Shown here in pieces: positions 1-64,000 of a stretch of DNA of 64,000 bases. The DNA is from Corbicula japonica. Its lineage: Eukaryota; Mollusca; Bivalvia; Venerida; Cyrenidae. The translations under genes and the position numbers were made by a program. A model generated the notes under the pieces. It ran no database searches. It saw only the letters and a list, made by a program, of their open reading frames with translations, and was not told where the DNA came from. The stretch's first letter is position 1. Each line of letters begins with the position of its first letter. The DNA is taken from assembly GCA_038501625.1 (NCBI GenBank), contig JAZAYU010001057.1, positions 1 to 64,000 of the forward strand. Direction: 5' to 3'.

Positions 1-490
1 ACCCTAAAAAGACTGCAAAGTAAATATCCTTATCATACTTCACAGTGTAGACCCTTATAAAACTACACAGTGAATACCCTAATCATTCTTCACAGTGTAG
101 ATCCTTATCATACTTCACAGTGTAGACTCTAAAAAGACTGCACAGTGTAAACCCTAATCACACTTTACAGTATAGTAACTGATCATACTGCACAGGGAAT
201 CCCCTAATCATACGGCACAATTTAGACCCTAATAAGACAGCAAAGTGTAAACCCATATAAGTATGTACAGTGTCGAATCTAATCATACTTAACAGTGTAG
301 ATCCTTATCATACTACATAGTGAAGACCCTCATCATACTTCACAGTTTATACCGTAATCATACTTCACAGTGTAGACCCTTATCATAATTCACAGTGTAG
401 ATCCGCGTCATACTTCACAGTTTGAACCCTTCACTGTGTAGACCTGATCATAATTCCAATTGTAGACCCTTATGAGACTGCACAGAGAAT
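1..490. repeat. Diverged tandem satellite, about 25-bp unit
   Basis: Repeated cacagtgtagacccttatca-type units fill the first 490 bases with substitutions and small indels. It lies upstream of the first visible ErbB exon, so probably within an intron. Positions 491-1203 show nothing else recognisable. Confidence 0.85.
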
Positions 491-1203
491 TAATCAAACA
501 AATCACCACTCGCAAAATATATACTAATACTGGTATATATTTCCAGCTGTGTTATGTCTAATGTAGAAATACAGTCAAACCTGTGCTAAAGACTACCTTT
601 AAACGAAGACCTAATGTTTATAAAGACAACAATTTGTTTGTTCCAGCAAGTAATTAAAAAAATTCACCTAACGAAATTCACCTTTTTTCAAAGACCTCTC
701 ATTGGTTTCCACTGCGTGGTCGTTTAAAGCAGGATTTTCTGTATTCAGACAAACAATATGCACATCACAATAATATTGTGAAAATAACAGAAAGCAATAC
801 CAAGGAATGGCTTAGATGGAGAGAATAAGTCTTCCAAATGTCAAGAAGTAATCACCTGCTTAGACAATGGAAATTTGTTCTCTATATGTTTGATACAGAG
901 AGCAAAATCCAAGTTGACTTCCCCCTGAAATTGGTAAAAAATACTTATTCCAGTTCTAATAACCTAAGCCAATCTTTGAATAATGGAATATATTTCCAGT
1001 CAGGTTTTGTCTATAATATATCCAAACAAACAATATGTGTATCAATACAAAATATTTTGAAAACACAGACAACAAAATAGGTATAAATTATGACAACTTG
1101 CAATGTGCTTATCAGTGTTTTTCGGAGAAAAGTATTGTAAGGGATAAGTTTGGAAAAATTTTATTAATACATGTATTGAATATAACTTTTTTTTTCCTTT
1201 CAG

Positions 1204-1337
1204 TTCCGATGTGTTGAAAAGTGCCCTGAAGATTTGCCTAATCAGGTGCAAGATCCAAACCCTGATAAACCTACCATGACAGTGTGTGCCGCTGATGACC
1301 ACCCAGAAGTCATGGCAAGAGCAAAGCAGAGACAAGA
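1204..1337 (+). CDS. Egfr: ErbB exon: end of cysteine-rich ectodomain
   Basis: Acceptor CAG ends at 1203 after a pyrimidine tract and donor GTAAGT starts at 1338. It reads [14 protein letters not shown], then a spacer with [20 protein letters not shown]. The C-x3-C spacing and location directly before the transmembrane exon fit the last furin-like/growth-factor-receptor IV repeat. It ends in phase 2 (GA), completed by G of the next exon. It retains fewer cysteines than the corresponding vertebrate segment. Confidence 0.85.
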
Positions 1338-4300
1338 GTAAGTACTCCGGAGAACCATTGCCCTTTGGAGTGTTCTTACTCCTAATTCCGTGGAATAAGG
1401 ATGTCTGATATTGGTCTACACTGATCTCTTCTTGATATATTTTTTATTCGAAATAACCTTATAAATCTACAAGCCAACAGTGTAGATCCTGATAAGACAG
1501 CATGGACAAACCTGCTGATATGGATCTACGCTGTTCACCTATGTATGGCAGCCATATCTCATGGAGAAAAGGGTTAATTAGTTTGTTTCTTTAGTAAGAA
1601 TCACATTTCACTGTTGTTATTGATGATGATGTTTTTCAGGACTTTTTATGGAATGTTGTTCAGTGACATAGATTCTGCTGTAGAAATGATGATCAGTAAC
1701 TTAGATTATGTTATTACCTGATACCTTATATAAATGTTATTTGGTATTTCTTACTGTTTTCTGAAATTCTTAAAACGTCCACATTCGCGAACTGTTGACC
1801 GGTCAATAGTTTCGACTGTTTCCCTCGCGTGCTGTGACGTCATAGAGGGTTCCCCTCTTTGAGCGAGCGGTTTGTTGAGAGAACTGTTGACCGGTCAATA
1901 GTTTTGACTGTTTCCCTCGCGTGCTCTAAAGTCATTGATCAGGTAATAAATCAGTTATTATGCCCCCCTTCGAAGAAGCGGGGGTATATTGCTTTGCACA
2001 TGTCGGTCGGTCGGTAGGTCGGTCGGTCGGTCGGTCGGTCCGTAGACCACATCTTGTCCGATCAATAACTAGACAACGCTTTGTGATACAGTCCTTATAT
2101 CTGGTGTGGAGGTTGGTCATGACCAGTAGAAGACCCCTATTGATTTTGGGGTCAGTAGGTCAAAGGTCAAGGTCACAGTGGCCTTGACCACAAAAACCTT
2201 GTCCGATCAATAACTAGACAACGCTTTGTGATACAGTCCTCATATTTGGTGTGGAGGTTGGTCATGACCAGTAGAAGACCCCTATTGATTTTGGGGTCAG
2301 TAGGTCAAAGGTCAAGGTCACAGTGGCCTTGACCACAAAAACCTTGTCCGATCAATAACTAGACAACGCTTTGTGATACAGTCCTCATATTTGGTGTGGA
2401 GGTTGGTCATGACCAGTAGAAGACCCCTATTGATTTTGGGGTCAGTAGGTCAAAGGTCAAGGTCACAGTGGCCTTGACCACAAAAACCTTGTCCGATCAA
2501 TAACTAGACAACGCTTTGTGATACAGTCCTCATATTTGGTGTGGAGGTTGGTCATGACCAATAGAAGAACCCTATTGATTTTGGGATCAGTAGGTCAAAG
2601 GTCAAGGTCACAGTGGCCTTTGCATACAAAAACGTTGTCCGATCAATAACTAGACAACGCTTTGTGATACAGACCTCATATTTGGTGTGGAAGTTGGTCG
2701 TGACCAGTAGAAGACCCCTATTGGTTTTGGGGTCAGTAGGTCAAAGGTCAAGGTCACGGTGGCCTTGACAACAAAAAACCTTGTTCGATCAATAACTAGA
2801 CAACGTTTTTTTTATACAGATCTAATATATGGTGTGGAGGTTGGTCATGACCAGTACAAGACCCCTATTGATTTTGTCCTCATATTTGGTATGAATGTTG
2901 GTCATGACCAGTAGAAGACCCCTATTGATTTTGGGGTCAGTAGGTCAAAGGTCAAGGTCAAAGTGGCCTTTGTACACAAAAACCTTGTCCGATCAATAAC
3001 TAGACAACGCTTTGTGATACAGTCCTCATATTTGGTGTCGAGGTTGGCCATGACCAGTACAAGACCCCTATTGATTATGGGGTCATTATGTTAAAGGTCA
3101 AGGTCACAGTGGCTTTGACAACAAAAAAACCTTGTCTGATCAATAACTAGACAACACTTTGAGATACAGTCCTCAAATTTGGTGTGTAGGTTGATCATGA
3201 CCAGTACACGACCCCTACTGATTTTGGGGTCAGTAGGTCAAAGGTCAAGGTCATGAGTGCTTTGGTTTCGTATGGATGGTCACTAAAGCCTGCACATTAC
3301 CGGAATTGACATAACACTAGAGCTACTATATCTCCGCCAATAGCGAATATTTGATTTAAATTACAATAAAATCCTTTGTGTTAGACTAGGTTAATCTACA
3401 CGCGCTTATGTTTGTCGAGGTAAATGTAATCCTCTCATTGGATGACCTGGTTATTGATATATAGGAGTTCCACCGTCTTGTAAATTGCTTTCATGACTGG
3501 TACCCTTCATTGCTAAAGCTTACAAAAGTCTCTAAATTTCCAAAAATTTAAATTCAATGCTAATAGATATCACTTGCACGTCAGGGGGGGGCATTTGTGT
3601 TTGACAAACACCTCTTGTTTCATATGTGATCTGGGAACAGTAAAACAGTTGTCCCCCGGTGTCGGGGATAGCGTTTTGAACTGTTGCCCTCGGCCTACGG
3701 CCTCGGGCAACAGTTTAAAACGGGACAACAGATTAACTGTTCCCAAATCACATATGAAATAACTGTATACTGTTGTCACCTAAGTGCAATGACGGTATAA
3801 CTGCTACATATTTCAATTGATATGGATTTTGCTGTGGCACGTGCGAAATAGTGTCAAGATTTTGCCCTTGCACGTGAGTAATAGTTTTCGGTGACAAAGA
3901 TTTTACTGCGGCACATGTGAAATGCTGTTCAGTGACATAGAGTTTGCTGTTGCACGTGTTTAATTATGTTCAGTGACATACAATTTGCTGTGGTACGTTT
4001 GAAATTGGGTTCAGTGACATAGATGTTGCTGTGACACATGAAAAGAGACGTTCAGTAACATACGGTTTGCTGTGATACGTGTTGAGTGGGGTTCAGTGAT
4101 ATAGATTTTCATGTTGCACATGTAAAACGGGTTTCAGCGACATCGGTTCTGCTGTAGAACATGTAAAACGGTGCTTAGTGACAAAGATTTTGCTAAAGCA
4201 CATGTAAAAATTGTATTGACTATTTCGTCGAGTGTTCAGTTATTGTTGTAATTTTGTTTTAGGGAAGAGCGTAAGAAGATCCTCATTATTGCGTTGTCTG

Positions 4301-7300
4301 TATCTGCTGGTGCCGTGATGCTCGGCATTCTACTTGCATTGTTTGGTTACTATTGGAAACAAAGGGAACGCCATAAAGAAAACACAATCACGCTAACTGC
4401 AAAGCTGACAGGTGCCATTGATACTGAGGTATACCGCAGTTGCTTGTTCTGCCTATTTTTTGGAAATGGAATCTGGTCATTTTGCCCAATTTGTTTGGAC
4501 AAAATGGTCAATTATAGGAAATTAAGGTTCGCACCTATTATACCAATATTCTTAGTCCAGTGTTTAGGCGTATATTCAAACAAAAAAATAAAACTGTTAA
4601 CTAGACATATTATACCAACCTTTATAAGATGGGTGCAAATAGAGCATTTTCTAAACATATTTTTAATGTAGTATCGACCGTCCCGGAACTTTATGCAAAG
4701 TCATATCGAAGAGTTCGTAATTTATCGCTATAATATTGTTGAAAGAATGTCATGAAATTAAACATGCTTGCAACGGGGTTACTAAACCGCTTACATTTCC
4801 TATTCATGAAGGGAAGACATTCTAAGGGTGGAAAAACTATCGTTACTCTATTTCAGTAAATTGTATACGCTTTCTGTAGAAATTCTGGAAAGAAAGGATG
4901 ATTTCAATAGTTAAAATTATAGGATCTTTTGGCAAAGTAAACAATCTCAGTCATTTTTTACTTTCTATATTGATATCTTGACACGCTTCAAGTCCAAATA
5001 AGCCTGTTAATTTAATTGAGACTTCACATAAATGTTTGTCATCAAGCATAGTTGTGCATCTCTTCGAGAGTTTCCCGTAAATTTATTTTGGCAGAGTTAT
5101 GGGCTCTTTGTCATATTAAATGTAATTAAAACATCTGAATTAATATCTTCTCTAAAACCGCTTGGAGGATTTAATTAAAATTTCACTAAATGTTGTCATT
5201 TAGTCTTTTTGTGCATAAAACCAAGATTTTAGCTCAATGTTTCTGGCACAATTTCGGGAACATTATCATGTTATAATAACATTCTATTTTAAAAACATTT
5301 TCCATGCTTCCTCTCCAAAACGACTTGGAGGATTTTCTTGGAATTGCACATGAATGTTTGTCACTTACCCTAGTAACTGTTGTGCATGTCATCAGGAGTT
5401 TTCGCTTGGACTATGTTGGCATAGTAATTAGCCCTTTGTCGGTTTTTACTATAATTCGTCGACGATATATCTTGAGAGATTTACTTTAAACTTCCTATAT
5501 ATATTCCTTATCATCACCGACATTGTATGTGGCAGAATCCATTACTTTAAAAAACATATTTTCAGGAAAATCTTCTCTTTAATCTCAGAATTGTCCTTAA
5601 AAATTAACGTTGTACTATAATTTGTTCAGTACTAGTACTTGCGGGGTTTACTACAGACTTTCAACTCATGATCTTTATCCCCTTCCACATTATAAGGTTC
5701 ATCTCTTTTCCACATGCACATTTAATTACATAATTATATACCAATTTGATTTCAAGGCTACATTTTTTATTGAAATTCTATATTAAAATCTTGTATACGC
5801 TCCAAAACCGCTTGAGGAATTTTATTGAAACTTTACAGAAATGTTTGTCACCGAGCCTTGTTGTGCATAAAATCAGGAGTTTCTCCTCAGTAAAAATATT
5901 GGCTGAGTTATGAGTCCTTAGTCTTTTTACTATTATAACTTCTATATTAAACATTTAACACTTACACTATCTCAAACTGTTTAATATGATTTTAATATTC
6001 AAACTATACAGGAAAATGTTGACATGTCGCCAATCCTTTTTTTTTTGCATATCATCAGGAGCTTCCGCTCGGATTATTTTTAGCAGAGTTATAGGTCCTT
6101 AGTCATTTTGACTACTACACTCCTTGAGGGATTTTCTTCAAACTTTAAATATGTTTCATATCATCACTTGTATCATCGCGCTCATCATAATTATGTGGTA
6201 AGGTCCATTACTATTACAATCATATTCCCAGGATAATATAACCTTTAAAATTAGAATTGCCCTTACAATTTCTAATTTTTTACTATCGCTTTTTATTACT
6301 TGGTGGATTTACTTCATATGGTCTTTATCATCTTCCATATTATAAGCGTTAAGGTTAAACTTTTTTCCATAGGCATTCAAATACATTATCTATACCAATT
6401 CAAATTTATAAATAATTTTGGGAGGAATATGTCAATTTCAGTGACAGCTTTTGTTCACTTAAGTTATGTGTTAACCAAATATGCGCTTGGCCAATAACTT
6501 TAAAACTAATTGAGCTATTAATTTGAATCTTAAAGTATATATTCACCATCAAAATCTTAGTCATTGCCAACAAGACCCGTAACCACACTGACAATATTTT
6601 GTAAGTTTTGCTACTTTTTAACTTAGATTTTTGTGTTCACCAAAATATGCAATATTATTATAAGCCCATAATTTAAAAACTGTTTGAGATATTTCTTTGA
6701 AACTTTATGTTCACCATCAGTATCTACATAATTATCACTGAGACCAATAACTCTACAAGATTTTTTAAAAGTTTTGCCCGTTTTGATTTGCATTAAAATA
6801 TGCACTGTATCCGTATCTTTACAACTACAAAAGATATTAACTTGAATCTCGGAATAGATAGCCACTATCAAAATCACTTTTTTCCAAGACCTGTAGTTCT
6901 TTTACAATTAGGTCATGAATAAAGTTATGAGAGCTCTTGTAGGCATATTGAAACTAATTTACACTGGAGCAATGAACCATATTTATTTTGAATTGCCAAT
7001 TGTTATCAGTTATCGCCACAATACAGATAGAAAATACCAATAGAAAATTTATGCGCTCTGATCGCCCTTTGAATAAAAGACTTCCCATAGAGTTAAGGGT
7101 TGGAAAAAAATAGTATTGATTATCTTTCAGCCTCTATCGCCAACTGATGCAAAACCAAATTTATCCAGGCTGCGTCTGATCCGAGAATCCGAGCTGAAGA
7201 AAGGTGGTATTATCGGTTCAGGTGCTTTTGGAACTGTCTTCAAGGTACACTCAATTTTAATTACATGATTATTGAATGATATACTTATAAACCGTGACAC

Positions 7301-10300
7301 GTGAAAACAAAGACCACATGCGGATAAAGACTACATTTAATTTGTCTTACTGACTGATTTTAAGAACAAATTCACCCATGAACAAGACCACCTGTCCTCA
7401 AAGACCACTTTTGGATTTTCACCACAGTATTGCGTACTATTATCTTGCGTACATGTTTATTAAGAACTTTCCGGCAAAATCTGGATATTATATGGAGATC
7501 GCTATTACAATGTAATAAAAAGGGCAAAATTAACAAAGCTAACACGGGGCTGGCCAGTTCGCGCCGCCCCCGGTAAGTCCGAGCCTGAAACAGGTTGATC
7601 TTAATTTCACAAGGAATGGATTTCACAATGAGCGTGTTCCAGGATGTTATTACGGTATCATAGAAGTTTACAAAGTAGACGTGTATATACCTGCTAGAGC
7701 AGACAGATAGAAAAGTATTCTAAAACGTAGAACGATAAATTTGCTCACATTATTAATATGTTAAAAGCACTAATAAATTTTTTGTTTCTATAACAAATCA
7801 GAAAGTCCATGCAACGCCTGCGATATTGTGTCGTATTTTCATTGCTCGTTTCATTCTTATCTTCAAAGTTGTCGTATAATGTGTTATTAAAGGGTTACTC
7901 GGACAAATTAAGCTTTCCACTCACACGTTCAAATGGTTAAACATACTATTTGTGTTTAACTGCATTATTACTCAAACTATTCTCTAAGTAAAATATAATA
8001 ATTTGTTATTTTCAGCACTATTAGATAAAATTTGAATCAATCATTGTTGGCTTTGTTGGAAGTGTGATGCATTATTAAATTTTATGTTCGAGATACATTC
8101 GAACTAGGGGTCATAATATAAAAATAGGAAAAGAAACAGGTACGTGTAAGATGCATTTTTTCAAGCCAGTTATATAAACACACACGTGCACTGGCGCTTG
8201 ACCTTTCATATCCGGTATACTGTACTATGCATTTTGTTAAATGAAGGGAATTGTCTTATGTCACATCGAATTTTCAAAACAAGGCCTCATTCTCTTCGGT
8301 TTGCAAAGTATAAAGCTGTACAAAAAATAAATAACACCACAGAATATGCATTATTTTGATGAGAAGGAGAAGTTTTATAGTGTTAAGGAAATACACTGTA
8401 ACTAAACCTTTAAAAATTGTAGAATTGAGTATCCGTGTCAATTGATAGGCAGTAACAGAACCTTTAAAAGGTATAGAAATGTGTGCCCGTTAATTATTTT
8501 CTCAGATCATTTTGTTTTAATTTATAGGCAGTATCAAGCTTTGCGTGCAGTTGACTATTGAAATAAATGCTTATCTGAATGGACACAGGTTATAGGGTTT
8601 TTACAGTATTATTTGCGAAATTCGCAGTTGAAGCTTGGAACAATTTATGACGAGACAGTAATTACTCTGTTAAATACAATACATTTGTATTTTCATTTGT
8701 TTAAAAGGATAAAAAAATGGCTTGAAAACACTAACACTATGCTTAAAAATACTTTTTGGAAATACAAAGAGTGATAGACGGGGTTTCTTATATGGGCTTT
8801 GATTTACCTAGAGCTTTATATAACTGTTGTTTTTATTTGCAGAGAGGATTTAAATATCTAGTAAGCTTAACCTTCGGTACTATAATTTTCCTTCAAATGT
8901 AGGGCTTTTGGTTACCGGAAGGAGAGATTGCGAAGATCCCAGTTGCTATTAAAGTCTTGCAGGAAGGAACTTCGCCAAATCAAAGCAAGGAATTGTTAGA
9001 GGAAGCGCGGGTGATGGCCTCCGTCGAGCATCCATGCTGTATCGGGATTCTGGCTGTCTGTATGGCTTCTCGGGTATGTTATATATAAATATATACCATC
9101 CTACAGTTCCACTTCTAATTGAAATTCTTACCAAAATATTAAGGAGAATTTGTGATATCACAACCTTTAAAATTGCTGAAGTGACAATGAAGTGAATGGC
9201 AGCATTTTTACAGAAACTCATGGAAAAATGTGCATGGTCATCGGCGTCACAAGGCAAAACATTTTGCACAGTAAAATATTTTGTTTGTAGCTTTTATTTT
9301 TATGTTTTTCATTGAAAATTAAGAAACGGCCAGAAGAAAGACTTTCTCCTCACCACATGCTTGTTTTCTGTTGTGGGCTGTTTCAAAGAAAAAACCTAGA
9401 AAGGTGAACAAATTAGTAAAAAGTGAAAGTCCATAAAATGTCCAAACTGGTTACTTGGAACTTGTGCATATTAACACTGAGTACATAGCTGAAAAGATTT
9501 TTGAAAACGGTCGACTGGATGCAGAGATGACATTTGGGTGTTTAAAAATGGAAAGTGAAAAAATGTAAAGAATTAATGTTCATTAAAAGTCCCAAGGGGT
9601 TACCTCAAATGTTTGTACAGTCTTTACGTTGATCAAAATCAATCAAGTATTACTCATATGTGACATAATAAATTGTTTATGGAGCTTTATTGACCTATAT
9701 TAAATATATTACAAGAATTTTAATTTATGTGCAATTGTTACTGTTTCTTATTATTCTTTTTCAATTTATTTAAATATGCATTACTTTTAAAAACATGTTG
9801 AAGCATCAAAAATAAGAACATAGTATCACATTATGATAAACAACTAATATTTTAAGAAAGTGCGTCATAAAACTGACTAACACAAAAGTGCAGTGTACAC
9901 AGTAATGTTTCACCAAGGTCATTCTTTTTTATGACAATTTAATAAAAATGACACAGACCTCCAGGAAAGAAACATGCTCTAGTATTCATGTAAGAGATAG
10001 GTTGACAAAATATTGAAATACATGTTGTCACACTCCTGACAAAGTTAGCTGATATTTTCTCTGCTGGAGACAATATAATTTCAATGCAGGAATATTATAA
10101 TTATTGCATCTAGAAACATTTATATTGTATTATTAACCTAATAAGTCCTATAAATTTAACAGCAAAGATTTATTGATTTTTTAATGTTTTTTTTCATCTT
10201 CCACGCTTGACTTAATTGCATATATTTTGATTACTTAAAGTATTATATGCTTAAATTTTATCATATTAAGTTGATGCCCAATTCATATACCTTTCACTAA

Positions 10301-13300
10301 ACAACACTTAAACGTGTCTCTTTTTAGCTTTTTGTAAAGTGATGGTCTACAAAATGTCATTTTTATAACTGTAACACTTTTTGTCACGCTTCTGACATTT
10401 TTTTGCCAACTATTATAGAATATTTTTAACGGGTGGAGCTTTTTTAGTAAAACTTTACAAATTTATAAAGAGCATTAGGAGACACATTTGCAAAATAAGA
10501 AATTGGTAGTAACAGTGTGTTGAACATTCTTAAGCAGAAAAAGCTCAAACTAGCCATTATTTAACAACCCTTGTGATTTTATTAGTGAGTTGGCCCCTCA
10601 CTTGATGTGTGTTGGGTTTCAGATGATGTTAATCACACAGCTTATGCCACTGGGATGTCTTCTGGACTATATCAGGAAAAACAAAGATAACACTGGGTCA
10701 AAATCTTTGCTGGATTGGTGCACGCAGATTGCCAGAGTAAGTACCACATTTTTCATAAGAAATTTGAATGTGTGAAAAATTGCCATTGTTGGGTCGCTCT
10801 TTCGATTAAAGGGATGGCTATGTTCGTCCGTCGGTCTGTTCTTCACGAAAACATCGTTGGCTTTAACTTTTAAATTACCATTTTTTAATATTTCTTCATC
10901 AAACTTTCACTTTATGTTGCTTATGGCAGCAGGGTTATGATGATGCAAAACATTTAGGTTAAGGTCACATTTGATGGAGTTATTACTCTTTTCTTACTTG
11001 GATTATAACTCTGAAAAAGAAACACAATCTGCTTTGTATTAATGTTTAATTATTTGATTTTATAGGTAAAGTAGCATTATTTTTATGATGTTCTTTTCAG
11101 GGTATGGCATATTTAGAAGACAGGGGTATTGTACATCGTGATTTAGCAGCAAGAAATGTGCTAGGTAAGCTTGAAATAAACAATTTTTGATGGATACTGT
11201 CATTGTTTTTTGTCCTTTGGAAGTTTGGATGAGGCCTATATCGTACATAGGTAAACCGTATTTAAATATTTGAACGTAACCTATACACCGTATTTTTTAT
11301 TGTTTTTAGGGTGTGGCTGATATTCGTGTGCGGCAAATACATGATAAATTATGTTAATAATAATTTGTGATGGTGGACATAACAGACACTTAACCCTTTA
11401 CTCCATTTACAACTTATGTGTGGCGGCCGTAAAAGGTCTCCCCGCACATATAGTCAGTACTGTTATCAGTAAAATAACCCGTTACCGATGTCGTTCAGTG
11501 ATGATTTCTTATGTCGGGGCTATCTGATCAACCTTTTTGGGGGTAGTCCAGGTTAGATGAATTGGTTGCCTCGTCGGAACTGCAGGGTTAGCGCTGTCAC
11601 TGTTGCGGTGCGTGTTCTTTCTCAGGTAAAGACAGTATCTGTTTATTGCAAGGGCAAACAGTCTTGATTCAAATAAGTATTTGCATAAGTGCCATCTGAT
11701 CTGGATCTAGATTGGTGGCTACTTGGTCAGAAATAACCTAGTTAGATGGTACAGATGTTCCGGCTGATCTGGATCTACACTGTTTGCCCACATGATACAG
11801 GCAGTAAAGTTAACTTCTATTTACTTTTTGTAAATATTTGTTAACTAGTGAAGCATGGAAATGTCGCAAGCATGCTCAATTTTAAGCACTGCCTACTTCG
11901 TAGCGAGATTGCTCTAGACAAATGGGTAATCTTGTTTTGTATAGTTCACAACATTTTTGGTATTATTTCGGGTCCTGTGTGAACATAAAGCCACACAAAA
12001 CTCAAAGCTTTGGAGGTATGAACGGGTTCAATTGAACATTGAACTATTTTTACAATAGTTTAAAACTGGTATACAGTACTGTGAACGTATAATGAAACAA
12101 AATTTGTGTCTATCGTGCGTCCATATATCGTGTATCTTGCGTCCTTCTAACTTCTATCGCGGGTCCGTATATCGTACATCGTGCATCCGTCTAACGTCTA
12201 TCGTGCATCGTGCATCCTTTAATCCTGTTTTGTGTATCGTGCAACGTGCATTCGTTTCTCGCATAATCAAAAAAATAGTTATACGTATTTTTTAATATCA
12301 ACCATTAATCTTATAATATTTAAATAGCACTTTAAATTTTTAGAAAAAAACTCGTACACGAATTATAAAAATCGGCAGTATGTTTTTGTACAAAATGGCA
12401 CTTTTATTACTCAAAGTACATAATGTACATTCAGATGTGAATTTATATAATAATAATAATACATTAAAAATGTTTCCCTGCCCGTGGTTCATTTTTGTTT
12501 TAGTTTACCGGTTTTAAGGGAAAATCGTGCAGAAAACATTTAAGGATCCAAATGATGCAAAATTTAAAATATATCTATCTATCTTCCATTTATGTCAAAC
12601 CCCTCGCGGGGACGTAGACATTTGCGCGTCGAAGACCAAGATTGTTAGTAGAACAAAGATTAAAAGTTAAAAAAAAGATATACAGGGGTTTTATGTTAAA
12701 AGGATAAAAGAAGGAGTATGCAGAGCTATGGTGATTGGTGTTCAATACAGCAGATAGCTGCATTGAACAGCTCAATGGTCGGGAGTGAGGGGATATCAGG
12801 GAGAAGGGCATTTCAGAATGTAACTGTTCTTGGGAAGTACGAATACTTATAGTAGTCAGATACCACAGTTTTTAAAAACGACTTGTTTGATAAAACATTC
12901 CAAACGTGTCTTTTCGTGACAAACTATTAACTGTACAAAAAAGTGAATGGCTTTGATGGATGCTTTTTGACACACTGTGACTATTGTATCCGAACCGAAT
13001 GCTTATCCAAAGTATGTCTCTTCCCTCGCTGGGGTAATTCAATTAGATGAAAAGGGAACTTTGAAAGCCATCGAACACGACAAATATGAAAATATTGCAG
13101 GCTCGGTTTGATTGAGCCTGTTCATGTACAGTAATGGAAAGGCATATTACTGCCTACGCCGCCTAGCCCCGGGTTGAGCGCAACTCAATATTTACACCAA
13201 TAAACAGTACAATTCTGACCATCCTAAACGATGGTGTGCATATGGCGGTGGACCTGGAACCTTCAATGAGGTATTTTCAGATTAATACCATTCCAAGTCC

Positions 13301-16300
13301 CCAGTTTAAAGAATGCGTATGCCCTAAACGAGAAAACAATATATACAAAAACAACTTATATTGAACAGTCATCATAAGTTTTAAAAATTGAAAACGATCA
13401 AAGTGAAATATGAATATCAGGAATCGCCACACTCACAAAACACAGCCTCCCCATGCAGCGAAAAGAAGAGAGGAAGAGAGAAAGCAATGTTGTTATAAGT
13501 ATGTCAATTCAATTAGGACGCCACAATTAACGACATAGAGAAACCTTGGTGTTACCGCCTTGGAACGGCCAGCAGCAAAACAAATATCGACTGAGAGATT
13601 AAACCAGGTTTTAGGGTGCACCAACCTCTCACTTGCCCCTACAGGTTCTAATATCAACAAACAAATAAAAGTTTTATTGGTGAAATAACTTCAACTCACC
13701 CGTCAGCTTAACAATGCTGCATGCAAAAGCACACAAACAAACAAAACAAAAGAAGCTAAAAGCACTGCAAAGTTAAATGAGCGAGTAATCTTACCGAGAC
13801 CAGAGTACCTGGAGTTAAATTAGCAAGAACACAATGACAGAGAACAATCCGTTCATGTCATGAGAAAGAATCCTCCTTGTATCCGGTTACAGATAAATTG
13901 TGTAAATCCAGGTTCTCAATAAAATTTAACTCTATGTTAAATTTGTTGTTGTTGTTGTTATTGACAGCCAATGCAATGACTTGCACGGCGGTGGCAGGAG
14001 TTTAAGAGTTTATAAAGGTTTATGGGGAAATCTTATCTTAAAAGAACCTAGAAGCTCGATCTGTTTCTTTTATCCCTGTCATCGTGTTCTTGTTTATTTT
14101 ACTCCAGGAGCTCTGGTCTCGGTAAGATCATTGAGTACCCGCCCTTTGGCTTTGCAATACTATTAGATACTTATGTTTTATATGTTTGTGTGCTTGTGCA
14201 TGCAAAATTGTTGAGCCGATAAGTGGGTTGGAGTTTTTTCACCAAAACAACTTTTACTTGTTTTGTGACACGAGATAAATATAGATAGACCGTTTTCCGT
14301 ATATCATAAACGTTTATCGCATATCGTGCAATGACTGCCGTGCATCGTATATCGTGCGTCTTTCATATATCATGCGTCCGTATATCGTGTATCGTGCTTT
14401 CGTCTATCGTGTATCGTGCGTCCGCCTTCGTCTATTGTGCGTGTGTCTATCTTCTATCTTACAAATGTCATTTCGTTTATTAACCTTAAACGTTCACAGA
14501 ACTGGCAGCACTGTGTTTGGGTTTGCTGACCGAATTTAGAAAATACATTTTAAATTCAGTATAAACATCTTGTTCTTGTTTTATTTGCAGTACAAAGTGC
14601 TGGTCAGGTGAAGATAACAGATTTTGGTCTCGCAAAACTTCTGGACTACAATGAAGAAGAGTACCGAGCTGCTGGCGAGAAGGTTAGAGAAGTCTTCTGA
14701 ATATCAGTCTGCGAAAGGGGCCTTTACGAGAAAATATGAAGTTCAACGCAAAACTCTAAATTTACGTTCTTTGTTTTTTTTACGAAAATTTACCTGAACA
14801 TATATTTTATTTCATATTTCGAAAAAAGTAATATATGAATATGATGATTCGCCAAACTCAACACACACAGCCTCCCCACGCAGCAAGAAAAGAAGAGAAG
14901 AAGAGAGAGAGCAAGTTGTTATAAGTATTTCAATTCAAATAGGACGTCACAAACAATTAACGAAGAAGAGAACATTTGGGGATACCGCATTGGAACGGTC
15001 AGTGGCAAAACAAATTGCCACTGGGGGGTTTAAACCAGGTTTAGGGTGCACCAACCTCACACTTTCCCCAACAGGTTCTCGTATCACAAAACAAGTGTTA
15101 GTTGTCTCGGTGAAATAACTCCAACCCACCAAATGGCTCAACAATGTTGCATGAAAAAGCGCACAAACATATCAAACATAAAAAGCTAATAGTATTGCGA
15201 AGCCAAAAGGCGGGTACTCAATGATCTTACCGAGACCAGAGCTCTTGGAGTAAAATTAACAAGAACACGATGACAGGGATAAAAGAAACAAATCCGAGCT
15301 TCTAGGTTCTTTTAAGAAACGATTTCCCCATAAACCTTCATAAACTCTTAAACCCCTGCCACCGTCGTGCAACCAAAGAGGTAAGAATAATGATCAACTG
15401 TTTATCACCAGGCCTAAAACATAATCATCTGGCATTTGCATATTAAAAATAACGATAGTCAACGTCAGCTTTCGCGCTTTATTACGTCGACAACAGAATG
15501 GTTACGCAAAAAAGCTCGCGCTACTTAGACTCTTATGGAATTTCAAGTACATAGAATATCTCTATTCAAAGATTTTACTAAAATCATATTATTATTGTAC
15601 AGTTGCATATTCAAGGAAACTTTCTTATATTTTGGCGTAAACTAAATAGTCGAATCCCTACGTTTAGGGAAAATGGCGGAAATCAGGGTGCCTTCACAGC
15701 GTTATTTTAAATAACTGTCGTCGGCAAGGTGAAATATTTTGCATGTGTCAATAAAGCGATCCTCACAAATTATTTTCTCCAACTTTAATCAGATTTGAAC
15801 AATATTTATTTTTTTAAAACTGGCTCAGCAACGTGACATTCCACCTTAAATGCACTTTTTTCCACCATAAAAGAAAAACCTTCCAAATATCAAATTCTCT
15901 TTTGTTCAGCCATAGATGTTATCTTAAGAGTGAGGTTTAATTGTAAAGCGTGTTTCTCCAGCACTGAGATAAGGATTTTTTAACAAGGGCTTTAAATGTG
16001 CAATGAAAAAAAACACACAATTATTTACGACCGAATAGAAAATGTTCTTTAGTTGAGAAGCAAAAGTGGACTGAAAATGACTATAGAAATATGGCTTTCT
16101 TGTGTTCTACATACACATTTTATAAGAAGAAAAATGACAATTTCACGGAAAAATGCACACCCCAACACCACCATGCTTGTAGTATTGTATTAAACAAGCA
16201 AATTACTGTTTCTTGATTACTAATCTTCGAAACTAAGTCTACCGTCACATTCCTTTCAAACGATTCTTGGGGAGTTACATTTTTCTGACACAGGGGGCAC

Positions 16301-19300
16301 AGATTAAGATATGCTTATCCCTAAAATCAGTTAATCTGTATGCATTTATAAATGTTGATTAAGTTTATCGGTTTCGGAGATTGAGATTCTAAAGGATAAT
16401 TAATAATTATTGTGGATTTACTGATTTTTATAAGAGAGGGGCATTTAAAAGGAATGTAACGATATCTCTATGGGTAAATCTGTCGGACACCCTTGAACAA
16501 AACAGCTTTTAATTTGCAGTCTTTCTGATGTTTTTTTTATATTACAGATGCCAATAAAATGGGTTGCTCTGGAATGCATACGGAACTGGATATTCACACA
16601 CAAATCTGATGTTTGGAGTTATGGTAAGTGATTGAAGTGATTGGTTAAAGCAACCTTCTTTGTTTTGTATGCCAATGTGGTTTTGAAAAAAGATTTAGGT
16701 ATATGTAAGCATATTGGGTTGTTCACATCAAGTTTATCGTTCCTATCCATTATGCAGCTATTTTTAAAGAGCAGTACATTTGAATTACTTTATAAGTCTT
16801 TTTCAGTGTGTCTAACCAGGGGCAGCAGTATTTACTATTGGGGAGTTTGGCCAGAAAATTTAACATTTTCATGTTACTTCCCTATGACTGCCCGAAACGA
16901 CAAACAATTCTTTAAGGATGCTTTAGGTCTGGCTTGGTGATTGTACACCACCTAAAACAATATTATTTTTACTTAATTTTAACTATTCATAATACTTTAT
17001 AAAAAAATCGTTGTGTCGCATTCAGTGTTTCTTCCTAAACTCACAATACAGTATTTACCGTGGGTGTGGGTGTGTTTAGGTACCTTATTCCCGCAAACAT
17101 TTCTAGTGGGTTGAAGGGGTAAAATATTTTTTATGTTTTTTTTTTATTTTCATTTTTTTTTACTTTTATAAACTTACAATTACAACTTAGTCTTCAAACT
17201 TTAAGTCTATAGATGGTTACTACTCCACCACCTCTAGCAAAAACTAGTATCTGCCCCTTAAGCCTAACCGGTAGGGAACATGTTTTTAATAGCAATACGC
17301 CATTCGCTTGTTATTTCGTTCCATCTATGATTTTAAACGGGCAAATTGTGTTATGTTGCTTTCCAAGAACGTTTTTTATCAGTATGAACAGATCCGAACA
17401 AAACTAAACTATTTGTTATTTATATCAGTATGAGCAGTTAAAAAAACTTTTGAGATCCCTGCTGTACATCAGCTTTCTTTTTTATGCCCCCGCCATGAAA
17501 TGGCGACGGGCATTAAGAGTTGCTCCTGTCCGTCCGTCCCTCCGTCCGTCCGTCCGTCCGATATTCTCGTGAACGCAACTCCTCCTACACTACTGGTCGA
17601 AATTTCATGAAACATGACCACAATGCTTGGCCTGATATGATGTTGTGCATGAAGGTGGGGTTTCGCTCTTACATGATCCATTCAGAAGGAAGTTATGGCC
17701 CTTTGATACTTCCATTTACGTTAGTTTAAATAGGAGTATATTTCTTGAACGCAACTCCTCCTACACTACTGGTCCGGAATTTAATAAAACTTGACCACAA
17801 TGCTTGGCCTGATATGTTGTTGTGCATAAAGGTGGGGTTTTGCTCTTACATTTTCCGTTCAGAAGTTATGGCCCTTTGATAATTCCATTTACATTAGTTT
17901 TCATAGGAATATATCTTGTGAACGCAACTCCTCCTACACCTTTTCTGGGAATTTGATGAAACTTTACCACAATGCTTGGCCTGATACGTTGTTGTGCAAA
18001 AAGGTGGGGATTTGCTCTTACATGTTCCGTTCAGAAGTTATGGCCCATTGATACTTCCATTTACATTAGTTTTAATAGGAATATATCTTGTTTCTTAAAT
18101 TTTGTGTTAAGCAAAATATGCATTTTGCACATAACTTTAAAACTACTTGTGATACTGGCTTGAAACTTGAAATATATTTTCACCACCAAAATCTACATCA
18201 TAACCAACATAACCCATAACCCTGCTTCCAATATTTTTCAAATTATGCCCCTTTTTCATTTACATTTTGTGTTAAGAAAAATAAACACTCTGCACTTAAC
18301 TTCGTTTGGAATGGAGGGATTTCAAAATAACTTGGCACAAATGTTAATGGTCACCATAACAAGGCGATGTGTCGTGTCAATACCCATGCCTGTAGGTCCA
18401 AGGTCAAGGTCACTGTTACAAAAAAATAGAATTTTCTTGCAAAATCTTGTCCGCTCTGTAACTTTGTTATTTCTAATTGGATTTTTAAATAACTTGGTAT
18501 AATTGTTCACCATATCAAGAAGGTATGTCACTTACATGCCCAAGCCTTTAGTTCGAAGGACAAGGTCACTGTTACTAAAATAGAATTTTCTTGTCCGGGC
18601 TGTTACTTTGTTATGAATGGAGGGATTTCAAAATAACTTGGCACAAATGTTCACCATGACAGGGGAATGTGTCGCGTACCATGCCCATGCCTGTAGGTCA
18701 AAGGTCAAGGTCACTGTTACTTAAAATAGAATTCTCTTGTCTGGGCTGTTACTTTGTTATGAATCGAGGGATTTCAAAATAACTTTGCACAAATGTTCAC
18801 TATGACAAGGCAGTGTGTCCCCACAATACACAAGCCTCAAGGTCGAAGGTCAAGGTTACTGTTACTAAAAATAGAATTTTCGTGTCCGGGCTGTTACTTT
18901 GTTATGGATGGAGGGATTTCAAAATAATTTGACACAATTATTCACCATGACAGGGCGGTGTATCGCGTACCATGCCCTTGCCTGTAGGTCAATGTCTCTG
19001 TTACTAAAAATAGAATTCTCTTGTCCGGAGTGTAACTTTGTTAGAAATTGATTTCAAAATAACTTGACACAAAAGTTCATCATGACAAGATGGTGTGTCC
19101 CGTACCATGCCAATGCCTGTAGGTCGAAGGTCAAGGTCACTGTTACTAAAATAGAGTTGTTCTTGTCAGGGTTGTAACTACGTTAGGAATGGAGTAAATT
19201 CAAAATAACTTGGCATAAATGTTCACCATGACAAGATGGTGAGTTGTGTACCATGTCCATGCCTGTAGGTCCAAGGTCACGGTCACTGTTACTAAAAAAG

Positions 19301-22300
19301 GAATTTCCTTGCCTGGGCTATAACTTTGTTTTGAATGGAGGGTTTTCAAAATAGCTTGGCACAAATGTTCACCATGACAAGGAGGTGTGTTGCGTACATT
19401 ACCCATGCCTGTAAGTCCAATGTCAAGGTCACAGTTACTAAAATTTGAATTTACTTGTTCGGGCTATAACTTCTTTATGAATGAAATGATTTCGAAATAA
19501 CTTGACACAAACGTTCACTATGACATTGAATTGCATTACCACCAACTTCTTCAAGACATTTCCGTAATGAGAATACAACAGTGCCACAAATACAAATAAT
19601 TTACTTGATCATCAAGTTTATGCATATTCTTATAATTACTCGAACATCACTGTCTTTGAAATGCTTATATTCCCATCATTGCACTTTAGTATCTGAAAAC
19701 GATGCAAAGCGGGGGGAGGCATCCGTGCCCTATGGACACATTTCTAGTTTACAAATAGGTTAAACATTATTGAGCATTCCATTTTACTTTCACTTACATG
19801 TAAGCATTGCACCCATCACAATGCACCTATAATTAAAATAACACCTTCACACTGAGAAGTTTGCCACCAAAAGATGTTTAACGTTTTACAAATATTTAAA
19901 GTTTACAATATTATTATGACACCTTTAATGGTCAAACAAAGTTTTTAACCAATTTCACGGTGACAATTGATTAGAAAAAAATTAGCAAATTTATATTATG
20001 TATGCTTGACTACTTCAGGATTATGTTGTTCATTAAGGTACAGAAGCGTGTAAATAATGTAAATATTGGAATATCGTGCATCATCATCATCATCTTCATC
20101 ATCACAGTATGTCAGTCATGTCCGACCCTAAAACAACCATTTCCTTTTATGCTTGTTCTTTAATTCATTCATCTTTATTGGCAAATCAGCAAAAGTTTGA
20201 CTTGGCCATTTACAATAGTGCTGAATTATATTTTTTATGCTAAACGAGTGGCAATATTCATTACTTGAGAAAAAATAATGCATTATTACATTTGTAATGC
20301 ATTACCATTTATTAATTATTACCCCAACCCTGCATGTTTTTGTATTTTGTAGGGGTCACCGTTTGGGAACTCTTAACATATGGGGCCCGGCCCTATGAAC
20401 ATGTCCGAAACCGAGATGTGCCGGATCTGCTGGAAAAGGGAGAACGATTACCACAGCCAAATATTTGTACAATAGATATTTACATGATCATGATCAAATG
20501 TAAGTAATGTACAGTCAACATACAAGTAAATATAATTGAATGCAAAATAAAGTTTTTATAGCGTTAATTACACATTAAAATTCATTCACAACAGATATTA
20601 AAATGTACTGATACATCCAAAATTTAGGCGAAATTCGCTGCTGTTCAAATGAGAGTGCCTCTAGCTGGGAGCGAATTTATAAGCAATATTAAATATAGAG
20701 TACAACGATATTAACCACATATGAGACACGCACTGAACTGTGAATAGGCAGCTTTAAGAGTATTTTTGAACGTCCACAACTTGATCATGTTCTACGGTTG
20801 CCACAAGTTCAGTAAGGCATACAGCAAAAGTTCTAATTTGCCACCAAATGTTTATGTTTGCATGTACAATGTATGCTACTACGTTTTTTCCCGATGTCAA
20901 GAGAGGTTGTGAAAAGTACTGTTTTGTCTTTGAATTCAGTTATTAAATTAATTGTCTTTATTAATATCATTTTCTTAAACGTGTTAAATGAATCAAATAC
21001 TGTTAAGTAAAACTGAGAGGTTAAAGATAGAATGAGAAAAGTAATTGAAAGGGAGGTAATTATGAAGTGGATTTATTTAAACAGAAATGCTGCTGATTAA
21101 AATGTTGTTGTTTTTTCTAACTAACACAAGCAATTTAGCGCAATGTTCTGGTTGATTGACACGAAATCCATGTTTAGCAATATTAAAGATAACTATAGAT
21201 TTTATTATTCCAAGTATATTTAAAGATAAAACTGTTAAATCGGCTATACCAAATTATTTCAAGAATACTGAAACATCCATCGTTTGTTATAATTACAACA
21301 AACCAATTAGAATTCACATTCATTTCCATTGTTTTGATGAAGAGTTTGTCATATTTTAACATTATACATCTGATAGTATATTAATATGTTCTTACAATGT
21401 TCGAGGTCTAAGTGAATCTAAGAAACGCAAACAAATATTTCAATGGCTTAAAGATAAAAACTACTCAATTTGTCTACTACAAGAAACTCACTCTATTGAA
21501 AGTCATCAACAAAAGTGGCAAGATGAGTGGCAAAAAGAAACCTTTTTCAGTGGTGTTAATTCAAATAAAGAAGGTGTAGGCATCCTACTTAATATACAGG
21601 GAAATTATTCTATAAATAACTATACTGAGATTGTTATTGGTAGATTAATCTCACTCGAACTAACAATAAATGAAAATGAATTCCTACTCATAAATATATA
21701 TGGTCCAAATAATGATAATACTAATATATTTGAAAAACTTGAACAGTATATATTAAAACATAATGATAAAAATATTATTATAGGAGGAGATTTTAATACA
21801 GTTATTAACCCAGAAAAAGATAAACAAAATGGTAGAAAAGATACAAATTTAAAATGCAGAACAAAAATAAACGAAATAATACAATTTAATAATTTAACCG
21901 ACATTTGGAGACAACAAAATATACATAAAAAAGAATTCACGTGGCACTCAAATACTACTCCAAAGATATATAGTAGATTAGACTATTTTCTGGTTTCAGA
22001 ATATTTTGCAAAAAAGGTCATCAGCAGTCAAATAAAACCAAGTTTTAAATCAGATCATTCCATTGTTATCATTAAAATAGATTTGACATTAATAAAAAAA
22101 GGGCCAGGTTATTTCAAATTAAACAACAGTCTATTACTTAATATAAAATATCAAAATATAATTAAAGCAAGTATAGAAAATACTGTAAAGGAAAATAAGG
22201 AAGCTAATCCAAATACACTTTGGGAATTAATTAAAGGATCAATAAGAAATGAGACTATAAAATATTCTACATTTAAAAAGAAAAAAGATGAACAAGAAGA

Positions 22301-25300
22301 AAAAACAATTATAAAAGAGATTAGTGATATTGAAAGCAACATCAACAATAACATTAATTCAGATGCTAACAAAATAAATCTTATTAAAAAAAACAAGAAG
22401 AATTAGAAAAATTTTACGAGAAAAAGGTAAATGGTCTTATAATTCGTTCAAAAGCTATAAATATTGAATCAAATGAGAAAAAAAAACAAAATATTTTGCA
22501 AATTTAGAAAAAAAGACATGCAGAGAAAACAATAATTAATAAATTAATAATTAATGACAAAGAAATAACAGACATTGATATAATACTAAAAGAACAAGAA
22601 AATTTCTATAAAAGCATTTACAGTTTTAAAGGCTTTAAAACACCACAATATGACTATTTTAAAAATTCAATGAACGTATTAAGTGAAAATATGTCTAAAG
22701 AATGCGATGGAAGTCTTACGGAATACGAATGTCGTTTAGCACTCTTCGACATGAAATATAATAAAAGTCCTGGTTCCGATGGTATTACTGTAGAATGTTA
22801 TAAAACGTTTTGGCTAGAATTAAAAGAATATTATGTAAACTCAATAAACTACTCATTTGTAAATGGAAAATTATCGAATCTTCAGAATCAAGGTTTAATC
22901 ACACTTTTACCAAAACCTGGAAAATATTTAAATAATTTAGCCAACTGGAGGCCAATTAGCTTATTAAATGTCGATTATAAAATAGCTACAAAAGCAATCG
23001 CAAATAGAATTAAAAAAGTATTACCATATCTCATTAGACCAGAACAAACAGGATTTATTAAAGGAAGATACATTGGTGAAAATGTAAGATTAATATTTGA
23101 AATCATTGATTATGTCGAAAAAAATAATTTACCATGTTTACTCTTTTTCTCGGACTTTGAACGAGCCTTTGATAGCCTTGAACATAACTTTATTTATAAA
23201 TGTTTAAAGCACCTTAAATTTGGGGAATCTTTTATACAATGAATTAAGTTGTTTTATAAAAATGCTAAAAGTGCAGTAATCAACAACGGTTTTATATCAG
23301 ACTTTTTTTCAATAGAGAGAGGAGTTCGACAAGGTTGTCCTTTATCATCCGCGCTATTTATAATATGTATCGAATTTTTGTCACATACAATACATGAAGA
23401 TAAAATAATTAAAGGTATAAAAATAAATAATAACGAAATAAAACAGACTTTATTTGCTGACGACGCGACTTTTGTTAACGATGGGGGAAAACTATCCTTT
23501 GAAAGATTAATTAATGTAATATCAGATTTTGAAAACATCTCGGGTTTGAAACTTAACACATCTAAATCAACAATATTAAGAGTAGGCACATTAAATAAAT
23601 CAAATATAAAACTTCCAGACAAAAATTTCATATGGACCTCGAGTCATGCAAGGACCTTAGGAATTACGTTTTATAATAACAGAGAGCAAAATTTAATTAA
23701 TAATTTAGAACCTAAAATTCTAGAATTCAAAAACTGTCTTAAACAATGGCAACATAGAAAACTAACACTTCTTGGTAAAGTGACCGTAATTAAAACATTC
23801 GCATTACCAAAACTCATATATCCCTTTACGGTGCTAGACAATCCGACAGAAAAGATTATTTCAGAGATAAATCAAGCATTATTTACATTCTTGTGGGATG
23901 GAAAACCAGATAAAATTAAACGAAAAGAAATTGTAAAAAAATATGAAAATGGTGGTTTAAAAGTTACAGATATAAAATGTTTCTTAACTTCAATAAAGGC
24001 ATGCTGGGTAAAACGATTATTAAATGAAGAAAACAAAGGGCAGTGGAAAAATTTCTACTCAAATGTTCTAAATAAATATGGAGGAAATCTTATTTTTGAA
24101 TGTAATTTGAATGCAAAAGACATAAAACTAATGTTCAAAAAACATATATTTCTGGCTTACATTATAACAGCATGGCGCGAAATTTCGGTCAGCTGTAATA
24201 AAACTAATAAGAATATAGAAAAACATATATTGTGGAATAATTCAGAAATAAAAAATGATTTTGGTACAATTTTCAACAAAAACATGTATAATAAGGGTAT
24301 AAAATTTATAGAACACTTTTATGATTTTCGCAAAAAGCAGTTTTATACATTTAATGAAGCCAAGTTTTTGTGCAATTTAGAAAACAAAGAATTTCTAGAA
24401 TACCACAAGATAATAAAAAGTATTCCACTTTGTTATGTTAAACGTTAGACCAGACCACTTTAACGAGCTTGAGAAAAAATTACCTACTCGAAAAACTAAA
24501 TACATCTAAAACTCCAAATAAATTGTTTAATGATATTCTACTCAAAAATAAACAAATTGAACCAGTGAAATCTGAAAATAAATGGGAAACCATTTTACAA
24601 AATAAAAATATTAATTGGGAAAAAGTTTACTCCAACATATTTATTTCAAGTATTGATACGGTATTCAGAAATTTTCAGTACAAATATTTACGTAGAATAA
24701 TACCCACAAATAAGTACCTTTATAAATGTAATCTTACTATGTCGCAATCATGTGATTTTTGTAACACTCATATTGAAACAAATGAGCACCTGTTTTGGAA
24801 CTGTCCCTATAGTCAACATTTATGGTCACAATTACAGTCTCTATTAAATACAAAAGGAACACCAGTATCTTTTAATCTGGAAAATATTAGTTTAGGTATT
24901 ATGAAGCAAACAATAAAAGACAACAGCATAAACTATATTATAATTGCATGCAAGTATTATATTTTTAAATGAAAATTAAGAAAAGTGTTCCAAATTTCGA
25001 ACATTTTATTTCATTTTTGAACTATAGAATAGAATTAGAAAAAGAAATAGCTTTCTTGAAAAACAAACTTGAAAAGCACCAAATGAAATGGTCCTTCTAC
25101 ATCTAATCTTTTTTTCCTCGTACACTGGAAATGACCAAACTATTCCCTTTTTCTTCATTTTTTTATTTCCTTTTGTTATCACGTGTAATTATCTAAACAT
25201 ATATTTTACAAGACTTTACCTAATAGGGAGACTCCACAACAAAATCGCTTAGCTTGCAATATTAACATTTTGTATAAGCTATTAACACAGTTAAATATAA

Positions 25301-28300
25301 AAAACAAATTATATATTATATGCAAGTGAAAGTGAATAAACGGGGTTACCCGTAAGGGGCCTCAAAAAAAAAACAAAAAAAAAAACAAACCAATTAGAAA
25401 CACAATTTTCAATTACAACAAAATTACCTCGGATTTTCAGATTGTTGAGAATACACCAATATCATGTGACTGTTCCAATTCAAAATTTTGCTATCAACAG
25501 TCACATCATAACAGGGAATCTAAATGTTATCAAAGACTTTAGAATCCACAATTTAATGCCAAAAGGTCCGAAATATAGAATTCCATCAGACATCGACTTT
25601 AATACCTGTCGGGCAGAAATTGCAGAGTCTTTACACTCTTTTTGCAATAAATGGTGTAAACGAGAACATGCTGAGCCTAATGCTCTTTCAAACTGGAAAC
25701 AACACAAATATTCAAAATAATTGACACTCGTATATCCTTCTATAAAAAGAAACATAGCTTTATTACCACCTCGACCTCGTTTTAACATTCGTCATTTGAA
25801 AATAAGGTATTCAAGATTTTCACAACAGATTTGTTTTAACACCTGCTGATAAGGCTAAAATAATGTTATTATAGTGTGACGTATACAGTATATTAATGTT
25901 CAAACTGAAGAGATTAATAGCACTAATGCTTATACACTGACTTCTTCATCTGAGAGTGATATTGTAAATGCACATACTCTACGAATAACAATGTTTAGAA
26001 TCAGTGTTGAGCCGAAACAAGACAACGTACGTACTATGTATTGGTTGCCTAAAATGCTCTAAACACCGTACAAAGCAAGATTTATTGCAAACTCTAATTC
26101 TTGTACAACAACAAAATTATCCATACTCTTAACATCTTGTCTTAGAGCTATAAAAGAACATGCATGTAAGGTATTGCGAAAAAGTTTTTGAAACCACTGG
26201 AAAAAATTTATTTTGGTCTATAAAAAAATTCAAATGACGTTTGAAAGAAGCTTAATTCAAATATTTTTAGGCGTTTTGTTTGTCTAATTATGATTTTTTA
26301 ACTTAATATACGTTTCTCCTCACAAGCTAACCAGTCTCATCGAATAAAACTTTTGCTAGAGAAAATAAAACATTTATCGCTTGTAATGAACATATAGCAT
26401 TATGATTTTTTACAGACGGTTCTTATGATAATTATACTTCATGGACCTGTCAAGACCTTATCGAGACGCTCACATAGGCATTGTAATGGGTACTAATTAT
26501 GCACCCGTTGTTGCTCATCTCTTTCTACCGAACATTAAAATTATATTATTACAGCTTTTAACAACACCTCTAGGAACCTTGATAATTTATTTAATATAGA
26601 TAACAACCACTTTCCATCGCTGGTTAATAAGATTTATCATAAAGAACTACAGCTGAATAAAGCGAACACTTAAGAAAAGCAAGCAAACTTTCTTGATCTA
26701 AATCTGCCTATTGAAAATGGTTAATTCACTTTTAAATATATGTCACATGAGAGGATTTTAATATAGTAAATTTTCCGGTTTCAGACGGCGATGTACCTTC
26801 TGCAACATCTTACGGGGTTTATATCTCACAGCGTGTTCGCTTTTCAAGAGCTTGCAACGATGTGAATGATTTCAATGAACGTAATTTTTGCATTATAGAA
26901 AAACTATTAAAACAAGGTTATCGGTATCACAAATTAAGGAAAAACTTTTGCAAGTTTCAAGGCGATACCCAGATCTTATTCATAAATACAGGTGCAGTTT
27001 AAAATCACTATTGCAACAAGGTATTTCACAGCCAGTTGTTTACGGAGATTTAATATATAAACTTAAGAAAATAAAAGGCAATGTTAATTTCTCCCGGTTA
27101 TTCGTAAAAACCATCTGTAAATTAAAAAAGAAAGGTTACCAACATGATATTTTACAGCGCTCTGCTGGCCTGGTGATTAACCCATCTACAGTTGATCATT
27201 ATGCTTACCTCTTGGGTTGAACGACGGTGGCAGGGGTTTAAGATTTTATGAAGGTTTATGGGGAAATCTTTTCTTAAAAGAACCTTGGAGCTCGATTTCT
27301 TTCTTTTATCCCTGTCATCGCGTTCCTGCTGATTTAACTACAGGTGCTCTGGTCTCGGTAAGATCATTGAGTATGCGCCATTTCGCTTTGCAATGCTATT
27401 AGCTTCTTATGTTTTATATGTTTGTGTGCTTTTGCATGCAACATTGTTGAGCCGATGGGTTGGTTGAAGTTATTTCACCAAGACAACTTGTACTTGTTTT
27501 GTGATACTACAACCTGTTTGGGCAAGTGTGAGGTTGGTGCACCCTAGAACCTAGTGTTTGCCCGATTGTCGCCGACAATCGATAATCAGTCGGATAACTT
27601 CAACGTTGGCGACAATCGAGTCCATTTTTTTAGAATCGATGTCGCTAGGTTAGGCGGATGAATGTTTTCTCTCTTTTCGGTAGTAGCTTGCCGGTAGTTT
27701 CTTTCCGTTTATTTCTGAAGGGAGGTAATCCATCAAGACAGTAATGGATGGCAACAATAACGAAGACCTTTTTCCTTACCCGGGAAAGACCGACTTCCCT
27801 GGTCTGGAAGTATTTTTTACTTCCGAAAAATGAAAGATGGAGCTCCAATTAAAGAAAATTTAGACATGAGCAGAGTCATTTGCAAGCTTTGCAGGAAATC
27901 CTACGCCAATAAAGGCATGAAAATAATACCCCACCCACAATACCACGTTTGTTACGGTTATGTTACCCATGATATTTTAAAGCCATTTAAAATTGTATGG
28001 CTAGTTGTTTATAATCTTAGGGCCAAGTTGTGTGTCTGTCAAAGAGTCTTACCTGAAATACTGTTAGAAAGTAGTTTGTAGCATTAAACTTGTACAGAAA
28101 CAAATTAACCTGGCTCATATTTAAGACTTAGAATGATAATACAGGACAACAGAAATTATAACATTTTATTTTTTATTATTTCCATTTTAACGTATATTAA
28201 ATCGGTATCTACTGATTAGTTCATAACTAAAACAGCTAATGAAACAACATGTTCCGATTATCCGATTATCAATCGGTTGAGCCAAGCCGATTTTCTCCGA

Positions 28301-31300
28301 TAATCGATTCCGAAAAATTCAGTCGATTCCGAACACTACTAGAACCTGGTTTAAACCCCCAGTGGCAAATTATTTTGCCACTGACCGTTCTAAGGCGGTA
28401 ACCCCTCGATTTCTCACTTTCGTTTATTTTTTGTGGCGTCCATTTCGAAACTGATTATTGTAAAACCATGCTCTATTTTCCTCTCTGTCTTTTGGCTTTG
28501 TGGGGAGGCTGTGTCTGCTGGATGTGGCCATTCCTGATATGCATATGTCATTTTCTCACACTTTTGCCAAACTGTTCCAAAGTGTATTATTAGATAAACG
28601 CTAACATTAAAGACTGTTGTTGGCAACTGATTACAAATGAAGAATAACTGTCTTTTCATAGACAAATTACGGAAAAAAAGTGACAAATTAGAAATGTGGG
28701 TAAGAGTTTGTTGTAATACTGAGCGTCCCATTTATCACCATTGTGCATAACATTTTATTGTTGTTTTTAGGCTGGATGTTAGATGCAGAAAGTCGGCCAT
28801 GTTTCAGCGAACTAGCTCAAGAATTTGCCAAAATGGCACGTGATCCCGGACGCTTCCTTGTCATTCAGGTTTGTGCTGAGTCGTAGCTTACATATTATTG
28901 GTGTTGAGTATAAGTCAAATAAAATTACAATACGAGACGCGTCACGGGAAATGTACATTTGGAGAGTTGACGACAGTCCTTGAAATGACGTCATAAATTT
29001 GAGCAGAAGACATTCATTAGTATGCATTTCGCGTTAATAAATATCATTTTATTGTCAAAATTAGTAGAAAAAGCACTTGTTAGCTATGCGAAATAAATTT
29101 TATCGATAACTAAGTTGTATTTTTTTACTGTATTACTACTACTAAAATGTCACAAAATATGTTTAAAGGTACCTACCCGTTATAACCCTAAGACATGGTA
29201 CAGTTAAAACAATATTTTTTCTTGTTCTAATATTAAGGGTCGACAAAAGTTATTTGTTAAAATTTGTCCCAATATTTTGGGTATATTTGATTGTATGCAA
29301 ATACATGTACCAGTATTAAACATGACGTAACAATATCATGGAACGTACAAAATAACACAGATTATCTATCGGGGTAAAAGTTTTTAATAAATCTCACTTA
29401 AATCTCCCAATATTTAGAATGTTATTGCGATAGTGTTTGGCAAAAGTTATGGCTTCTGCTTTTTGCAGTTCTTTATTGATCATAAAATACCCTGTATACG
29501 GCCAGTGTATTATTATCATGTGGTACCGATTGTTTTCTTTAAAACATTTAATTCTGACCTGATCAGGATCTTCGCTGTTAGATTTATTAGGTTTCAGAAG
29601 CTAACAGTGTAGATCCTGATCAAACTGCACTGATGTGTGGGCTGATCAGGATCTACAAGGATTGCCTGTGATGAAATGCATATCTGTGAAGGGAATTATC
29701 AGAATGTCAGAATAAAGGACTTGCCTGTCAATAATATGACTAAGTAACTCTAGTTGGTTTTCCGCTATTATGGTATTAAATCCTGTACAAAATAGATACA
29801 ACTTTTAAGGCATTGGCAAACAGTGTAGACCCAGATCAGCTTGCCCAGCCATGACATCGGATCAGGATCTACAATGTAAGATTTTAGATTCATTATGTTA
29901 TTTCTGATTATTAAGCAAACGATGCGGATCCTGATCAACTGGAACAACATTTGTCACACATGGGATAAAACACATATCCAGTGAAATAAAAGGTAAATGT
30001 ATGTCTGAAGCAAATCATAAAATGCATATTTTAACTTTTGCTTCAGGGAGATAAGTTGATGAGGTTGCCAAACTACAGCTATGACAAGGATGTCTTGGTT
30101 CAACACCTTAGTGAAGCTGCTAAGGGGCCAGAGGAAGAAAGGAAGACTGACGGGAAGCCAGTTACTCCCATACAAAAGAAAGTGCGGGTGCCTTACGGAT
30201 ATCTACATCCAATACCTTCTATACATGAGGAAGTGGACTTGCAGGTGATTGATGGGTATCATCAGCTTGCACCTCCCATTCAGGGGAAATTGGGGGAACC
30301 TGACGGTTATTCACATACAGTACCTCCGATACCAGAGGAAATTGGGGAGCCTGACGGGTATCTACAGCCAGTACCTTCATTGCAAGAGGAAGTGGGGGAG
30401 ACTGACGGATATCTACACCCAGTACCTTCATTGCAAGAGGAAGTGGGGGAGACTGACGGATATCTACAGCCAGTACCTTCATTACAAGAGGAAGTGGGGG
30501 AGAATGGTGGATATCTACAGCCAGTACCTTCATTACAAGAGGAAGTTGGGGAGCCTGACGGATATCTGCAGCCAGTACCTTCCATAGCAGAGGAAACGTG
30601 GAAGCCTGATGGATATCTACATCCAGTACCTTCCATACCAGAAGAAATGGGGGAGCCTGATGATGGGTATCTACAGATTGAACCTTCCACACCAGAGGAA
30701 GTGGGAGAGACTGACGGTTATTCACATCCAGCACCTCCGATAACAGAGGAAGAGGAGAATCCTGAAGAGGAAGTACAGGAGCCTGATGGGTATCTACAGC
30801 CAGTACCTTCCATACCAGAGGTAATGGGGGAGAAATGGAAACTTATCATTTAAGATCTGCTAACAAATTTGAAAGAAACAGAATCTAAAAGCATGAGATA
30901 GAAAAAAGTCTATACAGTCAAGATATTAGTCAACTCCTTTTTGGTTAATTTTGTTACCTTTACACTGTTGACCTTTACCTTGCCAACAGGACAGTTGCTG
31001 CTATGATATCACTACATTTCGCTAGTGTTTATTTTGCCTCGTTATTTCAATGGTATTTGAACAGTTTTAGTGCAAAACGGTACAACTCTATGTTGTTTCA
31101 ATGGTACTAAAAACGGTTCAGTGCAAAAACACTATAACTCGTTATTTTTATGGTACTTGACCCGTTTTAATAACTCCTCGTTGTTTAAAGGATAAACCGT
31201 TTTAGTGTAAAAACACATTATAACTTCTTATTTCAATGGACCAGGTACTATTATCGATTATGCACAAACGGCATAACTCCTTATTTCAATGGTAATTTTA

Positions 31301-31775
31301 CCGTTTTCGCACTAACGTGACTATCTCCATTAATTCTTTCTACTTCTCAGTTTTGTTCACACAAAATGTTAACATGGATTAGTTATGTTGTCAGACAATT
31401 GAGAGGTTTTTCAATTTAAGGGATAAGTGAAATAGGATTTGGACTTTCTGCATTTGAACAAACAGAGCAAACCATCTATATTGGCTTAGCGGAGAGAGAA
31501 GTTGTGGATATTTATGAAATTATTTCTACCTAGTTCCCTGTAAGTCATATCCTGATTAACCACAGAAGAACAACAAAAATGAACTTTTTAACTTTTGTAT
31601 GGGTACTGTTTTACAGATTCAGTCATTACCAACAAGTCCCGGGGCCTCAAAAAAGAAGCAGCCTATGCTGATTCGAGAAAAAGGATATTTTGAAATGTCT
31701 CCCTCTAGCCGTTTACAGGGTGACAGCATAAATGGCAGAGAGACAAGCGAAGCTGTAAAATATAATAAAAAGTAA
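1204..31775 (+). CDS. Egfr: EGFR/ErbB-family receptor tyrosine kinase, 3' half (12 exons)
   Basis: Single-pass plasma-membrane receptor kinase; the family binds EGF-like ligands and phosphorylates tyrosines on its own tail. Exons seen: 1204-1337, 4263-4428, 7131-7244, 8903-9073, 10623-10736, 11101-11164, 14591-14682, 16548-16623, 20353-20499, 28771-28868, 30047-30820, 31617-31775. All junctions are GT-AG and all phases join without a stop. In order they give a cysteine-rich segment, transmembrane helix, basic juxtamembrane, glycine loop GSGAFG, VAIK lysine, [22 protein letters not shown] and the ErbB-typical [12 protein letters not shown], followed by a repeat-rich tail. Every catalytic residue is present, so an active kinase is expected, unlike ErbB3. 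The threonine gatekeeper context (LITQLMPLG) is nearly identical to vertebrate EGFR. Upstream ectodomain exons are outside the window. Family call is very secure; which ErbB paralogue relationship applies cannot be told, though invertebrates usually have one. Confidence 0.95.
1783..1935. repeat. Direct duplication with palindromic TTGACCGGTCAA core
   Basis: Two copies of aactgttgaccggtcaatag followed by gactgtttccctcgcgtgct start near 1791 and 1881. The core TTGACCGGTCAA is a perfect palindrome. Confidence 0.75.
1957..3275 (+). mobile_element. Pearl-like (non-autonomous Helitron) element with about 8 core repeats
   Basis: A TTATGCCCCCC head with a small GC-rich stem (1957-1990) is followed by a (GGTC)n microsatellite (about 1999-2041). 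Tandem units of 145 bp start at about 2053, 2198, 2343, 2488 and 2633, then become irregular to about 3260. This architecture (head, ACYG-class tetranucleotide, core repeats) matches pearl elements described from bivalves, later grouped with non-autonomous Helitrons. No transposase is encoded. Confidence 0.7.
3616..3765. repeat. Foldback element
   Basis: Inverted arms catatgtgatctgggaacag and ctgttcccaaatcacatatg enclose a second GC-rich inverted pair (gttgccctcgg/cggcctcgggcaac). About 150 bp in all; typical of a small foldback MITE. Confidence 0.8.
3815..4215. repeat. Degenerate tandem repeat, about 41-bp unit
   Basis: Units of the form gttcagtgacatagattttg plus ctgtggcacatgtgaaat recur at about 3928, 3969, 4010, 4051 and 4092, ending just upstream of the transmembrane exon. 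A lone related copy lies near 1640. Confidence 0.75.
4263..4428 (+). CDS. Egfr: ErbB exon: transmembrane helix and juxtamembrane
   Basis: Acceptor TTTTAG at 4257-4262, donor GTATAC at 4429. It begins EERKK, then a hydrophobic run of about 22 residues from [11 protein letters not shown] to ALFGYYW, followed by basic KQRERHK and the juxtamembrane [13 protein letters not shown]. The lysine/arginine stop-transfer sequence places the C-terminal side in the cytosol. An open frame runs on into the intron past 4428 but loses any family similarity there, so the donor is trusted. Confidence 0.92.
4429..7130. other. Intron with diverged dispersed repeats
   Basis: No coding exon is seen. From about 5030 to 6900 several diverged copies of a segment containing 'aaccgcttggaggattt' and 'gagttatgggctctttgtc' follow one another; the same family reappears at 33280-34390. 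Confidence 0.6.
7131..7244 (+). CDS. Egfr: ErbB exon: kinase start, glycine-rich loop
   Basis: Exactly 38 codons, phase 0 at both ends. It reads [20 protein letters not shown] then [22 protein letters not shown] and the RLRLI segment match the EGFR PLTPSGEAPNQ/LLRIL juxtamembrane activation segment that forms the asymmetric dimer contacts. GSGAFG is the ATP-binding loop. Confidence 0.96.
7245..8902. other. Intron without recognisable elements
   Basis: AT-rich sequence on both strands with no family-like exon and no clear repeat. Confidence 0.6.
8903..9073 (+). CDS. Egfr: ErbB exon: VAIK lysine and C-helix
   Basis: Fifty-seven codons, phase 0/0, between ATGTAG at 8897-8902 and donor GTATGT at 9074. 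GFWLPEGE and [20 protein letters not shown] supply the catalytic lysine (VAIK); [15 protein letters not shown] carries the alpha-C glutamate. It ends ILAVCMASR, matching EGFR LLGICLTS. Exon boundaries follow the vertebrate EGFR gene closely. Confidence 0.96.
9074..10622. other. Intron without recognisable elements
   Basis: AT-rich; the open frames are short and composition-driven. Nothing further is seen. Confidence 0.6.
10623..10736 (+). CDS. Egfr: ErbB exon: hinge and gatekeeper
   Basis: Thirty-eight codons, phase 0/0, with donor GTAAGT at 10737. [20 protein letters not shown] parallels human VQLITQLMPFGCLLDYV; the gatekeeper is threonine and the hinge LMPLGC keeps the cysteine used by covalent EGFR inhibitors (human C797). 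It ends [10 protein letters not shown]. Confidence 0.96.
10780..11000 (+). repeat. Relic of the tetranucleotide-headed repeat family
   Basis: The run gttcgtccgtcggtctgttc followed by cttcaccaaactttcact-like text resembles the pearl-like element at 17484, but is short and decayed. Confidence 0.45.
11101..11164 (+). CDS. Egfr: ErbB exon: catalytic loop HRDLAARN
   Basis: Acceptor TTTTCAG ends at 11100; donor GTAAGC at 11165. It reads [20 protein letters not shown] then L, with a final G completing Val in the next exon. The catalytic aspartate is intact. Confidence 0.95.
11465..11640 (+). mobile_element. tRNA-derived SINE-like copy (decayed)
   Basis: Matches 39483-39655 from ataacccgttacc through a GGTTAG...TTGGTTGC A-box-like region to gcggtgcgtgttctttctc, a damaged B box. 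The shared sequence begins about 85 bases before the A box. Confidence 0.6.
11690..11795. repeat. Short inverted repeat family with gatctggatctac core
   Basis: Carries gatctggatctagattg and later gatctggatctacactg. Related copies with gtagatcctgatc/gatcaggatctac arms occur near 1478-1540, 29565-29945, 35030, 49640, 57600-57750 and 58110-58275, giving a high-copy short foldback family. Confidence 0.65.
12090..12280. repeat. Degenerate ATCGTGCATCG short tandem repeat
   Basis: About 190 bases dominated by tatcgtgcatccgtc-type words of 10-14 bp. A sister array occupies 14290-14460, so the two flank the retroelement 3' ends between them. Positions 12281-13400 hold only diverged, unclassified sequence. 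Confidence 0.7.
13405..13960 (-). mobile_element. 5'-truncated retroelement 3' end (copy A)
   Basis: On the minus strand this is the 3' UTR of the reverse-transcriptase element also present at 21150-28545. Landmarks are acacagcctccccatgcagc, the ttaaaccaggttttagggtg junction and ccgagaccagagtacctgga. No coding part is left. Confidence 0.75.
13978..14275 (+). mobile_element. Retroelement 3'-end fragment (copy B), opposite orientation
   Basis: Starts cacggcggtggcaggagttt, like the region just after the reverse-transcriptase reading frame at 27218, and stops within the UTR at ttgttttgtgacacgag. It faces copy A head-on. Confidence 0.75.
14290..14460. repeat. Degenerate ATCGTG short tandem repeat
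   Basis: Words such as tatcgtgcgtc and tatatcgtgtatcgtgc recur; sister of 12090-12280. It ends about 130 bases before the DFG exon. Confidence 0.7.
14591..14682 (+). CDS. Egfr: ErbB exon: DFG and activation loop
   Basis: Acceptor TTTGCAG ends at 14590; donor GTTAGA at 14683. It reads [20 protein letters not shown] then [10 protein letters not shown]. The magnesium-binding DFG and the activation-loop tyrosine in an acidic context (EEEY) are conserved with EGFR. Confidence 0.95.
14838..15400 (-). mobile_element. 5'-truncated retroelement 3' end (copy C)
   Basis: The whole roughly 530-base UTR is recognisable, from gattcgccaaactcaacaca to cccctgccaccgtcgtgcaa, then a few coding codons of the reverse-transcriptase C-terminus (read on the minus strand) before truncation near 15400. 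Positions 15400-16547 hold nothing recognisable. Confidence 0.75.
16548..16623 (+). CDS. Egfr: ErbB exon: P+1 loop and SDVWSYG
   Basis: Acceptor ATTACAG ends at 16547; donor GTAAGT at 16624. It reads [20 protein letters not shown] then DVWSYG with the last Gly codon split across the intron. Human EGFR has PIKWMALESI here. Confidence 0.95.
16624..17480. other. Intron segment, nothing recognised
   Basis: An open frame from 16641 reads through the donor of the upstream exon; it has no kinase similarity beyond 16623. Confidence 0.6.
17484..19520 (+). mobile_element. Pearl-like element(s): head, (CCGT)n and two tandem arrays
   Basis: A TTTATGCCCCCG head with a stem (17484-17515) and a CCGT microsatellite (about 17528-17561) lead into about three diverged units carrying gaacgcaactcctcctacac (17570-18090). 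From about 18150 to 19520 come about nine units of about 145 bp with aacttggcacaaatgttcac (near 18329, 18489, 18635, 18779, 18926, 19061, 19206, 19353, 19498). Most carry an AAGGTCAAGGTCA-like segment. Non-coding. Confidence 0.65.
19521..20352. other. Intron segment with small ATC microsatellite
   Basis: A short catcatcatcatcttcatca run lies near 20080. Nothing else is recognised before the exon at 20353. Confidence 0.6.
20353..20499 (+). CDS. Egfr: ErbB exon: kinase C-lobe
   Basis: Acceptor TTTGTAG ends at 20352; donor GTAAGT at 20500. It reads [40 protein letters not shown] and [19 protein letters not shown] is an ErbB signature. It ends in phase 1 (T), completed as Cys in the next exon. 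Confidence 0.95.
20885..21125. repeat. Dispersed repeat shared with 40950-41195
   Basis: Both copies share the order aggttgt..gaaaa..actgttttgtctt, aattgtctttattaat, gggaggtaattat/gggacgtaatttt and ggatttatttaaacaaa. The copy at 40950 sits inside a foldback. Confidence 0.65.
21298..21312 (+). repeat. 15-bp target-site duplication, left
   Basis: ACAAACCAATTAGAA, repeated exactly at 25385-25399, flanks the inserted LINE. Confidence 0.9.
21360..22406 (+). pseudogene. LINE AP-endonuclease domain
   Basis: Open in one frame for about 348 codons. Catalytic-site motifs are all present: [32 protein letters not shown] and SDHS. No ATG lies at the expected start; the codon aligned with the initiator of the sister LINE is AGT at 21375. 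The frame ends at TAG 22404-22406 after a lysine/A-rich slippage-prone run, with the downstream sequence in another frame. Confidence 0.85.
22500..25106 (+). pseudogene. LINE reverse transcriptase and C-terminal zinc knuckle
   Basis: RT blocks: [67 protein letters not shown], and the catalytic box FADDA at about 23452-23466. TGA at 23240-23242 interrupts the frame between FIQ and IKLFYKNA, where tryptophan (TGG) is expected. A frame change near 24448 separates the C-terminal part, which has [18 protein letters not shown] (C-x2-C-x7-H-x4-C). The end WSFYI is followed by TAA at 25104-25106. Confidence 0.88.
25385..25399 (+). repeat. 15-bp target-site duplication, right
   Basis: Exact copy of 21298-21312, directly after the LINE's A-rich tail. 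The host reading frame resumes here. Confidence 0.9.
25440..27220 (+). pseudogene. Reverse-transcriptase pseudogene (C-terminal two thirds)
   Basis: Frame-shifted coding remnant of the host element. The segment at 25550-25690 gives the GPKYR...WCKRE block, 26030-26210 the LPKML...RFIANS block (RT finger/palm), about 26490-26590 the MGTNYAPV and NLDN palm blocks, and 26880-27220 the C-terminal block ending [13 protein letters not shown]. The aspartate pair needed for polymerisation is broken (LDN). Confidence 0.7.
27544..27551 (+). repeat. 8-bp target-site duplication, left
   Basis: CTAGAACC, repeated at 28339-28346 around the hAT remnant. Confidence 0.85.
27552..28338 (+). mobile_element. 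Non-autonomous hAT remnant with BED-finger start
   Basis: Ends are TAGTGTTTG and CGAACACTA, inverted with one mismatch, bounded by an 8-bp duplication: the hAT signature. Only 787 bp long. Inside, 27752-28000 encodes in two frames [13 protein letters not shown] and [18 protein letters not shown], the aromatic/WKYF and C-x2-C half of a BED zinc finger as in hAT transposases. The histidine half and the catalytic domain are missing. A frameshift falls between the two halves near 27830. Confidence 0.85.
28339..28346 (+). repeat. 8-bp target-site duplication, right
   Basis: CTAGAACC; removing the insert restores the retroelement UTR as in copies A, C and G. Confidence 0.85.
28771..28868 (+). CDS. 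Egfr: ErbB exon: end of kinase domain
   Basis: Acceptor TTTTTAG ends at 28770; donor GTTTGT at 28869. It reads [20 protein letters not shown] then [13 protein letters not shown], nearly the human KMARDPQRYLVIQ. This places the following exon as the autophosphorylation tail. The preceding 8.3-kb intron is the transposon-rich one. Confidence 0.95.
28869..30046. other. Intron with gatcaggatctac hairpins
   Basis: Paired gatcaggatc/gatcctgatc words at about 29565-29665 and 29815-29945 form several small inverted repeats. The rest is featureless. Confidence 0.6.
30047..30820 (+). CDS. Egfr: ErbB tail exon with 12 tyrosine repeats (YxxP array)
   Basis: Acceptor CTTCAG ends at 30046; 258 codons, phase 0/0. 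[15 protein letters not shown] matches the start of the EGFR tail (GDERMHLPSP). From residue 50 onward are 12 units centred on GY, tyrosines at residues 52, 71, 88, 105, 122, 139, 156, 173, 190, 208, 225 and 249. Spacing is exactly 17 residues from 71 to 190. The consensus is DGYLQPVPS followed by an acidic linker (LQEEVGET). Nine of the 12 are YxxP, the class bound by Crk/CrkL and RasGAP SH2 domains. No NPxY Shc motif is seen. Donor GAG|GTAATG at 30821 is inferred; unspliced reading continues [10 protein letters not shown] to a TAA at 30851-30853 and could be an alternative end. Confidence 0.9.
30194..30820 (+). repeat. In-frame coding minisatellite, about 51-bp units
   Basis: The five most regular units between about 30355 and 30610 are nearly identical at DNA level (period 51 bp). 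Outer units differ by small in-frame length changes. All length variation is a multiple of three. Confidence 0.9.
31020..31320. repeat. Tandem repeat, about 65-bp unit, 5 copies
   Basis: Units contain 'ctccttatttcaatggtac' and 'ccgttttagtgcaaaa' with clear drift. Inside the last receptor intron, or the 3' UTR if the stop at 30853 is used. Confidence 0.7.
31617..31775 (+). CDS. Egfr: ErbB terminal coding exon with YFEM motif
   Basis: Acceptor TTTTACAG ends at 31616. Joined in phase 0 to 30820 it gives 52 residues: [52 protein letters not shown], then TAA at 31773-31775. YFEM fits YxxM, the PI3-kinase p85 SH2 motif. A donor-like AG|GTGAGA lies at 31776-31783, two bases after the stop, so the 3' UTR may be spliced. 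Confidence 0.75.
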   Translation: MQSLPTSPGASKKKQPMLIREKGYFEMSPSSRLQGDSINGRETSEAVKYNKK

Positions 31776-31879
31776 AGGTGAGAAAATATTTCGAGTTAAG
31801 GGGTACATCGGGGCTTTTGGCTCAAAAATCTTGACAACAAGAAGTAAATGTCATAAATGCGTTATGCATTTAGTTTTGT

Positions 31880-31970
31880 AGGGATGGCAACGGATCCTTA
31901 ATTTGGGATCCGGATATCCGTTGAACGATTCGAACGGATATCCGGATATCCGAATATAAACGGTTTGCTA
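31880..31970. repeat. Palindromic ggatatccgg cluster
   Basis: cggatatccg occurs several times around a centre near 31930 (gttgaacgattcgaac), making a small foldback. Confidence 0.6.
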
Positions 31971-32464
31971 ATAGACATAACCGCTTCTTAACTTGAATAT
32001 CGTTTCAAGCATGTGTTTGTTTATATACGGTATATAAAATTTGGTGATGAAGATTAAGCACAAAAATCCAAGAATCCAAGAATTTCTTTAGATATTTACC
32101 AGCAATAATATCCAATGCATAGCCAACAACTAGTGTGACTATTTACAAGTGCACGGTGCCTGGAGAGCCAGTTTGACTAAATAATGTTTGAAAAGAAAAG
32201 TTGCTTAAAAGTTGATAAAATCCTTGGTGGGATAATTTGATTTTATTGGATTTTCTTCAGGATTTACACAATTTAAGAAATCCATGCATTTGCGCCAGAG
32301 TATACACATTCATAACCCTAAACGTTTTTTTTTTTACAAAAGCAACTTTATTTCAAGACACAAAATAAGTTTATTAATCTTATATTCAATACCATTGATG
32401 TGTTGTTGGGTCTAAAGACCCAGATAAAGCAGTTATCAGACTCAGGCTTATGGAAAAATCTACA

Positions 32465-32525
32465 AATAGAATCTTTTTTTCTGAATGTGGCGATTCCTGA
32501 AATGCATATTTCACCTTTTTCCAAA
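32465..32525 (+). mobile_element. Retroelement terminal fragment (copy H)
   Basis: Only the last about 55 bases: gaatgtggcgattcctgaaa then tgcatatttcacc. Confidence 0.5.
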
Positions 32526-32938
32526 CCGACGAACACTTGCGTGTACAATGCATAGAATATAACTCTGGTATTAAAAGCTGAAGAGCATTGTTAGATCTTT
32601 CAAGCGTGGAAACTGTTAAGCAAATATATGTTTTCCAAATGCTTTATGTGCTTTTGTTTGTGTATAGACATATGCTCAACACAAAAGAAACCAGACACTG
32701 CATATTATATTTATCTATTTTATTTTGTTTGAGTGAATAGATTAATGATTGAGGAGTTTTGCCAATTGTAGTTGTAAACTAATATACACTGTATGCATTT
32801 TGATATTACTGGTTCATAAAACAAGTATTTAACGGATCAGTTTTTATGGAAGGGTGAAAAATTAAAGATCTAAATGAGTTAAGGATTTGTGGCATGATAT
32901 CGCCGTGAGTGATCATTTTGTTTTCTTCTATTTTTTAG

Positions 32939-32998
32939 ATTAACCAGAATGAGAAGGAGATGTCTCCCATTCTAGATCTGGAATTGACAATTATTTAG
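32939..32998 (+). other. Candidate 3'-UTR or alternative terminal exon
   Basis: A long pyrimidine tract ends in TTTTTTAG at 32938. It could receive the donor at 31778, giving a 3'-UTR exon. If joined directly to 30820 it reads INQNEKEMSPILDLELTII and stops at 32996-32998. No close AATAAA is seen. Speculative. Confidence 0.3.
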
Positions 32999-33279
32999 TT
33001 CCTTTCCCAGTACAGACCACGTTTGAAAATTCCGAAGATGAAATGATCCAAAAGACTGAAATAGAAAATCTAACATTTGAGCCGTAATGGGACAAAAGTG
33101 TTAAACCTAAACCCAAACGATTGACTGATTTTTACAACGATGTTTGGGTATGATATCCCTCACTACAAAATGAGGCTCATGTATTTCTCTTGTAACCATC
33201 TTTTAATTGCTCAAACGAGGAATCTATCAATTTCTTTTCATAGCAACACATAGAGGGCTAAATTAAGGTCATTTTATCC

Positions 33280-34390
33280 GCGAAGGGAGGCATTTAGTAA
33301 TCGCAATATCCGTTGGTCCGTCAAGTCAATCATGTAAAATTGTATTCTCGTTTCAAAATCTTATTCGTTTTTACTATAACCTTTATATTATAATCTTCTC
33401 CATGTATCATCTCCAAATCCGTAGGGGATTTCATTACAACTTCGCATGTCTGTTTTCTAGGCTAGTTATACATTTCTTTAGAAGTTTCCGCTTGGATTAT
33501 TTTTTGCAGAGTTATGGGCCCTTGGTAATTTTTACTAGAACTTCTATATTAAAACCTTGCCCACACTTAATCTGCAAATCCACCAAGGGAGTTTCATTCA
33601 AAGCTAACAGCTGAGGAATGTTTGTCATCTAGCCTTTTTGCATATCATCAAGAATTTCTCATCCAATTATTGTCAGTCCTTAGTCGTTTTTAATGTAATT
33701 CTATAATAATAAAATCCTGACCACTATTCATTTTCAAAACCAACTTAGGGGATTTCATAAAACTTAACAGATATGCTTGTCATCTTGCCTAGTTGTGCAT
33801 ATCATCAGGAGTATCTGCTTGGATTAGTTCTGGCAGATTGATGGGCCCCTTTGTACTGAAACTTCTACATTTCATAAGAGATTTACTTTAAACTTCACAT
33901 TAATGTTCCTTATCATCACCCACATCATTTCCTATCATCACCCTTATCATATATGGTAAGGTTCATAACTCTATCTGAATAATGCCACCCATTTTTCTTG
34001 AGAAATTGTATTATGTTTCTATTACTTTTTTATTACTTGAGGGATTTACATTAGAGTTCGAAAACAATCCTTATCACATTATATGCTGTAAGGTTCATCT
34101 CTTGTCCACTATAAAAAATATATACCAAGATGTCTAAGCTACATTTGTAATAGTCTATCAATAACTAGTACTATATCATGTTTGTTACTTAAGGGATTTA
34201 CAACAGACCTCAAACAAATGATCCTTATCATCTTCAACTTTATATGAGGTACGCTTCGTCTCTTTTCCACAGGCATATTCAATTACATATGTTATAATTT
34301 GATGTCAAAGCTACATTTCGTTGGCATATGTCAATTTTCAGTGACAGCTCTTGCTATTCCACACAAGCAGAGAATTGTTTAAAACTGTTC
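33280..34390. repeat. Diverged repeat family also in the intron at 5030-6900
   Basis: Repeats the words 'ggggatttcattaaaactt', 'catatcatcaggagt', 'gagttatgggcccttgg' and the latter part ('caatttcagtgacagctctt') seen at 6430. Begins with a decayed tetranucleotide head (ccgttggtccgtc). 31778-33279 otherwise shows nothing but the candidate exon at 32939 and retroelement copy H. Confidence 0.6.
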
Positions 34391-34604
34391 CTTTCCGTTT
34401 TAGTAGAGACGCTTCATTGAACTGATATTTGTTGTTCCGCATATACATGCAGCATAATTGTACAGAAAATTTATTTGTGTATTAATTTACAAAACATGGA
34501 TGTACCAATTTGCAAAAGCTTTAAAAATGATAAGCCTGTAACGATGTATTACCGACGTACCTTTTGAAATTATCATTGATTTTTATACAGTTCAATGTTC
34601 GTGT

Positions 34605-34815
34605 ATTACTTAAACCCCCAGTGGCAATTTGATTTGCCACTGACCGTTCCAAGGCGGTAACCCCTCGGGTTCTCATTTTTGTTTTTTGTTAGTGGCGTCC
34701 TTTTTGAAACTGATTATTTTATTAACCATGCTCTCTCCCCCTCTCTTCTTCTTGACTGTGTGGGGAGGCCCTTTTTTTTTGAATGTGGCAATTCCTGATA
34801 TGCATATTTCACCTC
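34605..34815 (+). mobile_element. 5'-truncated retroelement 3' end (copy E)
   Basis: Begins at taaacccccagtggcaattt and runs to gcatatttcacctctg, the distal half of the UTR. Confidence 0.7.
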
Positions 34816-35373
34816 TGTATTTGGTTAAAATAACTAAAATATCAACGTAATATTTAGTATAAAATTAAAGAGTTCGGCATATCTAGGTCAAATCTATCAA
34901 AATTTAATATGGAAACGCATGGCTGCAAAACTAATTTAAGTCTGTAATAGAGATGCGTCGATAATACTGAGTTCGAGTTATACTGTGTCTGTTTCTGGTA
35001 CAGCAGAAAAGCTCTTCACTTAAAAAAAGTTTCTGATCTTGATTTACACTGTACTGTTTGCCCATGCCATAAAAGCGTATATAATACGGGAATGGTCAAG
35101 TATTTACAAATGCCTCTACGTATACCAATGTTTTGCCCTAATCCCAAACGTCTGCATTAGAAAAATCGTGTAAAAAGAGGTGCAGCTTATACATCATTGG
35201 TGATGGTACTTGCTTAAGTACTGTAAACTCCAATGAACACACTTGTCTTTGTGTTTCTATAGTAAGTAAAGCTTGGATATGGACTTTCGATTGTTTTGAG
35301 TCTGAAAATGCAAAAATCCGGCAACAATGTAAAATACAATGGACTTGATAGAATGTGTTTTGGTTGACATGGA

Positions 35374-35516
35374 CCAAAGATCATAAAACTAAAACAGGAG
35401 ACCAGTCTCAAATCTCAAGGATAAGACTAGCTGAAATGGCGACCAGTCAACATTCCAGACAATTAGATGCTTGAGATTTGAAACTGGTCTCCAATCTCAG
35501 TTTTTATGATCTTGGG
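35374..35516. mobile_element. Foldback MITE, about 40-bp arms (copy 1)
   Basis: Left arm aagatcataaaactaaaaca then ggagaccagtctcaaatctc; the right arm is its near-exact reverse complement ending atgatctt. The loop has tgaaatggcgaccagtc. Confidence 0.85.
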
Positions 35517-36393
35517 CATGACATTATTATGTTTGTGGGAAGGGGTTAATCATTAAGGGAACAGCAGTTTTGAATACCTAATTTTTGAAAAACATCTGTT
35601 TTTTACTCTTCAAACAAAAACTGTTCATACATGAATGCAATAAAATATTTAAAACATAAATTTCAGCTTTAAAAAGTCGACAATTACGTTTCTTTTGTTG
35701 ATAATTATGCCAAATTTCGAAGTATCATGATGTCCATAGATATGTAAATGGTTTCTGTGTTGAATAATTATATACATTCACTAGATGCTTTTTATTGAGA
35801 AGTAGCAATCATAAATATTTATTAACTATTGTATGCTAAAAAATAAAATACTTTTTCTCCTAGTCTAGTTTGTTTGTGTTCTAGCTTGTAGTTAAATCCT
35901 TTGTTAAATATTTTAAAACCAGTACAGGGGCTGGTTGTTTGAAACCTTTACAAAGGTCATTAGCTGGAAACTTAAAGGGTCCGGTGACATGTATGTGAAA
36001 CAAGTGCAGGTGTCAAAAATGGTTGCTTTTAATTTTGTACATTGGTCTGTTCTTTTAGACCAGTACATGTTTGATTGGTTAACTAGGATATAGGCCACTT
36101 GTTTGAACTGAGTGTAGTATAGGGGTTTGTTGTCTCAAACTTATGTCCAGCCTGTGTAAATGTTCACGTGAAAACAAAAGACTTTTGATAAATACCACGT
36201 TTTATTCGTCCTGCTGACTGAATAAAAACCATATTCATCCGTGAATTTACTATTTTTATCGACGCCTACCAAAATGGTTTCCATGAAAATCGGGAATTTT
36301 TGTATCTAACGTTTTTAGTGATGCTGTTTTAATTCATGCCATTACGGTTGCTGCTGTTAACAACGACGATAAATATGAAGAAGCAATTATCTG

Positions 36394-36425
36394 CAGATGA
36401 TGATGATGATGATGATGACGATGAC

Positions 36426-36459
<34 letters not shown>

Positions 36460-36460
36460 T
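36394..36460. repeat. (GAT)n microsatellite
   Basis: Pure GAT/GAC triplets; the long Asp, Met and His frames here are artefacts of it. Confidence 0.95.
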
Positions 36461-36719
36461 ATGGATACATAGGGCGAATCCAGATAGAATTGAGTTGGGA
36501 TTTCGGCCGAAAAGTTAAAACTTATCACTTCCCGTCAGTCTGTCCTAACCGAATAATCTTTCTTGCAATTTTGCATGCGAACCCTCACTCCATGTAAATA
36601 TGTGAATGAACGGGTACATTGAGATAGCTTGTTATTAATTTGAAAGATCGACGTATTGTTTTATATCGACTGTTTTCTTTTCGGTGTAATCTCAACAACA
36701 AAATATTACTGTAGTTGAA

Positions 36720-37860
36720 ATTTTTCGATTTCTTGATTTTTCACCAAACTTTCACAAGTCCCAGTCTTGAAAAAATGTGATGTTAACCAAATTAATTTTA
36801 GCTTCAAGAATTCTGACCGGCAGATGATCCGTTTCAAGCAGGTATCTTCCCGATCAAGAAACGATATCATATGACCTAGTTTTGAGGTCACTGATACTGA
36901 TATCCGTTCATGATATCCCAGTCATGCTCAAAGGTCCGTGTGGGGTGTTTGGAGGACCAGATTGAACTAGGTATTTTGGGTGGTCAGCAATACATTGTTT
37001 ATATGCAATTCTGATTGAGTGTGGGTAATTTTGAAACTTCATAATGTTTAGCGAAAATTTCAAAGGTTCTCTGTCATGAAAATTGTGATTTTGAGAAAAA
37101 ATTTCAGCATCAAGAATTCTCGCTGGAAGGTGAACCATTTTCAAGCTAGTGTCACTCCGATCACGAAAAGGTATCATATGTTTTGAGCTCATAAGTATCC
37201 CTAAACGATATCCCAGTCATGCATAATAGGTATGTGGGTGACTGGATGTCCAGATTAACATTTTTAGGGGTTAATAGGTAATTTTGGGTGGTCAATAGTG
37301 CAAATGCATTGTTTTAGGCAATTCTGAGTGAGTTTTAGCAGGTTTGAAGTTTCATGAATTTTCGCGAAAATTTCAGCGTCAAGAATTCTGGCCGGGAGGT
37401 GTACCATTTTCAAGCTAGTATCACATCGATCACGAAAAGGTTCATATGACCTAGTTTTGAGCTCATACCTATCCCTTTATGATATCCCAATCATGATTTG
37501 TTGATGGGTGGGGGTGTTTGAATTTCAGATAAACAATTTCATGGGTTAAAAGGTACCTTCGGGTGGTCATCGGTGCATATGCATTGTTCTGTGCAATTAT
37601 GAGTGAGTTTGGGCAGGTTTGAAGTTTCATGACTTCGCAAAACTTTCACAGGTCCGGGATCATAAAAAAGCGATTTTCAATAAAATCTCGGCATGAAGAA
37701 CTCTTGTCGGTAGGCGACCCATTTAAAAGCTAGTGTCATCCCGATCACGAAACGTACGAATCATACGACCTAGTTTTGAGCTCAATAATATCCCTATATG
37801 ATATCTCAGACATGCTTTGTGGATAAGTGGACTCCGGACTAATTGTAACAAGATCAGTGC
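36720..37860. repeat. Tandem repeat, about 270-310-bp unit, 4 copies
   Basis: The phrases gatatcccagtcatgc (36913, 37207, 37480, 37801) and 'gatcacgaaaaggtatcata' (36855, 37161, 37434, 37746) recur in the same order. Non-coding. Positions 37986-39230 hold nothing recognisable apart from a GC-rich patch at 38985-39035. Confidence 0.75.
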
Positions 37861-37985
37861 CCAAGGTTATAAAACTGAGCATGGAAACCAGTCTCAAATC
37901 TGAAGCATCTGATCGGCTGAAATGGCGACCAGTCAGGTCCTTGAGATTTAAGACTGGTTTCCAAACTCAGTTTTATTAGCCTTTA
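37861..37985. mobile_element. Foldback MITE (copy 2)
   Basis: Same family as 35374: ttataaaactgagcatggaa, accagtctcaaatct and the inverted right arm agactggtttccaaactcag. A single-arm relative is at about 41622-41700. Confidence 0.8.
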
Positions 37986-39482
37986 TCGAAGATAACAAAA
38001 TATGCATTAGTATTTATGCCATATCCATTGTTTATGTGTGGGGCAAGTCTGCGCACCTATCATAAAAGCTTAAAAGTTGTGTAAAACACATTCAGTAGCT
38101 AAAGACAGGTAACTATTAGAAAAAAACTGTAGCCATTCTGGAATTGTTTTTTATGTCATTTATGTGCATGCATATGCTTATAAGGCTTTGAAAAAATGTC
38201 ATACTGAAATCACACGCATGTTTACATGACATAAAAAATGTTGCCCGACTCTGCTCGTGCCTATGTTGACTGTCAATCTTCTTTTTATATAAAATTGTTT
38301 CACAACTTTCCCAAGCTGAATACTTTTGCAAAGAATATTGCCTGAAAGGTCATTATAAATATCAATCATTTATTTGGGTCATAAAATGTCAAAATGAGGA
38401 GGTTTTGGAGTGAGAAGTAATATATAGAAAAATTATTTGATGATTTTGTTACTTTAGAGTAGAAATTAACTTAATAAAAGACAGTTTCTAGCAAGATTCG
38501 CCCATCAAAATTTTCAAAAATTGCCTTATTTCCTAGCAAAGATCACGGTTTACAGCGGGTTCTTATGAAATCAGAGTTTTGTAAATATGCAATCAGGTGC
38601 GTAGAATTGGGCAATGCGCAGACTTACACGACATCACTGTACTGAATGTTCCTCATAAAATTATGCTATTTTTTTAATATTATGAAATATTAAGCGCTTT
38701 CTTGTACCGATAATGGTCTTTGAATTGTTTTGTTTCGCGCTACTTATTTTGCTACATTTAACTGCGATTAGCTACTAACTTAACCGTGGCTTTAAATAAC
38801 ACCTTGAGGCACGCCCGCGACACCTCACCGTTTCCATGACGTTGACACTTGACTGTGAATTAGCTAAGTCGATAACGGTATTCATTTAAAAATGTTAAGG
38901 CAAGATTTTACAGTTTATGGCATTGCATAATCGCCAAAGAATCTTTTTTGGAGCCTAGGCCTCCGACTTGCCGAAATATTGGGGCCGCGGCGGCGGCTTC
39001 TGCACCTCCACGGCCCCAGCTCCTACTCGCGTGTGGAGGTGTTGGGATGATATGATTGAACAGTTTTTAGGCTTGCCTACAATCTGAACTGGAAATCGAA
39101 AAGTCACATCCTACGGCGACACGCACGTTTCTTGTTTATAATTGTGCCCCCAGGAGTATGCAAGTTAGCTGGATTCTGAAACCACAAGATCTGACGAAAA
39201 GTTTATACAGACGTTGCAAGTACAAAGTAACCGTATTGCTACCTTAGAAATATTTTATAACGAAGTTATTTCAGTTAGAATGTCATATTTTTCTCTAAAA
39301 TTTCGACCGTTTTGAATTAAAATTACGTAAGAATTAGAAAACTTGGCTCTACACCCATTTTGTTAATTTCTTAATCTTAATTTCTTGAGATTTCTTCAAA
39401 GTTCTTTAAAATTCTTTGCATTTTCTCTCATGGCTACATTTTATATTGAAATCATTTCAAATAGATTTCATGAAAAAATAAC

Positions 39483-39655
39483 TACTACAGTAAAATAACC
39501 CGTTACCCATGTCGTGCAGTGATGATAACGTATATCAGGGCTATCCGATCAACCTCTTTTTTGGGGTTGTCCCGGTTAGCACAGTTGGTTGCGTCGTCGG
39601 AATTGCAGGGCTAGGCGCTGTTGCCATGACGATGCGGGTTCGCTCCCAAGCAGAG
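39483..39655 (+). mobile_element. tRNA-derived SINE with A and B boxes
   Basis: TAGCACAGTTGG (39574-39585) fits the RNA polymerase III A box and GGTTCGCTCC (about 39637-39646) the B box, with tRNA-like spacing. The homology with 11465-11640 includes about 85 bases before the A box, so the tRNA part is internal to a larger unit. Confidence 0.7.
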
Positions 39656-39664
39656 GCATTATCA

Positions 39665-40200
39665 TTATTAGAAATATTATATAATGAAGTAATTTTAGTT
39701 AGAATGATCATAAAAACACCACCTAAACATTTTGTTAAGGAGCTTAATCAGTTGATGTTTTTGAATTCTAATGGGACTCAAAACCTGATAAAAAAACAAC
39801 AAGAAATATAATTATTAAATCAAAATACAAAAATGGTGTTTTAGGTATAACTGATATTGAATCATACATAACTTCGTGAAAGCCAGTTGGGTTAAAAGAT
39901 TATTGTTACAATAACAATCCAATGCAAAATGGCACTCAGCTTACCAGTACACGAACTGAATATAAAAAAGGAATACTCACCCCTTTTTTTATTGAACTGT
40001 TTATCAAGTCACGCATATCAACTAAAATTTGAAAATGTTTTGTTTTTTAGACATCGTAACCTTATGGTGTACTTACAAATGTAACATTTTGAATCTTAAC
40101 TCAATAACATCAAAGAACAAATAATGTGGAACAACTCGTTACTAACAGACCATAACGGGAACCCACTGTTTAATAAACGCTGGTTGGACATTACCAAATA
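39665..40200 (+). pseudogene. LINE reverse-transcriptase 3' fragment
   Basis: Frame-shifted remnants PPKHFVKELNQLM, FLNSNGTQ, GITDIESYI, ASWVKRLL and ILTPF correspond in order to the post-RT region of L1/Tx1-like LINEs (compare [11 protein letters not shown] and ACWVKRLL at 23960-24030). A diverged duplicate of its first 45 bases lies at 39240-39286. Confidence 0.65.
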
Positions 40201-40288
40201 ATTTGTACCTCAATAAATGTAAGTTAAACACATCATCTTAGCGAAATACTTTATATTTAACATTAAATATACAAACACTATACCATCA

Positions 40289-40289
<1 letters not shown>

Positions 40290-40344
<55 letters not shown>
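40290..40344. repeat. (TC)n microsatellite
   Basis: About 27 uninterrupted CT dinucleotides. Confidence 0.95.
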
Positions 40345-40349
<5 letters not shown>

Positions 40350-40689
40350 ATGTCCTATCTTTCTCCTTCTTATTGATATTCCTTTTAAACATCTTTGATT
40401 AAACAGTGCATCTAGCTATACTTTATATACGGTATCATATAACAGAAAAGATAACCTGTTTATGTACTGACAGTTCATAAATAACTTTTATCTAATTGAA
40501 TGTATTTTTGTTGAATATATTATCTTTTAAAGATGAAAAAAATATTTGAATGAGAAAAAAGTCTGAAAGAAATCCTTCGGTAAATAAATGATGTCACAAA
40601 ATTTAGAGGACGTACGGTCATACGGAAGAGTGCACTCTACCTCCCACTTCGTTGTGGCATAAAAATATTATAAAAATAGCAAAATTCTC

Positions 40690-41455
40690 AATACTCGGAA
40701 AAGATATACAGTCAACAAAAGTTCTAATTGGTCACTCTTTGTCCGTAATTTTTTATTAGAACGACATTGTATCACTCTTTATTTATGATAATATGCCAAC
40801 AACCGTCTCCAAGTTAAGCTTTAATCTTGTCATAATTGACCTTGGAACAGTTTGGCGAGAATTATCCTTAATATAATATATAAGATATACACTCAACCAA
40901 CGTTCTAATTGGTCATTAATTGTAAATGTTTAAAATGTATGCTAGTTTCGTTTCTTCCCTACGTCAAGGAGGTTGTAGAGAAAACTGTTTTGTCTTGAAA
41001 TCAATTAATTAATGTCTTTTTAATCTTTATTGATTGTTTTCTAAAATGAATCCAATACCATATACTTACACCGTTGTGTCAAACTAAGAACAGTCTATAA
41101 TTAAAAGGGACGTAATTTTAAAATTGGATACTTTGAAAGGGGTTTATTTAAACAAATGTGCTATTGATTAATCATGTTTTCTGTTTTTCCTACTAATGGG
41201 GGTCCTATTGAAATAAAACTAGGAATTAAGACCAAATTTCTTTGAGCTTGACCTTTATATGCAAGAAATGCATTTTTAGCAAAATAAAGAATAACTCTTG
41301 TCAAACTGTTTCAAGATCAATTATTACAAGATTAAAGCTTAAGTTGGAGACTGCTGTTGGCATATGATTATAAATAAATAGTGAATTCAATGTCTTTCTA
41401 ATAAAAAATTACGGACAAAAAGTGGCGGTTTAGAACTTTTGAGTAGTGTAGTTTT
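40690..41455. mobile_element. Large foldback with about 180-bp arms
   Basis: The left arm (about 40700-40895: ccgtctccaagttaagcttt, aatcttgt, aacagttt) is the reverse complement of the right arm (about 41275-41450: aaactgttt, acaagattaaagcttaagtt, ggagactg). The 380-base spacer contains the dispersed repeat also seen at 20885. Confidence 0.75.
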
Positions 41456-41513
41456 CAACTAGCAATAACCACGCCTCGGATGAACCTCATTGGCTATGGT
41501 ACCGCCACTGCGC
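41447..41513. repeat. 67-bp direct repeat, copy 1 (copy 2 at 41977-42050)
   Basis: agttttcaactagcaataac then cacgcctcgga, ggtaccgcc and ctgcgca occur twice, about 530 bp apart, with few differences. Confidence 0.8.
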
Positions 41514-42221
41514 AATAAATGCACTAAAAGTCTTGTAATTAAAAATAATTACGCAACAAAACTTCAAGCACTGTATTAGTCGCGTAAACATCAATTTATA
41601 AACCGCATTTTGGCGAAATAACGGCCCAAGATTATTAAACTGAGAAAAGAGACAAGTCTCAAATCTCAGAGGTCTGATTGGTTGAAATGTGTTCACGTTT
41701 AAAAGAAGTCCGTCTGAGAGTTAATGAGGAGTGGATGTCACAAGATTTGAAGGACTTAAGTACGGACGGACGGAAATACGGACGAGTCCACTTTCGACAT
41801 CTTCATTGTTCAAAAAATTTAAATCACCATCCGAGAAATACGTGGTCCGGACCATAACTTTTAAAATATGTTTCAGCTCAGCTGCGGAGATGCCTTTCTT
41901 ACAGTGTGTGTAGTCCCCGTAAGGACGTTCATAAATTGCGCTCGCCGCCCATATTTCAGGGCGTCGGCGCAGGGTATTGGGTATAGTTTTCAACTAGCAA
42001 TAACCACGCCTCGGATAGACCTCATTGTCTATGGTACCGCCTCTGCGCAAAGCTGAATTTTATGCTGTTTATATCATTACAATAAAATAACAATTTAACC
42101 ATCCAAACAATTTTTTCATCTTCTTTTCTCACTATAAATGTAATTACATTTAGTTTTCTATTTGTTACCAAAATGATCAAATTGTGTACTGTGTATCAAT
42201 TAAGAAATATTAGAAACCATT

Positions 42222-42300
42222 TTTTTTTTCGTTTCGGGCCCCAGTTACGGGTAACCCCATTTATTGATCAAGCGAATCGACATATAACAGCATCTTATAA
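42222..42300 (-). mobile_element. LINE 3'-terminal fragment
   Basis: Read on the minus strand, ggggttacccgtaactgggg followed by cccgaaacgaaaaaa matches the extreme 3' end of the LINE at 25335-25384. Extremely 5'-truncated copy. Confidence 0.55.
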
Positions 42301-42399
42301 TGTGGATTACAGATATGTACAAGACATAAATTTTAGCGTTATGGTTCGGTGGCAACCAGATAAATGATTTCATTATCATAACTATGGTAAATACCCCTA

Positions 42400-43360
42400 A
42401 GATTCTGGCCTGAAAACGAGTTTTTTATGTAACAAAAAGAGAAAACGCAATTAAAAGTTAAACAAAAATGTATGGGCACCAAATGCGCCATACGATCTGC
42501 TTTATATTTTTGGCTGCTGAAACTTCGTTTGGTTTTGTTTCAAAGTTACTTGTGGTGATTTTGGAAAAAAGTTTTATATAAAATTAGTTTATACAAGATT
42601 TTTTTTCATACATGAAGAGTCTCAGAATTGCGTCGGGGAAACAGGTATTAAGATCAATTCTCTGTAAGCACCAAAAAAGTGTTGCCACTCATAGTCACAG
42701 ATTTTTGTCATTTTGCATGTGCAGGCACATAACAATGAGTTATGCATAAAATGATAAAAGTTTCATCTCTAACCCTATTAGTTGCCATGGAAACGGCAAC
42801 ATATTTTCCAAAAAATGTAACTTTAAGCAAAAATGAGGGTTGCTGCATCGTTGTTTAAAACTTAAAAAATTAAAAGGTGAGAAACAAAAAATGATATTAC
42901 AGAATGAAAAAGTTATGAATATAGTTAAAAATGAACAAAACATATAATCCAAAAATGTTTGTTTTATTCCGTATTTTGTAAATGAATACATAAATTGGAT
43001 GCATTTTTTATCAGACAGAGGTCGTTTTTTACGTAAGATATAATGTTACTGCAGCATTTTCATACCATTTGGTCATATTTTATGGAGAGAGGACATTTTA
43101 TATTGTATAAATATGAAAAAATCTTTTTGGGGCTTTCATAAACTGTTAGACTATCCCAGCACAAATTTGAGTAATTTTGGTAATTTTGGTGGTTTGGTAC
43201 CCACAGAGTTACTTCCCTTTAGAATTTTCACAGAGAAGAATATTCAAAATGGCGGCAAATAGAAATAATGGAATTTCAGATTTGACCAAAAGTAATTATT
43301 TACAAAGACAGAAACTGATTGGTCAACATCTACAATAAATAATTAATTACCCAAATGAAT
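42400..43360. repeat. Dispersed sequence related to 52080-52920 (inverted)
   Basis: Shares the words ctttttggggctttcata, gttgccatggaaac and several AT-rich stretches in opposite orientation with 52080-52920. Diverged. 43360-44500 shows nothing recognisable. Confidence 0.4.
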
Positions 43361-44526
43361 GGCTATGATTTCATGCATCCATAAATGTTGACACCTCATG
43401 GTTTGAACAAAAACACAGACCGAAGACCAATTCTGATGCGTTGTTGAAAAGCTCCAGAGAAATCCCTTTTGACAGATCTATCTCAAGATTTTTATGGTTA
43501 TGCATCGGGAATAGCTTTGCGAGGTAAGTAAAAAAGTAAAGATGATTAATAATATGAATTAGGCTATGCCTAGTTGCGGCAAAAGCCTTAAATGCCATTA
43601 AAAAAATAATAAATTGCTTGTAAACAAAGCCAGTTTTTAGATTTAGAGCTGCAGATTTTCAGATTTGGGGTCAATTTTGAGATCGATGTCCATAAATCCA
43701 AAAAAAATGGGGAGGGGTAGGAGGTAGACAATTTCTGAGAAACGGCTTGCAAAAAGATACAATTCTCTAAAATCGGAAGATTAGAAATTTATATAATAAA
43801 ATGGAAATTGCTCTTTTAAAAGACACAGAAAGGATTAAAGAAATAGACAGAGGTGTTGTCAATAAATTTAATTTTAAGTGGTTAGAAGTCAAAGTGGACT
43901 AAATCTATTCTTATCGAAGTTGATTACGTTACGCTTGCTTCTCTTGGTCTGGTGTTCTGCAAACTTTGCAAAAAAGAAATGTTGTTTTTAGACAAAAAGC
44001 TTTTTGCTTTTAAACAAGTTCACATACTTGTTATGCATACATATATCTTGTTTTCTAGACAGAGATTAAAAAGGAATAAATATTACTGTAAGAGAATTTT
44101 TCATTTGTATATCAATAAATAGAAGATGATGATACTCTCAATGAGAAAAAAAACAACAGGAGATTGGGTTCTAAGCCCACCAAAACAGCTAGAAACCAGG
44201 AGCTTCCGGGGGCTAACGCGGCCCCCTTGATCCCCGGTGCATAGTCCTCTTTTTTCACAATTTGCTGTTGGCAGCCCTGTAGATAACTGATTCAACAAAA
44301 AATACTGGTAATTTCTGTGCGCAAAGTTTACCTTAATGAACATGAGTTCTAACTACTTATTTATTATATAACAACATTTTAGTTACAAACATAATTTTAC
44401 CAATTGGATTTTACATGGATTAATCACAATAATAAAAATAGTTAATTTGCTTAAATCATATGTACATTATCTGGCATGAACATTTTCTCTTTACAAGCTA
44501 ATGGAGAACTTTGCAAGCAAATGAAC

Positions 44527-44600
44527 TAGTCTGGTACCCGTCGTACTATCAAACAGTACGGGTGATAACATAGTGTTAGGGGCAGGTAATCCAGACTAGC
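44527..44600. repeat. Small inverted-repeat element
   Basis: actagtctgg and ccagactag bracket about 74 bases with an inner cgtactatcaaacagtacgg stem. Confidence 0.6.
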
Positions 44601-44849
44601 AAATGAACAAGAAAAATATGAAAATATTGGAGGCTTGGTTTCATTGAGCCTGTTCATGTGCACTGATGAATGTTATACAGTGTGACTTTTAGTTATTTCA
44701 GCCTATTTACACACATTAGTTCAATTCAAACTTTATTTATTTTCAGAGCTAACAACACTGAACAGTAACCACCATGTTATTTTATAGTTCTTTACAAGTT
44801 TTGTGATCAGTTTGTCATACAGTTGTTTTCATTTCATACCAAAAAATGA

Positions 44850-44910
44850 AAAATGCATATCAGGAATGGCCACATCCAGCATACACAGCCTCCCCACACA
44901 GCCAAAGAGT
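44850..44910 (-). mobile_element. Retroelement terminal fragment (copy F)
   Basis: aaatgcatatcaggaatggc then cacatccagcatacacagcc tccccaca: the last about 60 bases of the retroelement UTR on the minus strand. 44911-46580 holds nothing else recognisable. Confidence 0.6.
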
Positions 44911-46577
44911 GTTTGCATGATGGAGCCTCTACTAGAAATATGACAAGGAATTCTGATCTCTGTATTTAGGCATTAAATTTTTTTTTAAATTTGACTCTCA
45001 AATATGTTTAAGCTTTTCCCAAAATTAATTTGCTAAATGATGATGAAAGAAGCGCAATAGAGATAGATGAGTTTTTTCAGATTTATTAACCTTTTTTCCA
45101 AACACCATTTTCCTACAGTCATTTTGCATTAACAGGCAGTTGGAGAATATTAACAAAATCCCATGTTGTCAGTTATCATGACAACAATAAGCAAGATCAT
45201 CTATAAATGATTTTATAGAGGTGTGTTCTCAACACGACGTGTAGCTGATTGATCACATGATATTGTGTTGATCTTATGGGAAAAGTTTGCACTTCTCATT
45301 TTGAACATCTCAGTATGATTGCCGATCTTTTCTGTATAGGTCTTCCTGCAACTACTTCTCTAGTGATCTTGCTGATTTATGTTTGATGTAATGTTCAGAG
45401 AGACCTCTTCAAGAGAATTTTATCTTTGCAAAATAATCCTTTTTTTCAAGTTCTATATTATGTTTATGCCCTTGCATGTCACACATGTGATCTGCGTGTT
45501 AAGGTTAGAATTACAAAATTATCCACTTGTATTTGTATTTTTATCGTTCTTTAATGAGAAAAGTTGCATATTTCACTTTTTTGTGTGGGTTATGTCATCC
45601 TTTAATTATTTTGATCCTAGAGTGATTGAAATTAGAAAATTCTAATACGCAAAACAATGGCTGTACTGCATACTTTTTTATTGGCTATGCAGAGATTTTG
45701 ATTTCTTATTGACTTTGTCTGACATGAATATTTTAATTTGTAGTGCTGAAAGGCCAGATAATATCAATGATATGAAGGTCATACACTCCCCCATACAGAG
45801 ATGGCAAGTAATTGAACAGAAAATCTTCCAAAAAATATATAATAGTCTCAAAGGTTGGGAAAATAAAGCCTGTCTTCTTTAACTTTGGTGAAGCTGCATA
45901 ATTTGTATATTTGTGAATAATACACATAAATTTGAGTAATAACTGTGATACAGAAAGGAATCTTTGAAATCACAGGAAAAAACACACACATGAAAATAGA
46001 CTATTTGATTTAGTCTATCAATGGACTGGAAATGCATTTAAATGTGTATGCCTTCAGGGACTGTAAATGTAAATTACTGTCTGTGCCATTAAGCCAGACA
46101 CAAAAGTCAAAACAAATGTGTATACATCCCAAATGATAAGCAGTACAGATATATACTAAAAAGATTTCGATGTACAAAGCTGTCTGGGAGTCTATCCAAT
46201 GATAAAGACTGTGTGATAGTCTTCCAGAATCTAGTTTTTAGCTGAAACCCAACTCTCCACAGTGGAGATTAGAAGCTGACGGCGTGAATGTTTGGGTGTG
46301 CAGGCATTCGTTTTGGAATTGAAAAACTGTGAACCAAGAAAACTACTTTATTGTAAGACAATTTAATTGTATAAACTTCAAGGTTTTTTAAGATGGGCAT
46401 TGAAAATAATTATCTTCTAGATAAATTTAAATTTTCGTTTAAATATCTTAAAAAAAGATTTCAACTTCCGGCCCAATGGCCGCCAAAAAAGGACACGGGT
46501 TTATACCCCTCTAACATTGTCTAAACAATAATTACATACGATTTTTGAATAAATTTGATTGTTTTTAAATAAAAATA

Positions 46578-46652
46578 CGTGTAACCTATAAGCGGCAACG
46601 CCCGGGCGCTTCGCGCCCGGGCTTTTGCCGTAAAATAAGGGTTACATGTGTA
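46578..46652. repeat. GC-rich foldback
   Basis: tgtaaccta-aagcggcaacg and gccgtaaaataagggttaca arms surround cgcccgggcgcttcgcgcccgggc, a near-perfect hairpin in AT-rich surroundings. Confidence 0.8.
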
Positions 46653-46967
46653 ACAGGGTCAGTAATGTTTTTATCATACCAGGGAACACTGGACCTTTTA
46701 CTTATACCTGGTCAGGGATTTCAGTACTCCAAATATTTATAAGGGACGCATGCTTTTTTATCTTTAACATTTAATATTTTGACATTTTATAATTTTCATT
46801 TATTGGCATAAAAAATGTTAAATAAGCATTTTCAATGTCATATTAATAGGACTTGGATTTCAGTAGCTTTTGAAAACCAAGGTTCATCTTTCCCTGTTGA
46901 TAATTTTTTTTGTGTCATACTCAGTTTGTAAGGAGTCATAGCAGTGGTTTTTTTTTCTCTTTTGCAG

Positions 46968-47063
46968 CCCTTTGGACATGTTGGAGGTGGAAAATTGCAA
47001 CGCGAACAAAGGAAAGGGGGAATATTTGGAAGATACTTGCATCCTGTCAACATACATAACAAA
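46968..47063 (+). CDS. Candidate exon of an unidentified gene
   Basis: Acceptor TTTTGCAG after a long T tract ends at 46967. Read in phase 0 it gives PFGHVGGGKLQREQRKGGIF then GRYLHPVNIHNK, with a weak donor AAA|GTATTT at 47064. Phase 0 at its end fits the next candidate exon. No family recognised. The phrase YLHPV recalls the receptor tail repeats, but that may be chance. A second frame is also open across it. Confidence 0.35.
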
Positions 47064-49029
47064 GTATTTACTGATCTTTTAATTCAAAGAAAGTCAGTGG
47101 TCTACAGTGAAAAGTCTTTTTCTGTCTGCAAAATTTATCAATTATTCTTGTCACTGTATTGTCAGTCAGTGGGGTATCCATTAAACATATCCTAAATTCA
47201 GATTTATCATCGTCACTATCGTACAGTGCTTAACAGACTCCGGCAAAGGGGGAATTTTTTACAGATGTGGGGGAAAATTATATACTATTCTGAGGGGGGA
47301 ATGGGGCCCAATTTCTCCAAATATTTGGCATAAAAAAGACACTGCATAGTGAACTTTACAACTCATAAAATTGCATTAATTTCATTTTAATTTATTTTCA
47401 ACGGTCAAGTTATAATAAACTTCATACTTAAAATGCAATATTCATCTTTACTCTTGCAAAATTTGACCACTTTCGATGAATTCTTTTGCATTAAAATGAC
47501 CCCAAGCTCAGAATTAGGTGGGGTCAAGCATGGAAAAACTCAAAATTGTTTGCATCAAAATGAAAGAATCTGCATCAATTGAAATCCCTTCCTGGTGCTC
47601 TCCGGACTACGATAATGGACAGCATACATCTTTTCTCCAAACAGTAACTGCAACAAAATTTATTCAATGACCTTCAACTTTGCAGGTTCAGAAATCCAAT
47701 TACAAATTTCATAGATTTTTGGTTTAAAAGGTCATCAACAATATTCAATCTGGTCTATGTTGGCAGTACTTTGTCTATGCCTAAATTCTGCCATATTTCT
47801 AAAAGCTAAATAGAGATAATATTTTTGAATTAGAAAGAGAATTCTTGGGAGTTTTAGATTATCTGGGCAGAAATAGATAGTTCTGAATAACCTGTTCCTC
47901 ATACATATTATCTTTTGTTTTACTGAGGTATCAAGTATTTTACGCACCTTTTATATAAGTTGTAATTGTGAACACTAAATTAACTGTTATAATATAAGTA
48001 AAACATTTTTTGGTGTAGATAATGGCAACCAATATTGTAATGGTCTTTAATCACTATGTGAAGCGGATATAAAACAGTTTATCTGTATCCACAATGTTTT
48101 TGACACCAAAAGAATATTTAAGTTTTAGACAACATAAGCTTTAAATTTCTTATGGAAATGAGCAAGAAATTTACTCAAGCCAGAAATCTAATAATTGAAA
48201 TACTGATAATGCTTAGTGCTGCAGCAATAAAAGGCAGTTTATTAACAACTGAAATATTGACAGGTGTTTTTCTTTGGGACTTAAATATTTTCATTCGACT
48301 GGTCAAGGTTAAAAAATTCATTATTCCTGCATACTGCAAAGTATTTGCATAGCATGTTAAATTTTGGATGTGCTGGCTGACTGGGAACTACACTGTTTTG
48401 CTCATGTACTAAAAGTTGCATCAATGTAGTAAATTAATGGTTTAAATGCTGTTGTATTAAGTTAGATAACTTATCAGACCAAACAAAACTGTAAAATGAC
48501 TGGTTATCAATATATTTAAAATTTATAATCATCATTATTTCATATAATATGAATTTTACAAAAATTCCAATCACTTGAAATTATACAATATTTTTCATCC
48601 TGTGACATAAAATTAAAATCTTGCTAAGCAACTTCCAAATTATTGTTAATGATTAAAGTATTCCTTGTCATCCTGTATAAAGTGGATAATTATGTAGCAA
48701 TATGGCAGTTAATATTGAAACACCAATATTACATGCAATAATATGTTACCATGCCTCCAGCATGAAGAAAGTACTTTTGAATCCTATTAAAAGTTTAACA
48801 TACACCAAAATAACTGAAACTAATTTTTGATTCTTTCTTAAAAATAATTTTCTAATTTATTTCATACTTGGTTTGGTTATTACATTTACATGTAAATGAC
48901 AACATTGGCAGTTTTTTGATAATTTAAATTTTGTGACCCTTTACTAGTTGTATAAGCATGTTATGTAACTTAAGATATCAAACCACTATGTTTTATTTTC
49001 TAAACAAATGTGTTTTTTTCCTTCTGCAG

Positions 49030-49084
49030 GAATATGTCTGTCATGGGCAAGGAAATAGAATGAAAACTGACAGAAAGCCAGAAG
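49030..49084 (+). CDS. Candidate exon of an unidentified gene
   Basis: Acceptor TTCTGCAG ends at 49029, donor GTAAAT at 49085. Only one frame is open: EYVCHGQGNRMKTDRKPE plus a G, which joins in frame to 51182. No domain recognised. 47064-49029 otherwise holds nothing recognisable. Confidence 0.45.
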
Positions 49085-50581
49085 GTAAATATTTATAAAT
49101 GTATTGAACTTGTCTATTGGAATTGTTTGTTCTACTGAAAAACACATGCATCAGAACAACAAGAATAACAATGGTGCAATATATTTGCATATTCTTGAAA
49201 ATTTGAATTTGTTTACCTTTGATGCCTTAAGATTATAACCTTGCGGGCTGTTTCATTAAAGAGATAAGGTCATTTTTTAAGTTCCTAAATTCACACCAAC
49301 AAACAATTCAGGGGAGGGTGAGGGAGGAAGAGAGGGGTTGGGGAAGGCTGGGATAGACCCAATACACATAACAATATTTTCAAATTTTGTATTTTTAAAT
49401 TTCTTATCCCTATGTACAAAACAACAGTTTTTGCATTGGTGATAATTGGGGGCAAGGGTGGATCCCATTTTCAAATGAATATTAATTTAGCTTTTTCTGT
49501 TTTTAAATTTCTTAACACAAACCAACCATTTAACTTCATTTCAACTTCCCTATTTTTGCCATTTCTTAACCCTTTAATCCACATATTGCACTGCAGTGTT
49601 CTTTTGGTCATATATAACCAAGGTAAATAAAAATCAATGCCAGCTGATTTGGATCTACACTGTTCACCAATGCCACAAAGGCATTTGGCCCCCTCCCAAA
49701 ATGTTTGCAAATTGTTTTTAGTCCCCTGCTTTACTGGAGGATACAATACAATTGCCCTCGGTCAATCAGTCCCCATGTCTGTAAAACTGGATCCTGCAGT
49801 TAATCAAGAAGTCTTCAAGATATCATCATGTAACTTAATATTGAGTATGTTAAGTTGATAACAAGATAATGCAGAACATTTTTTTTTTTTCAAGATGTCT
49901 CTAAACTTGGTATACATTTACACAGCAATATGAGAATTATGCAGATCCATTTATTTTTTTTTTATAAAAAATCTACCATGTGATTATTCAAGAAGTACTC
50001 AAGATCTTTTTACAAAATTTAGTATACATTTAAACAGTATTGTTGCAATTATGTATGACCTTTTTTCATCAAAAGTAAGATCAATACTTAAAAATAGAAA
50101 AAAAACTTGTGTACTTTTTTAGTTATTTCAGAAATAACTCAAAACAGTACACAAGATCATCATCATGTTACTTGGTATTAAGTTGATAACAGGATTATGC
50201 ACAACATTTTCCACATAAAATTAAAGGGAAAGTCAGTTACTTTGAATATACAGTTTCTGGCAGAAATTTTTGATCCGGGTTTTCACTGTTAAGGGACTGA
50301 GACTTTTATAACTTGCAATACTCTGGTAGCCTTGTTTTTTTTCCACAGTTTTCACCTTCTTAAGCCTCCCCCACCAAAACATTCTTTTAAATATTAATAG
50401 TTCAACTATTTTGAGAACATGCTAAGCTATTTTGTTGACTGTTATTGTGTTGGTGTTGCCCTCCTGTTTTTGTAAATGTTCACTGTGCAGATCATGATAT
50501 TTTAAAAAGTTCAATGGCTACAGCTTTCAAACTTGGAACATAAACCTGGTTTGTTTGTCAAGTACCAAACTTGTGATTTGC

Positions 50582-50668
<87 letters not shown>

Positions 50669-51181
50669 TATATATAATAATGGAAAAATTAATCCTTAAC
50701 TTAAATTAACAAACTGGTTATCTGAGTTATGAAAGAAGGGGGGGAGGGGGTTAGGTCATGATGCCCCCCATTCCCATGATAAAACAAACTAATTATTTTT
50801 CATAGCTTGAACAAAAATAATGTTTGTGGTGTGTTGGGGATGTGGAGGAGAGAAAGGATCACGGGTGGATTGGATACTCACCCCTTATAAAACACACACA
50901 CATGGTTAAAAGGTCAAACATTTTCTATGATGTAAAGAATAATTTGTAAGCAATGAATGAAACAAAATGTTGTTAAATATTCAATATCTAGGGATGAAAC
51001 AAAAATTGTTTTAAGAGTATGGTGCAGGAGTTTGGTTATCCAGTCTGTCCCCTACCAAACATAACAATTTAAATTTCAAACAAAATCTTTAAAAAAATTA
51101 CTGTTCAGATATTAGAGCATGCTGTCATGTTCAAATCTCTTTTCTTTTTATAAGTGAACTAAAAGCTGTTGTTTTTTCCAG
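49085..51181. other. Intron-like stretch with AT microsatellite
   Basis: Short gatctacactgtt-family repeat near 49650; poor-complexity T tracts; an (AT)n run at 50583-50664. No coding signal. Confidence 0.6.
50583..50664. repeat. (AT)n microsatellite
   Basis: About 40 uninterrupted AT dinucleotides. Confidence 0.95.
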
Positions 51182-51282
51182 GTGGAAAGGTTTTTGAAGA
51201 ACATGTAGTTGGAAGAGCAGTTAACAAACCGTTAATCATGAAACTGGAGGATCAAGGATCTGTTTATAAAAGGCAGACTTAG
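51182..51282 (+). CDS. Candidate terminal exon of an unidentified gene
   Basis: Acceptor TTTTTTCCAG ends at 51181. Joined to 49084 it reads GGKVFEEHVVGRAVNKPLIM then KLEDQGSVYKRQT and TAG at 51280-51282. The consistent phase with the preceding candidate, and AATAAA at 51462, support a real gene end. The product is not recognised. It could also be an alternative 3' end of the upstream receptor gene. Confidence 0.5.
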
Positions 51283-51461
51283 ATACTTAACAACTTAAGT
51301 TATGTTGTGGTACACAAAAACAGTTGATTATAGAATTCTAACATTGACAATGGACATGCTTAGTGTTGAGAATTGGGCTGTAAAAAATATTTTATTGGAT
51401 AGCTTTTTGTGTGATGATTACCGACTTAATCACAATTTGTATATAATATCCAAAGCTTATG

Positions 51462-51467
51462 AATAAA
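51462..51467 (+). terminator. Polyadenylation signal AATAAA
   Basis: Canonical hexamer 180 bases after the stop of the candidate terminal exon. Confidence 0.5.
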
Positions 51468-52739
51468 AATATATTGGCTAAACGGAATACAGTATGTATT
51501 AACAGTGCTTGTTATTTAAATATTAACAAAACTATCACAAAATAGGTTAAAACTTGAAAACAAATGTATAATAAATATCAACTGTAACATTAAAACTTCA
51601 ATTTTCTCATATGTTCAGATCAAGCAACTCTGTACACAAATTTGGCGAAGAACACAAAATAAGTTGATTTTTGTGGGAGATTTTTGTGGCAGTTCCTTGA
51701 TTTTGTGACTTATCTTCTAATCACAAGTTATGTTGAACTTGATTGGTAATTACAGAATATACTGTGAACAGTGTGATGAAATTGTGACAAATCATTTTAG
51801 CTGATCTATTATTAAATGACATGTGTACATTTTGATCCTGTGTCAGTTTGTATCATTACTAGCTTGTCTAAGATTGTATTTAATGATATGCCAGTATGTT
51901 AACCACCTGAACTTAATAAGGAATTCAATTCAAAAATGTGTTGCAATAGAAACAGGTATAAAAAAGCAGTAATTTTTACTACTTATTGTTTTTTCTTAGA
52001 TAAATAATCACATTTTATGACCATTTACTTAAATATTTAAGAAAATTCTGTATTAACCACTATTTATATGAAAGTCTTTTTTGTTGCTATGGCAACACAT
52101 TTTCATGAACTACATCAAATGAAGTTATACTCGTTGAAAATGTTTTGTTCTGTTGATTCTGACTTTATAATTTATTATTTATCATGTTTTACTGAATAAT
52201 TAGTCCTTTTTTTCATTATTTACAAATCGTTGCCATGGAAACCGATTAGTAAAATTTATTTTCCTTTGTTTTTTTTTTAAGTTAGTAAATTTTATATCAT
52301 AATTGATAAAATTGACATCCTTTTATACACCTGAAGTAAGTTTTTATTGTTAAATATTGGACGTTTAGAATACATAGAATGAAAAAGACAACTGCTTTCT
52401 TTTGTTTTTACCCCAATTTTATTTATTTGTAGATTTTTCAAATATGAAAGCCCCAAAAAGTTTTTCATAAAGTTTGATAAGACAACCTTTATACTAAATG
52501 AATTATTGGGTGAACAATGTCAGAAATGCTGCAAACTAGTTTTACAGTCATTTTGTGATACCCCCTGTTGCCCATTTTACTTGAAAAATGAAAAATCTGG
52601 ACACATGGTGTACTTAAACCATTGTAAAATCGAACTTTAACATTACTAGAATCACGTGTTGACTTTTTAAAATAATCTACTAAGGTGGTACATACATTTA
52701 CCATTGTATTTTGTTGAGTGGTTATATACATTAATATGT

Positions 52740-52812
52740 CCCGGAAGTCACAAAATTGACAATTTTGTGACAAAATTGACAATTTTGTGACAAAATTGTG
52801 AACAATTTTCTG
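52740..52812. repeat. Short tandem repeat, acaaaattg(t/a)caattttgtg
   Basis: Three copies of a roughly 22-bp self-complementary unit. The flanks 51483-52739 show only the repeat related to 42400. Confidence 0.8.
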
Positions 52813-53243
52813 AAAATAACCGAAAAATAAGGAATGTCGGTTGCCATGACAACGGCAAAAGATTTTGACTAACCAACATTGTTTTCTATGTATGGGCATC
52901 AAACTCAACATTTGCTGTTAATTTCAACAAAATCCAAGAGATTGAGTGCCGGACCCCTTCTTTAAAATTTTGGTTCTTACAGAGAATTGGTCTTAATAGG
53001 CCAAGCCTTAAAGTTTTTGTAATAACTTGTCAAATTCTTCAAATTGCTCCAGTTGAGAATTTGCTTTTGCAATGTACTTTTTTGAAAGAAGTTTCTGTTT
53101 CAAATACACTTTGAACCCAGCTGTTGTTAAAAATACTATATTATCGACTTTAAATTTACTCTTATAAATGAAATATTTCATAAGCAAGTATACAAAACTC
53201 GCAATTTTGTTACCTTTTTCGTATGAAAATATAAAATCTTTTT

Positions 53244-54151
53244 CTAAAAAAGGAAATTATTATCACAATCGTTTCGTAACCAGTTCTGTACGTCAAGTGT
53301 AAAGCGTTGAATATTTCGACATTGTAAAAACAAATGATTTAGAGTTTCGGGTTCATGGTTACAATACGAACAACGGTCGTTGTCAGCTCTGTTTATTTTA
53401 TGTAAGAAAGTTTTTGTCACAAGAAAAGAGTTATTTATCTTTATCTGAAAATCTCTGAACTTTATTTCTTGAATTGTTTTGGTTGCAGAACAGCATGATT
53501 TATAGTCAGCTTCATTAATTTGGTATGCAAACATACGGTTCAATTTTTCAGGCACAACTATAGTACTTTCTTTGTTTATGATATTGTAGTACAATTTACA
53601 TCCGTTATTTGTTTTTAACAACACCTTTAAATATGGATTAACATTTATGTTGTATTTAATTTTCTGAATATTAATAGCATTGTTTCTAATTAAAGATTTC
53701 CATTCAATTGGTATATTTTCAATAAGTCTCTGGTAGTCCAAGAACGTACCTTGGATTTGATATATATTTTTAAATTGCATGAAATCGTCAAAATAAAATG
53801 TTTAATATTAAGAAAACCTAATCCACCAGATTCAATCGATTTGGAACTTAAACTACGTTTAATTCTGTCGGGTCCATTATTCCAGATGAACTTAAATGAC
53901 AAGGTTTCTATCTGTTTCATAAGTTGATTTGGTGGGTTTGGGAAGGATATAAATAAATGCACAAATTTTGACAAAACTAACGATTTTAAAACAGTTATCT
54001 TGCCGCATATAGTAAGATTTCTCTTTGACCATATATTGATAGATTTTTCGCATTTTTTAAAAACTTCTTGACTATTGAAATTCCAAATATCGTCGACATT
54101 ATTTGAAAAATAAACACCAAGAATTTTTAAAGGCTCTGATGACCAATCCAA
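53244..54151 (-). pseudogene. LINE post-RT region and zinc knuckle
   Basis: LKILGVYFSNN, ITVLKSLVLSKFVH, FKFIWNNGPDRIKR and GGLGFLNIK are standard post-RT phrases. After a frame change near 53780 the C-terminus carries CSYCNHEPETLNHLFLQC (C-x2-C-x7-H-x4-C). Confidence 0.8.
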
Positions 54152-54411
54152 TGCGATCTCTTGACAAAGTTTGTCCTGTGAATGGCGTGAGGCCCCAATC
54201 CAATACGCTTTTGTTTTTTCTATATTGATAGATTTTTCGCATTTTTAAAAAACTTCTTGACTATTGAAATTCCAAATATCGTCGACATTATTTGAAAAAT
54301 AAACACCAAGAATTTTTAAAGGCTCTGATTACCAATCCAATGCGATCTCTTGACAAAGTTTGTCCTGTTAATGGCGTGAGGCCCCAATCCAATACGCTTT
54401 TGTTTTTTCTA
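54033..54411 (-). repeat. Tandem duplication, 2 x about 189 bp, inside the LINE
   Basis: The block starting atattgatagatttttcgca and ending near acgcttttgttttttctata occurs twice head to tail (about 54033-54221 and 54222-54411), differing at only a few bases. Confidence 0.9.
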
Positions 54412-55449
54412 TATTTATCTTTAAACCTGACATTTTATAAAAGTTGTCTAGTGTTAACAAACATTTTCTGAGTGAATCCTCGTTACCATTTAAAAATATT
54501 TGAGTGTCGTCAGCATACTGACTTAATTTGTACATGTATTGTTTATTGTTTATGGTGATTCCAACTATATCATGATTGTTCCTTATCATTTTTCCCAAAA
54601 TTTCTGCGCATAGAATAAAAATGTAAGGTGAAATCGGGTCCCCTTGTCTACAGCCTCTATGTAATTTGAAAAAATCAGACAAATAACCATTTTGCAAAAC
54701 ACATGTTTCTGAACCATTTTGAAAAAGTTTGATCCAGTTTTTAAATGATGGTCCAAAATTGTAATAGTCTAAGACTTTATAAATAAAACCCCAAAAATGG
54801 AATCGAATGCCTGTTGAAAGTCGACCGACAACAGTAGTCCAGGGATATCTTGTAATTTTGTTTCAAACAATATGTCGTAAACTAGTCTTATATTTTCCCC
54901 GATAAATCTTCCTGCTAAAAACCCCTTCTGGTCTGGATGTATAATTTTATTAAGAAACTTTTTCATCCTATTAGCAATGACGGTTGATGCTAATTTATAA
55001 ATAACGTTAAGCAAAGATATTGGTCTCCAATTTTTCAAGTAAACTTTGTCTTTATTTGGTTTAGGCATGCAAGTAATAACACCTTGTTTTGGGGTAATTG
55101 ATACATTTCCAATACTATAACCATAATTTAGTGACTTAAGTATAAACTATGATAAATCTTTCCAAAAGAATTTGAAAAACTCATTTGTATATCCATCTAA
55201 ACCGGGAATTTTATTATTTTTCATATTTTTCATAGCAAAAGTTAATTCATCCAAAGTAATATCTCCTTCCAAAAGTTGACTTTCAATTTCTGAAAGTTTA
55301 TTTGTATTATTTCCTAATAAAACGTCTTTATTAATTTCATTAATGTCAATTTTCGTTTCATATAAATTTTCATAGTAACGCTTTTGGTAATTAAGAATAG
55401 CTTCGCTGATAGAATACTCTATGTCATTTTCGTCCAAAAGTTTAAACAT
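54368..55449 (-). pseudogene. LINE reverse transcriptase
   Basis: Blocks in order: [81 protein letters not shown] and QYADDTQIFLNG (catalytic YADD). TAG at about 55144-55146 and a frameshift near 54790 (after AFDSIF) disrupt it. Confidence 0.85.
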
Positions 55450-55452
55450 AGT

Positions 55453-56664
55453 TTAATTTACAACATTTCTTCGTTCTAAATTAAAGAAATACTGAGTTGG
55501 TTTTTCCCCTAATTCCTCGTATCTGCATTTGGATCTTATCATAGTTCCTTCGAATTTCGTTTTACGAATGTTTTCTAATTCTAACTTTTTAATCGAAAGT
55601 TCATTAATTACAGTAATATCTACATTTTGAAAATTATTTGTTACAGTTTTTTCTAGAAATTCAATATCTTTTTGTAACTCAATTTCGCGCGTTACGATAT
55701 TTTTTGCTTTCAATGAACTAAATCTAGTCGTTTCCCCCCTTAGAACTACGAGAAAAGTTTCAAGAAAAAGTTGAGGGTTAATGTTTAGACTTAAATTTTC
55801 AATATTGAAAGTATCTTGGTTGTTTATGACTTCAGTACTATGTTGATCGACTAAATCACGTACAATTCTTTTAACCAGTAATATATAGTTTTCATCTTTT
55901 AATAAAGAGTTGTTGAATTTCCAATAGCCCTTACCGCGCTGTATTTCGTTAAAACGTACTCCTAACAAAATACCGGAATGATCACTTCTGTAACCTGGAA
56001 TAATTTTAGTTTCGGTAAAAAATTGAACAACATCTTGACTTATCAGGAAAAAATCTAGTCGTGATTGTTTTCGTACAAGGTTAATCTTTTTCCATGTATA
56101 TTCTCGGCTATTTTTGTGCATTAAGCGCCATATGTCAACATAATGATTATTTTGTAGAAAATTTAATAATGTATCTCTTGCTCTAGGATTATTTACATTA
56201 ACATAGTTTTCTGTATCCATATTGGGATCCATGACAAAGTTCCAATTTCCGCAGCAAATAACGTAATCATTGTCAATATCATTTATTTTCTGTATAAGAT
56301 TTTCATAAAACACTGGTTTGTCGTTGTTTGGACCATATACGTTTACAAGTGTAACATTTTTATTTGAAATAGTCATATCAAGTATAAGATAATTGCCTTG
56401 GTCATCTATGTACGTATTTTCAATATGTTTATTAAAATTGTTTTGAAAAAGTATCATAACTCCTCTGCTATTACTAGAATATGGCGAAATATAGATATCG
56501 CTTCCCCATTCAGCTTTTACATATGCACATAATTTTGATTCAATGTGTATATCTTGCAAACAGATTTTGTTGTACTTTTGTTGTCTTACATGATATTGAA
56601 ATAAATCTCTTCTTTTCTGTGTATTTCCTAACCCCTGACAATTCTGAGAGTATATATTAATCAA
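55453..56664 (-). CDS. LINE AP-endonuclease ORF, catalytic residues altered
   Basis: 403 codons from ATG, beginning MINIYSQNCQGLG. Family motifs: QNCQG (N8), VNVYGPNN (Y110), RLDFFL (D204), YRSDHSG (H229). The usual QET glutamate is aspartate (QDIH, D38), and the usual GDxN aspartate is asparagine (CCGNWN, N140). Both positions coordinate metal or the nucleophile in AP endonucleases, so nicking activity is probably lost. Ends at TAA within NLERRNVVN, with the RT part following in another frame. Confidence 0.85.
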   Translation of the reverse strand: MINIYSQNCQGLGNTQKRRDLFQYHVRQQKYNKICLQDIHIESKLCAYVKAEWGSDIYISPYSSNSRGVMILFQNNFNKHIENTYIDDQGNYLILDMTISNKNVTLVNVYGPNNDKPVFYENLIQKINDIDNDYVICCGNWNFVMDPNMDTENYVNVNNPRARDTLLNFLQNNHYVDIWRLMHKNSREYTWKKINLVRKQSRLDFFLISQDVVQFFTETKIIPGYRSDHSGILLGVRFNEIQRGKGYWKFNNSLLKDENYILLVKRIVRDLVDQHSTEVINNQDTFNIENLSLNINPQLFLETFLVVLRGETTRFSSLKAKNIVTREIELQKDIEFLEKTVTNNFQNVDITVINELSIKKLELENIRKTKFEGTMIRSKCRYEELGEKPTQYFFNLERRNVVN

Positions 56665-56700
56665 ATAACCTGGCTGGTAGTAAAAATAGCTCTAAAACGT

Positions 56701-58510
56701 AATCACCACAAGAAGTAAAGTTTAAAACAGAAAAATGAAATGATTCAAAGTTGCAGATCATAGCGACTCTCATTTCTATTACCAGATGTATAGGATCTAG
56801 TGGGGAAAAAAGTTAAATACTACTTGAACCTGTTAAATAAATGAACTACGCAAAATGCTCATTATAAATCCAATAATGCACATTACATGGAAACTTAATA
56901 GTGGTATAATACCTGTGTCACAGATGTATGTATACACCGTTTCAATTAAAACAACTACAACAGACCTCCTCGTGTTAACAAAATGTGTACAAATAAAACA
57001 CGAACTATTAAACATATCTTTTTATCATCAACTGCGATCGACATAAAGGATAATTAAATTGAAATTGCTTATATGGAATAATGTGTATAGTATGATACTT
57101 AGCGTTGTTTCGGTTCAAAATTACTAAAAAGTAAAGTGACCTACTTTCGTTTTCAATTTTAATGAATCATTCAATGGACATTTTTTGGATTTTTGTCGTA
57201 TAAAAGTGGAATTGGAGTTGAAGAGGATGAAATTTGGATTGTGACATTGTAAAATCAGGCAAAATCATACCAGGAAGGAAAAATAGATCCGAAGTATTTG
57301 CATATAGTGAATGTTTAAATAATAGGCATTAGCAATATGTAAATATTTTAAAAGCAGCATGAAACTCTTCAATATAAACTGAAGCACATTAACTCAAGGG
57401 TTTTGACTACTATTCAAGAATTGATGGAAGAATGCTTTTCGAGGTAAATTGTTTTTTTCTTATTTATGTTTAATAGTACGTGTAAAATAATGTTAATAAA
57501 ATTTGGCATATGTCATTTTCATTAAACACAACTTCCATGGCTTGAAAAAAAGAAATAACAACGAACAAAAAGAACAACAACAAAAACCCATTGCAGGTCC
57601 GGATTAGATGGCACGTCTGTGCAACTGATCAGGATCCACAATGTGGCTCATCGATTCATTTATTGCTTGTTTTTCCTTAACAAACGTTTGAACATTCAAG
57701 ATCCTGATCTAATGGCAAATGTGCCGTCTGATCAGGATCTACAGTTGATTCAACTACAAAAAACAAAATACACTACATGAAGTGTTATGTAATATATGAT
57801 GCTCTGATTCAGTATTTTAGTTGGATTTTTAACCATCATAAACTGTAACAATAGCAAAAAAGAGAAAAAAAGGAGAGACAGCAATCAAAAACTTTGCAGT
57901 TTAGTTTTCTTATTGTTACGAAAAAAAAGCCCAGAGCATGTTTTCAATGAAAAACAAAAAACATCTAAATATAACTTATTTAACTGGATGTTAACTCGTT
58001 TACATTTTTATATATTTTTACAAAATTAAAGATAAAAATACAATGAACATGTGCTTACTAAGCAAAATTATCCATTTTCACTGTTAATACAACTTCCATG
58101 ACATGGGAAAAACATTCAAGATCCGGGTCGGATGGCACATCCGTGTCGTCAATCAGGATCCACAATGTGACCATAGCTTTGTCTGTTTCTTCTTTTCTAA
58201 ACAAACATTTGAACATTGTAGATCCTGATCATACCGTACATGTGTCGTCTGATCTGGATCCACACTTGATCCAACCATGAACAAACCTGCATACACTCGG
58301 TAAAGTGTCATAATACCTAAATATTATTTCCCTTTTCCATGCAGAGAATACTAAATAGATACGGAACAGAAACGTATGTGTTACGATGTAATCGGAAGGC
58401 ATACGTCTGATTAACGTCTGCGTGTACAACATTCAACTTCGGATCAATTAACGTTCTCAAATCAACATTTAATGCTGGATACAGGTTAGATATCTTTAAA
58501 AATGATATTA
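56701..58510. other. Intergenic, with gatcaggatcc hairpins
   Basis: Paired words gatcaggatccacaatgtg and gatcctgatc at 57595-57750 and again at 58110-58275 are two copies of one short foldback unit with acttccatgg(c/a)ttg lead-ins (57532 and 58090). Otherwise featureless. Confidence 0.6.
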
Positions 58511-58931
58511 TATACTGAGTGCCAATGAAAACGCAACACTTTATTTTGGGGAATCTTTTTGAAGTGTGTAAAAGTTTAATTAATTCGCAAAAGCAGATGC
58601 TTTTTAAAATAATGTGGTGTCGTTAGGCCAAGCGAGTAATTGTCGACCGTAAATAATGCATTCGACGAGCGATTTCAAGTCGAGACATACCTCCTTGGAT
58701 TATGCCCCAAACCTCATGTCGCTGGTTGTCAGCGGCTATGACATTTCCACATTTCGTTTGTTTTTACGGGGTTACTGTAGGAGAGAAAGTTAAAAAATCA
58801 GTGGAAATTAGTGTAACGATTGGTTACTTATTGATTTAAAACACATCTACCTTGGCCAATTTATTTAACATTTACACACATCAGAAATATTCTTTTGAAT
58901 CGAGTATTGCGTTTTCATTGGAACTCAGTAT
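58511..58931 (-). mobile_element. Tc1/mariner-like remnant
   Basis: 25-bp ends atactgagtgccaatgaaaa(cgcaa) and the reverse complement at 58907-58931 match at 24 of 25 positions, with TA at both outer edges. Read on the minus strand, 58735-58620 encodes GGMSRLEIARRMHYLRSTIT, the helix-turn-helix DNA-binding start of a Tc1-type transposase. The catalytic DDE part is deleted. Confidence 0.8.
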
Positions 58932-59643
58932 ACAGTCCTACAGGTTTCCCCAGATTTTCAAGGTATCACCCTATCCCACAACCAGCAGGGCTATATCTAG
59001 ATAATTAGTTACAGACAGCATAACTGAGAATTGCTAAGTGATGAACCACTGACCGCTGTTTTATTGCCCTACCGTGTTGTAATGTAGTCATTAGGTTTAT
59101 TTGTGAGCAAGTGTTTTTTGGAACATAATATTTTGTGTACAGAGTTAAAAACAATTACAAGTCAACAATATTCTTCATATGAACTAATGGATCACGTCTA
59201 ATATCAGAACCCCTGAGAAGGTAAGAGTCATATACATTTTTTGTATTTAAACTATTTTTATTTTCACTTGTCATTTAATTTAACATATTTTTGAGAAAAC
59301 ATAACTTTTAATTTACATATTATGGAAGCTACGGATAATATTAAACACAAGGGCGTCGGAGACGGTTCCTTTTGTATCAGTGGAATATTTTTAAAGCAGC
59401 TCATTACTAGTACTGAAGAATGTTTTCATTTTGATAAATGTTATACATAAATAACAGATATAAGTATGTATAGAAATTATCAAAATTCAGATTGATTGGC
59501 GAAAATAGTTTAAAGACATAAATAGTATGTTGCTTACACTATTATTATAACATATTACACTAAAAGTCGATTTTTATCACTGAAATGATATTATATAATA
59601 CATCCCATAATCAATTTCAGGCATTCTAAAATGATGTTGGAGA

Positions 59644-60024
59644 ATGAAGTTTGCAAGTCTAGTGAATGTAAAAAAGTACAACAATGGAAATATTTGTGAA
59701 AACTTAGTTTCATTTGATACTTTTTATACTCTTGTTAGTAAATCAAAAAGTGTTACAAAGTCTAGTTTAAAAAGAACATTCCAGCATTATAAAGCTGGAC
59801 TGAAAACAGTGGACAACAAAGATGTGATACCAGTTTCATCAGTTCTTCGTTACATGTTTCAGTTTGCTGATTCTTCTGAAATTTGTCACCAAATTGCTAA
59901 ACAGGTTGAGAAAGAACTTTTAAGTGATACGACTAGCACTGTAACAGTAATCGACTCTTCCCTAGAGCTGTATCAGATATTCTTGCATACCAGATCAGGT
60001 CATCCGGTGTTATTACCCGTGTAA
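59644..60024 (+). CDS. Unidentified 126-codon reading frame
   Basis: ATG at 59644, TAA at 60022. Starts MKFASLVNVKKYNNGNICEN and ends LELYQIFLHTRSGHPVLLPV. The composition is balanced and protein-like, with no low complexity. A possible acceptor TTTCAG ends at about 59621, so it may be an exon. Another frame from 59631 is open for only 22 codons. No signal peptide, no membrane segment, no family recognised; possibly a fragment of an unannotated transposon or gene. Confidence 0.4.
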   Translation: MKFASLVNVKKYNNGNICENLVSFDTFYTLVSKSKSVTKSSLKRTFQHYKAGLKTVDNKDVIPVSSVLRYMFQFADSSEICHQIAKQVEKELLSDTTSTVTVIDSSLELYQIFLHTRSGHPVLLPV

Positions 60025-60249
60025 GAAATTTCGATCCTACACCCCCCATGCAGAATGAATCACGTGAGTGACGTCACTTCTTCAAGTATCTGACATAATA
60101 TGTTCAAGTTAGTGACGTCATTTATAAAAAAAAAAGGTTTGCGTTATTTTCAATATTTCAGCATAAGGAAAATAAATTAGTTTGTATACATACACAGAAA
60201 TGTTATAAATAATAAAAGGTATGCAAGAAAAAGTATCTTGCATGAGACA

Positions 60250-60362
60250 TTCGGTAAAGATAGAAAAATCTGTCACCTCGGGTGAACTGTTTTGGCGGGA
60301 ACTCGGCAGAGCCTCGTTCCCGCAAAACAGTTAACCCTCGGTGACAGATTTTTCCATCTTCA
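60250..60362. repeat. Foldback element, about 45-bp arms
   Basis: gatagaaaaatctgtcacct...ggcgggaactcggcag is mirrored by tcgttcccgcaaaacagtta...ggtgacagatttttccatct. Similar in design to 3616-3765 (both carry an aactgtt arm). Confidence 0.85.
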
Positions 60363-60544
60363 CCTCACACTCGTGCATGATACTTATATTATCAAAAACT
60401 AAAATTCATGATGGTTCAATCCTTTTTGACAGTTTAATTATTGATGAACAGAAACACGGTGCCTATCCATATCGGCTGTTTCTTTGCAAAATTCGCTCTA
60501 TCGGCAGTTTCTTTGCATCAGCAACGGCTAATCTTTGCTAAAAT

Positions 60545-62630
60545 CAAGGGAAGTAGAGCCGGTGTCCAACATTCCAGGAGCTAATATTACTGATACAAGG
60601 TATATTGTACAAAAATATGTAGTGCACGGAACATTAGAATGTCTTAGCTATTGATTGTAGTGTTTACTTTTTAAATATCAGCGATGGTGGCTGAAATCTC
60701 GATGAAACTAGTTGACGATACAACGACGTAGAGCACAGGTCCAGCTTTTTCGCAATCTATAACGACTGCTTACTTTGATATCTTTCGTATCCAGCACTAT
60801 ATTATATTCATTTTTTCAATATTCTTCCAAATAATAGTTACAAATAGGCCGAAATGTAAATGGATTTATCTATAACCCCTTACTTTCGGTTTTATTGAGG
60901 CACCGGCGGACTCTCTGCCCACCAGTTTTTAGCGCACAGGCATACTCTCTGCATCGCGCATATGCAGGCTCTATACGTATTACTATTAGCCACACAATAG
61001 TTTCATTACAATTTTCTGTGTAGATATGACTTTTTATGACTTGCAACCTTCAGTGTTCTTGTGGTATAGTTTAACTAAAATCTCTATTCATTTTATGTGC
61101 ATGTATATAGAATTAAAGTCATTGTCAGCTATTCATAAACATCACCTTTATCTTTTAAACGTATCATGTGAGATATTGATAATGTGCTGTATTTATTAGT
61201 TGTGCAATACGAGAACATGTATATAACCATGCTTATCAACTCTATTATAAACGACAATAAACGACATGTGTTCGCATATGAGCATAACTATTGGAGGGAC
61301 CATTTTTCTACTTTGAAGTAAGATTAACATTTTACTCAATCAGGAACTTCAAAGACATCTGATACCAGTAAATTGTCGGTGTTACCATTTAAATACACAT
61401 CGTTTGACATGATCAACAACATGTATGCTATGAACAGGCGATTTACACCAAGAAAAGAAGCTTTAAACAGGTATCATTAGCCTCGTGCCCAACCCGGGGC
61501 CGAAAGAGACTATCATCATCATCATTTTATTCAGATTTTCATAAACAATTATTTACTTTTTTATGTAGTTTTATGACATCTGTACAGATTTTCGATACTC
61601 TTTATCTCCCATAACCAACTCGATAATGATCTATGTTTTCTTAATTATTTCTTTATTGTATGATCCGTATTTTTATAGGTCATTTCTCATGAAAACGTAG
61701 AAATCTGGATCTTACGAGACTGTTCCAGACGACATTTCTTCCTAGCATAGTGATACATTGCGTCAGAGCAAACCAGAAGATTTCATAGAATGACTACAGT
61801 TATAGTCAGGTAAATACCACCCAAAAGGGTTTTTTAAAAGACTAACTGAACCGCGGCTGAACTGTTTTAAACATTTTGCCACCTATCCTCACCGCTTTAA
61901 AAATTTTACACTTAACAGTTTGTTCTTAGTCACCATAAAAATAAGCATGAATACTTCGTTTAATAAATAATAGAAGTTATTAAATAGGATATGCATGTAG
62001 AAACATATTAATTTATGCTGCTTACGTAATTTTATTAACTTAATTCATTACTAAGCATGTAATAGTTTCATATCTGACGTTGACATTTGAGTAATATAAG
62101 TTAGCCGATGTACTCGTAGACCTAAAATGTCAATGTTTATATATTAACAATATCATTCATATATTCAGGGACAACATTCATTGACGGAAGAAAGGGTCAA
62201 AGGAGAATCACAGAACAAGATGCAAGTTCAGTGAAAATCCAATTGTTCAGGTCATAGGTTTCCACTACAAAGTTGACGAAACAAAGATTTTGACTTTTTG
62301 GAATTAAACTGGAGTACATTTTCATAAAAGAAAGTAAAAAAAATATGTTTCTTATTTTGATTTAAGTTTGAAGAGTATAATGCCAAGAAATTAAAATTAT
62401 ATGATTGCTGTAGTTTGAACATCGCTTAAGTGTTAAATGTATATTGCTTAAGCAATATATTGCTTACGCGCTAATTAGTTGCTGTGTTTATACGTATACT
62501 AATAATAACTAAAGTGTGTCGAACCTATTGAATTTGAACCAGACATAATCAATGACCCAAGTGAGTCCTTGTGTTTATTGGAATATTTTCACAACTGTAG
62601 ATTTAAATAAGAGCTGTCACTGAAAACTGG
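60545..62630. other. Intergenic, nothing recognised
   Basis: AT-rich, no sustained coding signal on either strand; small atcatcatcatcatt run near 61510. Confidence 0.5.
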
Positions 62631-62853
62631 CATATGCCCCCGAAATGTAACTCTGTCAAAAATTATCTTTAGCTGAACCTCCCGACGATATGAATAACTA
62701 AGCTTGGTGACACAAACACTGTGAAGTTTTAATGAAATCCCTCAAGCGGTTTTGTGGGATAAAGCAAAGACAAGAATTTACAGGACAGACGTACGGACGG
62801 ACGAACGGACGGACGGACAGTGCGATTACTGTATACCTCCTTCGGGGGCATAA
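62631..62853 (-). mobile_element. Short pearl-like/TATGCCCCCG element
   Basis: Bounded by catatgcccccgaa and ttcgggggcataac, which are inverted. It contains a GGAC tetranucleotide run (about 62790-62817) near the right end and the motif 'aatccctcaagcggttttgt', an inverse match to the intronic family at 5150. A compact copy of the head-plus-tetranucleotide family. Confidence 0.7.
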
Positions 62854-63194
62854 CAATCAGAACACCAAAAAGGTACACCATAATAGTTAAAACTTTTATT
62901 AACAAACCTTTATACTATAACATAATTTGGTATTTCTGATCATGCTTAACATACAAGTAAACATCAAAAGACATGATTGAAAAATACCTAATCTGGCATT
63001 TAAGCAAATTGTAATTTGCACTCGATTTAATGAAAAAGCCCCGAGTGTAAAAAATCCTCAGATTTTCTAATTATTCATATACAAATCATTTAATATCCCT
63101 CTCACAATCACAGACCTTAGCACATTGTATATAGTTTGAAAACAGAACTAAGGCACATTAACAATTTATAGTGACAGCATAAAAAAGTGAAATA

Positions 63195-63750
63195 AAAAAT
63201 ATAAGGAATTGCCACATTCAAAATACACAGCCTCCACAGGCAGTCGAGAAGAAAAGAGGAAGAAAGAACATGGTTTATAAAATGACAACTTCCAAAACAA
63301 TTAACAAACCAAATGAGAACCCGAGAGGTTACCGCATTGAAACGGTCAGAGGCACAACGATTTGCCACCATGTTCTAGGGTGCACCAACCTCAGACTTGC
63401 CCCAAAAAGTTCTCATATGAACAAACAAGTACAAATTGTCTAGATGAAATACACGTAACTGCAACCCACCAATCAACTTGACAATGTTGCATGCAAACGC
63501 ACACAAATACATAAAACATAAGAAGCTAATAGCATTCTAAAGTAAAAAATCGGGTACTTTATGACCTAACCGAGACCAGAGCACCTGGAAACACGATGGC
63601 TGGGATAAAAGAAACAGATCGAGCTTCTAGGTTCTTCTACAAGATTTCCCCAATCAACCTTCTTAAACTCTTAAACCCCTGCCAACGTCGTGCAACCAAA
63701 GAGGTAAGCATAACGATCAACTATAGATGGGTTAAGCCCTTAGTTTTTAA
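63195..63750 (-). mobile_element. 5'-truncated retroelement 3' end (copy G)
   Basis: Full 3' UTR plus a few terminal codons (read on the minus strand, aacccatctatagttgatcg then ttatgcttacctctttggtt), matching the C-terminus of the reverse-transcriptase frame at 27180-27215. 63751-64000 shows nothing further. Confidence 0.75.
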
Positions 63751-64000
63751 GTGCAATTGCAGTGCTAGTATCCTATATATCCTATATAACCTGAAAATTT
63801 ATAATTATACTCTTTATGTATTTATGATTAATGTAAACAGGCATTATTTGAATAACCAACCACTAATATAATAACCAATAAAAATGTGAAATACCTTTTT
63901 ATATCATAAATTTACAACTTCCTAGTAACTGTTCACTATGTAGGAACTATACTAAGCAATATATTAATAAAATACAGTAAGTTTGTTTTGTTTTAATTTA

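Follow-up and report, generated by a model that had tools for sequence, protein, structure and literature searches.

The window, a stretch of 64,000 nucleotides that is part of the 96,505-base contig C1057 of Corbicula japonica, contains an ErbB receptor gene in which the exon directly after the kinase encodes a tandem array of 12 units, each centred on a GY pair. The array is carried by two extra ErbB paralogs, the window gene and another on contig C480, beside a canonical ErbB on contig C18. It is best read as the tandem amplification of a pre-existing ErbB site, because the unit matches the clam EGFR site PEEVIEADEYLQPAPPV and a YLxP site is found after the kinase in 71 of 80 ErbB tails. 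We suggest that the array probably makes up a multivalent docking tail. The initial annotation had described the ErbB tail as rebuilt into a 12-unit YxxP docking array; there is indeed a real tandem array in an ErbB tail, but it was amplified from the family's own site and it is located in extra paralogs.

Gene structure of the window ErbB

The gene was modelled on the forward strand as 11 exons, from 1204-1337 to 30047-30820 (Table 1), all with AG/GT borders and together forming a single open frame of 650 residues, which has no stop or frameshift. The model takes in the extracellular end and the transmembrane segment, then the complete ErbB kinase and finally the array. Its best matches in the PDB are erbB-4 (3.6e-136) and EGFR (6.6e-135), and a Pfam search returned kinase families only, with PF07714 at 303.5 bits. 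The kinase is identical to that of the Ruditapes philippinarum EGFR (P0121) at 267 of 301 positions, the corresponding figure for Ruditapes and the EGFR-like protein of Mercenaria mercenaria (P0122) being 295 of 301, and the catalytic lysine (VAIK), HRD and DFG are all kept in the spliced protein.

The 5' part of the gene is found on contig C1061, which in reversed orientation overlaps positions 1-7648 of the window over 7649 bp at 99.987% identity, with no mismatch and one gap, so that the two contigs could be merged. C1061 shows ErbB ectodomain matches to residues 75-225, 549-618, 672-733 and 732-816 of P0121, which are parts of the extracellular region of that protein and correspond to exons located in part. 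By its kinase, its ectodomain and the amplified site, the window gene is a member of the ErbB family.

Table 1. Features of the ErbB gene in the window
Feature	Position	Strand	Basis
Final extracellular exon, preceding the transmembrane segment	1204..1337	+	In-frame model; matches Ruditapes EGFR from residue 816
Transmembrane/juxtamembrane exon	4263..4428	+	In-frame model; 73% identity to P0121
Kinase exon 1 (GSGAFGTV)	7131..7244	+	In-frame model
Kinase exon 2 (VAIK)	8903..9073	+	In-frame model
Kinase exon 3	10623..10736	+	In-frame model
Kinase exon 4 (HRDLAARN)	11101..11164	+	In-frame model
Kinase exon 5 (DFG)	14591..14682	+	In-frame model
Kinase exon 6	16548..16623	+	In-frame model
Kinase exon 7	20353..20499	+	In-frame model
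Kinase exon 8, end ...RFLVIQ	28771..28868	+	In-frame model
Tail exon: 30 conserved residues (...GPEE), linker, array	30047..30820	+	In-frame model; donor GTAATG also in C480
Array, 12 GY units, mostly 51 bp each, 9/12 YxxP	30197..30820	+	TRF, unit counts, window matching to Ruditapes EGFR
Next tail exon (...VKYNKK*), stop 31773-31775 or alternative donor 31772	31617..31775	+	Canonical clam tail counterpart, 12-residue gap
Canonical last tail exon, decayed to a remnant (DNYLVP...FENSED...KPKRLTDFYND) with three in-frame stops	32980..33225	+	Other frame than the short open stretch starting at 32939

Several repeats are present in the introns. A non-LTR retrotransposon, with a PF03372 endonuclease and a PF00078 reverse transcriptase in several open frames, lies on the same strand at 21360-24969, between kinase exons 7 and 8. 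A tandem repeat of 145 bp (5.7 copies, 94% match) occupies about 2053-2876, in the intron that precedes the transmembrane exon, and another intron tandem repeat at 18297-19525 aligns many times over, in shifted registers, to a single stretch of C480. A 25/50-bp minisatellite is present in the intron where the two contigs overlap, at the start of C1061 (where TRF counts 122.7 copies of a 25-bp unit) and at about 1-490 of the window.

The tail array

The tail exon joins the last kinase exon in frame, and its first 30 residues, which are conserved in clam ErbBs, are followed by a short linker and then by the array. The in-frame join, the AG/GT borders and the GY count bear out the earlier placement of 12 GY units directly after the kinase. 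Nine of the units are YxxP, as had been counted (YLQP in five, YLHP in three and YSHP in one), and the other three read YHQL, YSHT and YLQI. The spacing of 17 residues that had been given for all units applies to 8 of the 11 intervals, the rest being 19, 18 and 24 residues. TRF reports a 51-bp unit in 9.0 copies (score 484) and a 153-bp period in 3.1 copies (score 540). When the residues of the array exon were shuffled 10,000 times, one shuffle reached nine YxxP and none reached 12 GY. A chance repeat in a non-coding stretch is ruled out by the in-frame gene model together with the open array in C480. On the minus strand, an open frame of 207 residues (30219-30842) runs across the array and is probably a by-product of the stop-free 51-bp unit.

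The typical core of a unit is DGY[L/S][Q/H]PxP. In the 25 units of the window and C480 arrays taken together, G at -1 is present in all 25, encoded by all four glycine codons, and Y in 24; D at -2 is found in 22, P at +5 in 21, L at +1 in 19 and P at +3 in 18, and D at +1 in none. The proline at +3, on which the YxxP motif depends, is thus kept less well than G, Y, D or the proline at +5, and this counts against the docking reading.

Origin of the repeated unit

The typical unit was slid along the Ruditapes EGFR in 1471 successive segments, and the best match by far was PEEVIEADEYLQPAPPV, with 11 of 17 residues identical and a BLOSUM score of 57, the next segment scoring 21. PEEVIEADEYLQPAPPV is situated directly after the kinase and is the single YLQP site at that place; the same segment came out best in Mercenaria. 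Q is the more frequent first residue among the units of the window, and a version of the unit starting with it scored 49 versus 22 for the next segment. Taken individually, 11 of the 12 units have PEEVIEADEYLQPAPPV as their best segment of the Ruditapes EGFR, and the twelfth prefers the DNYLIP site, with a score of 21.

A comparison set of 122 proteins was assembled from the best 120 of 225 hits of one search and the two found by a tail search; the named ones are mainly from arthropods and vertebrates, and many are nameless. In 80 of them a tail of 150 residues or more could be recognised; the tail is shorter in 38, and in four the GD...M anchor was not found. Within the first 75 tail residues, [DE]Y[LM]xP occurs in 71 of the 80 tails, and Ruditapes and Mercenaria have PEEVIEADEYLQPAPPV; the earlier statement that vertebrate and fly EGFR tails use other sites in place of YxxP is not supported. 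The tandem array is absent from the 122 proteins, which have at most four YxxP in their last 400 residues; among the 80 ErbB tails of at least 150 residues, none has more than four YxxP or more than two GY. An origin of the array from Cas is ruled out by the unit matches to the ErbB site and by the lack of any Cas domain in the model.

Compared with the ancestral DEYLQP, the acidic residue at -1 has been replaced by G in the array units. This change may alter which kinase phosphorylates the array tyrosine, and it counts against the docking reading.

Occurrence of the array in other proteins and in the literature

In the tail search, in which full-length candidates of 602-1914 aa were considered, two of the 7991 scored proteins had E<=1, namely the EGFR-like proteins P0121 of Ruditapes and P0122 of Mercenaria, and the array is absent from both. 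These are the kind of bivalve EGFR tails to which the initial annotation had pointed for comparison, and their lack of the array speaks against a lineage-wide rebuilding of the receptor. With exons 11 and 12 alone (310 aa), no protein of 7996 scored candidates of 170-542 aa had E<=1, and the tail exon alone found no match in the PDB at E<=1. The absence of homologs in these searches is good but incomplete evidence, because only candidates sharing most words were scored. Searches of the open-licence literature returned either no paper or, judging by the titles and first parts of the abstracts among the matches listed, none on a molluscan ErbB with a YxxP array, and the matches listed for YLQP were viral-epitope and immunology papers. 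The earlier statement that no ErbB tail of this form is known to have been described is therefore in agreement with what was found in this literature, as judged from those parts, and among the 122 fetched proteins.

ErbB paralogs in the genome

The assembly (1.07 Gb in 1630 contigs) was searched with P0121, which gave 31 rows. A canonical ErbB is encoded on the minus strand of C18 at 542618-609084; it has a single PEEVVEADEYLQPAPPV, a DEDDYLQP site and a stop-free match of its terminal exon to residues 1386-1487 of P0121. Further ErbB pieces are located on C480, C509 and C1422. A search of the genome with the array exon gave eight rows at E<=0.01, with arrays on C1057 and C480 only (the single array of C480 accounting for four rows); on C18 only the first 35 residues were matched, and the rows on C101 and C40 are weak, each with a stop. 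The canonical ErbB thus persists in the genome, and the array was found in extra paralogs, contrary to the idea that the receptor of this lineage itself was rebuilt.

The array on C480 has 13 units, 12 with GY and one with GC, of which eight are YxxP, in another order than in the window, and it is open over 288 codons up to the same donor (GTAATG). The exon that carries it, within C480:139800-149799 on the minus strand, contains a 126-bp double unit in 3.2 copies at 94% match, a super-unit that looks like a recent local expansion. In the last unit Y has changed to C, and this lost tyrosine counts against the docking reading.

C509 bears ectodomain exons, and C1422 bears ectodomain, transmembrane and kinase exons; these pieces, whose ectodomains are divergent, may represent additional members of a small ErbB family. 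In C1422, neither a last kinase exon nor a tail exon was found from 33900 to the contig end at 48765. The C509 ectodomain is 58.7% identical to that of Ruditapes (residues 75-229), and the C18 ectodomain 68.9% (residues 75-238). Over 130 codons, dS is 0.112 for the window and C1422 as well as for C480 and C1422, and because these two values are equal, the window, C480 and C1422 genes are probably separate loci and not alleles. That the window and C480 genes are alleles is also unlikely in view of their kinase dS of 0.16 and of collinear non-coding sequence that is mostly about 79-91% identical.

Lost canonical tail sites

The exon after the array is the counterpart of canonical ...NKEPPQLIREKRYGHLESASAAKQQRDLLPSNRLRGDSINGRYSSDPVKYTR, with a gap of 12 residues, and in both the window and C480 it ends at a stop after VKY[N/D]KK, with common splice borders. 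Use of the alternative donor at 31772 would append a short end that, by phase reading, departs from the canonical frame. Of the canonical final exon, the window retains only the remnant with stops, in which the tyrosine of NPEY is gone; in C480 the remnant is less decayed and NPEY is legible, off the splice-given frame by phase reading. The downstream NPxY-type site is absent from the window tail, where the remnant reads FENSED, flanked by stops; we regard this as a difference of the tail and no bar to membership in the ErbB family. For the middle DEDDYLQP stretch, no obvious remnant was seen within 28801-36000. With the canonical tail exons decayed or absent, the array paralogs have swapped mixed docking sites for repeats of a single one.

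Selection on the kinase and the array

Substitution rates were estimated from Nei-Gojobori counts, and no stop is present in any of the compared stretches. For the window and C480 kinases, 251 codons gave a dS of 0.162 and a dN of 0.021 (ratio 0.128); on the same 251 codons the ratio was 0.072 between the window and C18, and between C480 and C18 it was 0.071 over 251 codons. Over 374 codons, the window and C18 differ with a dS of 0.552 and a dN of 0.056 (ratio 0.102). The kinase of the array paralogs is under purifying selection. With a low kinase dN/dS and no stops, both array paralogs look alive, and the window array receptor is very probably functional.

A decaying ErbB pseudogene copy would account for the stops and the frame change in the canonical last exon and for the weaker constraint on the exon after the array, whose ratio between the two paralogs is 0.82 over 51 codons. 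It would also fit the longer branch of the window kinase relative to Ruditapes P0121 in a Tajima test with P0006 as the outgroup (22 v 5, chi2 10.7), the five other combinations of outgroup and partner giving chi2 values of 1.1 to 4.5. However, 650 codons without stop or frameshift, a kinase dN/dS of 0.13 (C480) and 0.07 (C18), the retained VAIK, HRD and DFG, and the agreement with C480 in splice borders and in the stop that follows exon 31617 make such a copy highly improbable.

The array itself evolves differently. Over 255 aligned codons its pN/pS between the window and C480 is 0.74, a near-neutral value that counts against the docking reading. Within the window array, the cores have a pN/pS of 0.49 v 0.90 for the linkers, a contrast that is not significant, as 88 of 500 column permutations were as extreme. 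On the other hand, a single one of the 24 aligned GY positions differs between the two arrays, whereas the figure for all aligned positions is 67 of 255 (p 0.0047 by a hypergeometric test, which is indicative only because tandem copies are not independent). The array might accordingly be regarded as a minisatellite-like expansion in a presumed disordered tail, either simply tolerated or acting as a spacer or a phosphate sink, without specific SH2 docking. The overall pN/pS, the lack of a significant contrast between cores and linkers, the differences in unit number and order between the paralogs, the 126-bp super-unit of C480 and the one change of Y to C all suit this explanation. It is nevertheless unlikely, considering that the frame is open in both copies, that the GY pair has hardly changed, and that G is kept in every unit through four synonymous codons.

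Proposed function and docking partner

The gene structure, the origin of the unit, the paralogy, the purifying selection on the kinase and the retention of GY are established by sequence, and from them we infer the phosphorylation, docking, partner and signalling outcome that a docking tail would involve. In an extra ErbB paralog, the conserved YLxP site after the kinase has been expanded into 12 tandem units, and the downstream canonical sites DEDDYLQP, DNYLIP, NPEYF and YYND have been lost or have decayed. The ErbB kinase or a partner kinase would phosphorylate the GY tyrosines, and the tail would then display up to 12 near-identical pY-L-x-P sites, at which one type of SH2 protein, from the Vav, PLC-gamma, RasGAP or Crk class, would be recruited with high valency.

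In the typical core, pY-L-[Q/H]-P-x-P, position +1 is hydrophobic and positions +3 and +5 are both proline. Human EGFR Y992 is a YLIP site, which we take to be the likely positional counterpart of the clam YLQP site. The DGY of the units suggests a Cbl TKB ligand as well; the Cbl TKB motif is D/N-x-pY-S/T-x-x-P, and this candidate was rejected, as the prolines of the array are at +3 and +5, not +4.

The initial annotation had proposed a Cas-like substrate domain with Crk/CrkL as the main partner, driving C3G/DOCK, a view that overlaps with that of a docking tail. The SH2 profile of Crk/CrkL is given as D-x-pY-D-[V/L or hydrophobic]-P-[P or P/R] (PMC3514216, Table 3), and as D-x-pY-D-[V/L]-P-P in its shorter form, to which P at +3 (18/25) and D at -2 (22/25) of the array conform. 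Furthermore, Cbl Y774 (EDDGpYDVPKPP), which is a DGY site, is reported to bind Crk (PMC3514216), and the recognition of YxxP by the Crk SH2 domain is described as ancient (PMC5043372). The array, however, has D at +1 in 0/25 units and L in 19/25, and Y992 is a major site for PLC-gamma1 (PMC10176108). The affinity data for FGFR1 Y463 (pYELP) with Crk conflict within PMC3514216, where the table gives 44 uM and a passage 380 nM, the 0.38 uM of the table belonging to Brk. Crk SH2 binding to EGFR is reported as significant in A431 cells but not in COS1 cells, which showed strong binding to p130Cas (PMC4841779). We doubt that Crk/CrkL would be the main partner.

Among the other profiles of PMC3514216, that of Vav1 is pY-[V/E/L]-x-P, PLCG1_C wants D/E at +3, and RASA1_N has D or a hydrophobic residue at +3; PDGFR-beta Y1021 (pYIIPLPD), of the pY-hydrophobic-x-P type, is listed there as a PLC-gamma ligand. 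Because of the demands at +1 and +3, only the Vav1 profile appears to fit outright among Crk, Vav1, PLCG1_C and RASA1_N, which argues against Crk, and on sequence the Vav1 pattern fits the units with both L at +1 and P at +3. The leucine at +1 would be no worse a fit for SH2 domains of the Vav/PLC-gamma type than for that of Crk, which is a possible partner.

Going further, we tentatively raise the idea of self-scaffolding bivalve ErbB paralogs, in which minisatellite-like expansion could have turned one ancestral site into a tunable array of high valency, its copy number still changing between paralogs and the diverse canonical sites discarded. With those sites discarded and a single one multiplied, the output of such a receptor would be confined to one effector class and governed by the number of units.

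If the array is phosphorylated, the genome offers a natural valency series, with one copy on C18, 12 units in the window and 13 on C480, all three states deriving from one ancestral site. This would allow a direct look at the effect on a receptor of gaining further copies of a single docking site, and at the way in which receptors may assume the job of a scaffold. The array arose by tandem repeat expansion of an existing site and not by the gain of a new domain, and, if docking holds, one receptor may recruit many copies of one signalling partner.

Comparison with known systems

The closest relative of the array is the canonical ErbB/EGFR YLxP site, in clams PEEVIEADEYLQPAPPV, which resembles the units in its position right after the kinase, its similar flanks, its YLQP core and its P at +5; it differs in being a single copy with an acidic residue at -1, whereas the window gene has 12 units with an invariant G at -1 and has lost the other tail sites. 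Of the features of the Cas family, a YxxP array is present (nine of 12 units in the window, eight in C480) by separate origin; the N-terminal SH3 and the Cas C-terminal domain are absent from the 650-residue model, and the extracellular part on C1061 matches ErbB. p130Cas/BCAR1 is a scaffold protein in soluble form that bears SH3 and C-terminal domains, whereas the window array is located in an ErbB and comes from the ErbB's own site. The p130Cas motifs are mostly YDxP, and those of the window array YLxP. The likeness to the p130Cas substrate domain, for which 15 YxxP are reported (PMC2689226), consists of many closely spaced YxxP and is one of arrangement only.

Transmembrane proteins with cytosolic YxxP repeats have been described in choanoflagellates (PTSG_05573, A9VAL3 and A9V449; PMC5043372). 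They are alike in being membrane proteins with several cytosolic YxxP, and A9V449 has a Cys-rich ectodomain resembling that of growth-factor receptors; the excerpted text of this source mentions no ErbB kinase, and the two peptides tested there are pYDVP (PMC5043372). The C-tail of the Drosophila insulin receptor is likewise an extended tail with several docking motifs, in which YXXM binds PI3K directly in cell culture, but its NPXY and YXXM motifs are scattered, whereas the window has a tandem array of one site (PMC3895810). Among the systems covered by these sources, the choanoflagellate YxxP transmembrane proteins (PMC5043372) and the Drosophila insulin receptor tail (PMC3895810) are the nearest conceptual precedents.
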